DNA of 64,000 nucleotides from a bacterium 1XD42-54. Lineage in GTDB: Bacteria; Bacillota; Clostridia; Lachnospirales; Lachnospiraceae. The notes under the pieces were generated by a model, which saw nothing but the letters and a program-made list of their open reading frames with translations, ran no database searches and was not told the DNA's origin. The translations under genes were made by a program, and so were the position numbers. Where the stretch lies: positions 1 to 64,000 of the forward strand of contig RAZH01000009.1 of NCBI GenBank assembly GCA_003612585.1, in the 5' to 3' direction. Shown one piece after another: positions 1-64,000 of the stretch (the first letter of the stretch is position 1; each line of letters begins with the position of its first letter).

Positions 1-164
1 TAGATCAACTGCTCGAAAAAAAATTTTTAAACATTTTTCAATTTACCTATTGACATTTCTTAGCTGGACTTGTATTTCGCGGGCAGCCATTTTTTGCGTG
101 CAGTACGCATTTTCTTAAAACAATGATCTTACCGGGCAATTTCAAAAATTTCCGTAAGACAAAA

Positions 165-462
165 AGCTCCCGCCTTATTCTCACATAAGGACGAGAGCCA
201 TAAATCCCGTGTTACCACCTTATTTCACAGCCAGCTCACACTGACTGCCTCTGTGGGTATTCTCTACCCTGACACAGTAACGGTTGTCCTCCGCCGCAGC
301 CTATTAAAATTCATCCGTCCTGTCATAGAACCGGAGATTTGTTCGGTGCGAAGCTCTGGGAGGTATTCAAAAACAGCTTCCGTGCGCGCCTCTCATCACC
401 CGGCAACTTTCTGTCTCTTCGGCTGCTTTCTACTTGTTCCCTTCATTGCTTTCCGATTAGTA
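165..462 (-). promoter_or_regulatory. T-box riboswitch leader
   Basis: Read on the minus strand this has the parts of a T-box leader in order: a long stem I (GAAGCT paired with AGCTTC around a loop containing GAATACCTCC), the conserved T-box AAGGTGGTAACACGG (rc of about 206-221), then a terminator hairpin built from ATAAGG/CCTTAT and GCTCTCG/CGGGAGC arms ending in a U run (165-199). Such leaders sense uncharged tRNA and control aminoacyl-tRNA synthetase or amino-acid genes. The controlled gene is off the left edge. The specifier could be UAC (Tyr) in GAA-UAC-C, or ACC (Thr) one base later; I cannot decide. Confidence 0.85.
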
Positions 463-687
463 TAGCCCAGTTCCTGAAGATTTGTCAAGGATGCGTTTTA
501 TTCCGTTTTTGCATGAAAGACCTGCATAAAAAGTGCCTATTTTCATGGTCCCGAAACTGTGATAAAATGAAAAAAAGTTTAAATGTTTTCTGTAAAATAA
601 ACGGATGACAGCGAAATCTTAACAAGAGTATCTGAACTTTATTACTTGCAGAAGATACGAAATAGAATAGAGAAGGAGAATCATGTC

Positions 688-1629
688 GTGAAAAAAACAA
701 CTCTTTTTTTAATGTCTGTTACCATGACCACTTTTTTTGCACCTACTGTTTCGGCCGGCAATCTCGTACTAATGACGGGAGAGGAAGCAGGGGCTTATTA
801 TGAATTTGGAAATGTGCTTGCCCGAGAGATAAATGATAGTTCCGACACCTCAGTCACTGTGGCTGCATCTGCCGATCCCATGGAAAATCTCCAGGCCATT
901 GCAGACGGCAGCGCGGATCTGGCTTTCGTTCCTTCTGATATTATGACTTATGCGTATGAGGGAAGTGTTCTTTTTGAGAATGAGATGCCTCAGGATTTTT
1001 CCGCTGTAGCAAGCCTCTACATGGAGCCGGTTCAGATCGTCACCTGCAATCCCGACATTAAATCCATCCAGGATTTGAATGGAAAGAAGGTTTCCATCGG
1101 TACCCTTTCGTCAAATGTCCGCTTCAACGCGATTGATATCCTTGATGTTTACGGTTTAAGCGAAGAACATATCATACCGGTTTACGAGTCCTTTGACGAC
1201 TGTGCAGACGGCCTAAGAGATGGCAGTCTTGACGCTGCTTTTGTCACAGCAGACGCCCCTCTCCCCGCAATTACCGCATTAAGTACTGTGGAACATTTCC
1301 GTTTCATCAGTCTTGACGACGACCACACAGAGGCGCTGCTTGAAGTATATCCCTATTACAGCAGAAGCATCATTGATGCCGGTATGTACGATCTTGAAAC
1401 GGATGTAAATACCGTTGCAGTCAGCGCTGTTATCATCACCCGTAATGATACACCGGAAGATGATATTTACAATTTCATCTCTTCCATTTTCGAAAACAGG
1501 GACACCATCACAGATGCTCACCAAAAAGGAGCCATGCTTGACCCCGAGTTTGCGGCCTCGATTTTTACTGTACCATATCATGCAGGTGCGACAAAGTATT
1601 TCGAAGAAAAAGACATCCCCTTCTTTTAA
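688..1629 (+). CDS. TAXI-family TRAP-type solute-binding protein
   Basis: Predicted secreted binding protein of 313 aa. The GTG at 688 is chosen because AAGGAG lies about 9 nt upstream and it opens a classic signal peptide: VKKTT, a hydrophobic stretch, then cleavage near VSA-GN. The mature start (LMTGEEAGAYYEFGNVLA) matches the TAXI family ligand pocket pattern (normally GTGG..G.YYP.G), and the middle has the usual two-lobed layout. TAXI proteins normally deliver small organic acids to a fused TRAP membrane component, but no TRAP membrane gene is visible in the window, so this one is an orphan. It converges on the LytTR regulator gene 21 bp downstream. In other bacteria orphan TAXI proteins can act as sensors for two-component systems; a link to the adjacent kinase/regulator pair is only inference. 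Confidence 0.8.
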   Translation: MKKTTLFLMSVTMTTFFAPTVSAGNLVLMTGEEAGAYYEFGNVLAREINDSSDTSVTVAASADPMENLQAIADGSADLAFVPSDIMTYAYEGSVLFENEMPQDFSAVASLYMEPVQIVTCNPDIKSIQDLNGKKVSIGTLSSNVRFNAIDILDVYGLSEEHIIPVYESFDDCADGLRDGSLDAAFVTADAPLPAITALSTVEHFRFISLDDDHTEALLEVYPYYSRSIIDAGMYDLETDVNTVAVSAVIITRNDTPEDDIYNFISSIFENRDTITDAHQKGAMLDPEFAASIFTVPYHAGATKYFEEKDIPFF

Positions 1630-1650
1630 TGCAGAGGGGGGTGTCTCCTT

Positions 1651-2394
1651 TTACGTAAATCTGCGTTTAATTTCTTCAAACTTCTCCGCGGTCAGCAGTG
1701 CGTCTTCTTTTCGTCCCTGAAAATGAACGACATAAGTCCAGCGGCCATACGGCTCTATCCTGCGGACGCGTCCAAGATTGATAATATACGATTTATGACT
1801 TCTCAGAAACTGTTCTGGGTCCAGCCTGCGTTCCAGTTCTGCCAGACTTGCCGAGGTCAAATAGCTGTCTTTTTCCGTATAGATCACAGTCGCATTGTTT
1901 TCACGCTGAATCAGAATAATATCAGGAATTGAGATAAAGCTCATGCTTTCCTTTCCCTTTACCAGCAACCTGTCATATCGATGTTCCGGCCTGACAATTT
2001 TTTCCTCTGGTTCAAACTTCTGACTGTTCTGCCCCAGCAGTGCGATGCGGTCCAGTGTTTTATTGACTCGGTCTACTGCGAACGGCTTCACAAGATAATC
2101 AAACGCATACAGTTCAAATGCTTCCGGCATATATTCAGCGTGAGCTGTCGCAAAAATAATCTTTACCTTCGGATCAAGTTCTGTCAAAATCTTTGCACAT
2201 TCGATCCCGTTTTGTCCCTTAATCCCAATGTCCAGAAATACAACCTCCGGCTTCTGCCGCTGAAACAGAATCACCGACTCTGTCAGTTCATCACACTCGC
2301 CAACGATCTCAAAGCCCCCGTGCTTCTCAATGATTTTTCTCAAAAGAAGCCGTATTCCTTCCTCATCTTCGATCAGCATTACTCTGATTGCCAT
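1651..2394 (-). CDS. LytTR-type response regulator
   Basis: 247-aa response regulator. Residues 1-120 are a receiver domain: acidic pocket IEDEE near residue 10, phospho-acceptor Asp in VFLDIGIKG near residue 55, Thr/Ser switch in IFATAHAEY, and the conserved Lys in YLVKPF near 104. Residues about 140-245 are a LytTR DNA-binding domain (LLVKGKESMSFI, FLRSHKSYIINL, then beta strands to the end). The gene starts inside the end of the upstream Lys-rich ORF (32-bp overlap), so translation is probably coupled. It is the last gene of the minus-strand cluster kinase-nfeD-floA-unknown-regulator. The partner is very likely the sensor kinase at 4602-5462. Target genes are not visible. Confidence 0.93.
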   Translation of the reverse strand: MAIRVMLIEDEEGIRLLLRKIIEKHGGFEIVGECDELTESVILFQRQKPEVVFLDIGIKGQNGIECAKILTELDPKVKIIFATAHAEYMPEAFELYAFDYLVKPFAVDRVNKTLDRIALLGQNSQKFEPEEKIVRPEHRYDRLLVKGKESMSFISIPDIILIQRENNATVIYTEKDSYLTSASLAELERRLDPEQFLRSHKSYIINLGRVRRIEPYGRWTYVVHFQGRKEDALLTAEKFEEIKRRFT

Positions 2395-2848
2395 ACCTCT
2401 GATTCACCCTTCTTGTTCGTCTTTTATGAGCCATCGGCTCTCCCAGAATCTCAGCCCAGACAAATGCCTCCTGTAAACGTTTCTCGGACAACTGTTTGCC
2501 ATTCACACGCAAAGTGTTCTCCGACGTCCGACGTCCGTTTTTGTTTCCGGTATCCGGCGCGGTGGCGATATTTCCCGCCACCATCGCCCTGGATGTCTCC
2601 TGAAACGTTCCATTCTTTTCCGTCTCGCTTTTTTTCCTGTCGTTCTTTTTTCCTTTCCCCTTCAGATCTTTTTTATTTATATCTGTCGATTTTTTCTTGT
2701 TATTCTTTTTCTTTTCAGCCTTCTGCCACTCCTGTGACACGGTTCGGAACATCTCCGCGCCAAATTTTCCAAACTCTCCGGCACCGCGAAGCCCGTTCAT
2801 CTGCATACTGATCAGATTCAGACTCTCTTTTATCTGTTTTCCGCTCAT
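2363..2848 (-). CDS. Lys-rich protein of unknown function in floA operon
   Basis: 161 aa, not recognised. The start has AAGGAG 7 nt upstream (AAGGAGCGAAGCATG). The N-terminal 45 residues look folded (MSGKQIKESLNLISMQMNGL), the centre (about 45-80) is a highly charged Lys/Asn tract that is probably disordered, and the C-terminal part carries LQEAFVWAEILGEPMAHKR followed by an Arg-rich tail. It begins 30 bp after floA and overlaps the response-regulator gene by 32 bp, so it belongs to this operon. The basic tracts would suit nucleic-acid or membrane-surface binding, but that is only a guess from composition. Confidence 0.7.
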   Translation of the reverse strand: MSGKQIKESLNLISMQMNGLRGAGEFGKFGAEMFRTVSQEWQKAEKKKNNKKKSTDINKKDLKGKGKKNDRKKSETEKNGTFQETSRAMVAGNIATAPDTGNKNGRRTSENTLRVNGKQLSEKRLQEAFVWAEILGEPMAHKRRTRRVNQRYGNQSNADRR

Positions 2849-2878
2849 GCTTCGCTCCTTTCCGAATTTTCAAATATG

Positions 2879-3853
2879 TTACTCGACGATCGTATTATCC
2901 AGGCCCTTTCCGCCGATGGTTTCTCTCATATCCGTATCAGCTTTCAGATTCTGCATTTCATAATAATCCATAACGCCAAGCTTTCCTTCCCGCAGCGCAT
3001 ATGCCATTGCCTTTGGTACCTCGGCTTCCGCCTCTACTACGTAAGCGCGCATCTCCTGCTCTTTTGCAACAGCCATTGCTCTGCGCTCTTCCGCTTTTGC
3101 CTGTGCAATATTTTTATCCGCTTCTGCCTGGAGACTTTGCAGCTGTGCACCGATATTTCTGCCAACATCAATATCTGCAATATCAATTGACAGAATTTCA
3201 AACGCTGTACCGGAATCCAGGCCCTTGCTCAGTACACGTTTGGAAATATCATCCGGATTCTCCAACACCTCTTTATGGGAAACTGCCGAACCTACTGTCG
3301 TAACAATGCCCTCGCCGATTCGCGCAAGCACGGTCGCTTCCCCTGCACCGCCGACCAGACGTTCCAGATTCGCCCGCACAGTAACTCTGGCTTTTACCAG
3401 AAGCTCAATACCGTCTTTTGCCACTGCGGAAACATTTGCAGTCTCAATCACTTTCGGGTTAACACTCATTTTCACTGCTTCCAGTACGTTGCGGCCAGCC
3501 AGGTCGATCGCCGCTGCCTTTTCAAATTCCAGCTCAATGCCGGCACGCTCTGAAGCAATCAGTGCATTCACAACATTATCTACATTACCGCCAGCCAGAT
3601 AATGCGCTTCCAGCTGATTCACACCCAGATTCAAACCTGCTTTTCTCGCCTTAATCAACGGCATCACAATCTTTGCAGGCTTTACACGGCGAAGACGCAT
3701 TCCTATTAAATTGAAAATACTGATCTTTACATTTGCAGCCAAGGATGAAACCCAAAGGCCTACAGGAACAACTGCAAAAAACAACACAATCAGAAGTGCA
3801 ATAATTCCTATCAATACAATCCAGTGAATATTATTAACCAACATATTAACCAT
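2879..3853 (-). CDS. floA: flotillin-like protein FloA
   Basis: 324-aa flotillin-like scaffold protein of functional membrane microdomains. An N-terminal membrane anchor (residues about 9-35, [20 protein letters not shown]) is followed by the SPFH-type region ([20 protein letters not shown], then [19 protein letters not shown]) and an Ala/Glu-rich coiled segment ([20 protein letters not shown]) ending in the Gly-rich tail typical of FloA. The length equals that of Bacillus FloA (about 330 aa). The ATG at 3853 overlaps the end of the NfeD gene, the usual floA/nfeD pairing, which argues for a shared complex. Unusual here is that a two-component pair brackets the genes. Confidence 0.95.
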
Positions 3854-4361
3854 TCTCTTTTCCTCCCTTTTCTTTTACAACCAGCTTTGAGCCTTCTACT
3901 TTGATGATCTTAATTGAAGTGCCTTTTGAGATATAGTTTCCCACTGATATCACATCAAAATGAATGTCGTCAAAGGTGCCTACCCCCGAAGGCCTCAGAT
4001 CCGTCGCTGCAATGCCCTGACGGCCCAGCAGATACTTCAGGTCGCTGGAACTTAAATATCCGCCTGCCCGATTCTGTTCCTCTTCAAGGATAATCGGCGG
4101 CTTCAGCTTTCCGCGTGACAGCAGCCCCAAAATGATTGCCGCCAGGATACCCAGCACTGCCAGCACGCCGATGGTAATCACAGCGCCCTCCATGACCGAA
4201 TCCGCAAGAGCAAAAACGCCAAGTACCAGGCAGACAATTCCGCTCACACCCGGCGCAGAAAATCCTGGCATCACCATTTCCACAGCCACCAAAACAAAGC
4301 CCGCAACCAGAAGCAAAATTCCCGCTAAATTTACTGCATCCAAAATCCTTCCCCCTTTCAT
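3846..4361 (-). CDS. NfeD-family membrane protein
   Basis: 171-aa NfeD-like partner of FloA. There are three hydrophobic segments in the first 85 residues ([56 protein letters not shown]), then a cytosolic OB-fold region from about residue 100 ([37 protein letters not shown]). It is the short form, without the N-terminal protease domain of long NfeD proteins. The start is uncertain: ATG at 4361 has no good ribosome site, whereas TTG at 4343 lies about 8 nt after AGGGGGAAGG. It overlaps floA by 8 bp. The 240 bp upstream must hold the operon promoter or a link to the kinase gene. Confidence 0.9.
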
Positions 4362-4601
4362 TGTTCATAGGTAATTGCAAAACATGTGGTTCTTAAATGC
4401 CTCTTTGTCTGTCTAAAATTATTTTATATCTTTTTTGAAAAATGAAAATACATATCCTGTGATCTATACACTTTTACCTCTGAATTGTCATCTGTCGGTC
4501 GTAAACTTACACCGCATCTTCTCAAACTTCAGCAGGCATACTGTAAACAGGCTGCTCCACCTTTGCCCGGGCATCCTTGTCTGATAGCAATAGCACCTGC
4601 C

Positions 4602-5462
4602 TTATCTGCGGTTTTGTCTGCGCCCGGATATTTTTCCCTGCACTGACCGTGGGAGCGTAACAAAAAAGATGGTTTCCGTCTCATTGCTTTGCAGCTCAAT
4701 GCTGCCGTCCGCCTCTTTTAATATGGAAGAAACGATTGCCAGGCCTATTCCGTGCCCCTCTCCTTTTTTCGTCGTATAGCCGCGTCCGAAAATTAATTTC
4801 TGCTGCGCCGCCGGAATCTCAGGCCCATTATTTGCAATCCGAAACATATAATCAGACTTATTCTCCTCCATCTGCAAACGAATCTGCTTTTCTCCTTCTT
4901 TCTGTTTGACTGCTGTGATTGCATTATCAAGCAGGTTGGCAAGGATTTTACACAGCTCCCATGCCTCTATTTTCAGTTCCTTCAGCTGTGTACCCACTTC
5001 CAGATAAAAATCAATTCCCTGACGCTCCGCTGTTTCCAGCTTAGCCTGCAAAAGTGCGTTCACTGCCGGCTGCGCTGTCTTAAGCGCCCGGTTCACCTTC
5101 ATAATGTCTTTAAACACCGGCCTCAGATATTCCCTCGCACTTTCATACTCTTCCAACTCCAGCAGGCCGTGTACAACCTGCACCTGATTCAGATAATCAT
5201 GGCGCTGTTCGCGAAGCTTTGCGTTCAGATTTTCCAGATTCTCCATGCTTTCCTCATAATTCCTGCGCTGAAATCTCGTCAGGAAAAACAACCCTGCAAT
5301 GGAAAGCAGACTGGAAAAAATCACGAAAAAAACAGCCAGATCCAGAATTTCTTCCCTGTATACCAAAACTTCTCCCCAAAGTGCAAACAGAATTACTGTC
5401 CCAAGCGTAAACTGCAACGTATTTACCAAAAACAGCATTCTGGAAAGCTTTCGAACTGACAT
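4602..5462 (-). CDS. sensor histidine kinase, Spo0B/GHKL type
   Basis: 286-aa membrane kinase. Two N-terminal membrane helices (about 8-32 and 40-62) are joined by a very short loop, so there is no extracellular sensor domain. A linker coiled coil leads to the phosphoacceptor helix with the motif EQRHDYLNQVQVVHG (His near residue 89), then a GHKL ATPase domain with N box ILANLLDNAITA, G1 box NNGPEIP and G2 box GEGHGIGLAIV. Kinases of this shape usually pair with LytTR regulators, and one lies at the far end of the same minus-strand cluster. The start has GGAGGATGGTAT before ATG. The 240-bp gap to nfeD leaves open whether they share a transcript. Confidence 0.92.
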   Translation of the reverse strand: MSVRKLSRMLFLVNTLQFTLGTVILFALWGEVLVYREEILDLAVFFVIFSSLLSIAGLFFLTRFQRRNYEESMENLENLNAKLREQRHDYLNQVQVVHGLLELEEYESAREYLRPVFKDIMKVNRALKTAQPAVNALLQAKLETAERQGIDFYLEVGTQLKELKIEAWELCKILANLLDNAITAVKQKEGEKQIRLQMEENKSDYMFRIANNGPEIPAAQQKLIFGRGYTTKKGEGHGIGLAIVSSILKEADGSIELQSNETETIFFVTLPRSVQGKISGRRQNRR

Positions 5463-5571
5463 ATACCATCCTCCGTCAAATACAATTCTGTCGCATCTAT
5501 CTTACCATATTTGCGTTAAGAAGTCATTGTTGTTTTCCTTTCAAAAGTTTTGCCTAAGTACAAAGTTCCGA

Positions 5572-5600
5572 TTGACATCCTTTTTTATTCCTTATACAAT
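5572..5600 (+). promoter_or_regulatory. sigma-A type promoter of MATE gene
   Basis: TTGACA (5572-5577), a 17-bp spacer and TACAAT (5595-5600) form a near-consensus housekeeping promoter about 80 bp upstream of the MATE start codon. Confidence 0.8.
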
Positions 5601-5680
5601 AGCTAATACTGTGTGCAAATCCGGTATACTGTATTTTGCCGGAATGTTTTATATATATCAATACGCAAAGGAGGATTTTT

Positions 5681-7057
5681 ATGGAACAAGTGGATCAGAA
5701 AAACAACGCACCTCACGAAAACAAAATGGGTACCATGCCGGTTCCAAAACTCCTGGTAACCATGTCCCTGCCGATGATTATTTCCATGCTGGTACAAGCA
5801 TTGTATAATGTAGTGGACAGTATTTTCGTATCACAAATCAATGAAAACGCACTGACCGCTGTTTCCCTGGCGTTCCCGATTCAGAATCTGATTATTGCGG
5901 TTGCCTCTGGTACCGGTGTCGGCGTCAATGCGCTTCTGTCCAGAAGTCTCGGTGAAAAAAATTATGAGCAGGCAAACAGGGCCGCTAATACCAGTGTGCT
6001 TTTGACGATCTGCAGCTATGTCATCTTTGCTCTAATCGGCCTCTTTGGCTCCAGACTTTTTTTCAACTCGCAGACTCCAGACCCGCAAATTCGTGAATTT
6101 GGTTATCAGTATATGAGTATCGTCTGCATCTGTTCTTTCGGCGTATTTATGCAAATCACCATGGAACGGCTGCTTCAGTCAACCGGACTTACTTTTTACA
6201 ACATGATCACACAGGGAGTCGGTGCCATTCTGAACATCATTTTCGACCCGATTCTGATTTTCGGTTATTTCGGATTTCCAAAAATGGGAGTTGCCGGGGC
6301 TGCCGCAGCCACCGTGTTCGGCCAGATTGTCGCTATGTGCCTTGGTATCTATTTCAATCTCCGAAAAAACAAAGAAATTCAGTTTTCTCTCAAGAAAATG
6401 CGTTTCCACGGCCCCACAGTCAAGATGATCTACATTGTCGGTGTTCCTTCTATTCTAATGATGTCCATCGGCTCTGTCATGACCTTTGGTATGAATAAAA
6501 TTCTGCTGATGTTCTCATCCACTGCCGCAGCCGTATTTGGGGTATATTTCAAATTGCAAAGTTTCTTCTTTATGCCGGTTTTCGGAATGAACAACGGTAT
6601 TGTTCCGATTATCGCATTTAATTACGGAGCTCGAAGCAAAAAGCGCATTATGGACACCATGAAACTGGGCTGTATCGCGGCGTTTTGTATGATGATACTT
6701 GGTCTCGCAGCGTTCAACTTAGTTCCGGACCTGCTCCTGAAAATGTTCAACGCCTCGGATGAGCTTCTCGCAATCGGCAGGCAGGCGCTTCGTACAATCA
6801 GCTTGAGTTTCCCGCTCGCCGCATTTGGGATCGTATTCGGGTCTGTATTCCAGGCGCTTGGCAATGGTGTTTACAGTCTGATCGTATCGATCTGCCGTCA
6901 GCTCCTTATGCTGCTTCCTTCTGCTTGGATTCTGGCAATGACCTTCGGACTGAACGCAGTCTGGTGGTCTTTCCCGATCGCAGAGATTGTATCCTTCGCG
7001 GTATCTGTATTTCTGTTCCGCAGAATCTACGCACAGAAAATTCGACCGTTGGAATAA
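5681..7057 (+). CDS. MATE family efflux transporter
   Basis: 458-aa multidrug/Na+-coupled exporter of the MATE family. The start at 5681 follows AAAGGAGGATTTTT; the frame open upstream has no ribosome site. The N-terminal motif PKLLVTMSLPMIISMLVQALYN (split here: PKLLVTMSLPMI then ISMLVQALYN), VDSIFVSQ, GTGVGVNALLSR, and in the second half SPMF-like VPSILMMSIGSV and FGMNNGIVPIIAFNYGA are typical of the DinF/NorM-like branch. About twelve membrane helices can be traced. It has its own promoter and ends at a strong bidirectional terminator, so it is a single-gene unit facing deoB. Substrate cannot be told from sequence. Confidence 0.93.
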   Translation: MEQVDQKNNAPHENKMGTMPVPKLLVTMSLPMIISMLVQALYNVVDSIFVSQINENALTAVSLAFPIQNLIIAVASGTGVGVNALLSRSLGEKNYEQANRAANTSVLLTICSYVIFALIGLFGSRLFFNSQTPDPQIREFGYQYMSIVCICSFGVFMQITMERLLQSTGLTFYNMITQGVGAILNIIFDPILIFGYFGFPKMGVAGAAAATVFGQIVAMCLGIYFNLRKNKEIQFSLKKMRFHGPTVKMIYIVGVPSILMMSIGSVMTFGMNKILLMFSSTAAAVFGVYFKLQSFFFMPVFGMNNGIVPIIAFNYGARSKKRIMDTMKLGCIAAFCMMILGLAAFNLVPDLLLKMFNASDELLAIGRQALRTISLSFPLAAFGIVFGSVFQALGNGVYSLIVSICRQLLMLLPSAWILAMTFGLNAVWWSFPIAEIVSFAVSVFLFRRIYAQKIRPLE

Positions 7058-7144
7058 ACACAGGAAGAACCGTGCTTTGTTTTCAGGCCATACTGTCTGT
7101 TATACCAAAATCCTGCAGCATACCTGAGCATATTTCGCTGCAAA

Positions 7145-7191
7145 AAAAGTGGCGGCTGTTCAGATTCAATATCTGTTCAGCCGCCACTTTT
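7145..7191. terminator. bidirectional terminator between MATE gene and deoB
   Basis: Perfect 14-bp arms AAAAGTGGCGGCTG (7145-7158) and CAGCCGCCACTTTT (7178-7191) with partial pairing inside the loop, flanked by A and T runs. It serves the two converging genes. The GTGGCGGC arm recurs in hairpins at 40238 and 61167. Confidence 0.9.
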
Positions 7192-7258
7192 GCGTTCTTC
7201 TGTCGTTCCACTCTCACATTTTCATTTTGTATATTTCTGTTTTTTTATATTTCGTGTT

Positions 7259-8449
7259 TTATACCAGCTTATCCAGCAAGGAATAACCGATTGTCCCCTC
7301 CGGCATTGCAACGCCGAAATTATCCGCAACCGTAGCGCCGACAACTGCAAATGTATCGGCTTCCTCCAGCCTGCCACTTCCCTTCATAGAAGGTGACCAG
7401 GCAAGAAACGGAACGCGCTCTCTCGTATGGTCGGTGCCTGTATGCGTCGGATCGTTTCCGTGGTCTGCCGTAAGAATCAGCAGATCATCATCCCCAAGAA
7501 GTGGCATCAAAATTCCCAGATTTTCATCGAAACGTTCCAGCTCTTCCGCGTATCCCTGGGGGTCTCTGCGGTGTCCCCACAGCGCATCAAAATCAACCAG
7601 ATTTGTAAAGCAAAGCCCTTCAAAATCGCGTCCCGCTATCTCGATCGTCTGTTCCATTCCATGAACAGAACTCTTCGACTTGTTTGATTCCGTCAGTCCT
7701 TCCCCATCAAAAATATCGTAGATTTTTCCAACGGAAATTACATCCAGTCCTGCATCCTTCAACGCATTCAGCGCCGTTTTTCCAAAAGGCTTCAATGCAT
7801 AATCATGCCGGTTGCTGGTGCGCTGAAACTCTCCTTTTTTTCTTCCGACGTACGGTCTTGCTATCACCCGTCCCACCCTCCATTCTTCCCGCATGGTCAG
7901 CTCACGGGCAATCTCGCAGCAGCGATAGAGCTCTTTCAGGTCAAACGTCTCCTCCTGGCCGCAGATCTGAAGCACAGAATCCGCAGATGTATAAACGATC
8001 ATATGGCCAGTCGCGATTTCCTCCTCGCCAAGCTCGTCAATAATCTCTGTCCCGCTTGCGCTCTTATTTCCTATAATCACATGTCCGGTTCTTCTGGATA
8101 GCTCTTCGATCAGTTCTCTTGGAAACCCATGCTCTGAAAAAGTCTGAAACGGCTCCGTAATATGCAGCCCCATCATTTCCCAGTGTCCTGTCATGGTATC
8201 CTTTCCCTTACTCGCCTCGTGAAGCGCCGTATAGTACGCCAGCGGCTGCCCGACCGGCTCCACGTGCCTGAGCGGATGGAAATTGGCGAGTCCCAGCCTT
8301 TGCAGATTCGGAATATGAAACTCCTCGACACACTCTGAAATATGTCCAAGCGTATCTGTCCCTGCATCTCCGTAATCCGCCGCATCCGCCAGTGCTCCCG
8401 CTCCGAGCGAGTCCAGTACAATCACAAAAATCCGTTTAAACCTTCTCAT
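7259..8449 (-). CDS. deoB: phosphopentomutase
   Basis: 396-aa phosphopentomutase, interconverting (deoxy)ribose 1- and 5-phosphate in nucleoside salvage; cytosolic. Full family length. Metal-site motifs of the alkaline-phosphatase superfamily are intact: [10 protein letters not shown] (residues 9-18), the phospho-acceptor Thr region [13 protein letters not shown] (near 82-94), [13 protein letters not shown] near 285, and [19 protein letters not shown] near 330. The start has GGAGGT 8 nt upstream. It appears to be transcribed alone. A secreted nucleoside hydrolase-like protein elsewhere in the window (48923-50371) would supply ribose rather than ribose 1-phosphate, so any pathway link is loose. 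Confidence 0.97.
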
Positions 8450-8608
8450 ATTCAGACCTCCAGCCTGTTATTTGCAGATTATCTTATCACAAGATGTAAA
8501 AGAAAACAATTCCTCGTATGTAATCACTGGCACTCCCTCCTTCCTTCTCTGCCCACAGGACACGACATCCGGAGGTTTAGCCCCTCCGATGTTTGGAGTG
8601 CAATCCGC

Positions 8609-8681
8609 CTCAGATAAGAGAGACACCCCCGGAGGTGACTTCTCTGCGTCAGAACCTCCGGGGGTGTCTCTCTTATCTGAG
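8609..8681. repeat. 28-bp perfect inverted repeat, intergenic hairpin
   Basis: Arms 8609-8636 and 8654-8681 are exact reverse complements (starting CTCAGATAAGAGAGACACCC) around a 17-nt loop. It sits between the DUF4250 gene and deoB. No T run follows on either strand, so it is not an ordinary terminator. A smaller dyad, GGAGG-GTTTAGCC-CCTCC type, lies just to the left at about 8572-8587. Confidence 0.9.
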
Positions 8682-8734
8682 TGCGTCCGCTCTTATATAA
8701 AGCTCTTCTCATTCCAAAAATATGCTTTCCCAGC

Positions 8735-8911
8735 TTATACAAAAGCATTACACGCTTCATCATACTCATAATTCACTTTTGCAAGTCTTTCTTCCAGGTC
8801 TTTTCGTTCCACATCCACACTCGCGCAAAAATCATCTAAAGAAACATAGTGGTCGCGAAGCTGTGTGTTCACATAACTCAGCAGCATAATCGGATCCTGC
8901 GGCAAATTCAT
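8735..8911 (-). CDS. DUF4250 family small protein
   Basis: 58-aa protein beginning MNLPQDPIMLLSYVNTQLRD, which I recognise as the DUF4250 family found across Clostridia; function unknown. The start at 8911 is chosen because GGAGATAGCT precedes it and family members begin MNLP; the frame is open 6 codons further. The sequence reads like a small helical protein with a helix-turn-helix flavour (LDDFCASVDVERKDLEERL), but no activity is established. It is followed by the long hairpin at 8609. Confidence 0.88.
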   Translation of the reverse strand: MNLPQDPIMLLSYVNTQLRDHYVSLDDFCASVDVERKDLEERLAKVNYEYDEACNAFV

Positions 8912-8998
8912 AGCTATCTCCTTTTCCAAATTATTGACTAATTGTCCATATGACTTCAGGCTTCGCCTTCCACCTCTGATTTTATATCCTCACTTGGA

Positions 8999-11596
8999 TT
9001 ACTTCTGCCCTTCCTGCTTTACATCTGCACTCAAATTTCCGTCAGCCACATGGAATACAATCGTATCATCCATACCCACTTTACCAGAAAGAATCAGACG
9101 GGCAGCCAGCGTTTCCACGTTCTTCTGTAAATAACGCTTCAGAGGTCGCGCGCCATATACCGGGTCGTAGCCACCCTCAATGATATACCCTTTTGCATCG
9201 GAATCCAGCTCCAGACGAATCTCCTGCGCCGCAAGCCGTCTGTTCAGGTCTGCAACCATCAGATCAATGATATTTCCGATATTCTCTTTGGTCAATGGCT
9301 TGAACATAATAATCTCATCGAGACGGTTCAGGAACTCCGGACGGAAACTGCCGCGCAGCTGTTCCATCACCATATTCTGCGCCTCCTCACGGATGCTGCC
9401 GTCTGGTTCAATCCCCTCCAGCAGGAATTGTGAACCGATATTGGAAGTCATAATCAGGATTGTATTTTTAAAGTCTACTGTCCGTCCCTGAGAGTCTGTG
9501 ATCCGTCCATCGTCGAGCACCTGAAGAAGTACATTAAACACATCAGGATGTGCTTTTTCCACCTCATCAAACAAAACTACTGAATACGGTTTTCTGCGCA
9601 CCGCTTCCGTCAGCTGACCACCCTCCTCGTATCCGACGTATCCGGGGGGCGCTCCAATCAGCCGCGACACAGAATGCTTCTCCATATATTCACTCATGTC
9701 TATACGGACAATATTCTGCTCATCGTCAAACAGACTCTCGGCCAGTGCCTTTGCAAGCTCAGTTTTGCCGACGCCCGTCGGTCCCAGGAACAGGAATGAA
9801 CCAATCGGCTTGGTCGGGTCCTTGATTCCGGCTTTCGATCTCAGGATTGCCTCTGTCACCTTCGACACACCGTCATCCTGGCCCACTACTCTTCTGTGAA
9901 GCTCCTCATCGAGCGCCAGAATCTTGGCCCGCTCGCCCTGTGTCAGTTTCGATACCGGAATTCCGGTCCACCGGGAAATAATTTTAGAAATCTCTTCCTC
10001 TGTCACACTCTCATGCACCAGAGTCATCTCACGGCTGTTCACCTTTTCTTCCTCGATTGCAAGCTGCTGCTGAAGCTTCGGCAGTTCTCCGTATTGCAGC
10101 TCTGCCGCCTTGTTCAGATCATAGTTGCGTTTTGCCAGCTCAATCTCCTTATTCATTGCCTCAATCTGTTCACGCAATGCCGAAAGATTTTCTACCGCTT
10201 TTTTCTCGTTATCCCACTGGGCTTTCTGAGAATTGAACTCATCCCGCAGCTCCGCAAGTTCCTTTTGTAATACCTCAAGACGGTCCCGGCTTGGCTTGTC
10301 CGTCTCTTTTTTCAGCGCAGCCTCCTCGATTTCCATCTGCATAATTCTTCTCTGAAGCCCATCCAGCTCTGTCGGAAGCGAATCAAGCTCCGTTTTGATC
10401 AGCGCGCACGCCTCGTCTACAAGGTCAATTGCCTTATCCGGCAGGAACCGGTCTGAAATATAGCGATGTGACAGTGTAGCGGCAGCCACCAGCGCACTAT
10501 CTGTAATCTTTACGCCGTGGAATACTTCATAACGCTCCTTCAGCCCACGCAGGATAGAGATGGTATCCTCAACCGTCGGTTCGTCTACAAGCACCGGCTG
10601 AAATCTTCGCTCAAGCGCCGGGTCCTTTTCGATATATTTACGGTATTCATCCAGCGTCGTCGCACCGATGCAGTGCAGCTCGCCGCGGGCCAGCATGGGC
10701 TTCAGCATATTTCCGGCATCCATGGCACCGTCTGTCTTGCCTGCGCCTACAATCAAATGCAGCTCATCAATAAACAGAATGATTTCGCCCTCGCTCTTTC
10801 GCACTTCCTCCAGAACCGCCTTCAGACGTTCCTCAAATTCACCGCGATACTTCGCTCCGGCTACCAGAGCTCCCATATCCAGCGCAAAAATCTTTTTATT
10901 CTTCAGCCCTTCCGGAACGTCGCCCCGCACAATCCTCTGTGCGAGCCCTTCCACAGCTGCCGTCTTGCCGACACCTGGTTCGCCGATCAGAACCGGATTA
11001 TTTTTCGTCTTTCTCGACAGAATACGAATCACATTCCGAATCTCGGCATCCCTTCCAATAACCGGGTCAAGTTTCTGGTTTCTCGCCCGCTCCACAAGAT
11101 CCTGCCCGTATTTGTTTAATGTATCATAGGTCGCCTCCGGATTGTCCGTCGTTACCCGCTGATTACCGCGCACCGTAGAAAGGGCCTGCAAAAACCGTTC
11201 CTTTGTAATACCAAATTCTTTCCAGAACTGTTTCATAGAAGGACTCGGATGATTCAGCAGTGATAAAAACAGATGCTCCACCGACACATATTCGTCTCCC
11301 ATCTGTTTTGCCACATCCTCCGCGCTGACCAGCGCTTTGTTCAGATATTGACCAATATAAACATTTCCGCCTGAGACCTTCACCCGTGCATTCAAAAGCT
11401 CTTCAAGACGGTTTTCAAAGTACTCTTTCTGTATTTCCATTTTCTCAATCAGCTTGCCGATCAGGCTGTCCTCCTGATGCAACAGCGCATAAAGCAGATG
11501 CTCCTGCTCAATCTCCTGATTGCCAAACTCATAAGCGATCTTTTCCAGGTCATTCACTGCCTGGATGGATTTCTGTGTAAATTTGCTGATATTCAT
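8999..11596 (-). CDS. clpB: ATP-dependent chaperone ClpB
   Basis: 865-aa disaggregase that works with DnaK to rescue aggregated proteins. Order: N-terminal Clp repeat domain (1-145), first AAA+ module with Walker [14 protein letters not shown] (about 205) and [11 protein letters not shown], the long M-domain coiled coil (about 400-525, [20 protein letters not shown] onwards), and second AAA+ module with [14 protein letters not shown] (about 605) and [13 protein letters not shown]. The M-domain distinguishes it from ClpA/ClpC. ATG at 11596 is preferred over the TTG at 11602 because GGGAGG (11604-11609) then sits 7 nt away. Heat-shock control is visible: CIRCE overlaps its promoter. The mobile element is inserted immediately upstream. 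Confidence 0.97.
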
Positions 11597-11620
11597 AAGC
11601 AAACCTCCCTTCCAGTTTTC

Positions 11621-11649
11621 AATATAGACCTAATTGTTAGCACTGTCAA
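11621..11649 (-). promoter_or_regulatory. clpB sigma-A promoter
   Basis: On the minus strand TTGACA (11644-11649), exactly 17 bp, and TATATT (11621-11626) lie just upstream of the clpB ribosome site. The -35 box lies inside the CIRCE operator and its outer bases are within the att repeat. Confidence 0.9.
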
Positions 11650-11663
11650 GAGGTGAGTGCTAA
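11637..11663. promoter_or_regulatory. CIRCE operator (HrcA site) of clpB
   Basis: TTAGCACTG-N9-GAGTGCTAA matches the CIRCE consensus TTAGCACTC-N9-GAGTGCTAA at 17 of 18 arm positions, with the correct 9-bp spacer. It covers the -35 box of clpB, so HrcA binding would block transcription. The hrcA gene is not in the window. Confidence 0.93.
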
Positions 11664-11688
11664 TTATTTTGTGAAGAATTTGTGAAGC
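11646..11688 (+). repeat. left attachment site (attL)
   Basis: 43-bp repeat starting TCAAGAGGTGAGTGCTAATT and ending TTTGTGAAGAATTTGTGAAGC. It contains the right half of CIRCE and two TTTGTGAAG units 11 bp apart. Compared with the right copy, only 11666 (A versus T) and 11667 (T versus C) differ. A third, inverted unit (GGCTTCACA, 11701-11709) lies just inside the element. Confidence 0.9.
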
Positions 11689-11748
11689 CTTGATTTTACG
11701 GGCTTCACAGGGATTTTTCACTTGCTTTCGCACTCGATTTTCTTGATT

Positions 11749-11818
11749 TGACCACATTTTTACGACAAATTCTTGGAAAAATATATTCGTCTGATTTTCT
11801 TACCACATTTTACGACAA
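11749..11818 (+). repeat. left arm-type integrase repeats
   Basis: Two direct copies of a TGACCACATTTTTACGACAA-like unit: 11749-11768 and a slightly shorter one (ACCACATTTTACGACAA) at 11802-11818. The same unit occurs at the other end (39994-40023). Placement inside both ends fits arm-type sites bound by the integrase N-terminal domain, as in Tn916-type elements; this role is inferred. Confidence 0.6.
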
Positions 11819-11829
11819 CGACTTATGGT

Positions 11830-13053
11830 TTATACCACAGCAGGTACGGTTTCTGGCAGGTTCATTTTAGACATCTCGTTCTCCACATGAGACTTCTCTG
11901 CAATATGATTGTAGACATTCATTGTGATCTGTGCATCCGAATGGCCCATGACATACTGCATAACTTTAGGATTGACATTGTTCTCACCCAGTCTGGTACA
12001 TCCCGTATGACGAAGGATATGCGATGAAATAGAAGGCATCAGCTCCGGCTCTCGCTTCTCTTCTTCTGCCAATTTGCTTTCTTTCTTATTATACGCATTA
12101 ACAATGTTTTTCAGAAAACTGTTCACTCCCGCCGGCATGATCGGACGTCCATGCTTTGTATTGAAGATGAATCCACTGCGTCCACCGATCTCCACATTAC
12201 TCTGCAAACCAAGCATCAGGTTCAGCTCTCTCTGTTTACGGAACGCATCATATACCATCTGTGTCATAGGAATGTCTCTGATTCCTGCATCCGTTTTGGT
12301 TTCTGAATTATGGAAACAATATCCTTCATCACCTTCATAATATACAAGCTGTCCACCTACATGGATCTCCCGATTCTTCATATCCACATCTGACCAGGTT
12401 AAGCCGATGGTTTCACTCACTCTCAGGCAAGCCCCAAACATAACCTGCATCATTGGAAGATGAGGCTTATACACATTACTCTGTTCAACAAACTTCAGAA
12501 GTTTTTCCTGCTGTTCCAGTGTCAGTGCTTCTTTCTCCTTTGCCGGAGCCCCATAATCTCCAAGTGTTCCTGTTACCGGATTCTTGCGGATAATCCCATC
12601 TTCCACTGCCAGTTCAAAACTGGGATTCAATAAACCATAAAGACCTTTGATCGTACTGTGTGCCAGTCCTTCATCTGACAATGCGGAAAAGAACGTCCTT
12701 ACGTGAGATGTCTTAAAATCCACAACACGAATGTTTCCCAAAGTATTTCGTATCCGGTAGTCCCACATACGGATATAATTCTTTTTCGTTCTTTCCTTGA
12801 TATTCTTTGTTGCCATGTATCGCTCAAACAAAGTATTTACAGTCAGCTTCTTGACTGATGTGTCTGTAATAAGCAGATCATCCATATCCTTATTGATCTT
12901 CTTTTCCATTTCTCGCAGACTCGCCAGATCAGCTGCATAAACCGAATTACGCTTTCCGGTAATTTCATCCTTGTAGCGATACTCATAACGTCCATCCGGA
13001 CGCTGGTATTCACCTGTTTTTAAATTTCTGCCTTTATTATCTTTTCTTGCCAT
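11830..13053 (-). CDS. int: tyrosine recombinase (integrase)
   Basis: 407-aa integrase of the Tn916-like group; cuts and joins the att sites for integration and excision. N-terminal arm-binding domain (MARKDNKGRNLKTGEYQRPD, then RYEYRYKDEITGKRNSVYA), a SAM-like core-binding domain (about 75-165), and a catalytic domain with Arg in GACLRVSETIGL (about 209), HILRHT (about 344-347), GHSDAQITM and the nucleophile Tyr in NVYNHI (about 381). ATG at 13053 is chosen because GAAAGGA lies 8 nt upstream; a GTG 6 codons earlier is less likely. It lies at the left end, next to attL and its arm repeats, and points at clpB with no evident terminator in between. Confidence 0.95.
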   Translation of the reverse strand: MARKDNKGRNLKTGEYQRPDGRYEYRYKDEITGKRNSVYAADLASLREMEKKINKDMDDLLITDTSVKKLTVNTLFERYMATKNIKERTKKNYIRMWDYRIRNTLGNIRVVDFKTSHVRTFFSALSDEGLAHSTIKGLYGLLNPSFELAVEDGIIRKNPVTGTLGDYGAPAKEKEALTLEQQEKLLKFVEQSNVYKPHLPMMQVMFGACLRVSETIGLTWSDVDMKNREIHVGGQLVYYEGDEGYCFHNSETKTDAGIRDIPMTQMVYDAFRKQRELNLMLGLQSNVEIGGRSGFIFNTKHGRPIMPAGVNSFLKNIVNAYNKKESKLAEEEKREPELMPSISSHILRHTGCTRLGENNVNPKVMQYVMGHSDAQITMNVYNHIAEKSHVENEMSKMNLPETVPAVV

Positions 13054-13283
13054 ATCAATCATTCCTTTCACTTCATTTTTCGTTATTCGGAATGATTTTT
13101 GTCCTGTCGGTATCAGTCATTTACTGCCTGATATCTGCTCACAGATTAACATAATATTTTATGATTTCCAAGGGTAAATTCCTGCAAAATGCTAATTTTT
13201 ATTTGCCTGGTTTACAGGAATTTTTCCCTTTTTTACTTTTCATTCCGAAGGAAAGTTGTTGTATTTTATCTTCTCATCTTTCA

Positions 13284-13478
13284 TTACACTGCCATTGCAT
13301 CAAGATATTTTTTTATCTTATCCACGTTATAAAGAACACGTCTTCCAACAATCACTCTTGCTTCTGCATAATCTGCAATTTTCTTTGCAGTTACTTCTCC
13401 GCAGGATAACATTGCCATTAATCCTTCAATATCTACCGTCAGACGGTTCTCAGCCTTATACTCTGTTGTTTTTCTCAT
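13284..13478 (-). CDS. xis: excisionase-like DNA-binding protein
   Basis: 64-aa protein starting MRKTTEYKAENRL, from the small HTH/excisionase family that sits beside Tn916-type integrases. The core GLMAMLSCGEVTAKKIADYA and ARVIVGRRVLYNVDKIKKYL form the winged-helix pattern that binds and bends att DNA and biases recombination to excision. Start at 13478 has AGGAGG 10 nt upstream; the ATG three codons earlier would be too close to it. It is 230 bp from the integrase gene, same strand. Confidence 0.85.
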   Translation of the reverse strand: MRKTTEYKAENRLTVDIEGLMAMLSCGEVTAKKIADYAEARVIVGRRVLYNVDKIKKYLDAMAV

Positions 13479-14044
13479 GATGCACATACCTCCTTTCCTC
13501 CGTATTCTTCTGCATCACCTCCCAGACAGCGGTTATGCCCGTTGTCAGTACACTCTACTTTTTGTTTGGACTTCTTACGATGATTTTCCATTCCATTCGG
13601 CGTGTTGGCTTCCATTTGTATATGGCGGTGTCAACGTTACAATTGACCTCTATCAGAAATCTTTCTGAATACTGGCAGCTTCTTCTCAAGCATACCAGCC
13701 GTTGCCGGAGTATCTTCGGTTTCCACATACTACTCTCTGATACAGCGGTGGAATCCTGTGTTACCTTTAAGCCCCGAAAGGCACCCATACAGCTCATTCA
13801 ATTTTCAAGGTTCAATAATCAAAAGTTTTGCAGGTATACATTTTTGTACCTATTTTGATTTAATGCCATTATATCCCCCGTTACTGCTAATGTCAATAGT
13901 ACTTCATGCGTTTTAGGTTCTTTTTTGTACTCTTTTTTATTGATTTTCTGCTATCTTGTGTTATAATATGGACAAATAGTTATTTGTTTCTTGATTTCAC
14001 TATCTTCAATGGATGTTTATCAGGACTAATGCAGAGGTGACTTT
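13479..14044. other. intergenic control region between xis and regulator
   Basis: 566 bp between divergent genes. It holds the promoter of the regulator (13940-13967). The minus strand has an 80-codon open frame (13555-13797) that I do not recognise and whose amino-acid pattern is not convincing. In related elements this stretch carries a small sigma-like control gene; none is visible here. A short imperfect dyad around ACCTTTAAGCCCCGAAAGG (about 13760) has no clear role. Confidence 0.5.
13940..13967 (+). promoter_or_regulatory. promoter of element regulator
   Basis: TTGATT (13940-13945), a 16-bp spacer and TATAAT (13962-13967), about 78 bp before the start codon of the XRE-type regulator. 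Confidence 0.7.
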
Positions 14045-14614
14045 ATGAATTTTAATCTGAAACTAAAAAAAATCCGGACATTCCGCAAAATGACACAAAA
14101 AGAACTGTCAGAGAAGATCGGACTGACCGATCAACATAGAATTGTACAATATGAAAAAGGCGTTCGTGTTCCCAAAAAAGATCTGGTCGATAAAATGGCT
14201 ACGGCTCTGGATGTCAATCCTTATACCCTCTATGATACCGCTGGACGTGACGCTTCCGAAATGATGGAACTGCTTTTCTGGCTGGATGAATTTAATCCAT
14301 CTGCCCTGCATCTGTTTCTTCCTCGGAAATTTCCCGGTGAAAAATGCAATGAAGTAGCAGACACTTCCGTTTACTACCATGACAACGATAGCTGGCCTGC
14401 CCATGCTCCTGTCTGTATGTGGTTTGACTATGGAGTTCTGAATGATTTTCTGAAAGAATGGGTAGTTCGAATGGATGAACTGAAATCCGGTGAGATTACC
14501 AGAGATGAATATTTTGAATGGAAAATTAACTGGCCGCAGACTTGTGATGGATGTGGAAAATATGAGCCTAAGAAGCAATGGCTCTCTGTAAAATCAAAAC
14601 TCAGTGAAACTTAG
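14045..14614 (+). CDS. XRE-family transcriptional regulator
   Basis: 189-aa regulator. Residues 1-65 are a Cro/CI-type helix-turn-helix (LKKIRTFRKMTQKELSEKIG, then IVQYEKGVRVPKKDLVDKMA). The C-terminal 120 residues form an acidic, aromatic-rich domain (MMELLFWLDEFNP, MWFDYGVLNDFLKEW, CDGCGKYEPK) of the kind seen in regulators of conjugative and mobilizable elements, presumably controlling int/xis. It is the only element gene on the plus strand, and it ends at a terminator at 14656-14699 that separates it from the converging defence operon. AGAGGTGACTTT precedes the ATG. Confidence 0.85.
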   Translation: MNFNLKLKKIRTFRKMTQKELSEKIGLTDQHRIVQYEKGVRVPKKDLVDKMATALDVNPYTLYDTAGRDASEMMELLFWLDEFNPSALHLFLPRKFPGEKCNEVADTSVYYHDNDSWPAHAPVCMWFDYGVLNDFLKEWVVRMDELKSGEITRDEYFEWKINWPQTCDGCGKYEPKKQWLSVKSKLSET

Positions 14615-14627
14615 CAAAACTTAAATT
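14604..14627 (+). repeat. 24-bp direct repeat, copy 1
   Basis: GTGAAACTTAGCAAAACTTA followed by AATT. Copy 2 lies at 14742-14765 with a single mismatch (A to G). Each copy is itself built of two AAACTTA units 10 bp apart. Copy 1 overlaps the last codons of the regulator gene. Confidence 0.85.
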
Positions 14628-14655
14628 CACTGCATTTTTCCTCTTTGGCAAAAGG

Positions 14656-14699
14656 AAAAGCACTGTAAAACCAATAATCCAACGGTTTTCAGTGCTTTT
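14656..14699. terminator. bidirectional terminator at cargo edge
   Basis: Arms AAAAGCACTGTAAAACC (14656-14672) and GGTTTTCAGTGCTTTT (14684-14699), one-base bulge, A run before and T run after. It separates the plus-strand regulator from the minus-strand defence operon. Confidence 0.88.
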
Positions 14700-14741
14700 T
14701 TCATGTTTTTCCTATTAAATTTTCCTCAGACACCTATATAA

Positions 14742-14765
14742 GTGAAACTTAGCGAAACTTAAATT
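14742..14765 (+). repeat. 24-bp direct repeat, copy 2
   Basis: Same 24-bp unit as 14604-14627 with one substitution, placed between the terminator and the end of the PHP-ATPase gene, at the edge of the defence cargo. Confidence 0.85.
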
Positions 14766-14829
14766 ATGCCCAATATGGAATATACATATTTGTTTGTTCT
14801 TGATTTTTTAATCTGATCATCTATGCAAT

Positions 14830-17403
14830 CTATTTCCATGATGTATAAATTAATTGCCTTTTATCAAATGCTTCCTCTCCGCCTTCCATAATATCTACAA
14901 TTTGCTTATGTGTAGATTTCAGGTCAATATTCCCTTGCGATATATCAATCGTTGTATCTTGATACTCAACCACAAAAATTCTTTCAGCATCACCCAGAAC
15001 TGGAATGTTAGCATTGTGTGTAGCAAAAATAAATTGTATATCTTGTTTCTTTTTCGCAATTGCTGTAATTACTTCATCGTAAATAATTTTATTATCCAAA
15101 TCATCTTCTGGCTGATCTATAAGAATAATATCATTATCAGACTGCATGAGTATAAACAATATAAGAGCTGACGCACGCTGCCCTATTGAATGGTGTCGTA
15201 ATAATTTGTCATGATAATATATTTCAACATTATTGGAAACCTGATTCTTCAGAAGATCCGCATACTGATCTTGCAATTTTTTATCAAGCTTTGTATATTC
15301 TGAGGATGAAATAATTTCCTTGATTTTCATACCATCACATAATATCCAGTCTTCTATAAGCTCCACATAATCTCTAAACGTGTCACATAAGTATTGATAT
15401 TTTATTTCAGAAATACCTGACCCCCTAAAATCAGTCTTCATCTGTGATTTAAAATTATCTCTGTCACCTTTAAAATCAATAGTGATTTTTAATTCATTTT
15501 GTGATTCATTAATTTTCTGAATTTCAAGTTTATATGCATTGAATTGTTCTAATAATATATCATTTCTTTCACGCATTGCTTTCTTGAATGCACTTTCTAT
15601 TTGTTTTTTGGATTTAGCTCGTTCATCTAGTTGCTTTAAATTCTCTTTATATTTTTCCAGCTCTTCTGTCATTTTGACAAATCCATCAATATCTAACGTA
15701 TCATCTTTGATTTCTCTTTTTATTTCAGCAAATTCATCAGATAATCCATCTATTTTTTTCGATAACATTTCCACTACATCTGCAAATTCTAACGAATTAC
15801 TTTCTATCTGCGTGACGGCCTCTCCAATTTTTAAAATTTCATTTCCAATTGCACTTAAAATATCACTTGCCTTCTTTATAATATCAGAATTATAAACACT
15901 TTCCACGCCCTGCAAGCCTAAAGTCACATCTTTATTATTATCATAACACTTTTTTAATTCTCGTACTGCTGAATCAATTCGTCCTTTTACAGAATCCAAC
16001 TTTGCTTTATCTGTTGTGTATCCAGTTTGTTTTTTTAATTTTTCTGCAACGCCTTTTTCCTTGTAAATAGACATTTTATGCTCAACTTCAGATTTTTTAA
16101 TTTTGTATTCCTCAATCTGCTCTGGAATTTTATTCGCATCTAATAATTGAGAAACCGATGTTGTCAACTCCTTCACACAAGATGTTATTTCTGCACTTTT
16201 CCCTATTTTTCCACCAACCAATTTCTCAAGAAGACCATTTTCATGATCAGCACTATTTGATAGATCTTTTTGCCCAAAATATTGAATTCCATCAAACAAG
16301 CTTGACGGTTGTATATTTAAGTCAAGTCCATTTTCATCTATAACATTACTCTGTTCTCCATATATACGACTGACAATATAATGTTTGCCATGTTTATCAA
16401 CAACAGATAATGTTGCTTTTCCTCCTGAGCCAAAAATATTTTTTATCAGTGATTCTTTATATTCTTTATCTGTTTGCAACGGTAAATCAAATATATAACG
16501 AATTGCTTCAAGCACAGACGACTTTCCACTTCCGCGAATTCCAATTAACGAATTAAGCTCTGATGAAAATCTAATAGTCTGACCATCAAATTTTCCGCCT
16601 TGAAAACTTATAGATTCAATATACCCATGTCTTCTTTCCGGTAATGATTCAGCAACTCTACTTTTATAGTCCTGTAATGCAAATTTAATCGCCGCATATG
16701 AATATTCTCCGATTTTTAAATATGTTTGTTTATCGCCTTTTCCAATATCTTTCAATGATTTAGGATCCGATCCCTCTATAAGAGCTGGAATATATCCAAA
16801 ACAACGATTAAATTTATTTATATTATCCCTTGTCCTCGATTTTTGTATTCCTAAAACTCGTTTTCTAAACGGAGCAAGCCCTGAGAGCGATTCTAAAAGA
16901 CCGCCTCCACATTCGTTAAACAAACCACTGCCTTGATCAACATGGGCAAATATTACAAAATAATCTTTTCCATACTCCTCCAGTTTTTCCAATGTGCTTT
17001 TTAAATCATAACAACATTTTGTATTTCTATTTTCAGGATTAGATATTGTTGCAAATGCGGCTGTTAAAAATGTTTGAATGTGATTATTGCCATTTTCTAA
17101 CCATTCATCAGGATTAAAAACTATAAGAGTATGTATACCATTAGCTCCCTCTTTAACAGTCAATTCTACACCAGGTAATATAAATATTTTTTCTTTGCTT
17201 GCTGCCCTTTTTAAGGCTTTATATTCATCTTTGTCAAATTTATTATGATTGGTAATAACTCCAACAGAAATATTAGCTTGTTTCAATGCCGAAATATATG
17301 ATTTCACAAAATCATTTGGTTCACCACTATATGAAAATTCTTTATCTTTTTGTGTATGCAGATGAAAATCTGCCCTTAAAAATTCAAGCCCTGATTCAAA
17401 CAT
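14830..17403 (-). CDS. PHP domain plus SMC-like ATPase (TrlF/Ppl-type defence protein)
   Basis: 857-aa two-part protein. Residues 1-250 are a PHP-type metallo-hydrolase domain: DFHLHTQKD near 12-20, TNHNKFD near 52, PGVELT near 77 and FAHVDQ near 150 supply the metal-binding His/Asp/Glu residues. The rest is an SMC/Rad50-like ATPase: Walker A GIRGSGKSSVLEAI near 290, a long coiled coil (about 420-640), signature HSIGQRASALILF near 740, Walker B IILIDQPEDDLDN near 756 and FATHNA. I recognise the architecture as the TrlF family and as close to the Ppl anti-phage genes. The gene is markedly AT-rich beside its neighbours, with AAGGAGGGATAAA before ATG. It starts 16 bp after brxL, so it is the last gene of the BREX operon. 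Nuclease action on invader DNA or RNA is inferred. Confidence 0.85.
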   Translation of the reverse strand: MFESGLEFLRADFHLHTQKDKEFSYSGEPNDFVKSYISALKQANISVGVITNHNKFDKDEYKALKRAASKEKIFILPGVELTVKEGANGIHTLIVFNPDEWLENGNNHIQTFLTAAFATISNPENRNTKCCYDLKSTLEKLEEYGKDYFVIFAHVDQGSGLFNECGGGLLESLSGLAPFRKRVLGIQKSRTRDNINKFNRCFGYIPALIEGSDPKSLKDIGKGDKQTYLKIGEYSYAAIKFALQDYKSRVAESLPERRHGYIESISFQGGKFDGQTIRFSSELNSLIGIRGSGKSSVLEAIRYIFDLPLQTDKEYKESLIKNIFGSGGKATLSVVDKHGKHYIVSRIYGEQSNVIDENGLDLNIQPSSLFDGIQYFGQKDLSNSADHENGLLEKLVGGKIGKSAEITSCVKELTTSVSQLLDANKIPEQIEEYKIKKSEVEHKMSIYKEKGVAEKLKKQTGYTTDKAKLDSVKGRIDSAVRELKKCYDNNKDVTLGLQGVESVYNSDIIKKASDILSAIGNEILKIGEAVTQIESNSLEFADVVEMLSKKIDGLSDEFAEIKREIKDDTLDIDGFVKMTEELEKYKENLKQLDERAKSKKQIESAFKKAMRERNDILLEQFNAYKLEIQKINESQNELKITIDFKGDRDNFKSQMKTDFRGSGISEIKYQYLCDTFRDYVELIEDWILCDGMKIKEIISSSEYTKLDKKLQDQYADLLKNQVSNNVEIYYHDKLLRHHSIGQRASALILFILMQSDNDIILIDQPEDDLDNKIIYDEVITAIAKKKQDIQFIFATHNANIPVLGDAERIFVVEYQDTTIDISQGNIDLKSTHKQIVDIMEGGEEAFDKRQLIYTSWK

Positions 17404-17419
17404 TTTATCCCTCCTTATA

Positions 17420-19537
17420 TTACTCTACCCCCAACGCCTTAAACACTGCATCTTCCGCACTCTGATACGGAATCAGCTGAAATGCACTCATCAGATCAGC
17501 CGGAACGCTTGCAAAATCAACAAATGAGGTACTTGGAATCAGCACCTTCTTTGCGCCGCTATCCAGACACACCTGAAGTGTATTGGCAAGTTCATCCACC
17601 TTTATCATTGTGCCACTAATTGTTATATCTCCCAATACTGCCAAGTTGCTGACAACAGGCTTTCCAAGGGCAATCGAACAAAGTGCAATCAATGTTGGAA
17701 GTGCCAGTTTATCTGTCATGCCGATACCCTGCAAATCCTGATAATTGATGATGTAATCCTTAGTTGAGGTGCTGATAGATCCACTGATCCGATTGCCGTT
17801 GGCTTTCAGATAATTAAATGCCGTGTTCACCGCTTCCTTGCATTTAGAATCACTGCCTAAGCCAGTCCGTTCAATTTTGCCATTGCCTGGAAGCATCTGA
17901 CTTTCCAAACGGAATACACCAATCATGCCACTTTTTCCTCTGGATACGGTATAAACCTGTCCCGGATTACACATTCCATCCGGTATCAGCTTACCGCCAC
18001 CCTGTTCTGGTACGGAAACATAATGTTCTGACATATCTTCTAGATCTATATAAGAGAAGTTTACATCATAAAATTCCATACCGCCCAGTTTCTTCAATTG
18101 CTCCTTGACACGGCGACGCATTTCCAATGCAATCTGAATAATTTCTTCCAGTTCTTCTTTGGTAAACTCACCATTTGGGTACATCAACTTCAGATAACCG
18201 TCTATCATACGACGAACCGCAATTGTATCACGCTGATTCAGATTTCTCCCCAAGCGGAAGTAGTGATCAAGTGCATCTCCATACTGCTCCTTGCGAAGCT
18301 CTCGGATGAACTCTGCCAAATAGTCACTGATAAAACCATAATCATTAGTAAAATGCTTCGGTCTGAACTTCGGTATCTCCCATCCTGGAAGATAGCAGTG
18401 CATACGATCAAGAAATGCTGTATCTGTTCCCATTTCCTGCGGGAAAGGTGCAAACAGACTGGATGTTTTCAACAGCACGTCCACACTCTGATTAATATTT
18501 CCCACAAATACCATGGACGCAGTAGCAGCTTTTTCTTCTTTGCCACGAGCAAAAGAGCCGGATGCCATGTAATCCTTCATAATCTGAATACCATCTTTAT
18601 CCTTGAACTTAATGCCTGCCACTTCATCAAAGGCTACACAGTCCCATAAGCCGACCAGTCCGACCGTTTTGCGTCCCATATTGTAAAACAGGTTTGCAAC
18701 CGTCGTCTGTCCACCGGAAATCAAAATACTGTTCGGTGAAATCTCTTTGTAAAGATGAGATTTACCGGTACTTCTCGGTCCCAGCTCACAAAGATTAAAA
18801 TTATTCTCAACTAATGGAATCATACGGGTCAGGAGCAGCCATTTCTCACGATATGTAAATTCATCTGGCTCCATGCCAATAGAACGAAGAAGAATATCCA
18901 GCCATTCATCTTTCGTAAAAGCTGTTCGCCCTTGCTTTAGTTCATCAATATCAATGTGCGGCATCTGGATTGGTGTCAGCTTACGGATACTGATTGGAGA
19001 AATATCTTTCTGCTTTTTCTGTTTGGAACGAAGCGGATTTCCATCAATGTCCTCAATGCCAAAGTTATTGTCACCTTCAACCTCATAATCCAGCTGAACA
19101 ATACACCAGATACCGCCACAGAGCAGGCGATCAAATTTTTCTGGATATTCGTCAGCAATCGGTACATTACCAACGCCCAAATTAGAAAACTCTGCAAAAA
19201 AGCAATCCTTTTTCATATCCAAGCGAACAGTCACCATATCAATGATTGTGTGACTGCCTTTTTTACGCAGCTGAGACAGAATTTTCTGTGATTCATCCGG
19301 GCGCACAAAATTGTCAGCAAGAATACGCTTCACATTCTGTACGCCTTTCTCTATAACAGTCTCATCATCTGAGCTGCAATACTGTCCCAACAAGAACTCA
19401 AGAACATACACTGGGACATTCGCCCCTTCTTTAATTTTCTTTGTCAGGTCTTTCCGAACAATCTTACCGTCAAAGTTCTGACGGAGCTTGTTCTTTATTT
19501 CTTCACGGGTACTTTCACTCTCTGCAAATTGCTCCAT
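17420..19537 (-). CDS. brxL: BREX Lon-like AAA+ protein BrxL
   Basis: 705-aa BREX core effector. The N-terminal DNA-binding region (about 1-190) is followed by an AAA+ domain with Walker A GPRSTGKSHLYKEI near 252 and an arginine-containing sensor region, and a C-terminal Lon-protease-like fold (about 510-705). ATG at 19537 has AGGAGGAG 6-8 nt upstream; another ATG at 19558 overlaps the pglZ stop (TAATG) and would add 7 residues. In the Lon-like domain the place of the catalytic Ser reads TDKLALPTLIAL instead of DGPSAG, and the catalytic Lys place reads VDELANTL instead of GGLKEK, so proteolysis is unlikely. BrxL is needed for phage restriction, not for methylation, in studied type 1 systems. 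Confidence 0.95.
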   Translation of the reverse strand: MEQFAESESTREEIKNKLRQNFDGKIVRKDLTKKIKEGANVPVYVLEFLLGQYCSSDDETVIEKGVQNVKRILADNFVRPDESQKILSQLRKKGSHTIIDMVTVRLDMKKDCFFAEFSNLGVGNVPIADEYPEKFDRLLCGGIWCIVQLDYEVEGDNNFGIEDIDGNPLRSKQKKQKDISPISIRKLTPIQMPHIDIDELKQGRTAFTKDEWLDILLRSIGMEPDEFTYREKWLLLTRMIPLVENNFNLCELGPRSTGKSHLYKEISPNSILISGGQTTVANLFYNMGRKTVGLVGLWDCVAFDEVAGIKFKDKDGIQIMKDYMASGSFARGKEEKAATASMVFVGNINQSVDVLLKTSSLFAPFPQEMGTDTAFLDRMHCYLPGWEIPKFRPKHFTNDYGFISDYLAEFIRELRKEQYGDALDHYFRLGRNLNQRDTIAVRRMIDGYLKLMYPNGEFTKEELEEIIQIALEMRRRVKEQLKKLGGMEFYDVNFSYIDLEDMSEHYVSVPEQGGGKLIPDGMCNPGQVYTVSRGKSGMIGVFRLESQMLPGNGKIERTGLGSDSKCKEAVNTAFNYLKANGNRISGSISTSTKDYIINYQDLQGIGMTDKLALPTLIALCSIALGKPVVSNLAVLGDITISGTMIKVDELANTLQVCLDSGAKKVLIPSTSFVDFASVPADLMSAFQLIPYQSAEDAVFKALGVE

Positions 19538-19557
19538 CTTTCTCTCCTCCTGCGGCA

Positions 19558-22200
19558 TTAACTAAAAAAATCAAACTCGTCCACCGCAAAGGCGATGTCA
19601 ATCTGGAATGGCTCCCGCTGTGGCATCTGTAATCCCTGTTCATCTGCAATTACCAGATAATAAGTAGCTGTATTGCTGTATTTTAGAGATTTTAGATTAA
19701 ACTGACAACGGAAAGTTCTTTCTGCACCGTTATCGCTGGTCTTATCTGCAATAATCTTCTGAATATCACTAATCTGCTTGCCGTCCTCATCTGTAAAGTA
19801 AACCTGATAGGTTGCAGCTTCACGGTTTGTACTGACTGCATCTTTTTGATAGAAGTTCAATGAAAAAATCATATTGCTGATTTTACGGTTTGCGGACAGT
19901 AAATTAACCGTTACCGGCTTAGTATCATATTTCTGCTTATTTCGCTTATATTCCATAGAATCGTTGCGGAGATAATGATACTCAATCACCGGAACAACCA
20001 TTTCCTGCAAACTGATACCACCATGCACAAAATTCATTCCGCCACCATTCATTTTGATACGAATACTTTCTCTCGGTGCAAATCCATCAAATTCTGTATT
20101 TCCTCCCAGGAATTTTACAGGCATCAAGTAATCTGGTTGCACACCTTTCTGCATAATTGCATATCTTCTGCCATATTCTACACACCGCTTGATGCTTTCT
20201 TTTTTTGTAATGTCAGAGTTTGTTACATCCACATCAAAAAAGCCTCTTTTATCTACTTTGTCTTCTTCCTTCAAAGGACTGTATGTATAAAGAAATCCAT
20301 GATCTGCCGTAATTAGAATATTCGTTCCACCAAATTCATTTACAATAATACGCACAAGGTTCTTCAATTCTGAAATTGCCTTATCACAGGCAGCAAAAAC
20401 AGCGGTATCCGAAGTGTGGCTGGCTTCATCAATGGTATCGTGGTAAATATAGACCACATCCATCCCTTTCACCAAAGCACTTCTTTCCGCTCGCTTCATA
20501 GCAATGATGTCATTGTACTTTAAGGCCACACTTGCCGAATCTTCTGTTTTCAGAACCTTATCCCTATAAGTACTTGCCGTAGGCTGTCCATCTGCCAAAA
20601 CCGTCAAAATATTGTTCCGAACCTCTACTGTCAGTTCTTTGTGCGGCAACAAAGCTGCCATACCAAACTTTGTAGTAGAAGGGAAGATACTCTGCATACT
20701 GCTGATAGAAACTTTACTTTGCGTTTCTCGCTGAAGCTGATCTGCCATCGTAGCTGCCACTTCATAACGCATGGCATCTGAGATAATTACAAATACTTTT
20801 GTATCCGAGGTTTGAATACGGGAACGGTAAAAATCCTCCTGTTGCGGTACTTCCAGAACTTTACCGTAAGTTGCCAGTTCATCCGCACATACATCCGACC
20901 AGTTGTTGCCCAACTCACCTAAGAACCAATGATTATAGAGTCCTTCCACTTTATCGACAACGTGCTTAAATAGATCATCCAGCAGAATATTGGAAGTCTC
21001 CAAACTCTTTTGAAAACTAAGATGGAACAAACGGTAATAAGTGTCCATCTGATAGTAACTCTCTGTATATTCTTTCCAGATACTTTTCGCTTCTGCGGTA
21101 TGGAATCCGGCAGAATGTTCCTTAAAGAAACTTTGCATATTCGCCACTTGTAAGATACCGTCATAAAAATTTTCAAATGGCTCATACCATACACAAGTTC
21201 TACGTTTTTCAACGGTATTCGTAATGGTATCCACATCAATAATATGGTCACTAATCTCTGTCATTAGCTTTGTCAGAATTACTTCGTTAATACACGGAAA
21301 GCACTCTGTTCCTGCCAAATCTTCTACTGCCAGCTTTTCAAAACGCTGATACAGACGAGCTTCATCCTCAACATAACGTGCCACATCATATAATTGCGGA
21401 ATGTTATCACTATGAAGCCATTCAGAAATAAAATCATAGCAATATGCCTGATGTGGCATGGAAATAAAACCGTCCAGTCCGGCAAGATATTCCTGCCGCA
21501 TGGTACGGGTTGCTGCAGTTAAAAGCAGATGAATTGCCAACTGCCCAAGATCTGGTTCTTCCTCCACAAATCCACATCCCTGACGAACCATCGCCCAAAA
21601 AGCTGCGTCCGCATGATATTTTACAAAATCCTGATAAACCGTGTTATTATTCAAATCAAGTCCTGCCTGGAACACACTACGGAAAATCATATTAGGCTGT
21701 GCATCTTTCAATCCACAGATTGCCGCCATGACAGCCATGTGTAACTGTGCCGGTGTTTCCGGAACTTTATTCTGTGTACTGACTTTCAAACGACGGTCTT
21801 TCGCATTGAAGTAAGCATGATAATTTTTAACCTGTTTCCTCATTGCCGGATTTGATATAAGTCCCATCTCATCCATCCAGATAGAAATCAGATCTGCCCG
21901 AAACTCTTCACTGTAAAGCTCTACATCCAGAAGCCAGTTATCATCCGGGCGATTATAGACACACGGACTGTAAACCAGATAATTTGTGGTCAAATCATCT
22001 ACTGAAAGCAGTTTTTTTACAGAAAACGCATTATTTCCAGTCAGCGCAATCACCTTTGCATTTTCCAAAACCACTTCATCCAGTTTATCCTCAAATTCCT
22101 TATCTTCATCGTACCAGAAAATGATACGACGCTGATAAAACTCAGGAAGAGGTGCAGCAAACCTGCGATTTAAATCTTGTATTATTTTATCTGTATCCAT
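19558..22200 (-). CDS. pglZ: BREX phosphatase-like protein PglZ
   Basis: 880-aa PglZ, the marker gene of BREX systems. The N-terminal half is helical (RRIIFWYDEDKEFEDKLDEV near 25). The alkaline-phosphatase-like domain carries VFVIISDAMRYEVAATMADQ near 468-487 (metal/nucleophile site), VYIYHDTIDEASH near 585 and ILITADHGFLYTYS near 628, followed by HGGISLQEMVVPVIEY and a beta-rich C-terminal domain. Length fits type 1 PglZ. It lies 9 bp after the AlbA_2 gene and its stop overlaps a possible brxL start. PglZ is required with PglX for host methylation in type 1 BREX. Confidence 0.96.
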   Translation of the reverse strand: MDTDKIIQDLNRRFAAPLPEFYQRRIIFWYDEDKEFEDKLDEVVLENAKVIALTGNNAFSVKKLLSVDDLTTNYLVYSPCVYNRPDDNWLLDVELYSEEFRADLISIWMDEMGLISNPAMRKQVKNYHAYFNAKDRRLKVSTQNKVPETPAQLHMAVMAAICGLKDAQPNMIFRSVFQAGLDLNNNTVYQDFVKYHADAAFWAMVRQGCGFVEEEPDLGQLAIHLLLTAATRTMRQEYLAGLDGFISMPHQAYCYDFISEWLHSDNIPQLYDVARYVEDEARLYQRFEKLAVEDLAGTECFPCINEVILTKLMTEISDHIIDVDTITNTVEKRRTCVWYEPFENFYDGILQVANMQSFFKEHSAGFHTAEAKSIWKEYTESYYQMDTYYRLFHLSFQKSLETSNILLDDLFKHVVDKVEGLYNHWFLGELGNNWSDVCADELATYGKVLEVPQQEDFYRSRIQTSDTKVFVIISDAMRYEVAATMADQLQRETQSKVSISSMQSIFPSTTKFGMAALLPHKELTVEVRNNILTVLADGQPTASTYRDKVLKTEDSASVALKYNDIIAMKRAERSALVKGMDVVYIYHDTIDEASHTSDTAVFAACDKAISELKNLVRIIVNEFGGTNILITADHGFLYTYSPLKEEDKVDKRGFFDVDVTNSDITKKESIKRCVEYGRRYAIMQKGVQPDYLMPVKFLGGNTEFDGFAPRESIRIKMNGGGMNFVHGGISLQEMVVPVIEYHYLRNDSMEYKRNKQKYDTKPVTVNLLSANRKISNMIFSLNFYQKDAVSTNREAATYQVYFTDEDGKQISDIQKIIADKTSDNGAERTFRCQFNLKSLKYSNTATYYLVIADEQGLQMPQREPFQIDIAFAVDEFDFFS

Positions 22201-22209
22201 GCTGTCCTC

Positions 22210-23682
22210 CTACCTTATAATTTTCCAATTTGCTTTTCGTTTTGTTCCGCTCTGTACCAATCTACCTTTTTCCTGTAAAGTAGCAAACATTCGAGAAACC
22301 GTTCTTTTCGATATACCTATTTCTTCCGCATAATATGCCTGTGTTGCAGACGGATTCTTCTCTATAATCTGCAACAATTTTTCTATCTGCGTCTGTTCCT
22401 TATTAAGCGGCATTTCAGCGCCATTAGTGCCATCATTAGCGCCACAATTAACGCCATTAGCGCCATTTTTAGTGTCATTGGCGTTAATTATGGCGTTATT
22501 GGTATCAACCTGACCTCGATAAATATTGATACGCAAATCAACTTCGCCACCAATAAACTCCGGCTCTTGCAATCCGGCAGCTTTTACTTTGTCTATAATT
22601 CTCGGAATGCCGCTTCCCCAATGCTCGATCAGATTCATGTAAGCAAACGCATGAGCAAGAGCTTCATTTCTGATTTTAGAATAGCCTTCTTTCATACGCT
22701 CCATCGTTTGTCCCATTGGCAACTTTCCTGGAGAAGTAATTTCCAATCGGTTGTCATATACCGCCACCTGTATCGTACCATGATCCAGATAACTACGATG
22801 TACCATAGCATTGATAATCAACTCACGAATGGCATCCGGTGGAATCTCATAAACATCCTGGCGATAAATTCCCACAATTGTAGCACCTAGATGAATATTT
22901 CTTAAAACAAACTGAAACGCTTCGTCTATCTGTTCCCAAAGCGGACCGGTATACTCTCTACGATCAACAAATACCGCTTTCGTTGTACCTTTGAACACAC
23001 CACATTGCGTTGCAACATGAAGTCCTCCGTTGCCTTTCAAAATAGCAAACGCATTGGATGGAAAATCTTTTCCATCACGCTCAATTAAAATTCCCCAGGA
23101 ACGCAACTGCTGTCTTCCCACATCTTTGATCGATGCTTTCTGTTCCTCTGTACGAGCATTTCTGACAGCCTGCTCTTTCATAGCTTTGCAAAGGGCATCA
23201 ATATCTTCATCTGTAACATTTAACCCAGTACATAAAGCCTGATCGTAGTAACGATTACTACCCTCAAACAACAATTCTTTTATCATATACTCGTCGGCAA
23301 GGCGGGTAGTTCCGGCAACACGAACATATACACCGCCATCTCTGCCAAGAGCCTTGATATAATATGGGCGCTGCCTGCCCTCTGAAACCTCTACCACAAT
23401 AACAGTCTTGCCATCAACCGTTTGTAAAGTAATATCCGGGATGATTGCCGGTTCACAGCTGTCTGATACAGCATTGGCAATGGCATCCATTTTTTTGAAC
23501 ACATCTTCCTTGTCAAAGCCGACAACCTCTCTGGTTTTATCGGCAATTCCGAAAATGATTTTTCCTCCGGTTCCATTTGCAAAGGCAACCACAGATTTCA
23601 TATATTTGATGCTTTTTTCCGGCAGGTTCTCTTTAAACTCTACATTTTTTGATTCCCCTGCAAGAATTTCTTCTATGGTCAT
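22210..23682 (-). CDS. AlbA_2/ATPase/HTH protein within BREX operon
   Basis: 490-aa multidomain regulator-like protein. Residues 1-130 are an AlbA_2 (Schlafen-like) nucleic-acid-binding domain (SKNVEFKENLPEKSIKYMKS, FANGTGGKIIFGIAD). About 250-390 is a HATPase_c_4 type domain (IPPDAIRELIINAMVHRSYL, DNRLEITSPGKLP, WGSGIPRIID). A repetitive linker rich in NGAN/NDT (about 395-425) precedes a C-terminal winged helix (ATQAYYAEEIGISKRTVSRM). These proteins are often mislabelled RecG-like. Its position between the 300-aa unknown gene and pglZ, same strand and short gaps, makes it part of the BREX operon. AlbA-type proteins occur in some BREX and other defence loci; a regulatory or RNA-targeting role is inferred. 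Confidence 0.85.
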   Translation of the reverse strand: MTIEEILAGESKNVEFKENLPEKSIKYMKSVVAFANGTGGKIIFGIADKTREVVGFDKEDVFKKMDAIANAVSDSCEPAIIPDITLQTVDGKTVIVVEVSEGRQRPYYIKALGRDGGVYVRVAGTTRLADEYMIKELLFEGSNRYYDQALCTGLNVTDEDIDALCKAMKEQAVRNARTEEQKASIKDVGRQQLRSWGILIERDGKDFPSNAFAILKGNGGLHVATQCGVFKGTTKAVFVDRREYTGPLWEQIDEAFQFVLRNIHLGATIVGIYRQDVYEIPPDAIRELIINAMVHRSYLDHGTIQVAVYDNRLEITSPGKLPMGQTMERMKEGYSKIRNEALAHAFAYMNLIEHWGSGIPRIIDKVKAAGLQEPEFIGGEVDLRINIYRGQVDTNNAIINANDTKNGANGVNCGANDGTNGAEMPLNKEQTQIEKLLQIIEKNPSATQAYYAEEIGISKRTVSRMFATLQEKGRLVQSGTKRKANWKIIR

Positions 23683-23724
23683 CGTAACACCTCGCTCTCC
23701 TTAACAGTCCTAACCACCATATTT

Positions 23725-24627
23725 TTACTTGATTGATGAAGAAATTGAGCTCAGTGCTTTGCTTAAAGCATCTTCATCAGCCTTTTTTCTTCTCTCACTT
23801 TCCCACATACCGAGTATCTGATAAATGCATCCTTTCACAACAGGAAAATACTTTCGGCATTCTTCTTCGCTTAACTCATGAATACCTTTGCTCAAGATTC
23901 CGTAAATAGTTGTATTTTGGATGAGCATCTCCGGCACATATCCTTGTAACATCTTAATTCGTTCAGCCACCCTTGCCTTTTCAAATTCCTCATCATTAAC
24001 CGCATCTCCCGCAGTTGTTTTTGCTTGATAAATAAGTCTTTCAAGAATTCGCCTCAAGTAAACATATGAACCTGCACCAACACCACTTGCAAAAAGTCCT
24101 ATTGCTGTTCCAAGTTCTTTACGGTCTTCCTTAGAAATCACATGCTTATAATCATCTAATTCTGGAAATGTCATGTCTGCAACAGATGGATACTGACCAA
24201 TTTTTGTCATTGAATTATCTGTTGTCAGAACAATATAATCCAAATGATGCTTCTCGTCCATTGAACAAATATATTCCAATTTCATTAATCTCGTTGTATC
24301 AGCTATTTGCCAATTTATCCATTTCCATTCTTCAGCAAAACTCTTTTCTTGTTTAGCTTTGGTGCTAAATATCATATTTTGAAGTGACTCTATTTCCTCA
24401 CCAAGAGATGCACACCTAATCTTTTCATCCCCATCTGGACCCGTTTCAAAATAATACACAATAGGCTTCATGTAAAAAACACGCTCTTGCTTGCACTCTT
24501 TGCAATAAGCACTAATTTTAACATTTCCTTTAAGCAACTCAATTAAGTCAGCAATATTATCTTCACAAATTTCTTTAGAATCATATAATCCCGCAGCTTG
24601 TAAAAACGTAGTAAATATATTGTCCAT
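23725..24627 (-). CDS. unknown 300-aa protein between pglX and AlbA_2 gene
   Basis: Not recognised with certainty. Residues 1-150 contain a possible metal site (YCKECKQERVFYMKP near 40 and YICSMDEKHH near 123) and a beta-rich stretch ending LDYIVLTTD. Residues about 175-300 are helical: GSYVYLRRILERLIYQAKTT, VAERIKMLQGYVPEML, GILSKGIHELSEEECRKYFP. This C-terminal pattern resembles DUF4145/HEPN-like helical domains that occur in defence islands, but no catalytic R-x4-6-H motif can be read, so nuclease action is not claimed. It starts 15 bp after pglX in the same direction and has its own ribosome site (AAGGAGGGAGTGCGTAA before ATG). Confidence 0.7.
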   Translation of the reverse strand: MDNIFTTFLQAAGLYDSKEICEDNIADLIELLKGNVKISAYCKECKQERVFYMKPIVYYFETGPDGDEKIRCASLGEEIESLQNMIFSTKAKQEKSFAEEWKWINWQIADTTRLMKLEYICSMDEKHHLDYIVLTTDNSMTKIGQYPSVADMTFPELDDYKHVISKEDRKELGTAIGLFASGVGAGSYVYLRRILERLIYQAKTTAGDAVNDEEFEKARVAERIKMLQGYVPEMLIQNTTIYGILSKGIHELSEEECRKYFPVVKGCIYQILGMWESERRKKADEDALSKALSSISSSIK

Positions 24628-24642
24628 TTACGCACTCCCTCC

Positions 24643-27600
24643 TTACTTTATTTTAGCCAGAACATCCTGGAAAATTGCATAATTCTTCTTCACGCCATCG
24701 TCCAGATCAATAGAAATCATCTGGTCAGCAAGGTGATGAATCTTTTCTTCGTAGGCTCTGATTTCGGTATCCTGTGCCTGCAAGGTGGTCAGCTTTTTAT
24801 TCATCTTCACTCGCTCACCAGTGGAAGCATTGGCAATCCGCTGCTCCAAATCAGCAATAGCAGTGCGATAACGAGCCTGCTGTTCATGCACATAATCGGT
24901 ACGAATACGGGCAATGGTGTCTGGCTGATAGCGGTGCATATAAATCAGAGCCTTAAAGCCGTTCTTCTTACCACTGTCAAACAACCAATAAATCGGGCGT
25001 TTTTGATAAATCTTACAATGATCTTTATAAAAATCATTTAGGAAATAATTTCGAATTACATCTTTCGGCTGACCTTTTCCGCCCAGAGCATCAGCAATAA
25101 ATTTCAGGTTTTCATCCAGCGTATCTGCACCGTAAACGGTTTTCACGAACTCCACAAACAGACCGACAATATCATCCTCGAAGTATTCATCGTCGCAGAT
25201 CGGGATAATGTTATCCTTATCCGCAGCGAAAGAAGCGTACTTGCTGTCACACCCCAGGGTTCCCTCTCTTCCTCCTTCGGAGGAAGTCACCTTGTCCCAT
25301 TCGCCGCTTGCATAGGCAAGACCATCCACATCCAGAGAATAACGACCAAACATACAGCCAACCGCATAGGAAATAAAGGATCGAATATCTCTGCCAAGGT
25401 CAGCCTTGCGAACCGTGACATCCTTATCCTCCACCTCCGGTGTCAGCTCATCCTGCAAACCGTAAATGTCGATGAAGATACGATTCAGCTCTTCCTCGTT
25501 GGCTTTCAGATGATTGAAACGGCTGTCGCACTCGTTCTGCCACTGGGCAAAGGCTTCGGAAATGGTAGAAACTTTGCGAAGCAGTGGGTGGTGCTGGAAG
25601 TCCCATGAGGTTTCAAAGGAATCCCAATCCGTTTGTGATAATAAAATATTCCATTTTGTTAATTGATTTACCTCATCTTCATTTGAATATACAATTGGTA
25701 TTCTATTTATCTGCTCAGGACCATAGTTAATTGTCGGTGCTAAATATCCTAATATTTCCATTGCAACTTTTGAATTTAAGAGTGCTAAATGATACATAAG
25801 TTTTTTATTAAAGAAAAAACTAACTGGTCCACCATTTCCAAACAAAATTCCTTTTGGAACATACCGACAGGTAAAAATGCTTGAAGAAATTTCTGTCCAA
25901 GTTATAGCTTCCAGCATATAATACTGTGAATCTCTCAAACGATAATTCTTAACATTTGCTTTTATATCCGCTCCATCATTCTCTAAATTTACAATCGTAT
26001 CAAAATTGCCATACCACCGTCGCTTTTCTCCTCCAGATGTAACAGGAAACCATTTCATTGACGAATCTATCATTTCAGCATGAGAATACAATTCAAACCC
26101 AATCTTGCCAATATTCACTTCATGCCATAAACGAAGATATGTATTATTATCTCCAGTCAACACTCCCTTTTTCGTTTCACCTGCAAATTTATTTCCTGTC
26201 TGAAATGCTTCAAGCATTTTAGTACTTGCCCAATATGCCACAGGATTTCCTGGTATTATTGAAAAATTATCTGTATTCTGCTCGTAATAAAACCCACAAT
26301 CGTGGTTTTTAATTGCTTCCAATGTTTTCTGCCGCTGAACTTCCATACCACCCCGGAAATCTACCAAACGCAAATAGCATCCCTTTTTCTGTACATTGCG
26401 ATTTTTGAAAGCAAACGTACATACCGGAACGGTTGCTTCTTCAAATGCAGAATATTCAAACTGAATCAGTGTTTCAATGGTTGCTTGGTTATACAAGTAA
26501 TTACGCATTTTCTCATAGCTCTGAATGAACATCCAAACATACGGGGTAAAGAATCCGCAATAACCACTCTGTTTTGTCATTTGAGAAGCATGAATGACAA
26601 ACGCAGAGAAGAAATCGCTCTTATAATCTGCGTGATTATTTTTTATAAATTCATTCAGCTTCGGATTCATATTAGACGCACCCATATACGGCGGATTCGT
26701 CACTACCACATCATATTTCTGTGCCAGAGCTTCTGCCACCTGTACCAGCGGCAGTAATTCTCTCAATGCCGTCTCACGGGACATATTTATATCTTCCGTA
26801 ATCTCTGCAAAGCGGTCATACAACGCAGACCAATCCTGCGGTGTTACGTTCAGAATAGAACCGTATTCCTTTGCATCATGCAGTTCGCTGATAATGGTGT
26901 CCATAGCAGCTGTCAGCTTCGCATCCCCATTGCAGAAATAGTCTACCGCAAATTCATCTACATGATTGCTCTCCACAATAGCATATACATGGGGCTGAAT
27001 GCCACGGCTGAAGAAGCGGCGGTCATACTGACGGGCTTTCATCATTACCGCAAAATAAGCCAGCTGTGCCGCACGGTCATCAATATCCAATCCGTAAAGA
27101 TTATTCTCCACAATGCTTGCCACTGCTTCACGTGTAGTATAGCCATAGGATTCATAAATCTTCATCAGCACATCGAACATATACGCAAGAATATGACCGG
27201 AACCGGAGCATGGGTCAATGACTTTCAGTTGATCCGGTGTCAGTGCGGCGTATTCCTTACGAATTTCTGCAAGCTGTGCCTGCACTTCCGGCTCCTGCTC
27301 AGCTTCTTCCAGATAGTAGTGCCATTTGGTATCTTCCGTGTCACGGTTTCCAGCAGCATAGGCAGACTGTTCTTCCTCGGTAGGCAGAAACTGATCTTTG
27401 GCATCCGGGTGTCCTTCCAGCCACAGACGACCAAGGCTGTTCTCTACCATGTAGCGAACAATCCAGTCCGGTGTAAAAAGCTGGGTTGCTGCAGGGATGT
27501 TTTCCTTTGTGATTTTCACATTCTTTTTCAGTGCTGCGAAAACATCGTCTTTTTTCTCGCTGTTATAATACTGATATAGCCAGCCGATGATCTGGACAGC

Positions 27601-28194
27601 ATCCTTCCAGTCATCCTCCGTTATCAGTTCAATCATCTGCTGAATGACACTGCCTTCACGGAGCAGATTATCCGGCAGAAGAAGCTCTGTGTAATCGGCA
27701 ATCTTTTGGAACATTCCCGGCAGAATCTTATTCAGAGCGTTGCACTGCACAATCAGCAGGTATTTATACAGTTCTTCGCTCTTTTCTGCATCTTTCAGTT
27801 CATAGACCTTTTCCATATCGAGTCCATCCAAATCCAGATGAATGGCTTCGGTTATAATCTGCGGCTTAAAGTTGTTTTCCTCGTCCGTGAATACACGCAC
27901 ATGGGAAGGAAGATAGCCGTTAACTTCCATGAATCGCAACGCAGAAAAGCGGTTAAACCAAATGTAGGCAACCTCCTCCATGACCTGCTTATATCCTTTA
28001 TCGTTAATCTCGGCAATAAGAGCCTGACGCTGTTTCTTTTCATCAGCTATGAGGACTTTGCCGCCAATGCTGTCCGCATTGGCATCCTCAATATTGTCCT
28101 CTGTGATACCGTATTCCACACCTTTCAATGAAACACGAGCGATCAGCTCTGTTCTTGCCCAAACAGCAAACTTTTTTATCGCATTTTTATCCAT
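24643..28194 (-). CDS. pglX: BREX-1 adenine-specific DNA methyltransferase PglX
   Basis: 1183-aa PglX. It methylates adenine in a non-palindromic host site, marking self DNA, and is also needed for defence. SAM-binding motif I is VIDPCSGSGHILAYMFD near 325, catalytic motif IV is VVVTNPPYMGAS near 499, and the long C-terminal part is the target-recognition and regulatory region (LGRDIRSFISYAVGCMFGRY near 935). Full type 1 length. It begins 3 bp after the SEFIR gene stop, so the two must be cotranslated from one message. Near residue 970 the sequence TSSEGGREGTLGCDS looks like a small insertion and coincides with a DNA palindrome (25268-25286). No inverted pglX copy or recombinase is present, so no sign of phase variation. 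Confidence 0.96.
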   Translation of the reverse strand: MDKNAIKKFAVWARTELIARVSLKGVEYGITEDNIEDANADSIGGKVLIADEKKQRQALIAEINDKGYKQVMEEVAYIWFNRFSALRFMEVNGYLPSHVRVFTDEENNFKPQIITEAIHLDLDGLDMEKVYELKDAEKSEELYKYLLIVQCNALNKILPGMFQKIADYTELLLPDNLLREGSVIQQMIELITEDDWKDAVQIIGWLYQYYNSEKKDDVFAALKKNVKITKENIPAATQLFTPDWIVRYMVENSLGRLWLEGHPDAKDQFLPTEEEQSAYAAGNRDTEDTKWHYYLEEAEQEPEVQAQLAEIRKEYAALTPDQLKVIDPCSGSGHILAYMFDVLMKIYESYGYTTREAVASIVENNLYGLDIDDRAAQLAYFAVMMKARQYDRRFFSRGIQPHVYAIVESNHVDEFAVDYFCNGDAKLTAAMDTIISELHDAKEYGSILNVTPQDWSALYDRFAEITEDINMSRETALRELLPLVQVAEALAQKYDVVVTNPPYMGASNMNPKLNEFIKNNHADYKSDFFSAFVIHASQMTKQSGYCGFFTPYVWMFIQSYEKMRNYLYNQATIETLIQFEYSAFEEATVPVCTFAFKNRNVQKKGCYLRLVDFRGGMEVQRQKTLEAIKNHDCGFYYEQNTDNFSIIPGNPVAYWASTKMLEAFQTGNKFAGETKKGVLTGDNNTYLRLWHEVNIGKIGFELYSHAEMIDSSMKWFPVTSGGEKRRWYGNFDTIVNLENDGADIKANVKNYRLRDSQYYMLEAITWTEISSSIFTCRYVPKGILFGNGGPVSFFFNKKLMYHLALLNSKVAMEILGYLAPTINYGPEQINRIPIVYSNEDEVNQLTKWNILLSQTDWDSFETSWDFQHHPLLRKVSTISEAFAQWQNECDSRFNHLKANEEELNRIFIDIYGLQDELTPEVEDKDVTVRKADLGRDIRSFISYAVGCMFGRYSLDVDGLAYASGEWDKVTSSEGGREGTLGCDSKYASFAADKDNIIPICDDEYFEDDIVGLFVEFVKTVYGADTLDENLKFIADALGGKGQPKDVIRNYFLNDFYKDHCKIYQKRPIYWLFDSGKKNGFKALIYMHRYQPDTIARIRTDYVHEQQARYRTAIADLEQRIANASTGERVKMNKKLTTLQAQDTEIRAYEEKIHHLADQMISIDLDDGVKKNYAIFQDVLAKIK

Positions 28195-28197
28195 ATA

Positions 28198-29307
28198 TCA
28201 TTCCTCCGGCTCCATAAGAACTGCTTTGCAGGGATTCTCCTCCGTTATCTTTGTTCCAGCTGTAACCGTTATTTCTTTCATTGGAATTGCGTACTCAAAA
28301 TCAAATTGCATATTCTCTATTACAACTCCCATTGATGGATTCTTTAATCCGACAGGAACTAAATAATATTTTCCTGTCTTGTTATACATATCTAAAAACT
28401 GATCTCTATTACCTGATCCGTTATTTTCATCCATCCACTGGTAACGTGAAACCGTTGCCAAAAGTAGTTGTTGCATTTCTATTCCACAATTATTAGCTCG
28501 ACTAATGCTTTCGTCAATATTTGCACCTATATGCAGAAAATATCCTTTTCCATAATTTCTGTCATACGATTCATATACCCAACATGACTTAGGAAACGGT
28601 GGAACAATATAATCAACCTTCAAAAAAGTATCTGCGAATGCCATATCTTTGTATTTTTTCTTCCACTCTTTGAAAATTTCTTTACCCACTGAGTAATTTG
28701 TAAAAAACAAGCCTATGGCAGGTGCATCTCCACCCCAAAGATATACTGTACCTCTCCACTTTGCAGCATTCCACTTTTCAAAGTTAATTGGTGAAGAAAA
28801 GAACATTGTTTTTCGTTCCTTTTCTGGCAGTGGCTTCAATTCTCCCAATGGAGGTTTTTTACTATTCGTAACACCTCTGAAACGCCAATATAGCCTGTCA
28901 TATTGCTTTTCGTCCAAAAGATTATAGTATGTGTATGGTTTCAACGGTGTAGGTATATACTGTTGATCAGCATCATCAAAAAATGCCGCAATAAATTTAT
29001 TTGTTTCTGCCGCTGAATCATATAACATTTGATAAACAATGTTAGCCTCCCATACAACGCCCTTCCCCTTTTTCTCGGAATAGAGTTTTTGATGATATGT
29101 TTCTTCACATAAAACAAGAACAAACTCTGACTCCATGATTTGATGCTCCATCCACCTCGGCCATCCTTCAGGAGGTGCTTCTTCATATTGGTCTATCATC
29201 GCATCAATGCCTTCTGAACGTAGTCTATTTGCCAATTCCAACACTTTATCTTCATATGCTTGATTTTTATGGGCATATGAAATAAACACTTTTGGGTTAT
29301 TTTCCAT
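28198..29307 (-). CDS. SEFIR/TIR-like domain protein nested in BREX operon
   Basis: 369 aa. Residues 1-150 are a SEFIR-type (TIR superfamily) domain: KVFISYAHKNQAYEDKVLEL, ANRLRSEGIDAMIDQYEEAP, FVLVLCEETY and VVWEANIVYQML, where the Glu after Trp matches the position of the TIR NADase glutamate. Residues about 165-369 form a second domain I do not recognise (aromatic-rich, VYLWGGDAPAIGLFF, CWVYESYDRNYGKGYFLHIG). Bacterial TIR/SEFIR effectors typically deplete NAD+ or are sensors in abortive infection. It sits 9 bp after a membrane-anchored small protein and 3 bp before pglX, inside the BREX core. The C-terminal domain would then be the candidate sensor; that is inference. Confidence 0.82.
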   Translation of the reverse strand: MENNPKVFISYAHKNQAYEDKVLELANRLRSEGIDAMIDQYEEAPPEGWPRWMEHQIMESEFVLVLCEETYHQKLYSEKKGKGVVWEANIVYQMLYDSAAETNKFIAAFFDDADQQYIPTPLKPYTYYNLLDEKQYDRLYWRFRGVTNSKKPPLGELKPLPEKERKTMFFSSPINFEKWNAAKWRGTVYLWGGDAPAIGLFFTNYSVGKEIFKEWKKKYKDMAFADTFLKVDYIVPPFPKSCWVYESYDRNYGKGYFLHIGANIDESISRANNCGIEMQQLLLATVSRYQWMDENNGSGNRDQFLDMYNKTGKYYLVPVGLKNPSMGVVIENMQFDFEYAIPMKEITVTAGTKITEENPCKAVLMEPEE

Positions 29308-29316
29308 ATCTGTCTC

Positions 29317-29805
29317 CTATTCTTTTTTATTGATTCCAATACTTCTAATATTTGACCTTATCGCAAACAATGGAACTGGTAGTATTCCTTTTGCTTTTTT
29401 CTTTTCAATACTAATTGCAGTTACTTGACATTCCTCAAAATATTCCATTTGACAATGCCATTCCAATGCGTCTGCTTCCTGTTCGGATAAAGTATATACG
29501 ACATTATGGAACGGCAATATAATTCTATCGCTTTCTGGCATTTGACAATCTACCAATATTTTTTTCTTATAACAAATTACGAAGTTTTCCAAAACAAAAG
29601 GTTTCTCACCGACATTAAAGATTTCAATTCCATGTTCAGAAAAACTTTCTTTCACACGATATTCTTTCTCTGTCAACTCATTTTCTGGGGTTGCTACCAT
29701 TTGGAAACATAGCTTCGGTCGTCCTCGAAAAATAGTAGTCAGTTCATTTAACAACCAGCCAATAATAACTCCTAAAATGCCAATAGCTGTACTAATCAGT
29801 TCCAT
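29317..29805 (-). CDS. membrane-anchored unknown protein between brxC and SEFIR gene
   Basis: 162 aa, not recognised. A single N-terminal membrane helix (ISTAIGILGVIIGWLLNEL, residues 4-22) with a basic stop-transfer (FRGRPK) puts the remaining 135 residues in the cytosol. That part is beta-rich (EHGIEIFNVGEKPFVLENFV, HNVVYTLSEQEADALEWHCQ, CQVTAISIEKKKAKG). Start preceded by GGAGAACAATAGAAA. It lies 19 bp after brxC and 9 bp before the SEFIR gene, so it looks like the partner of the SEFIR protein: a membrane tether, or a membrane effector held in check. Neither role can be shown from sequence. Confidence 0.75.
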   Translation of the reverse strand: MELISTAIGILGVIIGWLLNELTTIFRGRPKLCFQMVATPENELTEKEYRVKESFSEHGIEIFNVGEKPFVLENFVICYKKKILVDCQMPESDRIILPFHNVVYTLSEQEADALEWHCQMEYFEECQVTAISIEKKKAKGILPVPLFAIRSNIRSIGINKKE

Positions 29806-29824
29806 TTTCTATTGTTCTCCACCT

Positions 29825-32800
29825 TTAATTCAGCTTGATTTCGTCGCAATTCTTCAGCAACTGTTTCAGCTGAGAACGAATCTTCTCTACATAATCATCA
29901 ATATCCGCATCTGTCTGTAAGGTCTTTGCCTGGAATACAACCTGGCGGTTATAGGCACGAACCACTTTTTTCTTTACAGGAGCAGTTTCTTTTCCTTGCT
30001 GTGTCGGCTGTACCTGTGGCTTCGGTGCTGGCGGAGCTAGAACAGATTCAATATTACCGACAGTATCATCCTTGTACTGGCACATCGGCAAGAACATAGC
30101 ATCCAGAAGGGCAAGGCTCTTTAATTCTGCAATTTTCTCCTTGCACTGGCTGAAATATCGGTCTGATTTTTCAATCAGATGGGATGCCTTGGAATCACCG
30201 TTTGCGGCAGTGTGTGTTGCTTCCATACACTGACGAACCGTTTCCAGAACCTCGGCACGTTTTTCTTCCAGCATCTTGTCATGGGCGGTGCGAACCGTAT
30301 CCATCAACGGATTCAGTTCACGAATCCGGTTATAGTTGAACTTGCTTCCGGTCTGAACCATCGTAATCAATCGAATAGTATTCAGTGCCTTATGTGCTTC
30401 CTCATTTTCTGCAATCCGGTCAAGGTCATCATGCAGAGATTTTTCAAACTGCACTGCCTGATCGAATACTGTCACCTGGGTCTTGAAGAAGTTTTCAATG
30501 CCATTGCTCATGGCTTCTTTATTATCAAAAAGAGCATCCTCTTTCTTCAGCACACGCTCAATCAGAGCAATATTGTCTTTCTTCTGGGAAAGTACATCGT
30601 CCATCAGATGAATGGCTCCCTGCACCAACGCACGATCCGGGTATTTATGTCCGTCATAACGGGCATCCAGAGAAGCATAATAATCACGCTGTTCGGTAAA
30701 CTTCTCCGTCACAAAGCGAATCAGACCATCTTCATCGTCCGGTACATCCATGATGTCGAAATACTCTCGGAGCATCGCTTTCACATCACGCATCATCGTT
30801 GCGGAAATGGTTTTACGCTTACTGATAGAAGTCTTACCGATCTCACTCTTTTTGCGGAGCATATCCGGCAACTTCGGGTCATCCGGCTGAATGGTATTGC
30901 CTGCGTACTTGATGGTTACTTTCTGGGAATAAATCAGCTGTGCCGCAACCGCAGCAATGTCGATTTCTTTCCAGCCATACGGAATCGCACTGTATTTGCT
31001 TTGCACATCTGCCATAGAAGTCGGCAGCTTTTTCGCATCCTGCATTTCCAGATATTCTTCCATAGCAGAAGCAGCATCACGGTTCGGTTCCATGCCCGGA
31101 AGTGCCGTTACCGCACCTGTCAGAATCGCAATAATATCTACATCACTGCCTGCATTATCTGTAATCAGGTCGAGCTTGCTATATACATGGGCAACCAGAT
31201 ATTCAAGCGACTGGTCAATCTTGCTCTTAGCATTTCCAGCTCTGATTTCCAGATGCTCACCGTCTACATAGAACTGCGCCCCTTCAATAGCATTTTGCAA
31301 TTCGCTCATGGCACTCAGCTCATATTTTCCGGCTTCGTCTTGCTGGTCACTGATAATTTTCTGCACAGTTTTTGGAAGCTGGCTTACATTTCTCTGCTTT
31401 ACATACTTGCGAATCTTCATGGCAGATTCCAGAGATTCATAATAAGGCGTATCAGCCAGAACCACGATTGCTTCATTACCTTTGGACTCTGCCATCAGAC
31501 GGTAATCTGTTTTTTCAATAGCATCGGTAGCAACGGTCAGGAAACGCAGACGCATACCGCCTGTTGCCACACCGACTGTAATGCCATCTACCATCTGGTC
31601 GAAGGCAAAGTCATATTTTCCATAACGGAACTTCTTAGTTGTGAAAATATCACCGTAAATCATCTGAGCAATACGCTCTACGATAGAAGCGGTATCCACA
31701 TTTGTATCTCTTATTTCACGCTGAATATCCTGTTCTTCGTCAGTCAGGAAGTTATAAGTGTCACCAGTTCTGCCGATATAGTTCTGGCTCATCAGACGAT
31801 CAAGGCATCCTCGGACAGCTTCACGCATGATAATCTTATCCACACGAATATCGTCTGCCATAAGAATTACGATATTGTCCAAATTGGAAGGAATATCATC
31901 AATATATCGAATCAAGTACAAAAGTTTCAGTACATCTACATCCTGCTGTTCAATGCCATCCCCGTTGTCAGCAGCTTTCTGGCAACGCTCAATTACACGA
32001 CGAATCGAACCATCCAGGAAAGTATGTACAGTATCATAAAAACGGAAGAACGGAACAAGTGCATATTCATCCTTCTCCTGAATTTTCTGTGCAGCTTCCT
32101 GGAAACCGGACAGCATAGAACGCTCACCACCAGACAGGTGCTTACCGGAATTTCCATGTTTCCGGATTTCCGCAAATACCTTCTGCATGATGATGAACTG
32201 ATACGGCACGAACGGGAAGTTCTCTGTAAATTCCCTCGGACCGGAATATCCTTTAATATCCAGAATAGAGCCGCTAAAGCTGAACAGGTTACGCAGAACC
32301 GAATCATTTTGCTCATAAACAGTTTCCAAATCCGTTGTTGCTTTCGGTTTCTTTTTCAGAATACGCTTCTGGATGACTTCATCCACGGAGGAAGAAGATA
32401 AACTCAGTCTTGTCTTGAAACGAGCCTGGATACGGGAGAACTCATCCGCACGAACTTTGATGATTTCATCAATGGCTTCCTGCCCAGTGCAGATCACCCA
32501 AATCTTACCTTCGCACTCACTTCCGATTTTTTCGGTCAGAGACTGGAGGTTCAAAAGCATATCGGTATCCGTACCAACATACTGTCCAACCTCGTCAATC
32601 ATAAACAGCAGACGGAAGTTTGCAGGTTTAGTATCTACATAGGCTTTCATATCTTCCACAAGCTGTGCAATAGAAATTTCTGTTGCGGTTTTATCATTGA
32701 ACCACGTCTTGGCATCGTCCTCACTCATATCCAGAACTTCCATCAGTGTCGGGATGATGAACTTTCCATTGAAAGCAAAGGCACGGCGCATTTCAAGCCA

Positions 32801-33373
32801 AGGCTTGCCTTTCTTTTCTTCAAAAACTCTGCGGAACTCCTCAGTCTTACCCTGCTGGTCAATATAACGCTCCATCATGGCAACTTTCAGATTTTCACCG
32901 TAAAATCCCAGATGATTGTAGAACATCTTTGCAAAAACACGAAGTACAGCAGTCTTGTCTTTATTGCTGAAGCCTTCAATATCAATGTTGAAAAGAATGG
33001 TTTCCGTCTGACCCTTCGTGGCACGGTCGATCAGCATAAATGTTGCCGGGTCATCCTCAAACTTTTTACGGAAACGCTCTACACTGCGAATGCCTTTTAC
33101 CTCTTTATTTTCCAAAAGGTAGGAAAGCATTTTCAGGAAGTGAGATTTACCACTTCCAAAGAAACCGGAAATCCAAACACCCATATCGGCTGTCGGCTGG
33201 TCGAAAGCATCACCGTAATAATTGAAGAACGTAATGAAGTGTTTCTTCAATTCTCTGGTAATGACATATTCATTTAACTCCTGCTCAATTACATCATCAG
33301 CAGCCTGATCTACTTTAATTACACCATTGATTTTGCGGTTAATGTCATCCGCAAACATATCTCGAATCATCAT
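29825..33373 (-). CDS. brxC: BREX P-loop ATPase BrxC
   Basis: 1182-aa BrxC (DUF6079/DUF499-like large ATPase), core of type 1 BREX. N-terminal ATPase with Walker A GFFGSGKSHF at residues 70-79 and Walker B-like RLLFMIDEVGQYVG near 257, with a long helical middle (polar coiled segments near 440-560) and a C-terminal part with a Pro/Gln-rich linker (APPAPKPQVQPTQQGK, near 1115) before the last 60 residues. Start ATG at 33373 has GGGGGATAAAGCC upstream. It follows brxB by 13 bp. It is needed for both methylation and exclusion in studied systems and probably forms a DNA-linked assembly with BrxB, PglZ and PglX. Confidence 0.96.
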   Translation of the reverse strand: MMIRDMFADDINRKINGVIKVDQAADDVIEQELNEYVITRELKKHFITFFNYYGDAFDQPTADMGVWISGFFGSGKSHFLKMLSYLLENKEVKGIRSVERFRKKFEDDPATFMLIDRATKGQTETILFNIDIEGFSNKDKTAVLRVFAKMFYNHLGFYGENLKVAMMERYIDQQGKTEEFRRVFEEKKGKPWLEMRRAFAFNGKFIIPTLMEVLDMSEDDAKTWFNDKTATEISIAQLVEDMKAYVDTKPANFRLLFMIDEVGQYVGTDTDMLLNLQSLTEKIGSECEGKIWVICTGQEAIDEIIKVRADEFSRIQARFKTRLSLSSSSVDEVIQKRILKKKPKATTDLETVYEQNDSVLRNLFSFSGSILDIKGYSGPREFTENFPFVPYQFIIMQKVFAEIRKHGNSGKHLSGGERSMLSGFQEAAQKIQEKDEYALVPFFRFYDTVHTFLDGSIRRVIERCQKAADNGDGIEQQDVDVLKLLYLIRYIDDIPSNLDNIVILMADDIRVDKIIMREAVRGCLDRLMSQNYIGRTGDTYNFLTDEEQDIQREIRDTNVDTASIVERIAQMIYGDIFTTKKFRYGKYDFAFDQMVDGITVGVATGGMRLRFLTVATDAIEKTDYRLMAESKGNEAIVVLADTPYYESLESAMKIRKYVKQRNVSQLPKTVQKIISDQQDEAGKYELSAMSELQNAIEGAQFYVDGEHLEIRAGNAKSKIDQSLEYLVAHVYSKLDLITDNAGSDVDIIAILTGAVTALPGMEPNRDAASAMEEYLEMQDAKKLPTSMADVQSKYSAIPYGWKEIDIAAVAAQLIYSQKVTIKYAGNTIQPDDPKLPDMLRKKSEIGKTSISKRKTISATMMRDVKAMLREYFDIMDVPDDEDGLIRFVTEKFTEQRDYYASLDARYDGHKYPDRALVQGAIHLMDDVLSQKKDNIALIERVLKKEDALFDNKEAMSNGIENFFKTQVTVFDQAVQFEKSLHDDLDRIAENEEAHKALNTIRLITMVQTGSKFNYNRIRELNPLMDTVRTAHDKMLEEKRAEVLETVRQCMEATHTAANGDSKASHLIEKSDRYFSQCKEKIAELKSLALLDAMFLPMCQYKDDTVGNIESVLAPPAPKPQVQPTQQGKETAPVKKKVVRAYNRQVVFQAKTLQTDADIDDYVEKIRSQLKQLLKNCDEIKLN

Positions 33374-33386
33374 GGCTTTATCCCCC

Positions 33387-33947
33387 TTAATCTATGACAT
33401 TGAATGCCCGGTAATAATCATTTGGTGTCAACCGATTGAACAGTTTTACATGACGACCATCAAACTCACCCGGATACATAACCAAAATCGGAACATCCGA
33501 AAAATACGGTTGCAAGGCTTCCAGTAACGTATGGATTCTCATAAACGGGAACACCTCGCCTACACCTGTCAGCATCAGCACGTCACCCAGTTCGTGTGGC
33601 TCATACTGGATTTTTTCAATAAACTCTCCATTGCCGATTGCAGAATTAAGCTGCTCCAAAAGATAAGCACTTCCGTCAGCTTCTTCCATATCGGGAATCG
33701 CATCTGTGATGTCCATATCATCGCAGATAGAGAGAAATGTTTTATATAAATTACAAACGATCAAATGGCAATCTAAGAACTGATCGGTTTCCATCTGATT
33801 TACAAAATGGCGGACAACCATTTCATTCTCCGGTTCATAACAGAAGATTCTGATATTCACCTCATTGCTGAGTCCTTTGCCTTCCAGGAACTCCGGTTCC
33901 TGAATCAATGCCCGAACTTTGTCCAGGCGCTCTTTTATTTCACTCAT
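33387..33947 (-). CDS. brxB: BREX protein BrxB
   Basis: 186-aa BrxB (DUF1788 family). ATG at 33947 is selected since AGGAGGTAACCCG precedes it; the frame is open 8 codons further up. Typical features are MSEIKERLDKVRALIQEP at the start, FCYEPENEMVVRHFVNQME, LLEQLNSAIG and the C-terminal VLVMYPGEFDGRHVKLFNRL ending NDYYRAFNVID. It lies 11 bp after brxA and 13 bp before brxC. BrxB is a small core partner needed for BREX function; its biochemical role is not settled. Confidence 0.94.
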   Translation of the reverse strand: MSEIKERLDKVRALIQEPEFLEGKGLSNEVNIRIFCYEPENEMVVRHFVNQMETDQFLDCHLIVCNLYKTFLSICDDMDITDAIPDMEEADGSAYLLEQLNSAIGNGEFIEKIQYEPHELGDVLMLTGVGEVFPFMRIHTLLEALQPYFSDVPILVMYPGEFDGRHVKLFNRLTPNDYYRAFNVID

Positions 33948-33958
33948 CGGGTTACCTC

Positions 33959-34564
33959 CTACACAAAGCAATTAAACGCCGGCAGTATTGACATATCACC
34001 ATTGCTTCTGATGGCATTTTCCAAAACAGGATGCAGCCATACTGGATTCAAATGTTCTGCCTTGAGATTATCGAGATATTCTGTTTCGACAAGCACTCTG
34101 GCAATAATCTGTTTTAACTTTGTTATCGTACTATCGCTCCAGGAAGCTACGGTATCATTTTGTTCCTGTAAACGCATAAAAAATGTATTCAAATCTATCT
34201 TACCAAAAGACGTATCCCTTAATCTGTACTTCTCACCAATGACTGTCAGCATAAATTCCCAAACCAGTCGGCTCTGCTTCATCAATGCATACAGACAAAT
34301 CTGTTTTGCTACATCTGTTGGCTGTGACGCAATCGCAGAAACCAGAGAATCATCTTCCAGTGCATGAAGCCGTTTTATACAGGCTTTTGCCATGCGTGTG
34401 ATAGATTTTTCCGTTGGGTACTGAAAAAGATTCTGCTCTACAATTTCTTTAACAATTGCATCATCGGAATTTCCTTCTACCATTAGCTTTGCGGTAGAAC
34501 GCATTTCGTAGAAAAGGAACGGCTCTCTGGTCAAAGACGCAATATAAGGATAAGAATGATCCAT
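33959..34564 (-). CDS. brxA: BREX protein BrxA
   Basis: 201-aa BrxA (DUF1819), first core gene of the type 1 operon. Motifs: SLTREPFLFYEMRSTAKLM near 10, QNLFQYPTEKSITRMAKAC near 45, and LNPVWLHPVLENAIRSNGD near 172. Known homologues are small helical DNA-binding proteins. The start has GTAAGGAGGTACGGGAAC upstream. It follows the small XRE regulator by 14 bp, so the regulator and BREX genes share a promoter. Confidence 0.95.
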   Translation of the reverse strand: MDHSYPYIASLTREPFLFYEMRSTAKLMVEGNSDDAIVKEIVEQNLFQYPTEKSITRMAKACIKRLHALEDDSLVSAIASQPTDVAKQICLYALMKQSRLVWEFMLTVIGEKYRLRDTSFGKIDLNTFFMRLQEQNDTVASWSDSTITKLKQIIARVLVETEYLDNLKAEHLNPVWLHPVLENAIRSNGDMSILPAFNCFV

Positions 34565-34578
34565 GTTCCCGTACCTCC

Positions 34579-34797
34579 TTACTGCTCCTCTTTTTTATCA
34601 GGAACAAATTCCATGATATCTCCCACATCACAATTCAAAGCAGAACATATCTTTGACAGAATCTCTGTACTTACATTTTCATCTTTTGATAATCGAGACA
34701 TCGTTGTTGTACTAACTCCTGTCATTGCACGCAAATCTTTCTTCATCATTTCTTTATCAATTAACAATTTCCACAATTTCTTGTAACTAACTGCCAT
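34579..34797 (-). CDS. small XRE-type regulator heading the BREX operon
   Basis: 72-aa single-domain Cro/CI-type helix-turn-helix (KKDLRAMTGVSTTTMSRLSK, recognition helix; TEILSKICSALNCDVGDIME). It has no effector domain. The ATG follows GAGGTGAAAAA. It is the first gene of the defence operon and lies about 50 bp downstream of a good sigma-A promoter. Auto-control of the BREX operon, to limit toxicity of uncoordinated expression after transfer, is the likely role by analogy with BrxR-type regulators, although BrxR itself belongs to a different (WYL) family. Confidence 0.85.
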   Translation of the reverse strand: MAVSYKKLWKLLIDKEMMKKDLRAMTGVSTTTMSRLSKDENVSTEILSKICSALNCDVGDIMEFVPDKKEEQ

Positions 34798-34849
34798 TTT
34801 TTCACCTCAATCTTATTTGCTTGAAATATCTGTTCACATGGTATTTATC

Positions 34850-34878
34850 ATCATATCACAAAAATGCGTTTCAAACAA
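34850..34878 (-). promoter_or_regulatory. promoter of the BREX operon
   Basis: On the minus strand TTGTTT (34873-34878), 17 bp and TATGAT (34850-34855), followed 52 bp later by the ATG of the XRE regulator. No other comparable site was seen before the next strong gene gap, so the 12 genes may be one transcript of about 20 kb. Confidence 0.65.
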
Positions 34879-34927
34879 TCTAATCTATCAAAAATCATAA
34901 TTTAATTCTGAAATATCGCATTTAAAA

Positions 34928-35638
34928 TCACAAGAAACACATCTTAACAAGACAAGCTGAAAGTACAAATGCCACTATATATCCGATTCCACAGAAAAAT
35001 TTTATCTCGTTTATTTTCTCTGATTGCAATTTTATTCTTTTTTTCAGTTTTTGCACTTCCTTCTCAGCTATCTTTCTATTCTGTTCCGCCTGATACTTTA
35101 ATGACTGTAATTGTTTTTCTGCTTCTTTTTGTTTTCTATATGCCTCATCAACAGCTTGCACAGATGATTTATTAACCTGTATCTGCAATTTAGAGTTCTG
35201 GTCCCGAACGACTTTTATTTCTTCTTCGAGCTGCTCTTGCTCGCTCCTGCTCTTCAAGCCGTTTCTGTTCCTCAAATCGTCGTTGCTCTGCTGAAGCGAT
35301 TGATTCAACTTCTGCGTTTCGGACATTTCGGTTGTCAAATGATGAATTTCGTCGTTTAACTTCCGAATTTCGTCTTGCATTTCGTGATTCTCGAAGAATA
35401 GCTTCTGTTTTTCCATTTTCAGCTTGTGTGTCCTTTCCTGAAATTTCTGGATAAACTCGTTCATCTTCTGATTTCTCACCTGTAACTCGTCTCTCTCTTC
35501 CGTCACTAGCTCCAGTGACGCCGCCTGCTCCTTCGCAAGCTGCTTCCACTTGTCGGTAGTATCCAGCAAATTCTTCATCTGCTTCGTTTGTTCGTTCTGC
35601 TCCGGCTCGTACCCTTTCGTAATTTCTATTAAATTCAT
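34928..35638 (-). CDS. coiled-coil membrane protein overlapping relaxase gene
   Basis: 236 aa. ATG at 35638 is preceded by AAGGAGGGTTTGGAGA; the frame is open further but has no ribosome site. Nearly the whole protein is coiled coil (for example KWKQLAKEQAASLELVTEER, then QEQLEEEIKVVRDQNSKLQ) and it ends with one membrane helix (FFCGIGYIVAFVLSACLVKM). Its first 449 bp overlap the last part of the relaxase gene in a different frame. Overlapping helper genes of this type are known in ColE1-like (mbeB/mbeD in mbeA) and RSF1010-like (mobB in mobA) systems, so a mobilization accessory that tethers the relaxosome to the membrane is likely; no family match is claimed. Confidence 0.78.
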   Translation of the reverse strand: MNLIEITKGYEPEQNEQTKQMKNLLDTTDKWKQLAKEQAASLELVTEERDELQVRNQKMNEFIQKFQERTHKLKMEKQKLFFENHEMQDEIRKLNDEIHHLTTEMSETQKLNQSLQQSNDDLRNRNGLKSRSEQEQLEEEIKVVRDQNSKLQIQVNKSSVQAVDEAYRKQKEAEKQLQSLKYQAEQNRKIAEKEVQKLKKRIKLQSEKINEIKFFCGIGYIVAFVLSACLVKMCFL

Positions 35639-36431
35639 TCTCCAAACCCTCCTTGCTGATATCAAGATGGAATGTTTTTGACAGATTACTGTCACGTACT
35701 TTTTTTCCATCCTGATTCTGAAATGTGATGTGTTTTCGCTTCTCAGTCCAGTTTACGTTCCACCCAAACTGCTTCATTTTTTCTATAAACTTTTCCTTAC
35801 TGATACAATTTTCCAGTGCTTTTAACACCGCCATTGCACAGTCCGCTACAAAGCTGTCCTTTACCTGCTGTCGGAACAGGTTATATTTATCTTTACTCCA
35901 TGCAACAACTTCCCCTTTTTCAATCTGGCTTCCATCAAAGTGCTTTCCTTTCTCGGCAACTGTAAGTCCACGTTCCCGGCACATCTGGTTGGTAAGCTGT
36001 TTCATACGTTCCAGATCTTTTCTGGTATTATGCAGCTTTCTCCCATCTTCATAACTCACTGAATTGGTAACCAGATGGCAGTGGATATGGTCTTTATCCC
36101 TATGCACAGCCACTAAGGCCTGGAATCCACTGAACCAATTTTCTGCAAACTCTTTTCCAAATTCTATTGCCTGCTCCAGAGTAATCTGCTCGTCCTTATG
36201 CCAGGAAATAATGTTGTGGGCATACATTCTCCCACTATCTTTATTCCACATCTTCTTTTCTTCCAGAAAGGTTCTGTACACCAGATCATAATTGATCTCG
36301 TCATGACAGTACGGACCTGTTACATAGGTAAATAATTCGTTGGTCTTGTCCTGTCGCAAAACATATTCGATGCAGTTTCTCATTGCTCCATGTGTATTTG
36401 TCCGCTTATTAATCGTCTTATTAATAGCCAT
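35190..36431 (-). CDS. mobA: relaxase/mobilization nuclease (MOBP-like)
   Basis: 413-aa relaxase that nicks oriT and leads the strand into a recipient. The N-terminal domain has KRTNTHGAMRNCIEYVLRQD (candidate catalytic Tyr in YVLRQ or the nearby YVTGPYC), MYAHNIISWHKDE, and the metal-binding histidine cluster HRDKDHIHCHLVTNSV near residues 108-121. The C-terminal third is Arg/Glu-rich and low-complexity (ERVRAGAERTNEADEEFAGY; EEQKRLEEQERARAARR), and this is the part that shares DNA with the coiled-coil gene in another frame. Start has AAGGAGAGTGAAAAGAT upstream; it overlaps mobC by 52 bp. No coupling protein or pore genes are nearby. Confidence 0.93.
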   Translation of the reverse strand: MAINKTINKRTNTHGAMRNCIEYVLRQDKTNELFTYVTGPYCHDEINYDLVYRTFLEEKKMWNKDSGRMYAHNIISWHKDEQITLEQAIEFGKEFAENWFSGFQALVAVHRDKDHIHCHLVTNSVSYEDGRKLHNTRKDLERMKQLTNQMCRERGLTVAEKGKHFDGSQIEKGEVVAWSKDKYNLFRQQVKDSFVADCAMAVLKALENCISKEKFIEKMKQFGWNVNWTEKRKHITFQNQDGKKVRDSNLSKTFHLDISKEGLENEFNRNYERVRAGAERTNEADEEFAGYYRQVEAACEGAGGVTGASDGRERRVTGEKSEDERVYPEISGKDTQAENGKTEAILRESRNARRNSEVKRRNSSFDNRNVRNAEVESIASAEQRRFEEQKRLEEQERARAARRRNKSRSGPEL

Positions 36432-36760
36432 ATCTTTTCACTCTCCTTCCGGTACTTAAGAATATTTTTATTGAGGAAATACAGCGTACTATCATTTGGA
36501 ACTTCTCCATCTATATGCAGCTTTCTTGCAATCTGATTGATATTTGTAGTAGCTCCACGAAGCTGACTGAGAATATCTGCAAACATCTGGTTCAATCTTT
36601 TCAGTTCTTCCACTTCCTCTGTAGAAGCTATCTTCAAATCTGCGATTGCTTTTATTACAACTTCCTGCTGTGTTCTTCCGGATTCCTTTACTTTGCTTTG
36701 AAGTAGCTCATATTCCTCTTTATTCATCCGTATAGTCACTGTATGATTTCGTTTTCTCAT
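36380..36760 (-). CDS. mobC: relaxosome accessory protein MobC
   Basis: 126-aa MobC. An N-terminal ribbon-helix-helix-like segment (HTVTIRMNKEEYELLQSKVK) binds oriT DNA, and the conserved C-terminal motif LRGATTNINQIARKLHIDGE is the MobC family signature that helps the relaxase open the nick region. Start preceded by GAAAGGAAATAAAAGCCT. Its end overlaps the relaxase start by 52 bp in another frame, so the two are translationally linked. The candidate oriT lies directly upstream. Confidence 0.92.
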   Translation of the reverse strand: MRKRNHTVTIRMNKEEYELLQSKVKESGRTQQEVVIKAIADLKIASTEEVEELKRLNQMFADILSQLRGATTNINQIARKLHIDGEVPNDSTLYFLNKNILKYRKESEKIWLLIRRLISGQIHMEQ

Positions 36761-37534
36761 AGGCTTTTATTTCCTTTCTCTGCTTGATTTCTGCTCTATA
36801 TTTACAACCACAGCATTATGTCTAAATTAACAGGGGATTCCATAAGGGGATGTGTAACGTTCCCCTTTGGTAGATGCAAGACAACGTCTTAGCCAATCCG
36901 TGGCAATCTGAGAAGAAGTATCCAGTGGATATTTCTAACACAGCATTACCACTATTGGCGTGCCGGGGTTCCAAGGGGCGGAGCCCTCTGGCAAGTTTAG
37001 GAGCAGCCCAAAGGCTGACTCCGGTGCAGAGTGGCTTGCCACTTTGCGAAACTTGCCTGTCATCTCCCCACTACAAACCAATACTAACCAAGCAGCATTT
37101 CCCCACTGCATTATCAACCCTAAATGGAGATGACGGTGGTTTTGTGGTGCAGGGACAGACTGTGGAAGAAATAAAAAAGCTCCCATTTCGATAGATTTTC
37201 TCTTTCTGAAACAGGCTGTTCATGCATCACTCCGATGCGAAGAATCGGACAATCATGTGCCGTATCCGGCACTCTATTCTTTTCTTCGCCTTGCTTGTTC
37301 AATCCACCCATCTGCCAACGCTTTTCTGTTATATTTTCCTGTTATTTCTGTCTTTCTTTTTCTGGATCTCTTTCCATTTCTGCTAAAAGACATAAAAATA
37401 GCAGTCATAAACATTTCTCCAATTCATAATGTCTGAAATGTCACCACTGCCATTGTCTTTTTCTGCTATTCTGTTTTTGTAAAGCTATTCCTTACTGTCA
37501 GTCTGTTTTCCTGTTACTGCTATTTCATAACCAT
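36761..37534. other. 774-bp gene-free region with candidate oriT
   Basis: No convincing gene. It has several short inverted repeats upstream of mobC: GGGGATGTGTAACGTTCCCC (36846-36865), CAAGGGGCGGAGCCCTC (around 36971), and AGTGGCTTGCCACTT (37030-37044) followed by GCGAAACTTGCC, part of which repeats the earlier GGCAAGTTT. The GC-rich block 36955-37070 stands out from AT-rich surroundings. Clustered dyads next to mobC/relaxase genes are the normal setting of an origin of transfer. The nick site cannot be assigned. From 37190 to 37534 the sequence is plain AT-rich with no feature I can name. Confidence 0.55.
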
Positions 37535-37983
37535 CTAAAAACTGTCTGCAAAATCCAGTGCTGCATCCATATCAGCTTCTTTCTCCCAGTCCAGATTATC
37601 TTCTGCGATCTCTTCATCCGTTTTCTCCATTGTTAGTATTCTGTCCGACAGCTTACTTTCTCCTACCGATTCTTTTACAAACGGTACAAGCATTTCCATC
37701 AGATTCTTCGCTATAGCCATCGGGGCAGATTCTTTCACTCCATCCCGGACAGCTGTTTCCACTCTTTCCAGAAAAGCATCTTCCTTTTCTCTGGTTTCCA
37801 GATACGGATCTGCTTCATTCCTGTACTCTCTGGAAAAATAATCGTTTAAAGCAACCACAACTGCTCTGGTGTACGATTTATATTTTCCCCTGTCCATCGT
37901 CTGCAAATATTCCCATGCCTGTCCTGTTCATCACAAAGATTCAAACGGATATTTGTGTTGATGATTTTCCGTTCTTTTCTCAT
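37535..37983 (-). pseudogene. ParR-like segregation gene, frameshifted
   Basis: An ATG at 37983 overlaps the parM stop (ATGA), the normal coupling for this gene pair. It opens MRKERKIINTNIRLNLCDEQ and then DR, after which the frame changes. The rest of the protein continues one frame over (WEYLQTMDRGKYKSYTRAVV, then NDYFSREYRNEADPYLETRE) to a stop at 37535. The break is at about 37914-37918, in GACAGGCATGGG; restoring a second CAGG would give DRQAWEYLQ in one frame, so a 4-bp loss from a short tandem repeat explains it. The family is a ribbon-helix-helix-type centromere-binding partner of ParM. The downstream frame has only a weak TTG start. A sequencing error is also possible. Confidence 0.7.
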
Positions 37984-38924
37984 ACAAGCATCCCTCCGTT
38001 TCTCTGGATTTTCCTTACGGTCATTGCTTCATAGCCTTTCGCTGTGGCACAGATGTCCCGTACAATTGTCACCCGGCTCTTGTCATATTCTCCAAAATTC
38101 TGGATCATACAACCGCCACCGCCGACCACATACAGACGCATCAGTTCTGGATTATATTCCCGTTCTCTCAGCTTATGGAAAATTTCTTTCGTATAATCTC
38201 CGGCAGCTTTACGAATGACTGTCAGATATTTCTCACCAATATCTGCTGTCCCGGTACGGATCACCTGCTCAATCACCAGATCGTCCACCACTGTTCCCAG
38301 TTCTTTCAGCAGGGATTCCCTTACAGCAAGCACACACTGATGCGTTCCATATTTCTCTGTAAAGCATTTCTTCTCTAATGGACGGGAATTGTTGATATAC
38401 ATGATGTTCATAGTTCCGTTTCCAATATCCACAAGCATGTTGATTCCTTTGAAATCCTGTAATCGGTAAAAGGCTGCTGCAAACCCCTGTGGGTAAATAT
38501 CAGCTCCTGCAAACTCTACATGGTAGTCTTTGTTACGGAATGTAAAATCCACACTTTCATTCTGGAGAAGATATTTCTGAAAGTCTTCTTTCTGTGTAGC
38601 TACCCAGGTAAGGGGAAGTCCGGCTGCGATATGTACCGTTGCCCGGTTCATACCTTTCCCATCAAGTTCCCTTGCGATAGCTGCCAGTGTCAGCACATAA
38701 TAGTCCTCATCCTGCGTTTTCTCTGCACAGAACTCCTTGTGTTCCTCTCCGATCTGGTAATACATGCCATTGTAAACAAGAAGATTGTTCTGAAAGATTG
38801 GCTCCTTGTCATATCTGGCTACACCGGATGGAAAACATCTAGTGGCAGTTTTCATGTTTCCATAACCATGATCAATCCCGATCACCATAACTGTTTCATT
38901 ATTGTTGTTTTTCATTGTTCGCAT
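37980..38924 (-). CDS. parM: ParM/StbA-family actin-like segregation protein
   Basis: 314-aa actin-like ATPase. Phosphate 1 motif GIDHGYGNMKTA near 17-28, phosphate 2 motif LVDIGNGTMNIMYI near 165, and adenosine-side glycines LYVVGGGGCMIQNF near 270. ParM filaments push apart copies of plasmids; in integrative elements they probably stabilise the excised circle. Start at 38924 follows GAGGTACGATT. The partner ParR-like gene overlaps its stop by 4 bp but is frameshifted. Presence of this pair implies that the element passes through a replicating or at least partitioned circular stage. Confidence 0.88.
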   Translation of the reverse strand: MRTMKNNNNETVMVIGIDHGYGNMKTATRCFPSGVARYDKEPIFQNNLLVYNGMYYQIGEEHKEFCAEKTQDEDYYVLTLAAIARELDGKGMNRATVHIAAGLPLTWVATQKEDFQKYLLQNESVDFTFRNKDYHVEFAGADIYPQGFAAAFYRLQDFKGINMLVDIGNGTMNIMYINNSRPLEKKCFTEKYGTHQCVLAVRESLLKELGTVVDDLVIEQVIRTGTADIGEKYLTVIRKAAGDYTKEIFHKLREREYNPELMRLYVVGGGGCMIQNFGEYDKSRVTIVRDICATAKGYEAMTVRKIQRNGGMLV

Positions 38925-39030
38925 AATCGTACCTCATTCTTTCTTTTCTTATCCAATCCTATTAATACTTACGTGAATTGATAAGATGGATATTTTATTT
39001 ACTGGTTCTTTAATAATTCATATTTAATAA

Positions 39031-39175
39031 CATGGATTATTAATAGCAACGGTTTGTCCAGTATGGGATTTACCATATCTGGTTTTCCTATTTTCTGATG
39101 TCCGGAGATAAAAATTTCCTATGACCTGATTGTCCAAAATTGGACTATCCACCCTTAAGCACTTCTCTTCTCCAC
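39031..39175 (-). pseudogene. decayed tail of the initiator-like gene
   Basis: Beyond the stop codon of the gene at 39176-39490 the minus strand still encodes, in two alternating frames, pieces of the Asn-Pro repeat tail usual for this family: VDSPILDNQVIGNF and, further on, IGKPDMVNPILDKPLLL. The frame changes between them, and the first piece is also out of line with the gene's own frame. This is what is left of a longer coding region. Confidence 0.5.
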
Positions 39176-39490
39176 TTAATCATTTTCTTCTCCTAATGGA
39201 ACTTCCCGGATAATATATTCGGTATCGCCATAAAAGCCATATTCATTACGCAATCTATGACGTTCCACATATCCATGATGCTCTAATTCCTTAATTGCAG
39301 AACGAACAGAATCAATCCCATCTCTGCTCAATGTTGCCAGTCCTTGCATATTGTAATTCCAGTCATCTGGCAAACTTAACATCAGCGATAATAGACCTTT
39401 CGCTTTCAATGTCAGATTCTTATTTTTGAAATGATGATTACTCATTACCGTAAAATTCTTAGTTCTCTCTACACGAAAAATCTGTGCCAT
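39176..39490 (-). CDS. replication-initiator-like HTH protein, shortened
   Basis: 104 aa. It matches the N-terminal winged-helix domain of the RepA/DnaD-like initiators carried by Clostridia mobile elements: AQIFRVERTKNFTVMSNHHF, LTLKAKGLLSLMLSLPDDWN, LATLSRDGIDSVRSAIKEL, YGDTEYIIREVP. Full-length relatives continue with a repetitive Asn-Pro tail and a C-terminal domain to well over 200 aa; here a stop follows soon after EVP and only frameshifted fragments remain downstream. DNA binding may survive; replication function is doubtful. Start has AGGAGGATGGGAGC before ATG. Confidence 0.75.
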   Translation of the reverse strand: MAQIFRVERTKNFTVMSNHHFKNKNLTLKAKGLLSLMLSLPDDWNYNMQGLATLSRDGIDSVRSAIKELEHHGYVERHRLRNEYGFYGDTEYIIREVPLGEEND

Positions 39491-39518
39491 GCTCCCATCC
39501 TCCTTTCCAGTTCAAAAG

Positions 39519-39554
39519 AAAAAGACGCAAGCCATATCTTATGACTCACGTCTT
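39519..39554 (-). terminator. terminator after tnpV
   Basis: Minus-strand hairpin AAGACGTGAGTCAT / ATGGCTTGCGTCTT followed by TTTTC, between tnpV and the initiator-like gene. Its arm pattern (CGTGAGTCAT...GGCTTGCG) closely resembles the terminator at 41924-41963. Confidence 0.75.
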
Positions 39555-39613
39555 ACTTCGCTCACAATATTCTATTTTTATCAGTTACCTGCCAGATTAG
39601 TTACTGGCAATCC

Positions 39614-39961
39614 TTATACATAAATCAATTCTTTCAGGATAATCTCTTCTGCAATCGCTCTGTGCTGATTGGCAGCTCTTACCCATGCCATCTGATCTTT
39701 CTCCTTATCCGGCAGTGATTCTTTTTCTTCCAACTGTTTCAGAATCACTTCTTCCCGTTCCCTGGCTGCCTTGTCCACTTCCAGAAGATGCTCTCCAATC
39801 GTATCCTGCAGAAGCATCACCTGATAGGTTGAATTTCGATGGTTTTTCAGATAATCTCTGCGAAGAAAACCATACTTGCCAAGTTGCTCCATCTGTTCAC
39901 CGGATTTATAGGTGAGATTCGGGATTAGATATCCATTTACATTTGTATACGTTAATTTCAT
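39614..39961 (-). CDS. tnpV: TnpV family protein
   Basis: 115-aa TnpV-type protein (MKLTYTNVNGYLIPNLTY, QLGKYGFLRRDYLKNHRNST, YQVMLLQDTIGEHLLEVDKA), a small helical protein regularly found at the ends of clostridial conjugative and mobilizable elements (first named in Tn4451-type elements); function not established. ATG at 39961 is preferred because family members begin MKLTYT and GGAGAG lies about 10 nt upstream; another ATG six codons earlier lacks a site. It is the first gene inside the right end. Confidence 0.85.
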   Translation of the reverse strand: MKLTYTNVNGYLIPNLTYKSGEQMEQLGKYGFLRRDYLKNHRNSTYQVMLLQDTIGEHLLEVDKAAREREEVILKQLEEKESLPDKEKDQMAWVRAANQHRAIAEEIILKELIYV

Positions 39962-39993
39962 TTTATTAGCACTCTCCATTTCTCATCTTTTTT

Positions 39994-40023
39994 TGACCAC
40001 AAATTTACGACATTTACGACAAA
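39994..40023 (+). repeat. right arm-type integrase repeats
   Basis: TGACCACAAATTTACGACAT immediately followed by a second TTTACGACAAA. Same unit and same orientation as the pair at 11749-11818 inside the left end. Confidence 0.6.
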
Positions 40024-40129
40024 TCTGACACTGCTTTACAATACCAGACAAAATGGCTGATGCCCCGGAAAGCCTGTAAAACAGGCACTTCCGGGATACA
40101 CAAGACAGGACAAAAATCGACTTCCATTA

Positions 40130-40172
40130 TCAAGAGGTGAGTGCTAATTTCTTTGTGAAGAATTTGTGAAGC
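40130..40172 (+). repeat. right attachment site (attR)
   Basis: 43-bp copy of the left repeat with differences only at 40150-40151. Here the bases left of the repeat (CTTCCATTA) do not complete a CIRCE and no promoter elements follow, so the functional operator stays with clpB at the left end. Confidence 0.9.
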
Positions 40173-40237
40173 TGTTTCTTATAATTCTTACCTCGTATAA
40201 AAGTGTCATTTCCTGTAAATTTACAATTAATTTTCAA

Positions 40238-40275
40238 ACAGCCGTCACGATTGTACTAGTGGCGGCTGTCGCATT
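40238..40275. terminator. hairpin downstream of the deacetylase gene
   Basis: Arms ACAGCCGTCAC (40238-40248) and GTGGCGGCTGT (40259-40269), one mismatch, then CGCATTTT. It lies after the 3' end of the minus-strand deacetylase gene and just outside attR. Its arms resemble those at 7145 and 61167. Confidence 0.7.
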
Positions 40276-40325
40276 TTCTTCGAAAATCGTATGGCGCAAT
40301 CCTATTAGGGGAGCTAACGTGCGTT

Positions 40326-41663
40326 TTACCGGAACCCTGTGTAGGTCTTTCCTTTTCTCAGTGTAGTCTTTCCCTTATATTTCGCCAGCTGGCTCACTGT
40401 TACCAGCTGGTAGCCTCTCTTTTTCAAAGCCGGAATGATGATCTCACAGGCTTTTACGGTGGACAGATGGATGTCATGCATCAGAATAATATCTCCACTT
40501 TTTACGCTGTTTAATACTGCATTCACCGTATGCTGGCTGTTTCCTGTATTCGCCCAATCTCTGGTATCCACAGACCAGTAGATCGACGGAAGGCCCAGCG
40601 CGTTTAATACGGTATGATTATTATGACCATCTCCGTAGGGAAGTCTGAATAGCGTCGGCAGTTTCCCGCTGGCTTCCTGAATCTTTTTGTTGGTGGTATT
40701 TACCTGATTCTTCATAGAAGAAACTGACAGCGTGGTAAATGCCGGATGGCTATAAGAATGATTTCCAAGCTCGCATCCCATATTGGCCATACGTTTTACC
40801 ACATTTTTATATCTGGAGACACTGCTCCCCACCATGAAAAACGTGGCTTTCGCCTTATTCTCTTCCAGGCAGTTCAAAAGCCGGTTGGTATAAGCTCCTG
40901 GACCATCATCAAAGGTCAGTGCCACCATAGGCTTACTTGGATCTACTTCTGGTTTTACCTTTACGGAAGGATCATAAACCCCGTTACGTTTAAAGTAATA
41001 GCCTTTCTCTTCGATATAATAGGTGCCTGTTACTCTTGCGCCTGTTGCATCCACATAGTACTTATTTGTTCCGATCGTCAGCCAGCAGGATTTCTGCATC
41101 TTACCGTTCTTTCCCACATACCGGTATGATTTTCCTTCTCTGACCCACCTTGCTTTCTGCATCTGGCCGGTCTCTTTATCAAAATAGTACCGGCTTTTCC
41201 CAATCGTTACCCATCCTGTCTCCTTAACGCCGGTCTTTTCATCAAAATAATATTTCTGGCCGTCCACCGTGTAGAACCCTGTTGCTCTTGCTCCGGTCGG
41301 TTTGAGATAATACTTTCCATGGTTCAACCAGCCTATCCACAATGGCCCCTTCCTGCTGGTGTAATACATATGGTTCCTGTATTTGATCCATCCGGATGTG
41401 CGATAGCCCTTACTGTTGATGTAGAAAATCTTATCTTCTACTTTAATCCAACGGCTAGTCACATATTTTCCGTTCTCTTTTCTGAATTTGTAGCCTCCAG
41501 ATTTTTTGACCCAGGTTCCGTTCACTTCCTCTGCTTTTGTCACATTTCTCAGACTGTAGGATTTCGCATTCGTTGTCTTGACCTTGGCCTCTGCCGCCAC
41601 CGGAAGCCCCAATAATGTGACCAGCGTCAAAAATACCAGCAGTAATTTCTTTAAACACCTCAT
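40326..41663 (-). CDS. secreted polysaccharide deacetylase with wall-binding repeats
   Basis: 445 aa. ATG at 41663 opens a signal peptide (MRCLKKLLLVFLTLVTLL, cleavage near AEA-KV). About residues 45-230 are repeated cell-wall/choline-binding-like units (GWVTIGKSRYYFDKETGQM, GWIKYRNHMYYTSRKG, CWLTIGTNKYYVDATGAR). The C-terminal NodB deacetylase domain has TFDDGPGAYTNRLL, HSYSHPAF (metal His), RLPYGDGHN, DTRDW and LMHDIH. It should act outside the cell on peptidoglycan or exopolysaccharide N-acetyl groups. The frame stays open 28 codons upstream, but those residues come from a transporter-gene remnant, not from this protein. AGAGGTTATGAG lies before the chosen start. Confidence 0.92.
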   Translation of the reverse strand: MRCLKKLLLVFLTLVTLLGLPVAAEAKVKTTNAKSYSLRNVTKAEEVNGTWVKKSGGYKFRKENGKYVTSRWIKVEDKIFYINSKGYRTSGWIKYRNHMYYTSRKGPLWIGWLNHGKYYLKPTGARATGFYTVDGQKYYFDEKTGVKETGWVTIGKSRYYFDKETGQMQKARWVREGKSYRYVGKNGKMQKSCWLTIGTNKYYVDATGARVTGTYYIEEKGYYFKRNGVYDPSVKVKPEVDPSKPMVALTFDDGPGAYTNRLLNCLEENKAKATFFMVGSSVSRYKNVVKRMANMGCELGNHSYSHPAFTTLSVSSMKNQVNTTNKKIQEASGKLPTLFRLPYGDGHNNHTVLNALGLPSIYWSVDTRDWANTGNSQHTVNAVLNSVKSGDIILMHDIHLSTVKACEIIIPALKKRGYQLVTVSQLAKYKGKTTLRKGKTYTGFR

Positions 41664-41687
41664 CTCATAACCTCTTTCTCTCTTTTG

Positions 41688-41785
41688 TATTCCGCTCTTC
41701 CGTCTCAACCCTTCTGTCGCCAGTTTTTTCACAAGATCCTGGATCACCGCAAGTACTGGCCTTTGTGGGAATCCCCCTGCTGCAT
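41688..41785 (-). pseudogene. remnant of an AI-2E family transporter 3' end
   Basis: Minus-strand translation gives GGFPQRPVLAVIQDLVKKLA then TEGLRRKSG, which lines up with the C-terminus of the intact AI-2E transporter just upstream (IGVPVFAVIYDFIKKLVARG then LRRHG). The nucleotide sequences also match in part (for example CTTCTTGATAAAATCATA against TTTTTTCACAAGATCCTG on the plus strand). Only about 30 codons remain and they run on in frame into the deacetylase gene. Best read as the tail of a deleted paralogue. Confidence 0.65.
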
Positions 41786-41923
41786 CTTATAAGCTATAGA
41801 ATTATATTAATCCTGGCTTCCCATCAAGTCAAGCGGATACTATATCTTTCACTATTTCATAAATTCTTTTTTGTTTCCTCCATAACGTCGGTCATAATGA
41901 CAGAATAAAAAAGGGCGTTTTGC

Positions 41924-41963
41924 GCAAAAAAAGCGTAAGCCCTGTTTCTATGACTCACGCTTT
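41924..41963 (-). terminator. terminator of AI-2E transporter gene
   Basis: Minus-strand hairpin AAAGCGTGAGTCAT / GGGCTTACGCTTT followed by a seven-T run, about 75 bp after the transporter stop codon. Confidence 0.85.
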
Positions 41964-42035
41964 TTCTATCCGGAATCACTTTAAAAGAATCTGTTAACCC
42001 CTACGCTCTTCTGTGATGATCACCTCATCATCTAA

Positions 42036-43202
42036 TTATGCCGCTTTCCCATGCCGCCTCAGTCCTCTTGCCACCAGCTTCTTGATAAAATCATATATCA
42101 CTGCAAACACTGGCACGCCAATCAAAACTCCGGCAAAACCAAACACACCGCCAAACAATGTGATCGAAAACAGAACCCAGAAGCCGCTCAGCCCTACGCT
42201 ACCTGCCAGCAGCCTCGGTCCCAGGATATTTCCATCAAACTGTTGCAGAATAATAATGAAAATAAGAAAGATCACACAATTCACGGGGCTTGTGATCAAA
42301 ATCAGCAGTGCAGACGGAATTGCTCCGATAAAAGGGCCGAAATACGGAATAATATTTGTCACGCCTATGATCACACTGATCAGTACTGCATTTGGAAAAT
42401 CTGTCACAAAGCTCATAATCAGACAAAATGCATAACAAATCAGGCCTACCACAGCACTGTCCAAAATCTTTCCTGCAAAAAAACCGACAAACGTTTTATC
42501 AATAAATGCAAATTCTTTTAAAATCTTATCTGCTGATTCCGGCTGCAACGTCGCATATAACACTGTTTTTCCCTGTCTCGCAAAGATTTTCCTGCCTGCA
42601 AGGAGATAAATACAGATAATCACACCGATTCCAAGATTTTTTAAAAGAGTGAAAACCGATCCCACCGTATTGGCAAATCCACCCATGATGCCCTGCAACA
42701 GCGGCATCAGATCTGTGCTCATCCATGCTTCCAGTCTTTTCTCCACATCCAGAAGCGCTGTGTTTACATAGCTCTGAATCACCTCATTCCCTTCCAGCTC
42801 TACAGCCAGCCATTTGGAAAGCTGCTCTATGCTCTGCGGAATTGTATTGGCCAGAACTGCAATGCTTCTTGCCACCTCCGGAATCACCATGATAAGCAGA
42901 AGATACAGAACCAGCCCTGCCAGAACTATAACGAGCACAACAGCCAGGTTATTTGCCATGCTTTTTTTCTTATCAGGCAAGATCGCTTCTATTCTCCTTT
43001 GCAAAAAATTACAGGGCGTTTTCAGAAGATACGCCAGAACACCTCCATATACAAACGGGGTCAGAATACCTGTCACCCAGTACAGAGAGTTTCGTATCTG
43101 GTCAAAATTCCAGATAACAAAGAACAAAACAATCGCCAATGCCAGTGACATAAACATGGTCAGTGACTGATAAAAGATTTTTTTCCACTCTTCTTTTTTC
43201 AT
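42036..43202 (-). CDS. AI-2E family transporter
   Basis: 388-aa polytopic membrane protein of the AI-2E/PerM (YdiK/YtvI) family. Eight membrane helices are readable: two at the N-terminus (LTMFMSLALAIVLFFVIW; GILTPFVYGGVLAYLL), then a long periplasmic-type stretch, and a C-terminal group with the family motifs FVGFFAGKILDSAVVGLICY, GVTNIIPYFGPFIGAIPSAL and QQFDGNILGPRLLAGSVGLS. Substrate is not predictable; members export small molecules or exchange ions. The start has CCGGAGGAGTATGC before ATG. The gene stands alone, ending at the terminator at 41924. Confidence 0.93.
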   Translation of the reverse strand: MKKEEWKKIFYQSLTMFMSLALAIVLFFVIWNFDQIRNSLYWVTGILTPFVYGGVLAYLLKTPCNFLQRRIEAILPDKKKSMANNLAVVLVIVLAGLVLYLLLIMVIPEVARSIAVLANTIPQSIEQLSKWLAVELEGNEVIQSYVNTALLDVEKRLEAWMSTDLMPLLQGIMGGFANTVGSVFTLLKNLGIGVIICIYLLAGRKIFARQGKTVLYATLQPESADKILKEFAFIDKTFVGFFAGKILDSAVVGLICYAFCLIMSFVTDFPNAVLISVIIGVTNIIPYFGPFIGAIPSALLILITSPVNCVIFLIFIIILQQFDGNILGPRLLAGSVGLSGFWVLFSITLFGGVFGFAGVLIGVPVFAVIYDFIKKLVARGLRRHGKAA

Positions 43203-43307
43203 GCATACTCCTCCGGATTATAAATTAGCAGCTGCACAGGAAACTGTTTGATACAGGCCTTTCCCTATCTTAATTCAGCTTTTCCGGGAAGTCAAGTTTA
43301 CAAATCC

Positions 43308-45725
43308 CTACTGTATCTCCGCTTCTCTTCGTAGTTCCTCCCGTTCATCCATTACCTCAAAACTCACCTGATCCGCAGGAATTACAATTTTAATCAGATC
43401 GTTGCTGTGTTTTTCCGCAATTTCACCGATCCGGGCTGCCATTTCATCCTTTGTCATCGCAATAAGCGTCTCCAGGTCTGTCTGATCCCAGAAAGACTTG
43501 ATCTCCTCCATCACACCGCGGATACAGCGATCCCGTTCCCCTATTGTCAGATGTTTGTTATCTGCAATATGATAATTCAGAAGATACCACAAATCACACC
43601 ATGCAAGTCCTTCCGTCTCTCCTTCCAGTGCTTTTGATAGAAAAATTCCTCCGTATTCCCCGGATGTTTTCGGTTTTTCCAGACTGCTCACAATCATGCG
43701 AAAGTTTTCTTCATTTGAAAGCACACAGGTCAGTTCCAGGAAATCCTGCTCTTCCTGGGAAAGATAATCGCTGTAATCATTGTTGAAAATATCTTCAAAA
43801 ATCCGTTCATGACGCTCAAAATTTTCATTACCCCAATCCAGAAGCGCCTGATTAAATTCTTGCACAGACTGTTTTTCGTAATCCGGTGTTTTCAGTACCA
43901 ACAAAGATTCATAATCTGCCTCATCCGCATTTTGATCGCTGCCATTCTCTGTCTCCAATTCCGGAAGCCAATCCTCCTCTGCAACTTCTAAATCATAATC
44001 CCAGACTTCTTCCGCTTCTTCCATTTGGTCTTCCAGTTCGCCATCCAGTTCTTCCCAAATCTTTGCCAGCTCATCTAAATCCAGTTCCTCCCAGATCTGA
44101 TTGCTTACTTCCTTTAACAATTCATCTGATACAGCTCCGCCAAATTCTTCTGCGAGTGCCTCCGGTACACGGTCTTTTACTTCACCTATCACCTCGGCCA
44201 GAAAATCTTCTACATTTCGGTAAGCGGTTTTGTCTGCCACATCCTGCAATATCTGAGAAACAATATCTGCTACAACAGACGTTGCCCTTCTTCCGACATT
44301 CCATTTCTTCTCCTCTTCCTCTGAAGCTTGTCGAAGCCCGGAAAGTACCCCATTTGTATAAATCGTATAAAGCTCTATTGCATCTGTACCATAGGTTGAA
44401 TTCCCGGTATGTTCCGTAATCCAAACGCCATTGTTTTCGTCGAAAATGCCCCGGACTTCTTTTCCATTAAAATACATCTTCAGTCCATTACCGCTTTCAT
44501 CCGGGTGATATTCCCAGATCAGTCCAAAAGGCTCATACGGCGCTAAAATCTCCTCCCACATGTTCCGGCTATCATCAAAATCCGTAAATGATTCCATGCG
44601 AATCTCAGAATCATTCTCTGGTAATTCACCGGTGATATCTGTTCTGTCATTTTCCTTTAACTGACTGGTCGTATCTGTCTTATTTGTAGATTCAGGCGCT
44701 GCAGACGTTGCAAATGTACTGCCCACACCCACGGTCAGCATTGCTGCAACCAATAGTGCAGACACGGAATTTTTCTTGATTTTCATAATTGCTGTTATCC
44801 TTTCTTCTATTGCGTTTTTGCTAAAACTGTTGCAAAGCGGTGTCAGGCCGCTCTTTTTCTCTTCCATTTGGATCAGAGTCATGGCATAAGAAGCCTTCGC
44901 TGTCTCGCCAAATCTGTGGACAACTGTTTCATCGCACGATAATTCCATATCCCGGTTAAACAAAATGTACATGACCCAGACAAGTGGATTAAACCAGTGC
45001 AGGCACAGGGCTGCCACCATAACAAGCTTTATCAGCCCATCATATCTTCGAATATGTACATATTCATGTTCCAGCACATAGGCAAGCGTCTCTCCATCTT
45101 CCCAGTCCGTCCGCTTCGGCATCAGAATCACCGGACGCAAAATCCCATAAGACAGTGGGGCCTCTATGCGGTCAGACTGGCGCACAGACAGTGGACGCAG
45201 CATCGGATGTGCCGCGTACCACTTGCGCAGTCTTTCTTCCACTGCCGGAAGAGAAGTGCTAAATTCCCGATAGCATCTGAAATACGTAAAACCAAAGAAC
45301 CCCAGGCATATTAGTACTCCGGCGAAATAAAGGATTCTCGCGAAAGAAAACAGCACCGACCCACTATTTTGGGAAACATCGCCCCTCACAGCCTCTGCCC
45401 GATACACTGTGTCGGTATCACGCACTTCGGACAGATCCCCCTTCGCCAGGCCAGACACCCCCTCTATAATGGAACCATTCGTTAAGACCATATTACCTGT
45501 CTTCGAATGATTATCTATCCGTTCCTGCATCGGTTCGCTTCTCTGAACCAAGGTATAAATACTGGCCGGAGAGGGCAAGGCCACCGGAACCAGCAGACGA
45601 AACAGCGCCACCATCCACAAAACCATAAATGTTTTCTTCGGCAGCTGATGAATCAACAGGGAACGGAGAATGACCGTCACCAGAATCAACACACTGCCAC
45701 AAAAACTCATCTGCATCAAATTCAC
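43308..45725 (-). CDS. M56 (BlaR1/MecR1-like) membrane metalloprotease with novel C-terminal domain
   Basis: About 805 aa. Four N-terminal membrane helices surround a gluzincin protease domain with VLEHEYVHIRRYDG (HExxH near residue 218) and a downstream Glu (NRDMELSCDETVVHRFG). After a last helix (SVSALLVAAMLTVGVGSTFA, near 335) comes an extracellular part of about 450 residues, strongly acidic (for example EDQMEEAEEVWDYDLEVAEE). That part lacks the penicillin-binding sensor domain (no SxxK/KTG pattern) found in BlaR1. It lies 10 bp after the BlaI gene, so the pair should work like BlaR-BlaI: signal outside, protease activation, repressor loss. Start GTG at 45725 follows GAGGTGAGAACT; ATG at 45716 is possible. 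Confidence 0.88.
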   Translation of the reverse strand: MNLMQMSFCGSVLILVTVILRSLLIHQLPKKTFMVLWMVALFRLLVPVALPSPASIYTLVQRSEPMQERIDNHSKTGNMVLTNGSIIEGVSGLAKGDLSEVRDTDTVYRAEAVRGDVSQNSGSVLFSFARILYFAGVLICLGFFGFTYFRCYREFSTSLPAVEERLRKWYAAHPMLRPLSVRQSDRIEAPLSYGILRPVILMPKRTDWEDGETLAYVLEHEYVHIRRYDGLIKLVMVAALCLHWFNPLVWVMYILFNRDMELSCDETVVHRFGETAKASYAMTLIQMEEKKSGLTPLCNSFSKNAIEERITAIMKIKKNSVSALLVAAMLTVGVGSTFATSAAPESTNKTDTTSQLKENDRTDITGELPENDSEIRMESFTDFDDSRNMWEEILAPYEPFGLIWEYHPDESGNGLKMYFNGKEVRGIFDENNGVWITEHTGNSTYGTDAIELYTIYTNGVLSGLRQASEEEEKKWNVGRRATSVVADIVSQILQDVADKTAYRNVEDFLAEVIGEVKDRVPEALAEEFGGAVSDELLKEVSNQIWEELDLDELAKIWEELDGELEDQMEEAEEVWDYDLEVAEEDWLPELETENGSDQNADEADYESLLVLKTPDYEKQSVQEFNQALLDWGNENFERHERIFEDIFNNDYSDYLSQEEQDFLELTCVLSNEENFRMIVSSLEKPKTSGEYGGIFLSKALEGETEGLAWCDLWYLLNYHIADNKHLTIGERDRCIRGVMEEIKSFWDQTDLETLIAMTKDEMAARIGEIAEKHSNDLIKIVIPADQVSFEVMDEREELRREAEIQ

Positions 45726-45735
45726 AGTTCTCACC

Positions 45736-46095
45736 TCATTCCAATTCTCCGACAATCTCCCGCAGCCGATCAATCTGTTCTTTTGAAAGCCTCCTGCGCC
45801 CCAGCAGAGCTGCGAACAGCTTATCCGCAGAACCATCGTAGATCTTGTCAATTAACTCATTCGTCTCCGCTTCCTGCACTGTCTCTTTGGCAATCAATGC
45901 ATGACACATAAAATTCGGCTCAGAACGCTCAATCGCACCTTTTTTGATACACCGTTTAATCAGCGTATACGTCGTATTCATGTTCCAACCCACTTCTTCT
46001 TTCAAAACATCCGAAATGTATTTTGCCGTACAGTCACCGTTCCGCCATAACACATCCATTACCTTCAGTTCTGAATCAAACAATTTCACATCCAT
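45736..46095 (-). CDS. BlaI/MecI-family repressor
   Basis: 119-aa penicillinase-repressor family protein. The winged helix (DSELKVMDVLWRNGDCTAKY, then NMNTTYTLIKRCIKKGAIER) is followed by the C-terminal dimerisation helix region (LLGRRRLSKEQIDRLREIVG). The start has GAGGTGTAGGG before ATG. Three operator-like dyads with ACTACNNNAGTAGT-type arms stand upstream, so it controls its own operon, including the M56 protease gene. No beta-lactamase gene is in the window; other targets are unknown. Confidence 0.93.
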   Translation of the reverse strand: MDVKLFDSELKVMDVLWRNGDCTAKYISDVLKEEVGWNMNTTYTLIKRCIKKGAIERSEPNFMCHALIAKETVQEAETNELIDKIYDGSADKLFAALLGRRRLSKEQIDRLREIVGELE

Positions 46096-46206
46096 CCCTA
46101 CACCTCACTTCATTTCTGCGCCATATCCCTGCGCCGGCTATAACACCATTACAGCACATTGGTAGCAGCGCACTGCCTCCATACCAATACACTACATTTG
46201 CATTAC

Positions 46207-46278
46207 ACTACTGCAGTAGTTTTTACGTTTTCATACTATCACAGTAGTTTCTCTTTGTCAACACACTACTACAGTCGT
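46207..46278. promoter_or_regulatory. three tandem BlaI-type operators
   Basis: ACTACTGCAGTAGT (46207-46220, perfect dyad), ACTATCACAGTAGT (46235-46248) and ACTACTACAGTCGT (46265-46278), spaced 28 and 30 bp, i.e. close to three helical turns. They match the TACA/TGTA-type dyads bound by BlaI/MecI and lie about 110-180 bp upstream of the repressor gene. Confidence 0.82.
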
Positions 46279-46343
46279 TTGTCATTAACATTCATTTGCA
46301 CTAACATGAAACAGAGACCTAACTATTTTATTACCAAATTAGC

Positions 46344-46417
46344 CCCCGGATAAAAGAAACAGGGCAATGGGTGACTTGTTTGTCTGGCGCCCATTGCCCT
46401 GTTTCTTTTATCCGGGG
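46344..46417. repeat. 28-bp perfect inverted repeat, intergenic hairpin
   Basis: Arms 46344-46371 (starting CCCCGGATAAAAGAAACAGG) and 46390-46417 are exact reverse complements around an 18-nt loop. It lies after the 3' end of the ABC_sub_bind gene and upstream of the BlaI operators. No trailing T run on the minus strand, as with the hairpin at 8609. Confidence 0.9.
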
Positions 46418-46435
46418 CGTCCTCCTCCCAAAAGC

Positions 46436-47446
46436 CTAGAACTCCCCGCTCATCTTCAGCTCTGTATAATCGCTCGGAATCTCTATTCCAAGCGATTCAC
46501 AGACTGCTTTATTATACTCTTTCGTAAACTTCGGTGCATACTGAATCGGCATCGTAGAAATATCCGCTCCGTTTTCCAAAATATCTGCTGCCATTTCTCC
46601 GGTCACATAGCCAAGCTCATAATAACTGATCGCCAGAGTCGCAACGCCACACGTTCTGCAACACCCCTCATCGCCCGTCACCACCGGAACGCCGGCCGGA
46701 CTACAAATATTTGCAATCAGTTCCGCATTCGCTGCAGCCGTATTGTCTGTCGGAACATAGATGAGATCACTCTCTATGACTGCCTTATTCACAACTGAAC
46801 TGACATCATTAGAATCCAGAAATCCATATGCGGTACACACATACCCCCGTGTCTCAAGTTCCTGCGTCATCACATCTATCTGATACTGTGAATTAGGCTC
46901 AGCCGAACAATAGAGCAGTCCTATCATTTTACAGTCTGGAAACAATTCCTGTATCATATCCGCCTGCCCGTCGAGAGGCGCAAGATCTGAGGTCCCTGAA
47001 ACATTCCCTCCCACAACACCATCAAAATCCTCCTGCGACAGAGCCACCGCATAATTCGTAACAGAGGTGCCGAGAATCGGAATCTCACTCGTTGCCGTTA
47101 CCGCTGACTGAAGCGCAGGCGTGGCATTCGCCAGAATCAGGTCTACCTCTTTTGCAATAAATCCATTCATGATAATCGGACACGTATGGGAATCCCCCTG
47201 CGCATTCTGTTCATCAAAAATCACCTTTTCTCCCAAGCGTTCCTGCAAAGCCGTCTTAAAACCCTCTGTCGCTGCATCCAGCGCCTCATGCTGCACATAC
47301 TGACAAATCCCAACAGTATATGTATCTGTTTCTGCCTTTTCTTCTGCCGCGCCTGCACAAACAACCATCATACCGGAAAGCATAGCCGCCCCGGTTACAG
47401 CCGTACAAAACATCCTTCTATGAAACATTCCATTCTTTCTCTTCAT
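46436..47446 (-). CDS. ABC_sub_bind family substrate-binding protein (TrpX-like)
   Basis: 336 aa secreted binding protein. A signal sequence with basic start (MKRKNGMFHRRMF) and hydrophobic core ending near GAAEE is followed by the periplasmic-binding type I fold: YTVGICQYVQHEALDAATEG, LILANATPALQSAVTATSEI, PILGTSVTNYAVAL, IGLLYCSAEPNSQYQIDVM, IYVPTDNTAAANAELIANI. This is the PF04392-type family used for tryptophan/tyrosine and other small ligands. The usual permease and ATPase genes do not follow; the gene ends at a long hairpin. A LysR regulator is divergent from it across 220 bp and probably controls it. Confidence 0.88.
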   Translation of the reverse strand: MKRKNGMFHRRMFCTAVTGAAMLSGMMVVCAGAAEEKAETDTYTVGICQYVQHEALDAATEGFKTALQERLGEKVIFDEQNAQGDSHTCPIIMNGFIAKEVDLILANATPALQSAVTATSEIPILGTSVTNYAVALSQEDFDGVVGGNVSGTSDLAPLDGQADMIQELFPDCKMIGLLYCSAEPNSQYQIDVMTQELETRGYVCTAYGFLDSNDVSSVVNKAVIESDLIYVPTDNTAAANAELIANICSPAGVPVVTGDEGCCRTCGVATLAISYYELGYVTGEMAADILENGADISTMPIQYAPKFTKEYNKAVCESLGIEIPSDYTELKMSGEF

Positions 47447-47666
47447 CCCACATCTCCCTCTCTTTATCTCAATACCGTTTTTCTGTCATTCATGCATGTT
47501 CCATACGTTTTATGAAATCCTGCGTTGCAGCTTTCCATAAACTGCATTATATATTATACTGATTTTGTGTCATGAAATCAATGTCTGGAAAACGCATTGT
47601 CTTTTTACTTTATCTGGAATTCCGGAAACATGGCATATAAATAAATCAAAAATATGGAGGTTCCTC

Positions 47667-48566
47667 ATGGATTTTAAAAACCTGAACACATTTATTTATA
47701 CTGCGGAGCTTTCCAGTTTCACGCAGGCTGCCGAAAAGCTCGGCTATTCTCAGTCCACCGTATCCTTTCAGATCAAGCAGCTCGAAAATGAGCTTGGTGT
47801 CTCTTTGTTTGAGCGTATCGGCCATACCGTTTCACTTACGGACAAAGGGGCTGAAGTTTTGCGCTATGCGCATCAGATGAACCAGCTGCTTCAGAAAATG
47901 CAGGAAACCACACAGCCACATCAGGAAGTCCACGGCCACATCCGGCTTGCCATGGCAGATTCCCTCTGCGGTGTGATTGCTGATAAACTCTTCGGATATC
48001 TGCGGACAAACTACCCGGGCATCACAATAAAAATCATTACAGCAGGAACAAAAGAAATGTTCCGCCTCCTTGACCAGAATGAGGTGGATTTTGTTTATAC
48101 GCTGGACCACCATATCTACAACACAGATTACATTATTGTAAAGGAAGAAAAGGAAGATGTCCATTTCGTCACAGGCGCCGGTAATCCGCTTCGAACTGCC
48201 GCCGCACTAAGTGCCGCAGATCTGACGCATGAACCCTTTATCCTGACCGAAAAAGGGATGAGCTACCGGCGTATCATGGATGAACGGCTGGCCAGCGAAT
48301 CGCTTGAGATAAAGCCTGTCTTTGAAATGGGAAACACTGACCTGATCTGCCGGATTCTTGAAAAAGCAGGTAACTTCATCTCGCTTCTGCCGGACTACGC
48401 AACTGTATCTGCTGTGCGTGCGGGAAAGCTGGCTTACCTGAATGTAAAAAACTTTGAAATTGATCTGTGGGCGCAGCTTCTCTATCATAGAGACAAATGG
48501 ATTTCTCCCCAGATGGAAGCAATCATAGATCTGTTTACAGACGGATTGCCCGCAAGTCCTTCCTGA
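47667..48566 (+). CDS. LysR-family transcriptional regulator
   Basis: 299 aa. ATG at 47667 follows ATGGAGGTTCCTC; family members begin as here (MDFKNLNTFIYTAELSSFTQ). N-terminal winged helix (AAEKLGYSQSTVSFQIKQLE), linker helix, then the LysR substrate-binding domain (GHIRLAMADSLCGVIADKLF; FVYTLDHHIYNTDYIIVKEE; FEMGNTDLICRILEKAGNFI). It is divergent from the binding-protein gene at 46436-47446, the normal layout for a LysR regulator and its target. Ligand unknown. Confidence 0.93.
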   Translation: MDFKNLNTFIYTAELSSFTQAAEKLGYSQSTVSFQIKQLENELGVSLFERIGHTVSLTDKGAEVLRYAHQMNQLLQKMQETTQPHQEVHGHIRLAMADSLCGVIADKLFGYLRTNYPGITIKIITAGTKEMFRLLDQNEVDFVYTLDHHIYNTDYIIVKEEKEDVHFVTGAGNPLRTAAALSAADLTHEPFILTEKGMSYRRIMDERLASESLEIKPVFEMGNTDLICRILEKAGNFISLLPDYATVSAVRAGKLAYLNVKNFEIDLWAQLLYHRDKWISPQMEAIIDLFTDGLPASPS

Positions 48567-48922
48567 CATACCTTTTTCACATACATTCTGATCAGACAGT
48601 TCTTTCAGAATATAGAAATGCCCTCATCAGTACTTATCGTTTCTTTTACATAGCTGGAGATTTTTATTATTTGTGTATTTTTGTTAGATTTTGTTCTATT
48701 TTACCGCTTCTTTTATTTGATTTAATAGGATTTTCTTAATTTTCCTTTTTGTTTTTTCATTAAAAATAACACACAAACATGTCTCACCGTGATTCTTGTC
48801 ACGGTGAGATCAAACATTTGAATTTAGAATTATATTATTATATTAATGAGTACTATGCTGCAAACTGCCTTAGTTTTAGCAGTTTTGTTGTGAAGTATTC
48901 CTATTCACGGAGGTATCAGAGT
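48567..48922 (+). other. 356-bp leader region with hairpin before nucleoside hydrolase gene
   Basis: No gene. It is very AT-rich, with a T-rich tract (about 48655-48760). A perfect dyad TCTCACCGTGA-TTCTTG-TCACGGTGAGA lies at 48782-48809, about 115 bp before the start codon, without a following T run. The dyad could be a repressor site or an mRNA 5' hairpin. Confidence 0.6.
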
Positions 48923-50371
48923 ATGAAAAAAAGAAATTTAGCAGTAGTAGTATTAGGGACAGCTGTTTTCGGAATGTTTGCAAACACAATGCCCGCTTCC
49001 GCAGCAGCTGCAGAGGCACCCGCATTCGTACAGTACGAAGGGGAATGGCCTGCCCCCGGCAACGAAGTGGCAAATATTATTTATGACACAGACATCGCGG
49101 ACGACGTAGACGATGCCGGAGCACTTGCCATGTTGCATTCCTATGCAGAAGAGGGACGTGCAAACATACTGGCAACCCTGTGTAACAGTACCTGTATTTA
49201 CGGAGCATCTTGTCTTGAGGCAATCAACATTTATTATGGCCGCCCAGATATCCCGGTCGGAACTTACAAGGGAGACGCGGTACTGACTCCGGACAGCTAT
49301 TATTACTGTAAGCCTGTAACCATGAAATATGAAACTACGTTGCGCGACGGAGCCGATGCAAGAGATGCCGTAGAAGTATATCGTGAAGTACTCTCTGCAC
49401 AGCCGGACAACAGTGTAACAATCGTATCCGTAGGTTTCCTCTCAAACCTGACAGCACTTCTGAACTCCGAGCCGGATGAATACAGCGATCTTGACGGCGT
49501 AGAGCTGATGCGTCAGAAGGTAAAACTGGTTTGCTGCATGGGCGGAAATTTCCAGGATTTTGATACCGCTGAATTTAATTTTATGTGTGACCCGGCTTCC
49601 GCACAGCTTGTTGCTGACAAATGTCCTGCTCCGATCGTATATACGGGCGGAGAAATCGGCTCAAAGCTTGGCACAGGTTCCCGCCGTTACGAAATGGAAC
49701 TGGATAACCCGGTTCGTATCAGCTACGACGTTTATCTCACCGACGAGACCGGTGAAGGAACACGTCCGAGTTGGGATCTGACTGCTGTTATGTATGCCGT
49801 AGAAGGACTTGGGGATTACTGGACTCTGGAGCGTGGAAACGTAACCGTATTTGACGACGGAAAAGATGCATTTGAAAAGAATGAAGAGACTGGTGCAAGA
49901 GCATTCCTTGTAGAGAAAATGGACCCGGCCGATGTGACCGCAAGACTCGATGAAGTGATGCTTGCAGCAAAGAAAAACAATCCGAACGGAAAAGACGTAT
50001 CCTTTATGGATAACTGCAACTGCAGAATCAGCTACGCCGGCGGCGACAGAAACTGGGGCAACTGGAATGGCAATGATATGAACTTTGCAAATGCTCCGGG
50101 CGCTACCATGGAATTTACCTTCACAGGCACAAGCCTTGATCTGTATGGCGGCAAAGGTCCTGACCAGGGTAAATTTACCGTAGAGATCGACGGACAGCAG
50201 GTAGCCGAAGTTGATACTTACGATGCGGTAGAAGAAATCACCTGCTGTATCTACTCTCTCAGAGATCTTGAGCCGGGCGAGCATACCTTCAAACTCACGA
50301 TTCTGGAAGACAAAAACCCGGAAAGCAGCGACACCTTTGTTCGCATTGACGGCGTAAAGCTTGTAAAATAA
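48923..50371 (+). CDS. secreted nucleoside hydrolase-like protein
   Basis: 482 aa. ATG at 48923 has CGGAGGTATCAGAGT upstream and begins a signal peptide (MKKRNLAVVVLGTAVFGMFA, cleavage near ASA-AAA). About residues 45-330 match the inosine-uridine nucleoside hydrolase fold: the Ca-binding aspartate cluster NIIYDTDIADDVDDAGALAM, then LATLCNSTCIYG, VTIVSVGFLSNLTALL, MGGNFQDFDTAEFNFMCDP and the late Asp in SWDLTAVMYAVE. The last 110 residues form a beta-sandwich-like module (ATMEFTFTGTSLDLYGGKGP; LEPGEHTFKLTILED) of the kind that binds carbohydrate. It would hydrolyse nucleosides or related glycosides outside the cell; substrate is uncertain because classic hydrolases are cytosolic. Confidence 0.85.
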   Translation: MKKRNLAVVVLGTAVFGMFANTMPASAAAAEAPAFVQYEGEWPAPGNEVANIIYDTDIADDVDDAGALAMLHSYAEEGRANILATLCNSTCIYGASCLEAINIYYGRPDIPVGTYKGDAVLTPDSYYYCKPVTMKYETTLRDGADARDAVEVYREVLSAQPDNSVTIVSVGFLSNLTALLNSEPDEYSDLDGVELMRQKVKLVCCMGGNFQDFDTAEFNFMCDPASAQLVADKCPAPIVYTGGEIGSKLGTGSRRYEMELDNPVRISYDVYLTDETGEGTRPSWDLTAVMYAVEGLGDYWTLERGNVTVFDDGKDAFEKNEETGARAFLVEKMDPADVTARLDEVMLAAKKNNPNGKDVSFMDNCNCRISYAGGDRNWGNWNGNDMNFANAPGATMEFTFTGTSLDLYGGKGPDQGKFTVEIDGQQVAEVDTYDAVEEITCCIYSLRDLEPGEHTFKLTILEDKNPESSDTFVRIDGVKLVK

Positions 50372-50391
50372 AACAATAGTTGCCTTCTTAA

Positions 50392-50433
50392 AATCAGCGC
50401 CCCGCTAGTTTATATAAGCGGGGCGCTGATTTA
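50392..50433. terminator. bidirectional terminator
   Basis: Perfect 16-bp arms AAATCAGCGCCCCGCT (50392-50407) and AGCGGGGCGCTGATTT (50418-50433), loop of 10, between the converging nucleoside hydrolase and SNF2 genes. Confidence 0.93.
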
Positions 50434-50465
50434 TATCATGATAGAGTTTGCAAACCATGCATATG

Positions 50466-53400
50466 TTACGGCACCAGCAGCTCCAGCAATTCCTCACGGC
50501 TCATGGCGCCAAGCCGTCCTGTCTCGCCTCCGATTACCTGCTCCGCCAGATCTTTTTTGGTCTCCTGCAGGTTCTGGATCTTTTCTTCTATTGAATGTTT
50601 TACGAGAAGCTTATAAACGGTCACGTTCCTCTGCTGACCAATCCGGTGCGCCCGATCCGTAGCCTGATTCTGTACTGCCAGGTTCCACCACGGGTCATAG
50701 TGAATCACGACATCTGCCCCGGTCAGGTTCAGCCCGACCCCTCCGGCTTTCAGGGAGATCAGAAATACCGGTGTGTCGCCCTCATTGAAGTCCCGCACAA
50801 GCTTTAGCCGTTTCTCCTTCGGGGTACTGCCTGTAATCGTATAATAAGCAATCCCGGCCTCATCCATTTCCCGCTGCAAAATTTCCAGCATGGAAGTAAA
50901 CTGCGAAAACAGTAAAACACGGTGACCGCCGTCAATGGCACTTCTCATTAATTCAAGCGCTGCCTCCAGTTTCGCCGCTTTGCCTCGGTAATTTTCAAAA
51001 CACAGCGCCGGGTCACAGCAGATCTGCCGCAGTCTTGTGAGCTCGGCCAGAATTTTTATCTTGTTTTTGTTGAATTCCTCTACGCTCTGTCCTACAAGTC
51101 CTTCCTTCATGTGAAGTACCTGGCCGTCGTACAGTTTCTGCTGCTCATCTCCCAGACGCACATAGCGAATTTCCTCCATCTTTTCCGGCAGATCTTTCAG
51201 CACATCCTCTTTAAGCCTGCGCAAAATAAACGGACCGACCATTTTCTGCAGCCGTTTCATAATATCCTCATCACCGCTTTTCACAATCGGCAGTTCCATC
51301 TCCCGTTTAAACACCTCATAGCTATACAAAAAGCCTGGCATCAGATAATCAAAAATGCTCCACAACTCGCTTAAACGATTTTCAATCGGCGTACCAGTCA
51401 GCGCAAAACGCGTCTGGCTCTGTATAACCTTCACAGCCTTTGCCGCCGCTGTCGTATGGTTCTTGATATACTGCGCCTCATCAATAATCTCATAATGAAA
51501 TTGCAGACCCTCATATTCTGCAATATCCCGTTTCAGTAAGTCATAAGAAGTCACAAGTACATCCGCCGTCCTGGCCGCTGCGATTTTCCTGCGCCGTTCC
51601 TCCTGCGTCCCTGTAATGAGCGATACAGAAAGCTCCGGCGCAAACCGCGCGAGCTCCTCACCCCAGTTAAAAACAAGCGATGCCGGACACACGACAAGCG
51701 ACGGTGCTAACGCTTCCTTGCCTGCCTCCTGCTGCTTCCTTGCCAGAAGTACGGCAATTATCTGCAACGTCTTTCCAAGTCCCATATCATCCGCAAGAAT
51801 GCCGCCAAACTTCCAGACTTCCAGCGTGCGCAGCCATTTATAACCGTCTTTCTGATAATTCCGCATGATTTCGGAAAGTTTCTCGGGTTCTTCAAAGTCT
51901 GCATCCTTCACGGTTTTAAATCCCTTGACCATTTCGCGGAAATGACTGTCCCGGCGGCTGTAAACGCCTGCGTTCTCCTCCAGCAGTTTGTCAAGATACA
52001 GCGTCCGGTACATGGGAAGCTGCAAATTTTCTTTGGTCAGCTCCTTCGGTTTTAAATGCATCGTATCCATCAGCTCAGAAAGCATCCCAAACGACGTATC
52101 CTCCAGACTGACAAAAGCACCGTCCTTCATCCGATAATATTTTTTCTTCTGACGGTACATAGAAAGCATCTCAAGAAGCTCTTCCTGCGGAACATCCTGC
52201 GTCAGTATCTTCAGGTCCAGCATTCCCGAAGACACGGAAACGCCGACTGATACCCGGACACGTTTCACGACACGGTAATTCAGGAAACGCTTTGTACACT
52301 GCACTTCTCCGATCTCCATCAGCTTCGAAACGCCGTTTTCCATTACCTGATAGATCCGTTCTTCATTGCCGTCACAGTGCATGGTCATCTTATCCCAGTC
52401 AACCGCCGGAAACCATTTAGACGCCAGATAAACAATCTCCTGTTCACGTCCCAGATCCCGGTACGGCTCGATTCCCTTAAAATCCCATGCCGACGCTTCT
52501 ATCACAGACAGTTCTTCTTCCCCATATCTGGCGAAAATACGACAAAATGCATTGTTATCCTCCACATCCAGATAAAATACAAACTGGACCTCCGGCGGCA
52601 GATAAGCATGAAAATTTTCCGGTTCCGTCTCTGAAATTTCAACGATTCCCTGCAAGCCGGGCAAAATGCGGTAATAAAATTCTGCCATATGGTTCCTGCC
52701 AACTTCAAACGAAAAATTGTCGCCATCTGAAATATCCGACAACGGTTCCATTTTTTCCAAAAAATCTTTCCCCACTCGGCAAAGCTTTTCTCCATCAATA
52801 TAATAGCCCGTTTCGGTCCCGCGATATAGCTCCGGCAGCGTTCCATTCACTGTAATACCATGAAATGCCTGATCATTTTTTATTCTTTTCCGGGAGATTT
52901 TCATCGTCACATGCGGATTGCCCACGCCGCAGCAAAGCATTTGTTTTTTCTTCTGCGCCGCATCTTTGTCCTCGAATTCCACTGACGTTTCTCCGAGCAG
53001 ACTGTAAAACTCATCCAGTCTCCAGCCAAACAAAGCAAGCACACTGCCAATTCCTACCCTCCGGTATGCCTGATAATCGTGATTTTGCAAAAGCCGCTGA
53101 CCAAACATCGTTTCTTCCTGCACAATCCGATTGATAAAATGAATCCATTCCTTTCCCTTCTGCGTAAAATTACTGATGCTGTGATTCAGCTCCGTATTTG
53201 ACCCGTATACCAGCGTTGCGCTGTCCCTGACCGCCTGACAGAACTCATCCAGCTTTTTTACAACAAAGAGTTTTCCGGCGCCCACCTTAAATGAGACCAG
53301 AAGCTGACCACCCTTCCGAATCAGACGTGGCAACAGCTTCAGGCTTTCTTTCTGCGTCTGGACATCTGATAACAGCCTGGTAATCTGTTTTTCCTGAAAA

Positions 53401-53897
53401 GCCCTCAGCACCAGCATACCGGTACGGTCTGTAGCGTCGCCCAAATTATGGGCGCTCAGATAATCCTCAAGCATTGCCAGCGTCCCTGCTTTATATGGAC
53501 AGTTCGTTTTATTCGTGTACCAGGCGCTGTAATAATCCCTGCGGCACTTCGGACACGCACACATAGCATACGTAATCTTTGTGCGGGAAAAAGTCATTTT
53601 TATGCCAAATTCCTCTTTTCCGTTTTTACCGACTGCCTCGATTTGTCCAATATTTCCTCCGCTGAGCCGATCATAGCCATAAGAAACTCTTTCTATTTCC
53701 AGCTTTCCCTGCTGCAAAAGCCGCGCTCCATCCCTTACCGCTGTCTTCGGTATCTCTACGGAACACCGAATCGCGCTGCTGTCAAAATAACTGTAATTCT
53801 CGAGCTTACGCAACGCTTCCTCTGCCCCTACCAGATCAGACGCTTCTTTCCAGGAGGCTCCCAGAAGTGTGTATTCCGTATCATTTTTTTCCTGCAT
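50466..53897 (-). CDS. SNF2-family DEAD/DEAH helicase
   Basis: About 1143 aa. The N-terminal 650 residues contain a SWIM-like/cysteine cluster (YAMCACPKCRRDYYSAWYTN near 110) and a bacterial SNF2-associated region. The C-terminal ATPase has motif I LADDMGLGKTLQII near 705, motif II IIDEAQYIKN, GTPIENRLSELWSIFDYLMP, and the second lobe with VLLFSQFTSMLEIL, ISLKAGGVGLNLTGAD and TDRAHRIGQ. Full-length and intact. Such helicases remodel protein-DNA complexes; in some islands (e.g. DISARM, BREX variants) SNF2 proteins join defence, but this one is about 10 kb outside the element and looks like the chromosomal housekeeping type. Start ATG at 53897 lies 7 nt after GGGAGG. Confidence 0.93.
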   Translation of the reverse strand: MQEKNDTEYTLLGASWKEASDLVGAEEALRKLENYSYFDSSAIRCSVEIPKTAVRDGARLLQQGKLEIERVSYGYDRLSGGNIGQIEAVGKNGKEEFGIKMTFSRTKITYAMCACPKCRRDYYSAWYTNKTNCPYKAGTLAMLEDYLSAHNLGDATDRTGMLVLRAFQEKQITRLLSDVQTQKESLKLLPRLIRKGGQLLVSFKVGAGKLFVVKKLDEFCQAVRDSATLVYGSNTELNHSISNFTQKGKEWIHFINRIVQEETMFGQRLLQNHDYQAYRRVGIGSVLALFGWRLDEFYSLLGETSVEFEDKDAAQKKKQMLCCGVGNPHVTMKISRKRIKNDQAFHGITVNGTLPELYRGTETGYYIDGEKLCRVGKDFLEKMEPLSDISDGDNFSFEVGRNHMAEFYYRILPGLQGIVEISETEPENFHAYLPPEVQFVFYLDVEDNNAFCRIFARYGEEELSVIEASAWDFKGIEPYRDLGREQEIVYLASKWFPAVDWDKMTMHCDGNEERIYQVMENGVSKLMEIGEVQCTKRFLNYRVVKRVRVSVGVSVSSGMLDLKILTQDVPQEELLEMLSMYRQKKKYYRMKDGAFVSLEDTSFGMLSELMDTMHLKPKELTKENLQLPMYRTLYLDKLLEENAGVYSRRDSHFREMVKGFKTVKDADFEEPEKLSEIMRNYQKDGYKWLRTLEVWKFGGILADDMGLGKTLQIIAVLLARKQQEAGKEALAPSLVVCPASLVFNWGEELARFAPELSVSLITGTQEERRRKIAAARTADVLVTSYDLLKRDIAEYEGLQFHYEIIDEAQYIKNHTTAAAKAVKVIQSQTRFALTGTPIENRLSELWSIFDYLMPGFLYSYEVFKREMELPIVKSGDEDIMKRLQKMVGPFILRRLKEDVLKDLPEKMEEIRYVRLGDEQQKLYDGQVLHMKEGLVGQSVEEFNKNKIKILAELTRLRQICCDPALCFENYRGKAAKLEAALELMRSAIDGGHRVLLFSQFTSMLEILQREMDEAGIAYYTITGSTPKEKRLKLVRDFNEGDTPVFLISLKAGGVGLNLTGADVVIHYDPWWNLAVQNQATDRAHRIGQQRNVTVYKLLVKHSIEEKIQNLQETKKDLAEQVIGGETGRLGAMSREELLELLVP

Positions 53898-53978
53898 CAT
53901 CAAGCCTCCCTACTTATATTAAAAAACTTAGATGTCTGTTTTTCCTAAGGCTTCTCAACGCCTTATATTCTGCACGTT

Positions 53979-55013
53979 CTATCTCCACGCCTCTCCCAAC
54001 ACGCGGCGGACATTCCCCTGCCACATGGCTTCGATCTCCGACACGGTAAGTCCTGCCTTTTTCAGTGCATGCGCCAGACGCGGCATTCGTGCTGGCGTAC
54101 CGATCTCTAAGTTTCCCGTAATGCCGTCAAAATCACTGCCTATTGCCAGCACACCACTTCCACCGACGTTCCGGATATGCAGAACATGGCGCACCATATC
54201 CCTGATACGACTTTCTCTTTTTCCATCCTCAGTCAGAAAGGCCGGCGCAAAATTTAGTCCCATAACGCCGCCCTTTTCGGCCAGAGCGCGTATCATATCA
54301 TCCGTCAAATTGCGTGGATGACCGGTCAGGTTACGGCTATTGGAATGCGTTGCAACAAACGGCTTTTTACTGATCCGCACTACATCCCAGAAGCCCCCGT
54401 CCGACAAGTGAGAAACATCCACCACAATCCCTATGTCATTCATTTTTTCTACCATCCTGGCGCCAAACGGCTTCAGACCCTTTTTCATTACCGATGCATC
54501 CCGTGAGTTCGGAAAGCCCAGCGTATTCTCATGATTCCAGGTCAGACTTGCAATGCGGACTCCCCTCTCATATGCCTCATCAAGGCGTCTTTCACATTTG
54601 CCAATCACACCTGCATCCTCAATCGTAAACAAGACACCGATTTTCCCTGCCTCCGAACAGCTATCCAGATCTCCTGTACTGAGAATTGGAAAAAGTACAT
54701 CTGAATGCCGCTTTAAGAGCCAGTCTTTTTTATCTGCAATAAAACAAAAACGCCGCCACGGCAGAACCCGCCGCACGGCCTTCGGATAATGCCCGGTCGG
54801 TACGTAAGCAGAAAAACACTGTACCTGCGTATAGCCCCTGCGCATACGTTCAATATTCACCATGCGCCTGCTCCGTTCCAAGTTCTCCATCGGACAATGC
54901 ATCATCGTAATCGTGTCGCTGTGTAAATCAATATAAGAAATCATACACCTGGCCTGCCCCTTTCGTCCATCCAGCCAACAGAAACAACCTCCCCGCGCTG
55001 AAATCTTTTCCAT
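53979..55013 (-). CDS. membrane dipeptidase (renal dipeptidase family)
   Basis: 344 aa as drawn. Zinc-dependent M19 dipeptidase: DLHSDTITMMHC (metal-binding HxD), FTIEDAGVIG (bridging Glu), LTWNHENTLGF, VDVSHLSDGGFWDV (metal His), PFVATHSNSRNL (second His) and AIGSDFDGI. ATG at 55013 has GGAGG 4 nt upstream (GGAGGATAGATG); family members usually start nearer MISYIDLHSDT (ATG 54944, weaker site AGGTGT), so the first 23 residues are in doubt. It would cleave dipeptides, including D-residue dipeptides from the wall. Single gene between the SNF2 and ABC genes. Confidence 0.9.
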   Translation of the reverse strand: MEKISARGGCFCWLDGRKGQARCMISYIDLHSDTITMMHCPMENLERSRRMVNIERMRRGYTQVQCFSAYVPTGHYPKAVRRVLPWRRFCFIADKKDWLLKRHSDVLFPILSTGDLDSCSEAGKIGVLFTIEDAGVIGKCERRLDEAYERGVRIASLTWNHENTLGFPNSRDASVMKKGLKPFGARMVEKMNDIGIVVDVSHLSDGGFWDVVRISKKPFVATHSNSRNLTGHPRNLTDDMIRALAEKGGVMGLNFAPAFLTEDGKRESRIRDMVRHVLHIRNVGGSGVLAIGSDFDGITGNLEIGTPARMPRLAHALKKAGLTVSEIEAMWQGNVRRVLGEAWR

Positions 55014-55202
55014 CTATCCTCCGTCCTACTATAACATAGTTTAAAAAAAGAATACAGAAAAAAATGGACGCACAAAATTTCTGCGCGCCCTTTTCCTTCC
55101 CTTTTATTCTACTATTTATTTTATTTCTTGAAAAGTTTTTTCTGTAAGCGTCCGGCTGCCCAGAAGCTACTGTTCCTGCTATCTGCATCTTTGTTGCAAG
55201 GC

Positions 55203-55925
55203 TTACACCGTTACCTGCTGCCTTCTAAGTATCCCATAAGTTACAAGAAAGCCGACGATACAAAAAACAACCCCGCCTGTCAGCCAGGCGCTTCCCGGAA
55301 CTACTTTCGTGATCATAGCCAATAAAGATCCAAACTTTCCAAATACCGAATCCGGCGCCTCTTCGACAGCCTCTATAATCCTCGGCCCTCCGATACAGGT
55401 CAGCATCCAGAGCCCCCATAAAACAAAGTGTATTTTTTTGCCAAACCGCATGCCCAGTGCTCCCCAGAGAACTGAAAATACAGACAGGAAAACCGCTACC
55501 GGTACACCCCACTCCAGCAGATACGGGATCAAATTTACCGATTTTTCCAAATCAGGATACAGCCATAAGCCAATCTGATTTTCTGCTATAGCAGTAAGCA
55601 CAACAAGGCCTGCTCCCATCAGATTTATAATCAGACAGGTGAGATAATACGATACAAAAAAACGGCCGCGGGTACACCCCATTGAAATTTCCAGATTGAA
55701 ATACAGCTCCAGAGACATCATTCCGATAAAACCAAGAAAAATTACGGCCAGTGCAGCTCCCATAACCGTTCCAATCGGAATATACTCCTTCGTTTCTTCA
55801 GCCAGAAATCCGCTGATTACACGAAACAGTACGCCCCCTACCAGCCATCCTCCCAAGATAATAGCCAGGCAGGCCATCCAGTTTTCCCATTGAACCCTGA
55901 TCTGTTTTTTTATTACAGTAAGCAT
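55203..55925 (-). CDS. ABC-2 type permease-like membrane protein
   Basis: 240 aa with about six membrane helices (WMACLAIILGGWLVGGVLFR, PIGTVMGAALAVIFLGFIGM, YYLTCLIINLMGAGLVVLTA, LEWGVPVAVFLSVFSVLWGA, ITKVVPGSAWLTGGVVFCIV). ATG at 55925 follows AAGGAGGAGAAT. The motif LYFNLEISMGCTRGRFFVSY resembles the cytoplasmic loop of lantibiotic/YtrC-type permeases. It is the last gene of the GntR-ATPase-permease-permease operon, 10 bp after the previous permease gene. Confidence 0.8.
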   Translation of the reverse strand: MLTVIKKQIRVQWENWMACLAIILGGWLVGGVLFRVISGFLAEETKEYIPIGTVMGAALAVIFLGFIGMMSLELYFNLEISMGCTRGRFFVSYYLTCLIINLMGAGLVVLTAIAENQIGLWLYPDLEKSVNLIPYLLEWGVPVAVFLSVFSVLWGALGMRFGKKIHFVLWGLWMLTCIGGPRIIEAVEEAPDSVFGKFGSLLAMITKVVPGSAWLTGGVVFCIVGFLVTYGILRRQQVTV

Positions 55926-55935
55926 ATTCTCCTCC

Positions 55936-56658
55936 TTACACGCGAATCTCAGCGTTTCTCGACACAAACCAGGAAAACAATCCTGATACCACATAAAGTA
56001 AAACTCCTGCCAGAAGCACGCTTCCGCCCTTTATTCCTGCCAGATCAATGTAGCTCACCTGCTGCAATTCCAGAATCCCTTCGCCTGCATGCAATGCTAC
56101 ATAAATCCCCAATGCCATTCCGCCTGCCATACAGACCAGGAATATAATGATTCCTCCAATCTTACCCCACCGCAGAAAAACAGCACCCAATATCAAACAT
56201 ACTGCAATCATTGCCAGTATTATTCCCATAAAAAGCGGCATTGCCATAAGTCTCACCTCTGCCTCTTTCCCTGGTACAAGCTTCCAGATAAGTGCCATCA
56301 AAGCAGCCAGAAATAATGCCACTCCTCCCTGACTCATCCAGACCCCGGCTATAGCGGCGCTTCGCGTCACATTCATTGAAATAAGAACCGGAAAGTAAAC
56401 CTGGAAAAATGACAATACCATCATCAACGTCAGAAATCCTCCGACCATCAGGAGCAAATACGGAAATCCAAGCAGGATATCCGTCAACGCTTCCGGACTT
56501 CTGCCAAACCAACGCACCAAAAGCAGAAGAAGTGCTCCACTTATGATAATTTCTATTTCCTGCAGAATATTTCTTCCCCAGAAACAAATATTGCTTCTGA
56601 TATGGTTTCTCCGGCTCTTTTCCGGTATCTGCACTTTATTTTCCGATCTATCTGTCAT
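55936..56658 (-). CDS. ABC-2 type permease-like membrane protein
   Basis: 240 aa, about six helices (IEIIISGALLLLLVRWFGRS, LLMVGGFLTLMMVLSFFQVY, WMSQGGVALFLAALMALIWK, GIILAMIAVCLILGAVFLRW, GIIIFLVCMAGGMALGIYVA). It shares with the next gene the pattern FFQVYFPVLISMNVTRSAAI, suggesting the two are paralogues forming one heterodimeric channel. ATG at 56658 is preferred (GGAGAGGAG 7-8 nt before); an ATG two codons earlier is closer to the site. It overlaps the end of the ATPase gene by 11 bp, so translation is coupled. Confidence 0.8.
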   Translation of the reverse strand: MTDRSENKVQIPEKSRRNHIRSNICFWGRNILQEIEIIISGALLLLLVRWFGRSPEALTDILLGFPYLLLMVGGFLTLMMVLSFFQVYFPVLISMNVTRSAAIAGVWMSQGGVALFLAALMALIWKLVPGKEAEVRLMAMPLFMGIILAMIAVCLILGAVFLRWGKIGGIIIFLVCMAGGMALGIYVALHAGEGILELQQVSYIDLAGIKGGSVLLAGVLLYVVSGLFSWFVSRNAEIRV

Positions 56659-57532
56659 GTCCATGCTCCTCTCCGCACAGTGCCACAAATATTTTTTGCA
56701 GAGTCATCCTCTGAATCGTGATATCTGCCGATTCCGGCACCTGCTGACCTTTTTCCAGAAGCACTGCAACTCCTTTGCTTCTGCCCATATGTTCCTCGCG
56801 GCAGATATGCAGGCCTGCTGCTGCCTTATTTACGTCATCCTCGTGCCCGCTGATATGAACGCTTCGTTCTAATAAATCCTGTGTATTTTCTTTCAGAAGA
56901 ATCTTTCCCTGGTCCAAAATAATGACCTCTTCCAGAACCTCAGCCGCCTCCTCGATGATGTGCGTAGATACGACAAAGGTACGCCCTGTCTCGGTATATT
57001 CCTCCACCAAAAGCTCATAAAAGCGTTCTCTTGCCACAACATCCAGCCCTGCAACCGGCTCATCCAGAAATGTAAATTCCGCCTTGCTGCAAAATGCCAC
57101 AATAATGGTCACCATGGAAAGCATACCCTTGGAAAGCTTGCTGATCTTCTTCTTCACATCCAGGTCAAACTCTCTGACCAGACGTTTTTCCATCTCACTG
57201 TCCCAGTACGGAAAGAAGGTGGCTGCAATCCGCAGATATTCTTTTATTTTCATTGCATTAGCATTGTTTCCGGTCATCTGGTTCAGTTCCCTTGAAAAGC
57301 ACAGGTGCCGTAATACCTGCGGATTCTCCCATACCGGCTGCCCATCGAACGTCACACTTCCTGCACTCGCCGGGTTCTGCGAAGTAAGAATGGAGAGTAA
57401 TGTCGTCTTTCCTGCACCGTTTCTGCCGATCAGACCATAGATCTTTCCAGCCTCCAGCGTCAGATCCACATCCTGCAATACGTTTTTATGTCCATATGTT
57501 TTTACAACACCTTTTGCAACTAATTCACTCAT
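56648..57532 (-). CDS. ABC transporter ATP-binding protein (YtrB-like)
   Basis: 294-aa ATPase. Walker A GLIGRNGAGKTTLLSILTSQ near 33-52, Q-loop SRELNQMTG, signature-like SKLSKGMLSMVTIIVAFCSK (variant of LSGGQ), Walker B FTFLDEPVAGLDVVARERFY near 155 and the switch His in VVSTHIIEEAAEVL. The C-terminal 70 residues fit the YtrB/bacitracin-resistance type. It begins 3 bp after the GntR gene. The transporter probably responds to cell-wall-active compounds, as ytr-type operons do; this is by family analogy. Confidence 0.93.
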   Translation of the reverse strand: MSELVAKGVVKTYGHKNVLQDVDLTLEAGKIYGLIGRNGAGKTTLLSILTSQNPASAGSVTFDGQPVWENPQVLRHLCFSRELNQMTGNNANAMKIKEYLRIAATFFPYWDSEMEKRLVREFDLDVKKKISKLSKGMLSMVTIIVAFCSKAEFTFLDEPVAGLDVVARERFYELLVEEYTETGRTFVVSTHIIEEAAEVLEEVIILDQGKILLKENTQDLLERSVHISGHEDDVNKAAAGLHICREEHMGRSKGVAVLLEKGQQVPESADITIQRMTLQKIFVALCGEEHGHDR

Positions 57533-57535
57533 GTT

Positions 57536-57904
57536 TTAATCCTCCCTTGACTGCTCGATCATTGTGATCAGCTCTTTCTTTGTAATCCCCAGGCTTCCTG
57601 CCTCTGCCAGAAGTTTCTTTACGTAATCGTCATAAAAATGCTCTTTCCGTTGTTCCATTATCCTCCGTTTTGCCCCCTTTGCCACAAACATGCCGATTCC
57701 CCGCTTTTTATACAGGATTTCCTCGTCCACAAGCAAATTTACGCCTTTTGCCGCTGTCGCCGGATTGATCGCATACAATTTTGCCAGCTCATTTGTACTT
57801 GGTACGCGCTCCTCTTCCAGAAGAATATCCCGTAAAATATCATTTTCAATCATTTCTCTGATTTGAATATAGATGGATTTCTGCTGTGTTAAAATTTCAT
57901 TCAC
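57536..57904 (-). CDS. GntR-family repressor, YtrA subfamily
   Basis: 122-aa short GntR regulator: winged helix QKSIYIQIREMIENDILRDI, VPSTNELAKLYAINPATAAK and GVNLLVDEEILYKKRGIGMF, with only a short C-terminal helix pair, typical of YtrA. It is first in the operon with its own ATPase and permeases. A 22-bp dyad overlapping the -10 box of the promoter (58041-58062) is the evident operator, so it represses its own operon until a ligand relieves it. Start preceded by AAGAAGGTGAAAAAGC. Confidence 0.92.
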   Translation of the reverse strand: MNEILTQQKSIYIQIREMIENDILRDILLEEERVPSTNELAKLYAINPATAAKGVNLLVDEEILYKKRGIGMFVAKGAKRRIMEQRKEHFYDDYVKKLLAEAGSLGITKKELITMIEQSRED

Positions 57905-58040
57905 GCTTTTTCACCTTCTTTTCGTTTCTATTTGCATATTCTCCCAACCTCATACCCCTTTCACTGTCTTTTTCATGATTTCAAATTTACTTTGCCTGTC
58001 CTATTGTTTCTTTTCTGTTTTCTGTTCAGTTTGTTATCTA

Positions 58041-58089
58041 GTTAATTACTTGTGTAATTAACCATATAACAAACCCACCTATTTGTCAA
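58041..58089 (-). promoter_or_regulatory. promoter and operator of the GntR-ABC operon
   Basis: On the minus strand TTGACA (58084-58089), 17 bp and TATGGT (58061-58066), then a perfect dyad GTTAATTAC-ACAA-GTAATTAAC (58041-58062) overlapping the end of the -10 box and the start-point region. Length and symmetry suit a GntR/YtrA dimer. Confidence 0.82.
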
Positions 58090-58255
58090 CCCTATTTTTT
58101 TATTTTTTCTTTGTGTTTCCATCCAGAAAAGCAGTGGCAATCTGTACAGAATTATAGTAAAATTTTGAAAACGTCGTAAGATTTGCCCAATTACAGAGAT
58201 GCTTTCAGATCTGACTGTCAGACGTTTCTATTGCAAATCAGAAAGGACCATGAGT

Positions 58256-59164
58256 ATGAAACTTGACCGGATGATCGGAATTCTTGCAATCCTTTTACAA
58301 CAGGAGAAAGTAACTGCTCCACAGCTTGCAGAAAAATTCGAGGTTTCCCGACGCACAATCAACCGGGATATCGAAGCGCTGTGCATGGCGGGAATCCCGC
58401 TCGTAACCGAGCCGGGCAGAAATGGCGGTATCTCCATCATGGAGGGCTATAAAATCGACCGTACTCTGCTCAGCACCTCAGACATGCAGGCAATCCTGGC
58501 CGGACTTCGAAGCCTTGACAGCGTCAGCGGAACGAAACGCTATGCCCAGCTGATGGAACGACTGTCAGCAGGCGCCTCAAACCTGCTTGCCGGCGATACG
58601 CATATTTTAATCGACCTCTCCTCCTGGTATAAATCATCGCTTTCTCCGAAAATTGAACTGCTGCACAGTGCAGTCCTGACACGACGAAAGGTTTCTTTTA
58701 CCTACTTTGCGCCAACCGGGGAATCTCAGAGAACAGTGGAACCGTATGATCTGCTTTTTCAGTGGGCCAGCTGGTATTTATGGGCATGGTGCGAAACCAG
58801 ACAAGCGTTCCGTTTGTTTAAGCTCAACCGTATGACCGGACTACAGCTGGATGATTCATTTGAAAAACGTCCGGTTCCGCCGCCTGATTTATCCCGGACA
58901 CAGATATTTCCACCAATGTATCAAGTAAAAGCGCGCATACAGCCGGAATATAAATGGAGGCTGGTCGAAGAATACGGGCCGGAAAGCTTTACGGTCTGTT
59001 CCGATGGTACACTTCTTTTTTCCTTCGGTTTTACAGATAAAACAAGTCTTGTTGGCTGGATTGCTTCCTTTGGAGGCGGAGCGGAACTTCTGGAGCCGGA
59101 GGAGCTCCGCCAGGACGTTCTGACTTTTGCAGAAGGAATCCGAAAAAAACATCTGAAACCATGA
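58256..59164 (+). CDS. WYL-domain transcriptional regulator (YafY-like)
   Basis: 302 aa. HTH_11/DeoR-like N-terminus (MKLDRMIGILAILLQQEKVT, APQLAEKFEVSRRTINRDIE), a helical linker, then a WYL domain (EPYDLLFQWASWYLWAWCET with the W-Y-L element and RLFKLNRMTGLQL) and the C-terminal WCX module (GWIASFGGGAELLEPEELRQ). ATG at 58256 sits 8 nt after AAAGGA; the ATG two codons earlier is too close. It probably controls the GyrI-like gene just downstream. Relatives of this type act on detoxification genes and, in other families, on BREX (BrxR), but this gene is outside the element. Confidence 0.9.
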   Translation: MKLDRMIGILAILLQQEKVTAPQLAEKFEVSRRTINRDIEALCMAGIPLVTEPGRNGGISIMEGYKIDRTLLSTSDMQAILAGLRSLDSVSGTKRYAQLMERLSAGASNLLAGDTHILIDLSSWYKSSLSPKIELLHSAVLTRRKVSFTYFAPTGESQRTVEPYDLLFQWASWYLWAWCETRQAFRLFKLNRMTGLQLDDSFEKRPVPPPDLSRTQIFPPMYQVKARIQPEYKWRLVEEYGPESFTVCSDGTLLFSFGFTDKTSLVGWIASFGGGAELLEPEELRQDVLTFAEGIRKKHLKP

Positions 59165-59187
59165 CAGATAGATGTCATGGTTTTTTT
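59159..59187 (+). terminator. terminator of WYL regulator gene
   Basis: CCATGACA (59159-59166), 6-nt loop, TGTCATGG (59173-59180), then seven T. The left arm overlaps the stop codon region. Confidence 0.9.
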
Positions 59188-59295
59188 GTTAGAATGTGCA
59201 GGTAAAGTAAATGCAAGGTATGGTTTATGACGGACGAACTGTGGCAGGGATAGGAACCGTAAATACATTATGATTAGAAAGGATGGATTTTTGTT

Positions 59296-59751
59296 ATGGA
59301 TTATGAAGTTGTAACGTTGGAGGGAAAAATTGCGGTAGGCGTATCTGCACGGACGAGCAATGCTGCTCCGGATATGGGAGCTGTGATTGGCGGACTGTGG
59401 GAGAAATTTTATGGCGAAGGAATCCACGCTTCTGTTCCCGGTAAAGTAAATGAAAAAGCGCTCGGAATTTATACGGATTATTCGGGAAATGAAAAGAATG
59501 CTTATACTGCCATGGCGGCCTGCGAGACAGATCAAGAACCGCCGGCCGGCGTTTATTCTGTTTGCCATATTCCGGCTGGTCGGTATGCAAAATTTGTCGT
59601 GCACGGGGATATGGTACAGGCAGTTGCAGCAGCGTGGATGGAAATCTGGCAAATGAATTTGCCAAGAGCTTTCCAGTGTGATTTTGAAGAATACCAGGAC
59701 GATTGTATGGATAACGCAGAAATCCACATTTACGTGGGACTTAGCGAATAA
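59296..59751 (+). CDS. GyrI-like small-molecule-binding domain protein
   Basis: 151-aa stand-alone GyrI-like/AraC effector-binding (SHS2) domain: YEVVTLEGKIAVGVSARTSN, GLWEKFYGEGIHASVP, LGIYTDYSGNEKNAYTAMAA and the C-terminal IPAGRYAKFVVHGDMVQAVA, IHIYVGLSE. No DNA-binding part. Members bind and sometimes hydrolyse small hydrophobic compounds. GAAAGGATGGATTTTTGTT precedes the ATG. It follows the WYL regulator gene by 131 bp with a terminator in between; a regulator-target relation is plausible. Confidence 0.88.
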   Translation: MDYEVVTLEGKIAVGVSARTSNAAPDMGAVIGGLWEKFYGEGIHASVPGKVNEKALGIYTDYSGNEKNAYTAMAACETDQEPPAGVYSVCHIPAGRYAKFVVHGDMVQAVAAAWMEIWQMNLPRAFQCDFEEYQDDCMDNAEIHIYVGLSE

Positions 59752-59863
59752 AACGTCTTTCGTTTGCTTGTTTTATAGAAGGAAAAATGGTATGATACCC
59801 ACAAAAAGCGTTTTATACTGGTAAAGTATCTGTACGCGACACTACCTGGAAAGGAGAGGGGTC

Positions 59864-59884
59864 ATGCCCCCAGAAGAACCATGA
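59864..59884 (+). CDS. six-codon leader ORF overlapping pepT start
   Basis: ATG-CCC-CCA-GAA-GAA-CCA-TGA has the strong ribosome site GGAGAGGGG 2-3 nt before it, whereas pepT's own ATG lacks a good one. Its TGA overlaps the pepT ATG (ATGA), the layout for translational coupling. The six-codon peptide (MPPEEP) contains a Pro-Pro pair. Confidence 0.4.
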   Translation: MPPEEP

Positions 59885-61095
59885 AAGCATATGAGAGATT
59901 GTTAAATTATGTGAAAATTCACACGACCAGTGATGAAGACAGTACCTCCGTGCCAACCACGCAGCGCCAGTTTGATCTGGCTCGGATTCTTGTAAAAGAA
60001 ATGGAGGCACTTGGCATCCAGGATGTGCGCATGCAGGATACCTGTTACGTTTACGGTACGATTCCTGCCACACCTGGATATGAGAATTGTCCGGGGATTG
60101 GTTTTATCGCGCATATGGATACCTCACCTGATTTTTGTGGAGAACATGTAAATCCGCAGATTCATGAAAACTACGATGGTAAGGATCTCGAAATCGGAAA
60201 CGGAAAAATCCTGACGCTCGACAAATTTCCTCATCTTGCTGGCCTGACTGGACGCACCCTGATTACAACGGACGGGACCACGCTTCTTGGCGCAGATGAC
60301 AAAGCCGGTATTGCTGAAATTATGACGCTTGCAGAAGAACTGATTAACAGCGATCTGCCCCACGGAAAGGTCTGCATCGGCTTTACCCCTGATGAGGAAG
60401 TCGGCGGCCAAGCGGCAGATTTTGATATTCCTGGTTTCGGCGCAACCTACGCCTACACAGTTGACGGCAGCGGAGAAAACGAAATTGTGTATGAGAATTT
60501 CAACGGCTGCGGCGCCCAGTTTGAGATAAACGGGTTCAATATCCACCCAGGAGAAGCCAAAAATCGTATGATTAACGCCTCCCTCGTTGCCATGGAGATC
60601 AACGGTATGCTCCCGGCTGCGGAAACTCCGGCGCACACAGACGGATATGAAGGCTTTTTCCACCTCACCCAAATGGAGGGCAATATCGAACACGCAAAGC
60701 TCCAGTATATTATCCGTGATCACAGCGCAGCGCACTTCGCCTGCCGGAAAGAAATACTCCAGCATATTGAAAAAACAATCAACGAAAAATATGGAGCAGG
60801 CACAACTACGCTTACAATCCAGGATCAGTATTTCAATATGACTGAGATCATCGTCCCGTGCATGCATCTGATCGACAATGTCAAGGCTGTTATTCGCGCG
60901 CTTGGCATGGAACCGGATGTCTCGCCAATCCGAGGCGGCACAGACGGTGCGGAACTATCCTTCCGCGGTCTTCCCTGTCCGAATCTCGGCACCGGCGGCT
61001 ATGCGTTCCATGGGCCGTATGAGCACATCACGGCAGAGGGGATGGATCTTGTCGTAAAAATTATGCGTGGTATTGTGGAAAAATATGCCCAGTAA
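59881..61095 (+). CDS. pepT: peptidase T (tripeptide aminopeptidase)
   Basis: 404-aa M20-family zinc aminopeptidase removing the N-terminal residue of tripeptides in the cytosol. Metal and catalytic residues are intact: IGFIAHMDTSPDF (His-x-Asp near 78), LLGADDKAGIAEIM (bridging Asp near 140), FTPDEEVGGQA (catalytic Glu pair near 173), YTVDGSGENEIVYENFNG, and PIRGGTDGAELSFRG and GYAFHGPYEH near the end. Length equals other PepT proteins. The start lies in an unusual ATGA overlap with a six-codon leader ORF. Ends with a terminator at 61167. Confidence 0.97.
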   Translation: MKAYERLLNYVKIHTTSDEDSTSVPTTQRQFDLARILVKEMEALGIQDVRMQDTCYVYGTIPATPGYENCPGIGFIAHMDTSPDFCGEHVNPQIHENYDGKDLEIGNGKILTLDKFPHLAGLTGRTLITTDGTTLLGADDKAGIAEIMTLAEELINSDLPHGKVCIGFTPDEEVGGQAADFDIPGFGATYAYTVDGSGENEIVYENFNGCGAQFEINGFNIHPGEAKNRMINASLVAMEINGMLPAAETPAHTDGYEGFFHLTQMEGNIEHAKLQYIIRDHSAAHFACRKEILQHIEKTINEKYGAGTTTLTIQDQYFNMTEIIVPCMHLIDNVKAVIRALGMEPDVSPIRGGTDGAELSFRGLPCPNLGTGGYAFHGPYEHITAEGMDLVVKIMRGIVEKYAQ

Positions 61096-61166
61096 AAAGT
61101 TCCTGTATTTATTACAGGTTCTCTGAAAGTATACCGTAGACAACTTCCTATTGACTGAATTATTTT

Positions 61167-61199
61167 GGCCGTCACGCTCGCAGTGGCGGCCATTTTCTT
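61167..61199 (+). terminator. terminator after pepT
   Basis: GGCCGTCAC (61167-61175), 7-nt loop, GTGGCGGCC (61183-61191), then ATTTTCTTC. The same arm core GTGGCGGC occurs at 7145 and 40238. Confidence 0.8.
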
Positions 61200-61375
61200 C
61201 TCTCAAAATCTAATACAACCGTTACCATACACGAAAACACTTTTTTTCGGACCAAAATCATGATAAAATGTGCAAAGTAAAGCCTTTATGAAAAGCAACA
61301 AGAGTGGGTTATTCCTTACTGGCTTTCAGGGAGATTAACCATAAATATATTGTAGTAGAAAGAAGGAAGTATGTT

Positions 61376-62410
61376 ATGATTCGTTTTAACAATGACTACA
61401 ACCACGGCGCCCACCCTGCCATTCTCGCGGCGCTCGCCGCTGAAAATGATAACAGTTTCGGCGGTTACGGCCTGGACTGCTGGTGCGAACGCGCTGCACA
61501 GGAAATTAAAAAATATCTGGATTGCCCTCAGGCCGATCTTCATTTTCTTATTGGCGGAACGCAGGTGAATTATACGGTAATCGCCGCCCTGCTTCGTCCC
61601 TGGCAGAGTGTCATCTGTGCCGATACGGGACATATTCATGTCCATGAAACCGGAGCAGTCGAAAATACCGGACATAAAATCCAGGCGCTTCCCGCTGAAA
61701 ATGGAAAAATTACCGCGCAGCAGATTGACGCGGAAGCCGGCCTTTATGCATCCAGCGAAATTAAAGAACATATTACACAGCCTAAAATGGTTTATCTTTC
61801 TTTTCCCACTGAATACGGCACCATCTACAGCCTTCAGGAGCTGACGGAAATCCGGTCAGTGTGTGACAAATATGGCCTGCTTTTGTTTGTGGACGGCGCA
61901 CGCCTCGGTTATGGACTCGGAGCTGACGGCTGTGATGTTACGCTGGCCGATCTCGCACGCCTTTGCGACGTCTTTTACTGCGGTGGAACCAAATGCGGCG
62001 CGCTCTTCGGGGAGGCTGTTGTCTTCACCCGCCCGGGACTCGCTGAGGGCTTCCGCAGCGCCATAAAACAAAACGGCGCCATGCTTGCCAAGGGCTGGCT
62101 GCTCGGATTACAGTTCTATACCCTATTCAAAGACGGATTGTACTTTGATATGACCAAAAAAGCGGTCCTTCAGGCTATGCAAATCCGCCAGGCATTTCGT
62201 GAAAAAGGGATTTCAGCCTACATTGAAAGCCCCACGAACCAGCAGTTTGTTATTCTGGAAGACAGTATAATGAAAAAGCTCGCACAAAAATACATTTTTG
62301 AATTTGAACTGAAACTTGACGATACACACAGCTGCGTCCGTTTCTGCACAAGCTGGAGCACCACGCAGGAAGAGATTGACGCTCTTGTGGCAGATATCCA
62401 GGCATTATAA
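61376..62410 (+). CDS. low-specificity threonine aldolase-like enzyme
   Basis: 344-aa PLP enzyme of the beta-eliminating lyase (threonine aldolase) family, splitting L-threonine or related beta-hydroxy amino acids to glycine and an aldehyde. Motifs: FNNDYNHGAHPAILAAL at the start, FLIGGTQVNYTVIAALLRPW, TGHIHVHETGAVENTGHKI, LLFVDGARLGYGLGAD (PLP Asp) and DVFYCGGTKCGALFGEA, whose Lys in GGTKCG is the PLP Schiff-base residue near 203. ATG at 61376 follows AGAAGGAAGTATGTT; no ribosome site fits earlier starts. Followed 24 bp later by the HAD gene, probably cotranscribed. Confidence 0.9.
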   Translation: MIRFNNDYNHGAHPAILAALAAENDNSFGGYGLDCWCERAAQEIKKYLDCPQADLHFLIGGTQVNYTVIAALLRPWQSVICADTGHIHVHETGAVENTGHKIQALPAENGKITAQQIDAEAGLYASSEIKEHITQPKMVYLSFPTEYGTIYSLQELTEIRSVCDKYGLLLFVDGARLGYGLGADGCDVTLADLARLCDVFYCGGTKCGALFGEAVVFTRPGLAEGFRSAIKQNGAMLAKGWLLGLQFYTLFKDGLYFDMTKKAVLQAMQIRQAFREKGISAYIESPTNQQFVILEDSIMKKLAQKYIFEFELKLDDTHSCVRFCTSWSTTQEEIDALVADIQAL

Positions 62411-62433
62411 CAACCTCGGGAGGACAACATATC

Positions 62434-63138
62434 ATGATTTCTACCATTTTATTTGACCTTGACGGCACTTTGCTTCCTATGGATCAGGATGTTTTTGTCC
62501 GGTCTTATTTCAAAGAGCTTGCAAAAAAACTGCTGCCTCTTGGTTATGAGCCGGAAAAGCTCATTCAGACCATCTGGACCGGCACGGAAATTATGGTCAA
62601 AAATGACGGAACCTGCACCAATGAAGAACGGTTCTGGAACTTCTTCTGTGAAGTTTACGGAGAGGATGCAAGGGCTGCGCATCCGGTATTTGAGGAATTT
62701 TACCGCACCGAATTTCAAAAGGCCGCTGCAGTCTGCGGGCTACACAAAGAAGCGCGAAACCTGATTGACGACCTGAAAGCACACGGTTTCCGGCTCGTAC
62801 TTGCCACCAACCCACTGTTTCCGGCAATCGCTACGGAAAGCCGTATTCGCTGGGCCGGACTTGAACCCTCTGATTTTGAGCTGTACACCACGTATGAAAC
62901 CTCACATTACTGCAAGCCAAATCCTCATTACTATAATGAAATTCTGCAAAAACTCGGCTGCAAAGCTGAGGAATGTCTGATGGTTGGAAATGACATTGGT
63001 GAAGATATGATAGCGGAAACACTTGGCATGCACGTATTCTTGCTGACAGACTGCCTGATCAACAAAAAAAATGTGGATATCACAAGATATCCACATGGAA
63101 ATTTTTCAGATCTTCAAAATTATCTTTTCAGTCTGTAG
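62434..63138 (+). CDS. HAD-family hydrolase
   Basis: 234-aa haloacid dehalogenase-type phosphatase. Motif I ILFDLDGTLLPMD at residues 5-17, motif II in FRLVLATNPLFP near 127, motif III Lys in SHYCKPNPHYYNEIL near 157, motif IV LMVGNDIGEDMIAETLG near 178. A helical cap lies between motifs I and II (subtype C1). Substrate unknown. CGGGAGGACAACATATC precedes the ATG, 24 bp after the aldolase gene. Near the 3' end the DNA holds a perfect dyad ATGTGGATATC-ACAA-GATATCCACAT within the coding sequence (about 63069-63095). Confidence 0.92.
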   Translation: MISTILFDLDGTLLPMDQDVFVRSYFKELAKKLLPLGYEPEKLIQTIWTGTEIMVKNDGTCTNEERFWNFFCEVYGEDARAAHPVFEEFYRTEFQKAAAVCGLHKEARNLIDDLKAHGFRLVLATNPLFPAIATESRIRWAGLEPSDFELYTTYETSHYCKPNPHYYNEILQKLGCKAEECLMVGNDIGEDMIAETLGMHVFLLTDCLINKKNVDITRYPHGNFSDLQNYLFSL

Positions 63139-63243
63139 TTCCTGCAAGATGAACGATCTCACGAAGCTGCATAAACGAAGGTACGACTTAAGCAAGCGAC
63201 TTTTGCGATTATGCGGCTTCCTCCGTTTTATTACCGTATCAGT

Positions 63244-63631
63244 TTACTCAATTTTCTCCACCCGCACCATCCATGGATCAGTAAGCTCTCCCAGATATTC
63301 AATACGCAGGCAGTCGCCCAACTCACATTCAATTGGTTTGGGTGCACGTCTGCGTCTGACCGAAACCTGCCCGGAACCTATGCTTAAAAATATACAGTCA
63401 TCGGCGTCTTCTTCAAAAATTCCCTCTATAGATTATATCTCACCACACAGAGACTCACGAGAAGACAGTTTTTTCATACGCCGTATAATTTCCTTTTTCA
63501 CGGTGCGTTTTTTCATAATTCCAGATTGGATATTTCCCTTTTCCCGGCATCCCTGACGCCAGACAGATACCAACTACAGAAATGGTCAATACAAACAGTA
63601 CGCCCGCAATGGTTCCCACAATACGCTTCAT
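63244..63631 (-). pseudogene. small secreted/membrane protein gene, apparently decayed
   Basis: The minus strand opens at 63631 (AAAGGAGAAAATCAG before ATG) with a membrane or signal segment, MKRIVGTIAGVLFVLTISVV, and continues to PIWNYEKTHREKGNYTAYEK before a stop at 63455. Protein-like sequence then resumes in another frame (KKLSSRESLCGEI, an in-frame TAA at 63433, then SIEGIFEEDADDCIFLSIGS and LGDCLRIEYLGELTDPWMVR) and ends at a stop at 63244. A single small protein of about 128 aa broken by one frameshift and one stop explains this. A 58-aa intact peptide plus an unrelated frame is the alternative. Confidence 0.4.
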
Positions 63632-63843
63632 CTGATTTTCTCCTTTTTTTATAGCATAACGAAATATCACATAAGAAGCAATATCAAATTTTGCGTAAAT
63701 ACCTGCTTTCAATTCCTATTTTTTTGAATGCTCACCCTTGTATTCATACTATTTATAGACCAAATGAGTACCATAATATTTCCGTTCACCGTTTCCTTCA
63801 TCGGCAAACCAACCTGCGGCGGATTGATTCCACGCCCGCTGTT

Positions 63844-64000
63844 TTACACACTCAGTTTTCTCTCCATAATCCATCCAGTCACAAAATACATGACTATGAC
63901 CATTATAAAGCACGCGCCAATAATCATAACATACTGCACCATCAAATCACGAACCACAGGAACAGCATTCAGAACTTTTGATGCAATATAGTCGATCAAA
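63844..64000 (-). CDS. C-terminal end of a membrane protein, cut by window edge
   Basis: Minus-strand reading entering from the right edge: IDYIASKVLNAVPVVRDLMV, then a membrane helix (YVMIIGACFIMVIVMYFVTG) and WIMERKLSV before a stop at 63844. Only about 52 codons are visible, so the family cannot be named. A permease-like protein is likely. Confidence 0.6.
   Translation of the reverse strand, partial: LIDYIASKVLNAVPVVRDLMVQYVMIIGACFIMVIVMYFVTGWIMERKLSV

Follow-up and report, generated by a model that had tools for sequence, protein, structure and literature searches.

Insertion of a 28.5-kb element immediately upstream of the heat shock gene clpB raises the question of what the integrase recognises in the chromosome and what becomes of the clpB promoter and operator. 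The window analysed here is the whole 64-kb stretch of DNA, positions 1-64000 of contig C34 from a genome of 3.7 Mb, in which the element extends between boundaries at 11646 and 40172. Sequence comparison makes it very probable that this integrative mobilisable element enters the chromosome at the CIRCE operator, which would serve as attachment site for its tyrosine integrase of the Tn916/Tn1549 type. The features on which the argument is built are as follows.

8999..11596, minus strand: clpB, the target gene (865 aa; Pfam, and NCBIfam TIGR03346 above cut-off)
11621..11626, minus strand: clpB -10 box TATATT (sequence; promoter scan)
11637..11663, no strand: CIRCE operator TTAGCACTG-TCAAGAGGT-GAGTGCTAA, rebuilt at attL, one mismatch to consensus
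11644..11649, minus strand: clpB -35 box TTGACA, with TTGA inside the shared core and CA chromosomal (sequence; promoter scan)
11646..11663, no strand: attL core, the 9-bp spacer (11646-11654) plus the element-supplied CIRCE arm GAGTGCTAA (11655-11663), from comparison of 11 attL/attR pairs
11646..11688, no strand: 43-nt direct repeat, left copy
11682..11708, no strand: stem-loop GTGAAGCC/GGCTTCAC at the int-side end of the element (sequence)
11830..13071, minus strand: tyrosine integrase, Tn916/Tn1549 type (PF00589, PF02920; Tn1549 Int structures 6emy/6emz/6en0, E 3e-43)
14830..34564, minus strand: BREX cargo, BrxL, PglZ, PglX, BrxC, BrxB and BrxA, with SLFN/AlbA, bSEFIR and AAA genes interspersed (PADLOC, Pfam)
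35190..36760, minus strand: MOB relaxase and NikA/MobC-like protein (mobilisation)
40121..40147, no strand: attR core, degenerate second arm CTTCCATTA, spacer and intact arm GAGTGCTAA
40130..40172, no strand: 43-nt direct repeat, right copy
40326..41747, minus strand: polysaccharide deacetylase, the chromosomal gene flanking the element on the right

clpB begins with an ATG at 11596, its product matches the ClpB equivalog model, and its promoter on the minus strand consists of TTGACA (11649-11644) and TATATT (11626-11621) separated by 17 bp, the -35 box being covered by CIRCE at 11637-11663. PMC3806222 gives the CIRCE consensus as TTAGCACTC-N9-GAGTGCTAA and describes it as required for HrcA binding; the copy in the window conforms apart from one mismatch. 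At a tolerance of ≤3 mismatches this CIRCE is unique in the 64-kb window, where 100 shuffles gave an average of 0.04, and the entire 3.7-Mb genome contains five, located before groES, hrcA, htpG, clpB and a lon-like frame, the genes other than clpB being named by eye from translations. The genome also encodes HrcA, and CIRCE is present at both groES and hrcA.

The element carries an integrase, att repeats and a relaxase, as is expected of an integrative mobilisable element, in addition to a ParM-like protein and TnpV, while no conjugation protein was found in those reading frames that were scanned, a part of the total. Both the catalytic domain (PF00589, E 3.4e-28) and the Tn916 arm-binding N-terminal domain (PF02920, E 1.3e-19) of the integrase score above the gathering score, the domain order is that of the Tn916/Tn1549 integrases, and the catalytic motif positions correspond by alignment. 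The R-K-HxxR-H-Y set is present as LRxSE, KT, HILR, GHSD and NVY in an alignment to Tn1549 Int read by eye. All six components expected of BREX type 1 (BrxA, BrxB, BrxC, PglX, PglZ and BrxL) were detected with PADLOC and Pfam. Cargo varies behind the same integrase: QatABC-like and restriction-like genes at L007, BREX at L010, and ABC transporters with TetR at L018. Similar hairpins to the stem-loop at the int end were seen by eye at the int ends of relatives.

A direct repeat of 48 nt and 92% identity links 11641-11688 with 40125-40172 and is one of two direct-repeat families of ≥25 nt in the window. The sequence-only reading of this locus had described a 43-bp repeat that starts inside the CIRCE spacer and contains the GAGTGCTAA half together with four bases of the -35 box (TTGA). 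This is confirmed from sequence, the starting point being the first spacer base and the two copies being imperfect (41/43 identical, two differences). The same reading took these 43 bp as the att repeat. This part was not borne out, as the only sequence shared by 11/11 attL/attR pairs is one arm and the spacer, so that the 43-bp repeat is ruled out as the recombination core and the true core is ∼17-20 bp. The outer TTCACAAATTCTTCACAAA similarity in the window is not general among the 11 pairs; it also occurs at some integrase-free sites, possibly as a host motif or as the scar of an old insertion.

Whether CIRCE is the target, or lies at the target by coincidence, was addressed with relatives of the integrase gathered without regard to insertion site, CIRCE being recorded if a full copy with ≤4 mismatches lay within 600 nt 3' of int. 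The integrase queried against 84,980 species genomes yielded 28 loci, 21 of them with CIRCE. A family sample of 397 genomes yielded 142 places in 103 genomes at E≤1e-60, of which 111 were examined (left out were the 30 weakest and one skipped), comprising 27 at CIRCE, 5 clade members without CIRCE and 79 outgroups. Four CIRCE-positive loci are common to both sets, so that the distinct total is 44; of the 54 distinct loci that make up the clade, these 44 have their end at a distance of 47-478 nt from a full CIRCE. The outgroup integrases, 34-43% identical, were at CIRCE in 0/79 cases, five of the 79 having <300 nt of downstream DNA. Thus, the proposal that CIRCE is the target survives the test on relatives that might have been inserted elsewhere. 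At least 28 of the 397 family-sample genomes contain a clade integrase. Named hosts include Blautia, Clostridium fessum, Dorea, Hominifimenecus and Parablautia, together with Faecalibacillus (Coprobacillaceae), which is outside the class of the others. The earlier suggestion that this target would ensure a site in many Firmicutes is not established, the range found being chiefly Lachnospiraceae with a few others and a phylum-wide sample of 398 genomes returning the own genome as sole match at E≤1e-90. Phages and plasmids contained only integrase relatives of <60% identity.

The ten clade loci off a full CIRCE comprise four that run directly into another element's end, two secondary-looking, one coreless (L051), one with an altered integrase end and two at contig ends (L021 and L026). 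At L069, L071, L032 and L024 the int end meets the far end of another element, the core joining the two directly, an arrangement that has the appearance of tandem arrays at CIRCE. Only the element's own arm is found at L011 (identical to L036), in a P-type ATPase-like reading frame, and at L070, within another gene, and these two are likely secondary insertion sites. The L016 integrase is clade-like over residues 1-361 but has a different C-terminal end and no CIRCE, and is perhaps a chimera with another target.

The genes behind the 44 sites are hsp20 (19), clpB (17), htpG (3), groES/groESL (2), the lon operon (1) and other genes or contig ends (2). The hsp20 gene is ∼1.1 kb from the site at L020, another frame stands first at the lon operon site, and the two sites without an assigned gene are at a contig end (L054) and before another frame (L061); hrcA follows none of the 44 occupied sites. 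Orientation is uniform, every assigned gene pointing away from int and int being read towards the gene. As CIRCE is used before genes besides clpB, the target is the operator and not the gene. In addition, the htpG spacers AACCTGTTT, AACAAAACT and AATGAAAAT are without TTGA, the -35 box lying 24 or 25 bp past the first arm, which indicates that the common feature is the dyad and not the -35 box.

Junction anatomy was compared in 11 elements whose two ends were located on a single contig, in the same orientation and separated by 7.9 to 46.3 kb, with the intervening genes only partly checked. The arm TTAGCACTC is present at both ends in 11/11 pairs, whereas the second arm departs from CIRCE by 0-4 mismatches at attL and by 4-8 at attR and is thus CIRCE-like on the gene side only, indicating that recombination occurs within the spacer. 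In five pairs (G323, G035, G350, G300 and G080) the two ends carry different bases at spacer position 9, which places the exchange to the left of this position. Other spacer bases differ between attL and attR in G397, G402, G407, G412 and G300, so that identity of the overlap is not strict; such mismatches are unusual for strict overlap homology and count against CIRCE as the attachment site. In the htpG elements, too, attL and attR have the arm in common, together with most of the spacer. Among 49 distinct attL, namely the 44 without L033 and L034 plus seven sites found through the core or clpB in a biased search (L153, L187, L209, L236, L237, L260 and L278), the element-side arm is perfect in 48, while the chromosome-side arm has 0-4 mismatches. 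Combined, the junction comparison indicates that the distal arm comes from the element and the proximal arm from the chromosome. A recombination repeat that leaves out the operator, which would have spoken against the sequence-only reading, was not found, as one whole CIRCE arm and the spacer are shared in every pair.

The CIRCE dyad most likely provides the integrase core sites, as judged from these sequences. The two 9-bp arms would act as inverted core-binding sites of Int, with strand exchange in the 9-bp spacer to the left of its last base; the junction pairs place the crossover in this spacer. The int-side end of the element carries a perfect CIRCE arm and the spacer and the other end a degenerate arm, such that after integration attL has a full CIRCE and the gene retains its promoter. 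With the displaced operator arm supplied anew by the element, insertion would be harmless.

The position of the promoter agrees with this scheme. A scan of 42 of the 44 attL (L033 and L034 were left out) detected a sigma-A-like promoter on the gene side, with the -35 box located at the spacer or past it, in 42/42, with a spacing of 17 in 41 and 16 in one. As a control, a weaker promoter-like match (3-4 mismatches) was obtained on the distal side in 21/42, the scan being loose. The gene-side promoter in all 42 indicates that the gene keeps promoter and operator after insertion, and the claim that integration rebuilds both at clpB is upheld, a full CIRCE being present at attL. In the own genome the same scan placed a promoter on the gene side at clpB and htpG, on the distal side at hrcA, and on neither side at groES and lon. 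At L048 and L072, where groES is the occupied gene, the site belongs to the overlapping type, in contrast to groES of the own genome. The CIRCE copies found occupied thus appear to be those whose promoter stays with the gene. Insertion at other copies would sever a chaperone gene from its promoter, or Int may also need a fitting spacer.

Native sites were sought at clpB in the genus, where 45 loci were matched and 30 were examined, the dyad being allowed ≤5 mismatches. A CIRCE-like dyad is present at 26/30 and absent from the clpB promoters of the other four (L275, L276, L277 and L281). An integrase is found in the flank of three (the own genome, G856 and G813), and 23/30 have CIRCE with no integrase in the flank examined, from which it follows that CIRCE is native. 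By eye, four of these 23 look like scars of lost elements and the rest do not, the four (L264, L265, L268 and L284) showing hairpins or repeats like those of the int end. A same-species empty site was sought with the right flank, 40173-41900, in 47 genus genomes and none was seen; the closest match of this flank (89%) is in G856, the nearest relative, and lies away from clpB in the DNA examined there. The G856 clpB is 99% identical, and its operator is occupied by a different integrase, ∼75% identical to that of L060.

The same observations bear on three other explanations. Recognition of the clpB region or of the heat shock -35 element TTGACA, CIRCE being present merely through overlap, would account for the occurrence of TTGA within the spacer at ∼41 of the 44 attL sites obtained without bias and for the promoter on the gene side at every attL scanned, but it has to contend with at least five target genes that are unrelated to one another. 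The htpG sites, with spacers that are without TTGA, are also occupied by integrases of this clade or its neighbour, and attR has the same arm; given the htpG sites the -35 box is unlikely as the target, and we regard this explanation as improbable. The dyad at attL could instead have been made by the element, its own arm having come to rest beside a half-site. One arm is indeed element-supplied, yet the 23 genus clpB loci with CIRCE and no integrase in the flank, few of them scar-like by eye, leave this origin the least credible of those considered.

A loosely specific integrase whose surviving insertions are chiefly upstream of the promoters of well-expressed genes is scarcely more credible. 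Tn916-type integrases are fairly loose in target choice, and the likely secondary insertions L011 and L070 are what such an enzyme would leave, but outgroup integrases of the same fold in the same hosts are never at CIRCE (0/79), the own genome offers only five CIRCE in 3.7 Mb, and 11/11 pairs break inside the CIRCE spacer to the base.

Use of CIRCE as the attachment site by the integrase itself is therefore the reading that we carry forward, and with it arises a possible link to heat stress. HrcA and Int would bind the same dyad, HrcA might shield both the empty site and attL, and removal of HrcA by heat might raise integration or excision; we consider this series of events possible but doubtful. 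If true, the element would read the stress state of its host through occupancy of the attachment site and would do so without encoding a regulator. A heat link through int expression was discarded, as the window contains no second CIRCE that could belong to int.

The usual targets of integrases are tRNA genes and the ends of genes, and Tn916-type elements are known for relaxed, AT-rich targets, in contrast to the one defined operator dyad of this clade. At tRNA genes the crossover occurs in the loop of a conserved dyad and the element copy restores the displaced part, as at CIRCE; the dyad here differs in being a repressor operator that overlaps or precedes a promoter. TnGBS-type elements, which encode DDE transposases, insert upstream of promoters without silencing the gene and have no fixed operator site, so that both land by a promoter, here through a tyrosine integrase at a defined sequence. 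According to PMC4482086, dusA-associated integrases are likewise one family with one conserved target, very diverse cargo and an end that replaces the displaced sequence, but they target the 5' coding end of one gene, whereas this clade uses a regulatory operator of several genes. No report of CIRCE or heat shock promoters as an attachment site was found in the full-text literature, a coverage that takes in few subscription papers and preprints, and the accessible part of PMC6907783 does not mention heat shock, clpB, hsp20 or CIRCE. Repressor operators in front of several members of a single regulon would thus be another kind of conserved, dyad-shaped landing site. Their use makes testable the gating of a mobile element by a host stress regulator through competition for the attachment site, and provides a rule for finding further elements in gut bacteria, including carriers of phage defence (BREX here and at L010, Qat-like genes at L007).

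In a quick tree of 114 integrases, CIRCE users fall into two neighbouring clades, of 33 and 4 rows, two pairs of non-users are found among the CIRCE-user clades, and 70 rows form a user-free side. The no-CIRCE label requires 3 changes, compared with a mean of 30.2 in shuffled labels (0/500 shuffles as low), clustering that is also favoured by near-copies in a tree with long branches. From this tree it is possible that CIRCE use arose once or twice. Identity was rejected as a border of the clade: CIRCE members descend to 42.4% identity to the window integrase and outgroups reach 42.6%, and since these ranges overlap the tree is the better guide.

Several minor observations were also made. TTCACA direct repeats ∼11 bp apart are found just upstream of CIRCE in the window (11664-11688 and 40148-40172) and at L191, L192, L199, L214, L215 and L224; they occur also without an integrase and are either a host motif or a scar. 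The TTAGCACTC half-site recurs at 39966-39974, at the start of the TnpV frame, which may be chance. Two perfect 28-nt inverted repeats with loops of 17-18 nt, at 8609-8681 and 46344-46417, are terminator-like. The own genome has a second integrase, an outgroup of 40% identity (L002, G000:C32:69268-70452), the 3' side of which enters a frame that we take to be tRNA-binding-like; this frame also lies beside L077 and L082 and is perhaps a target of its own.
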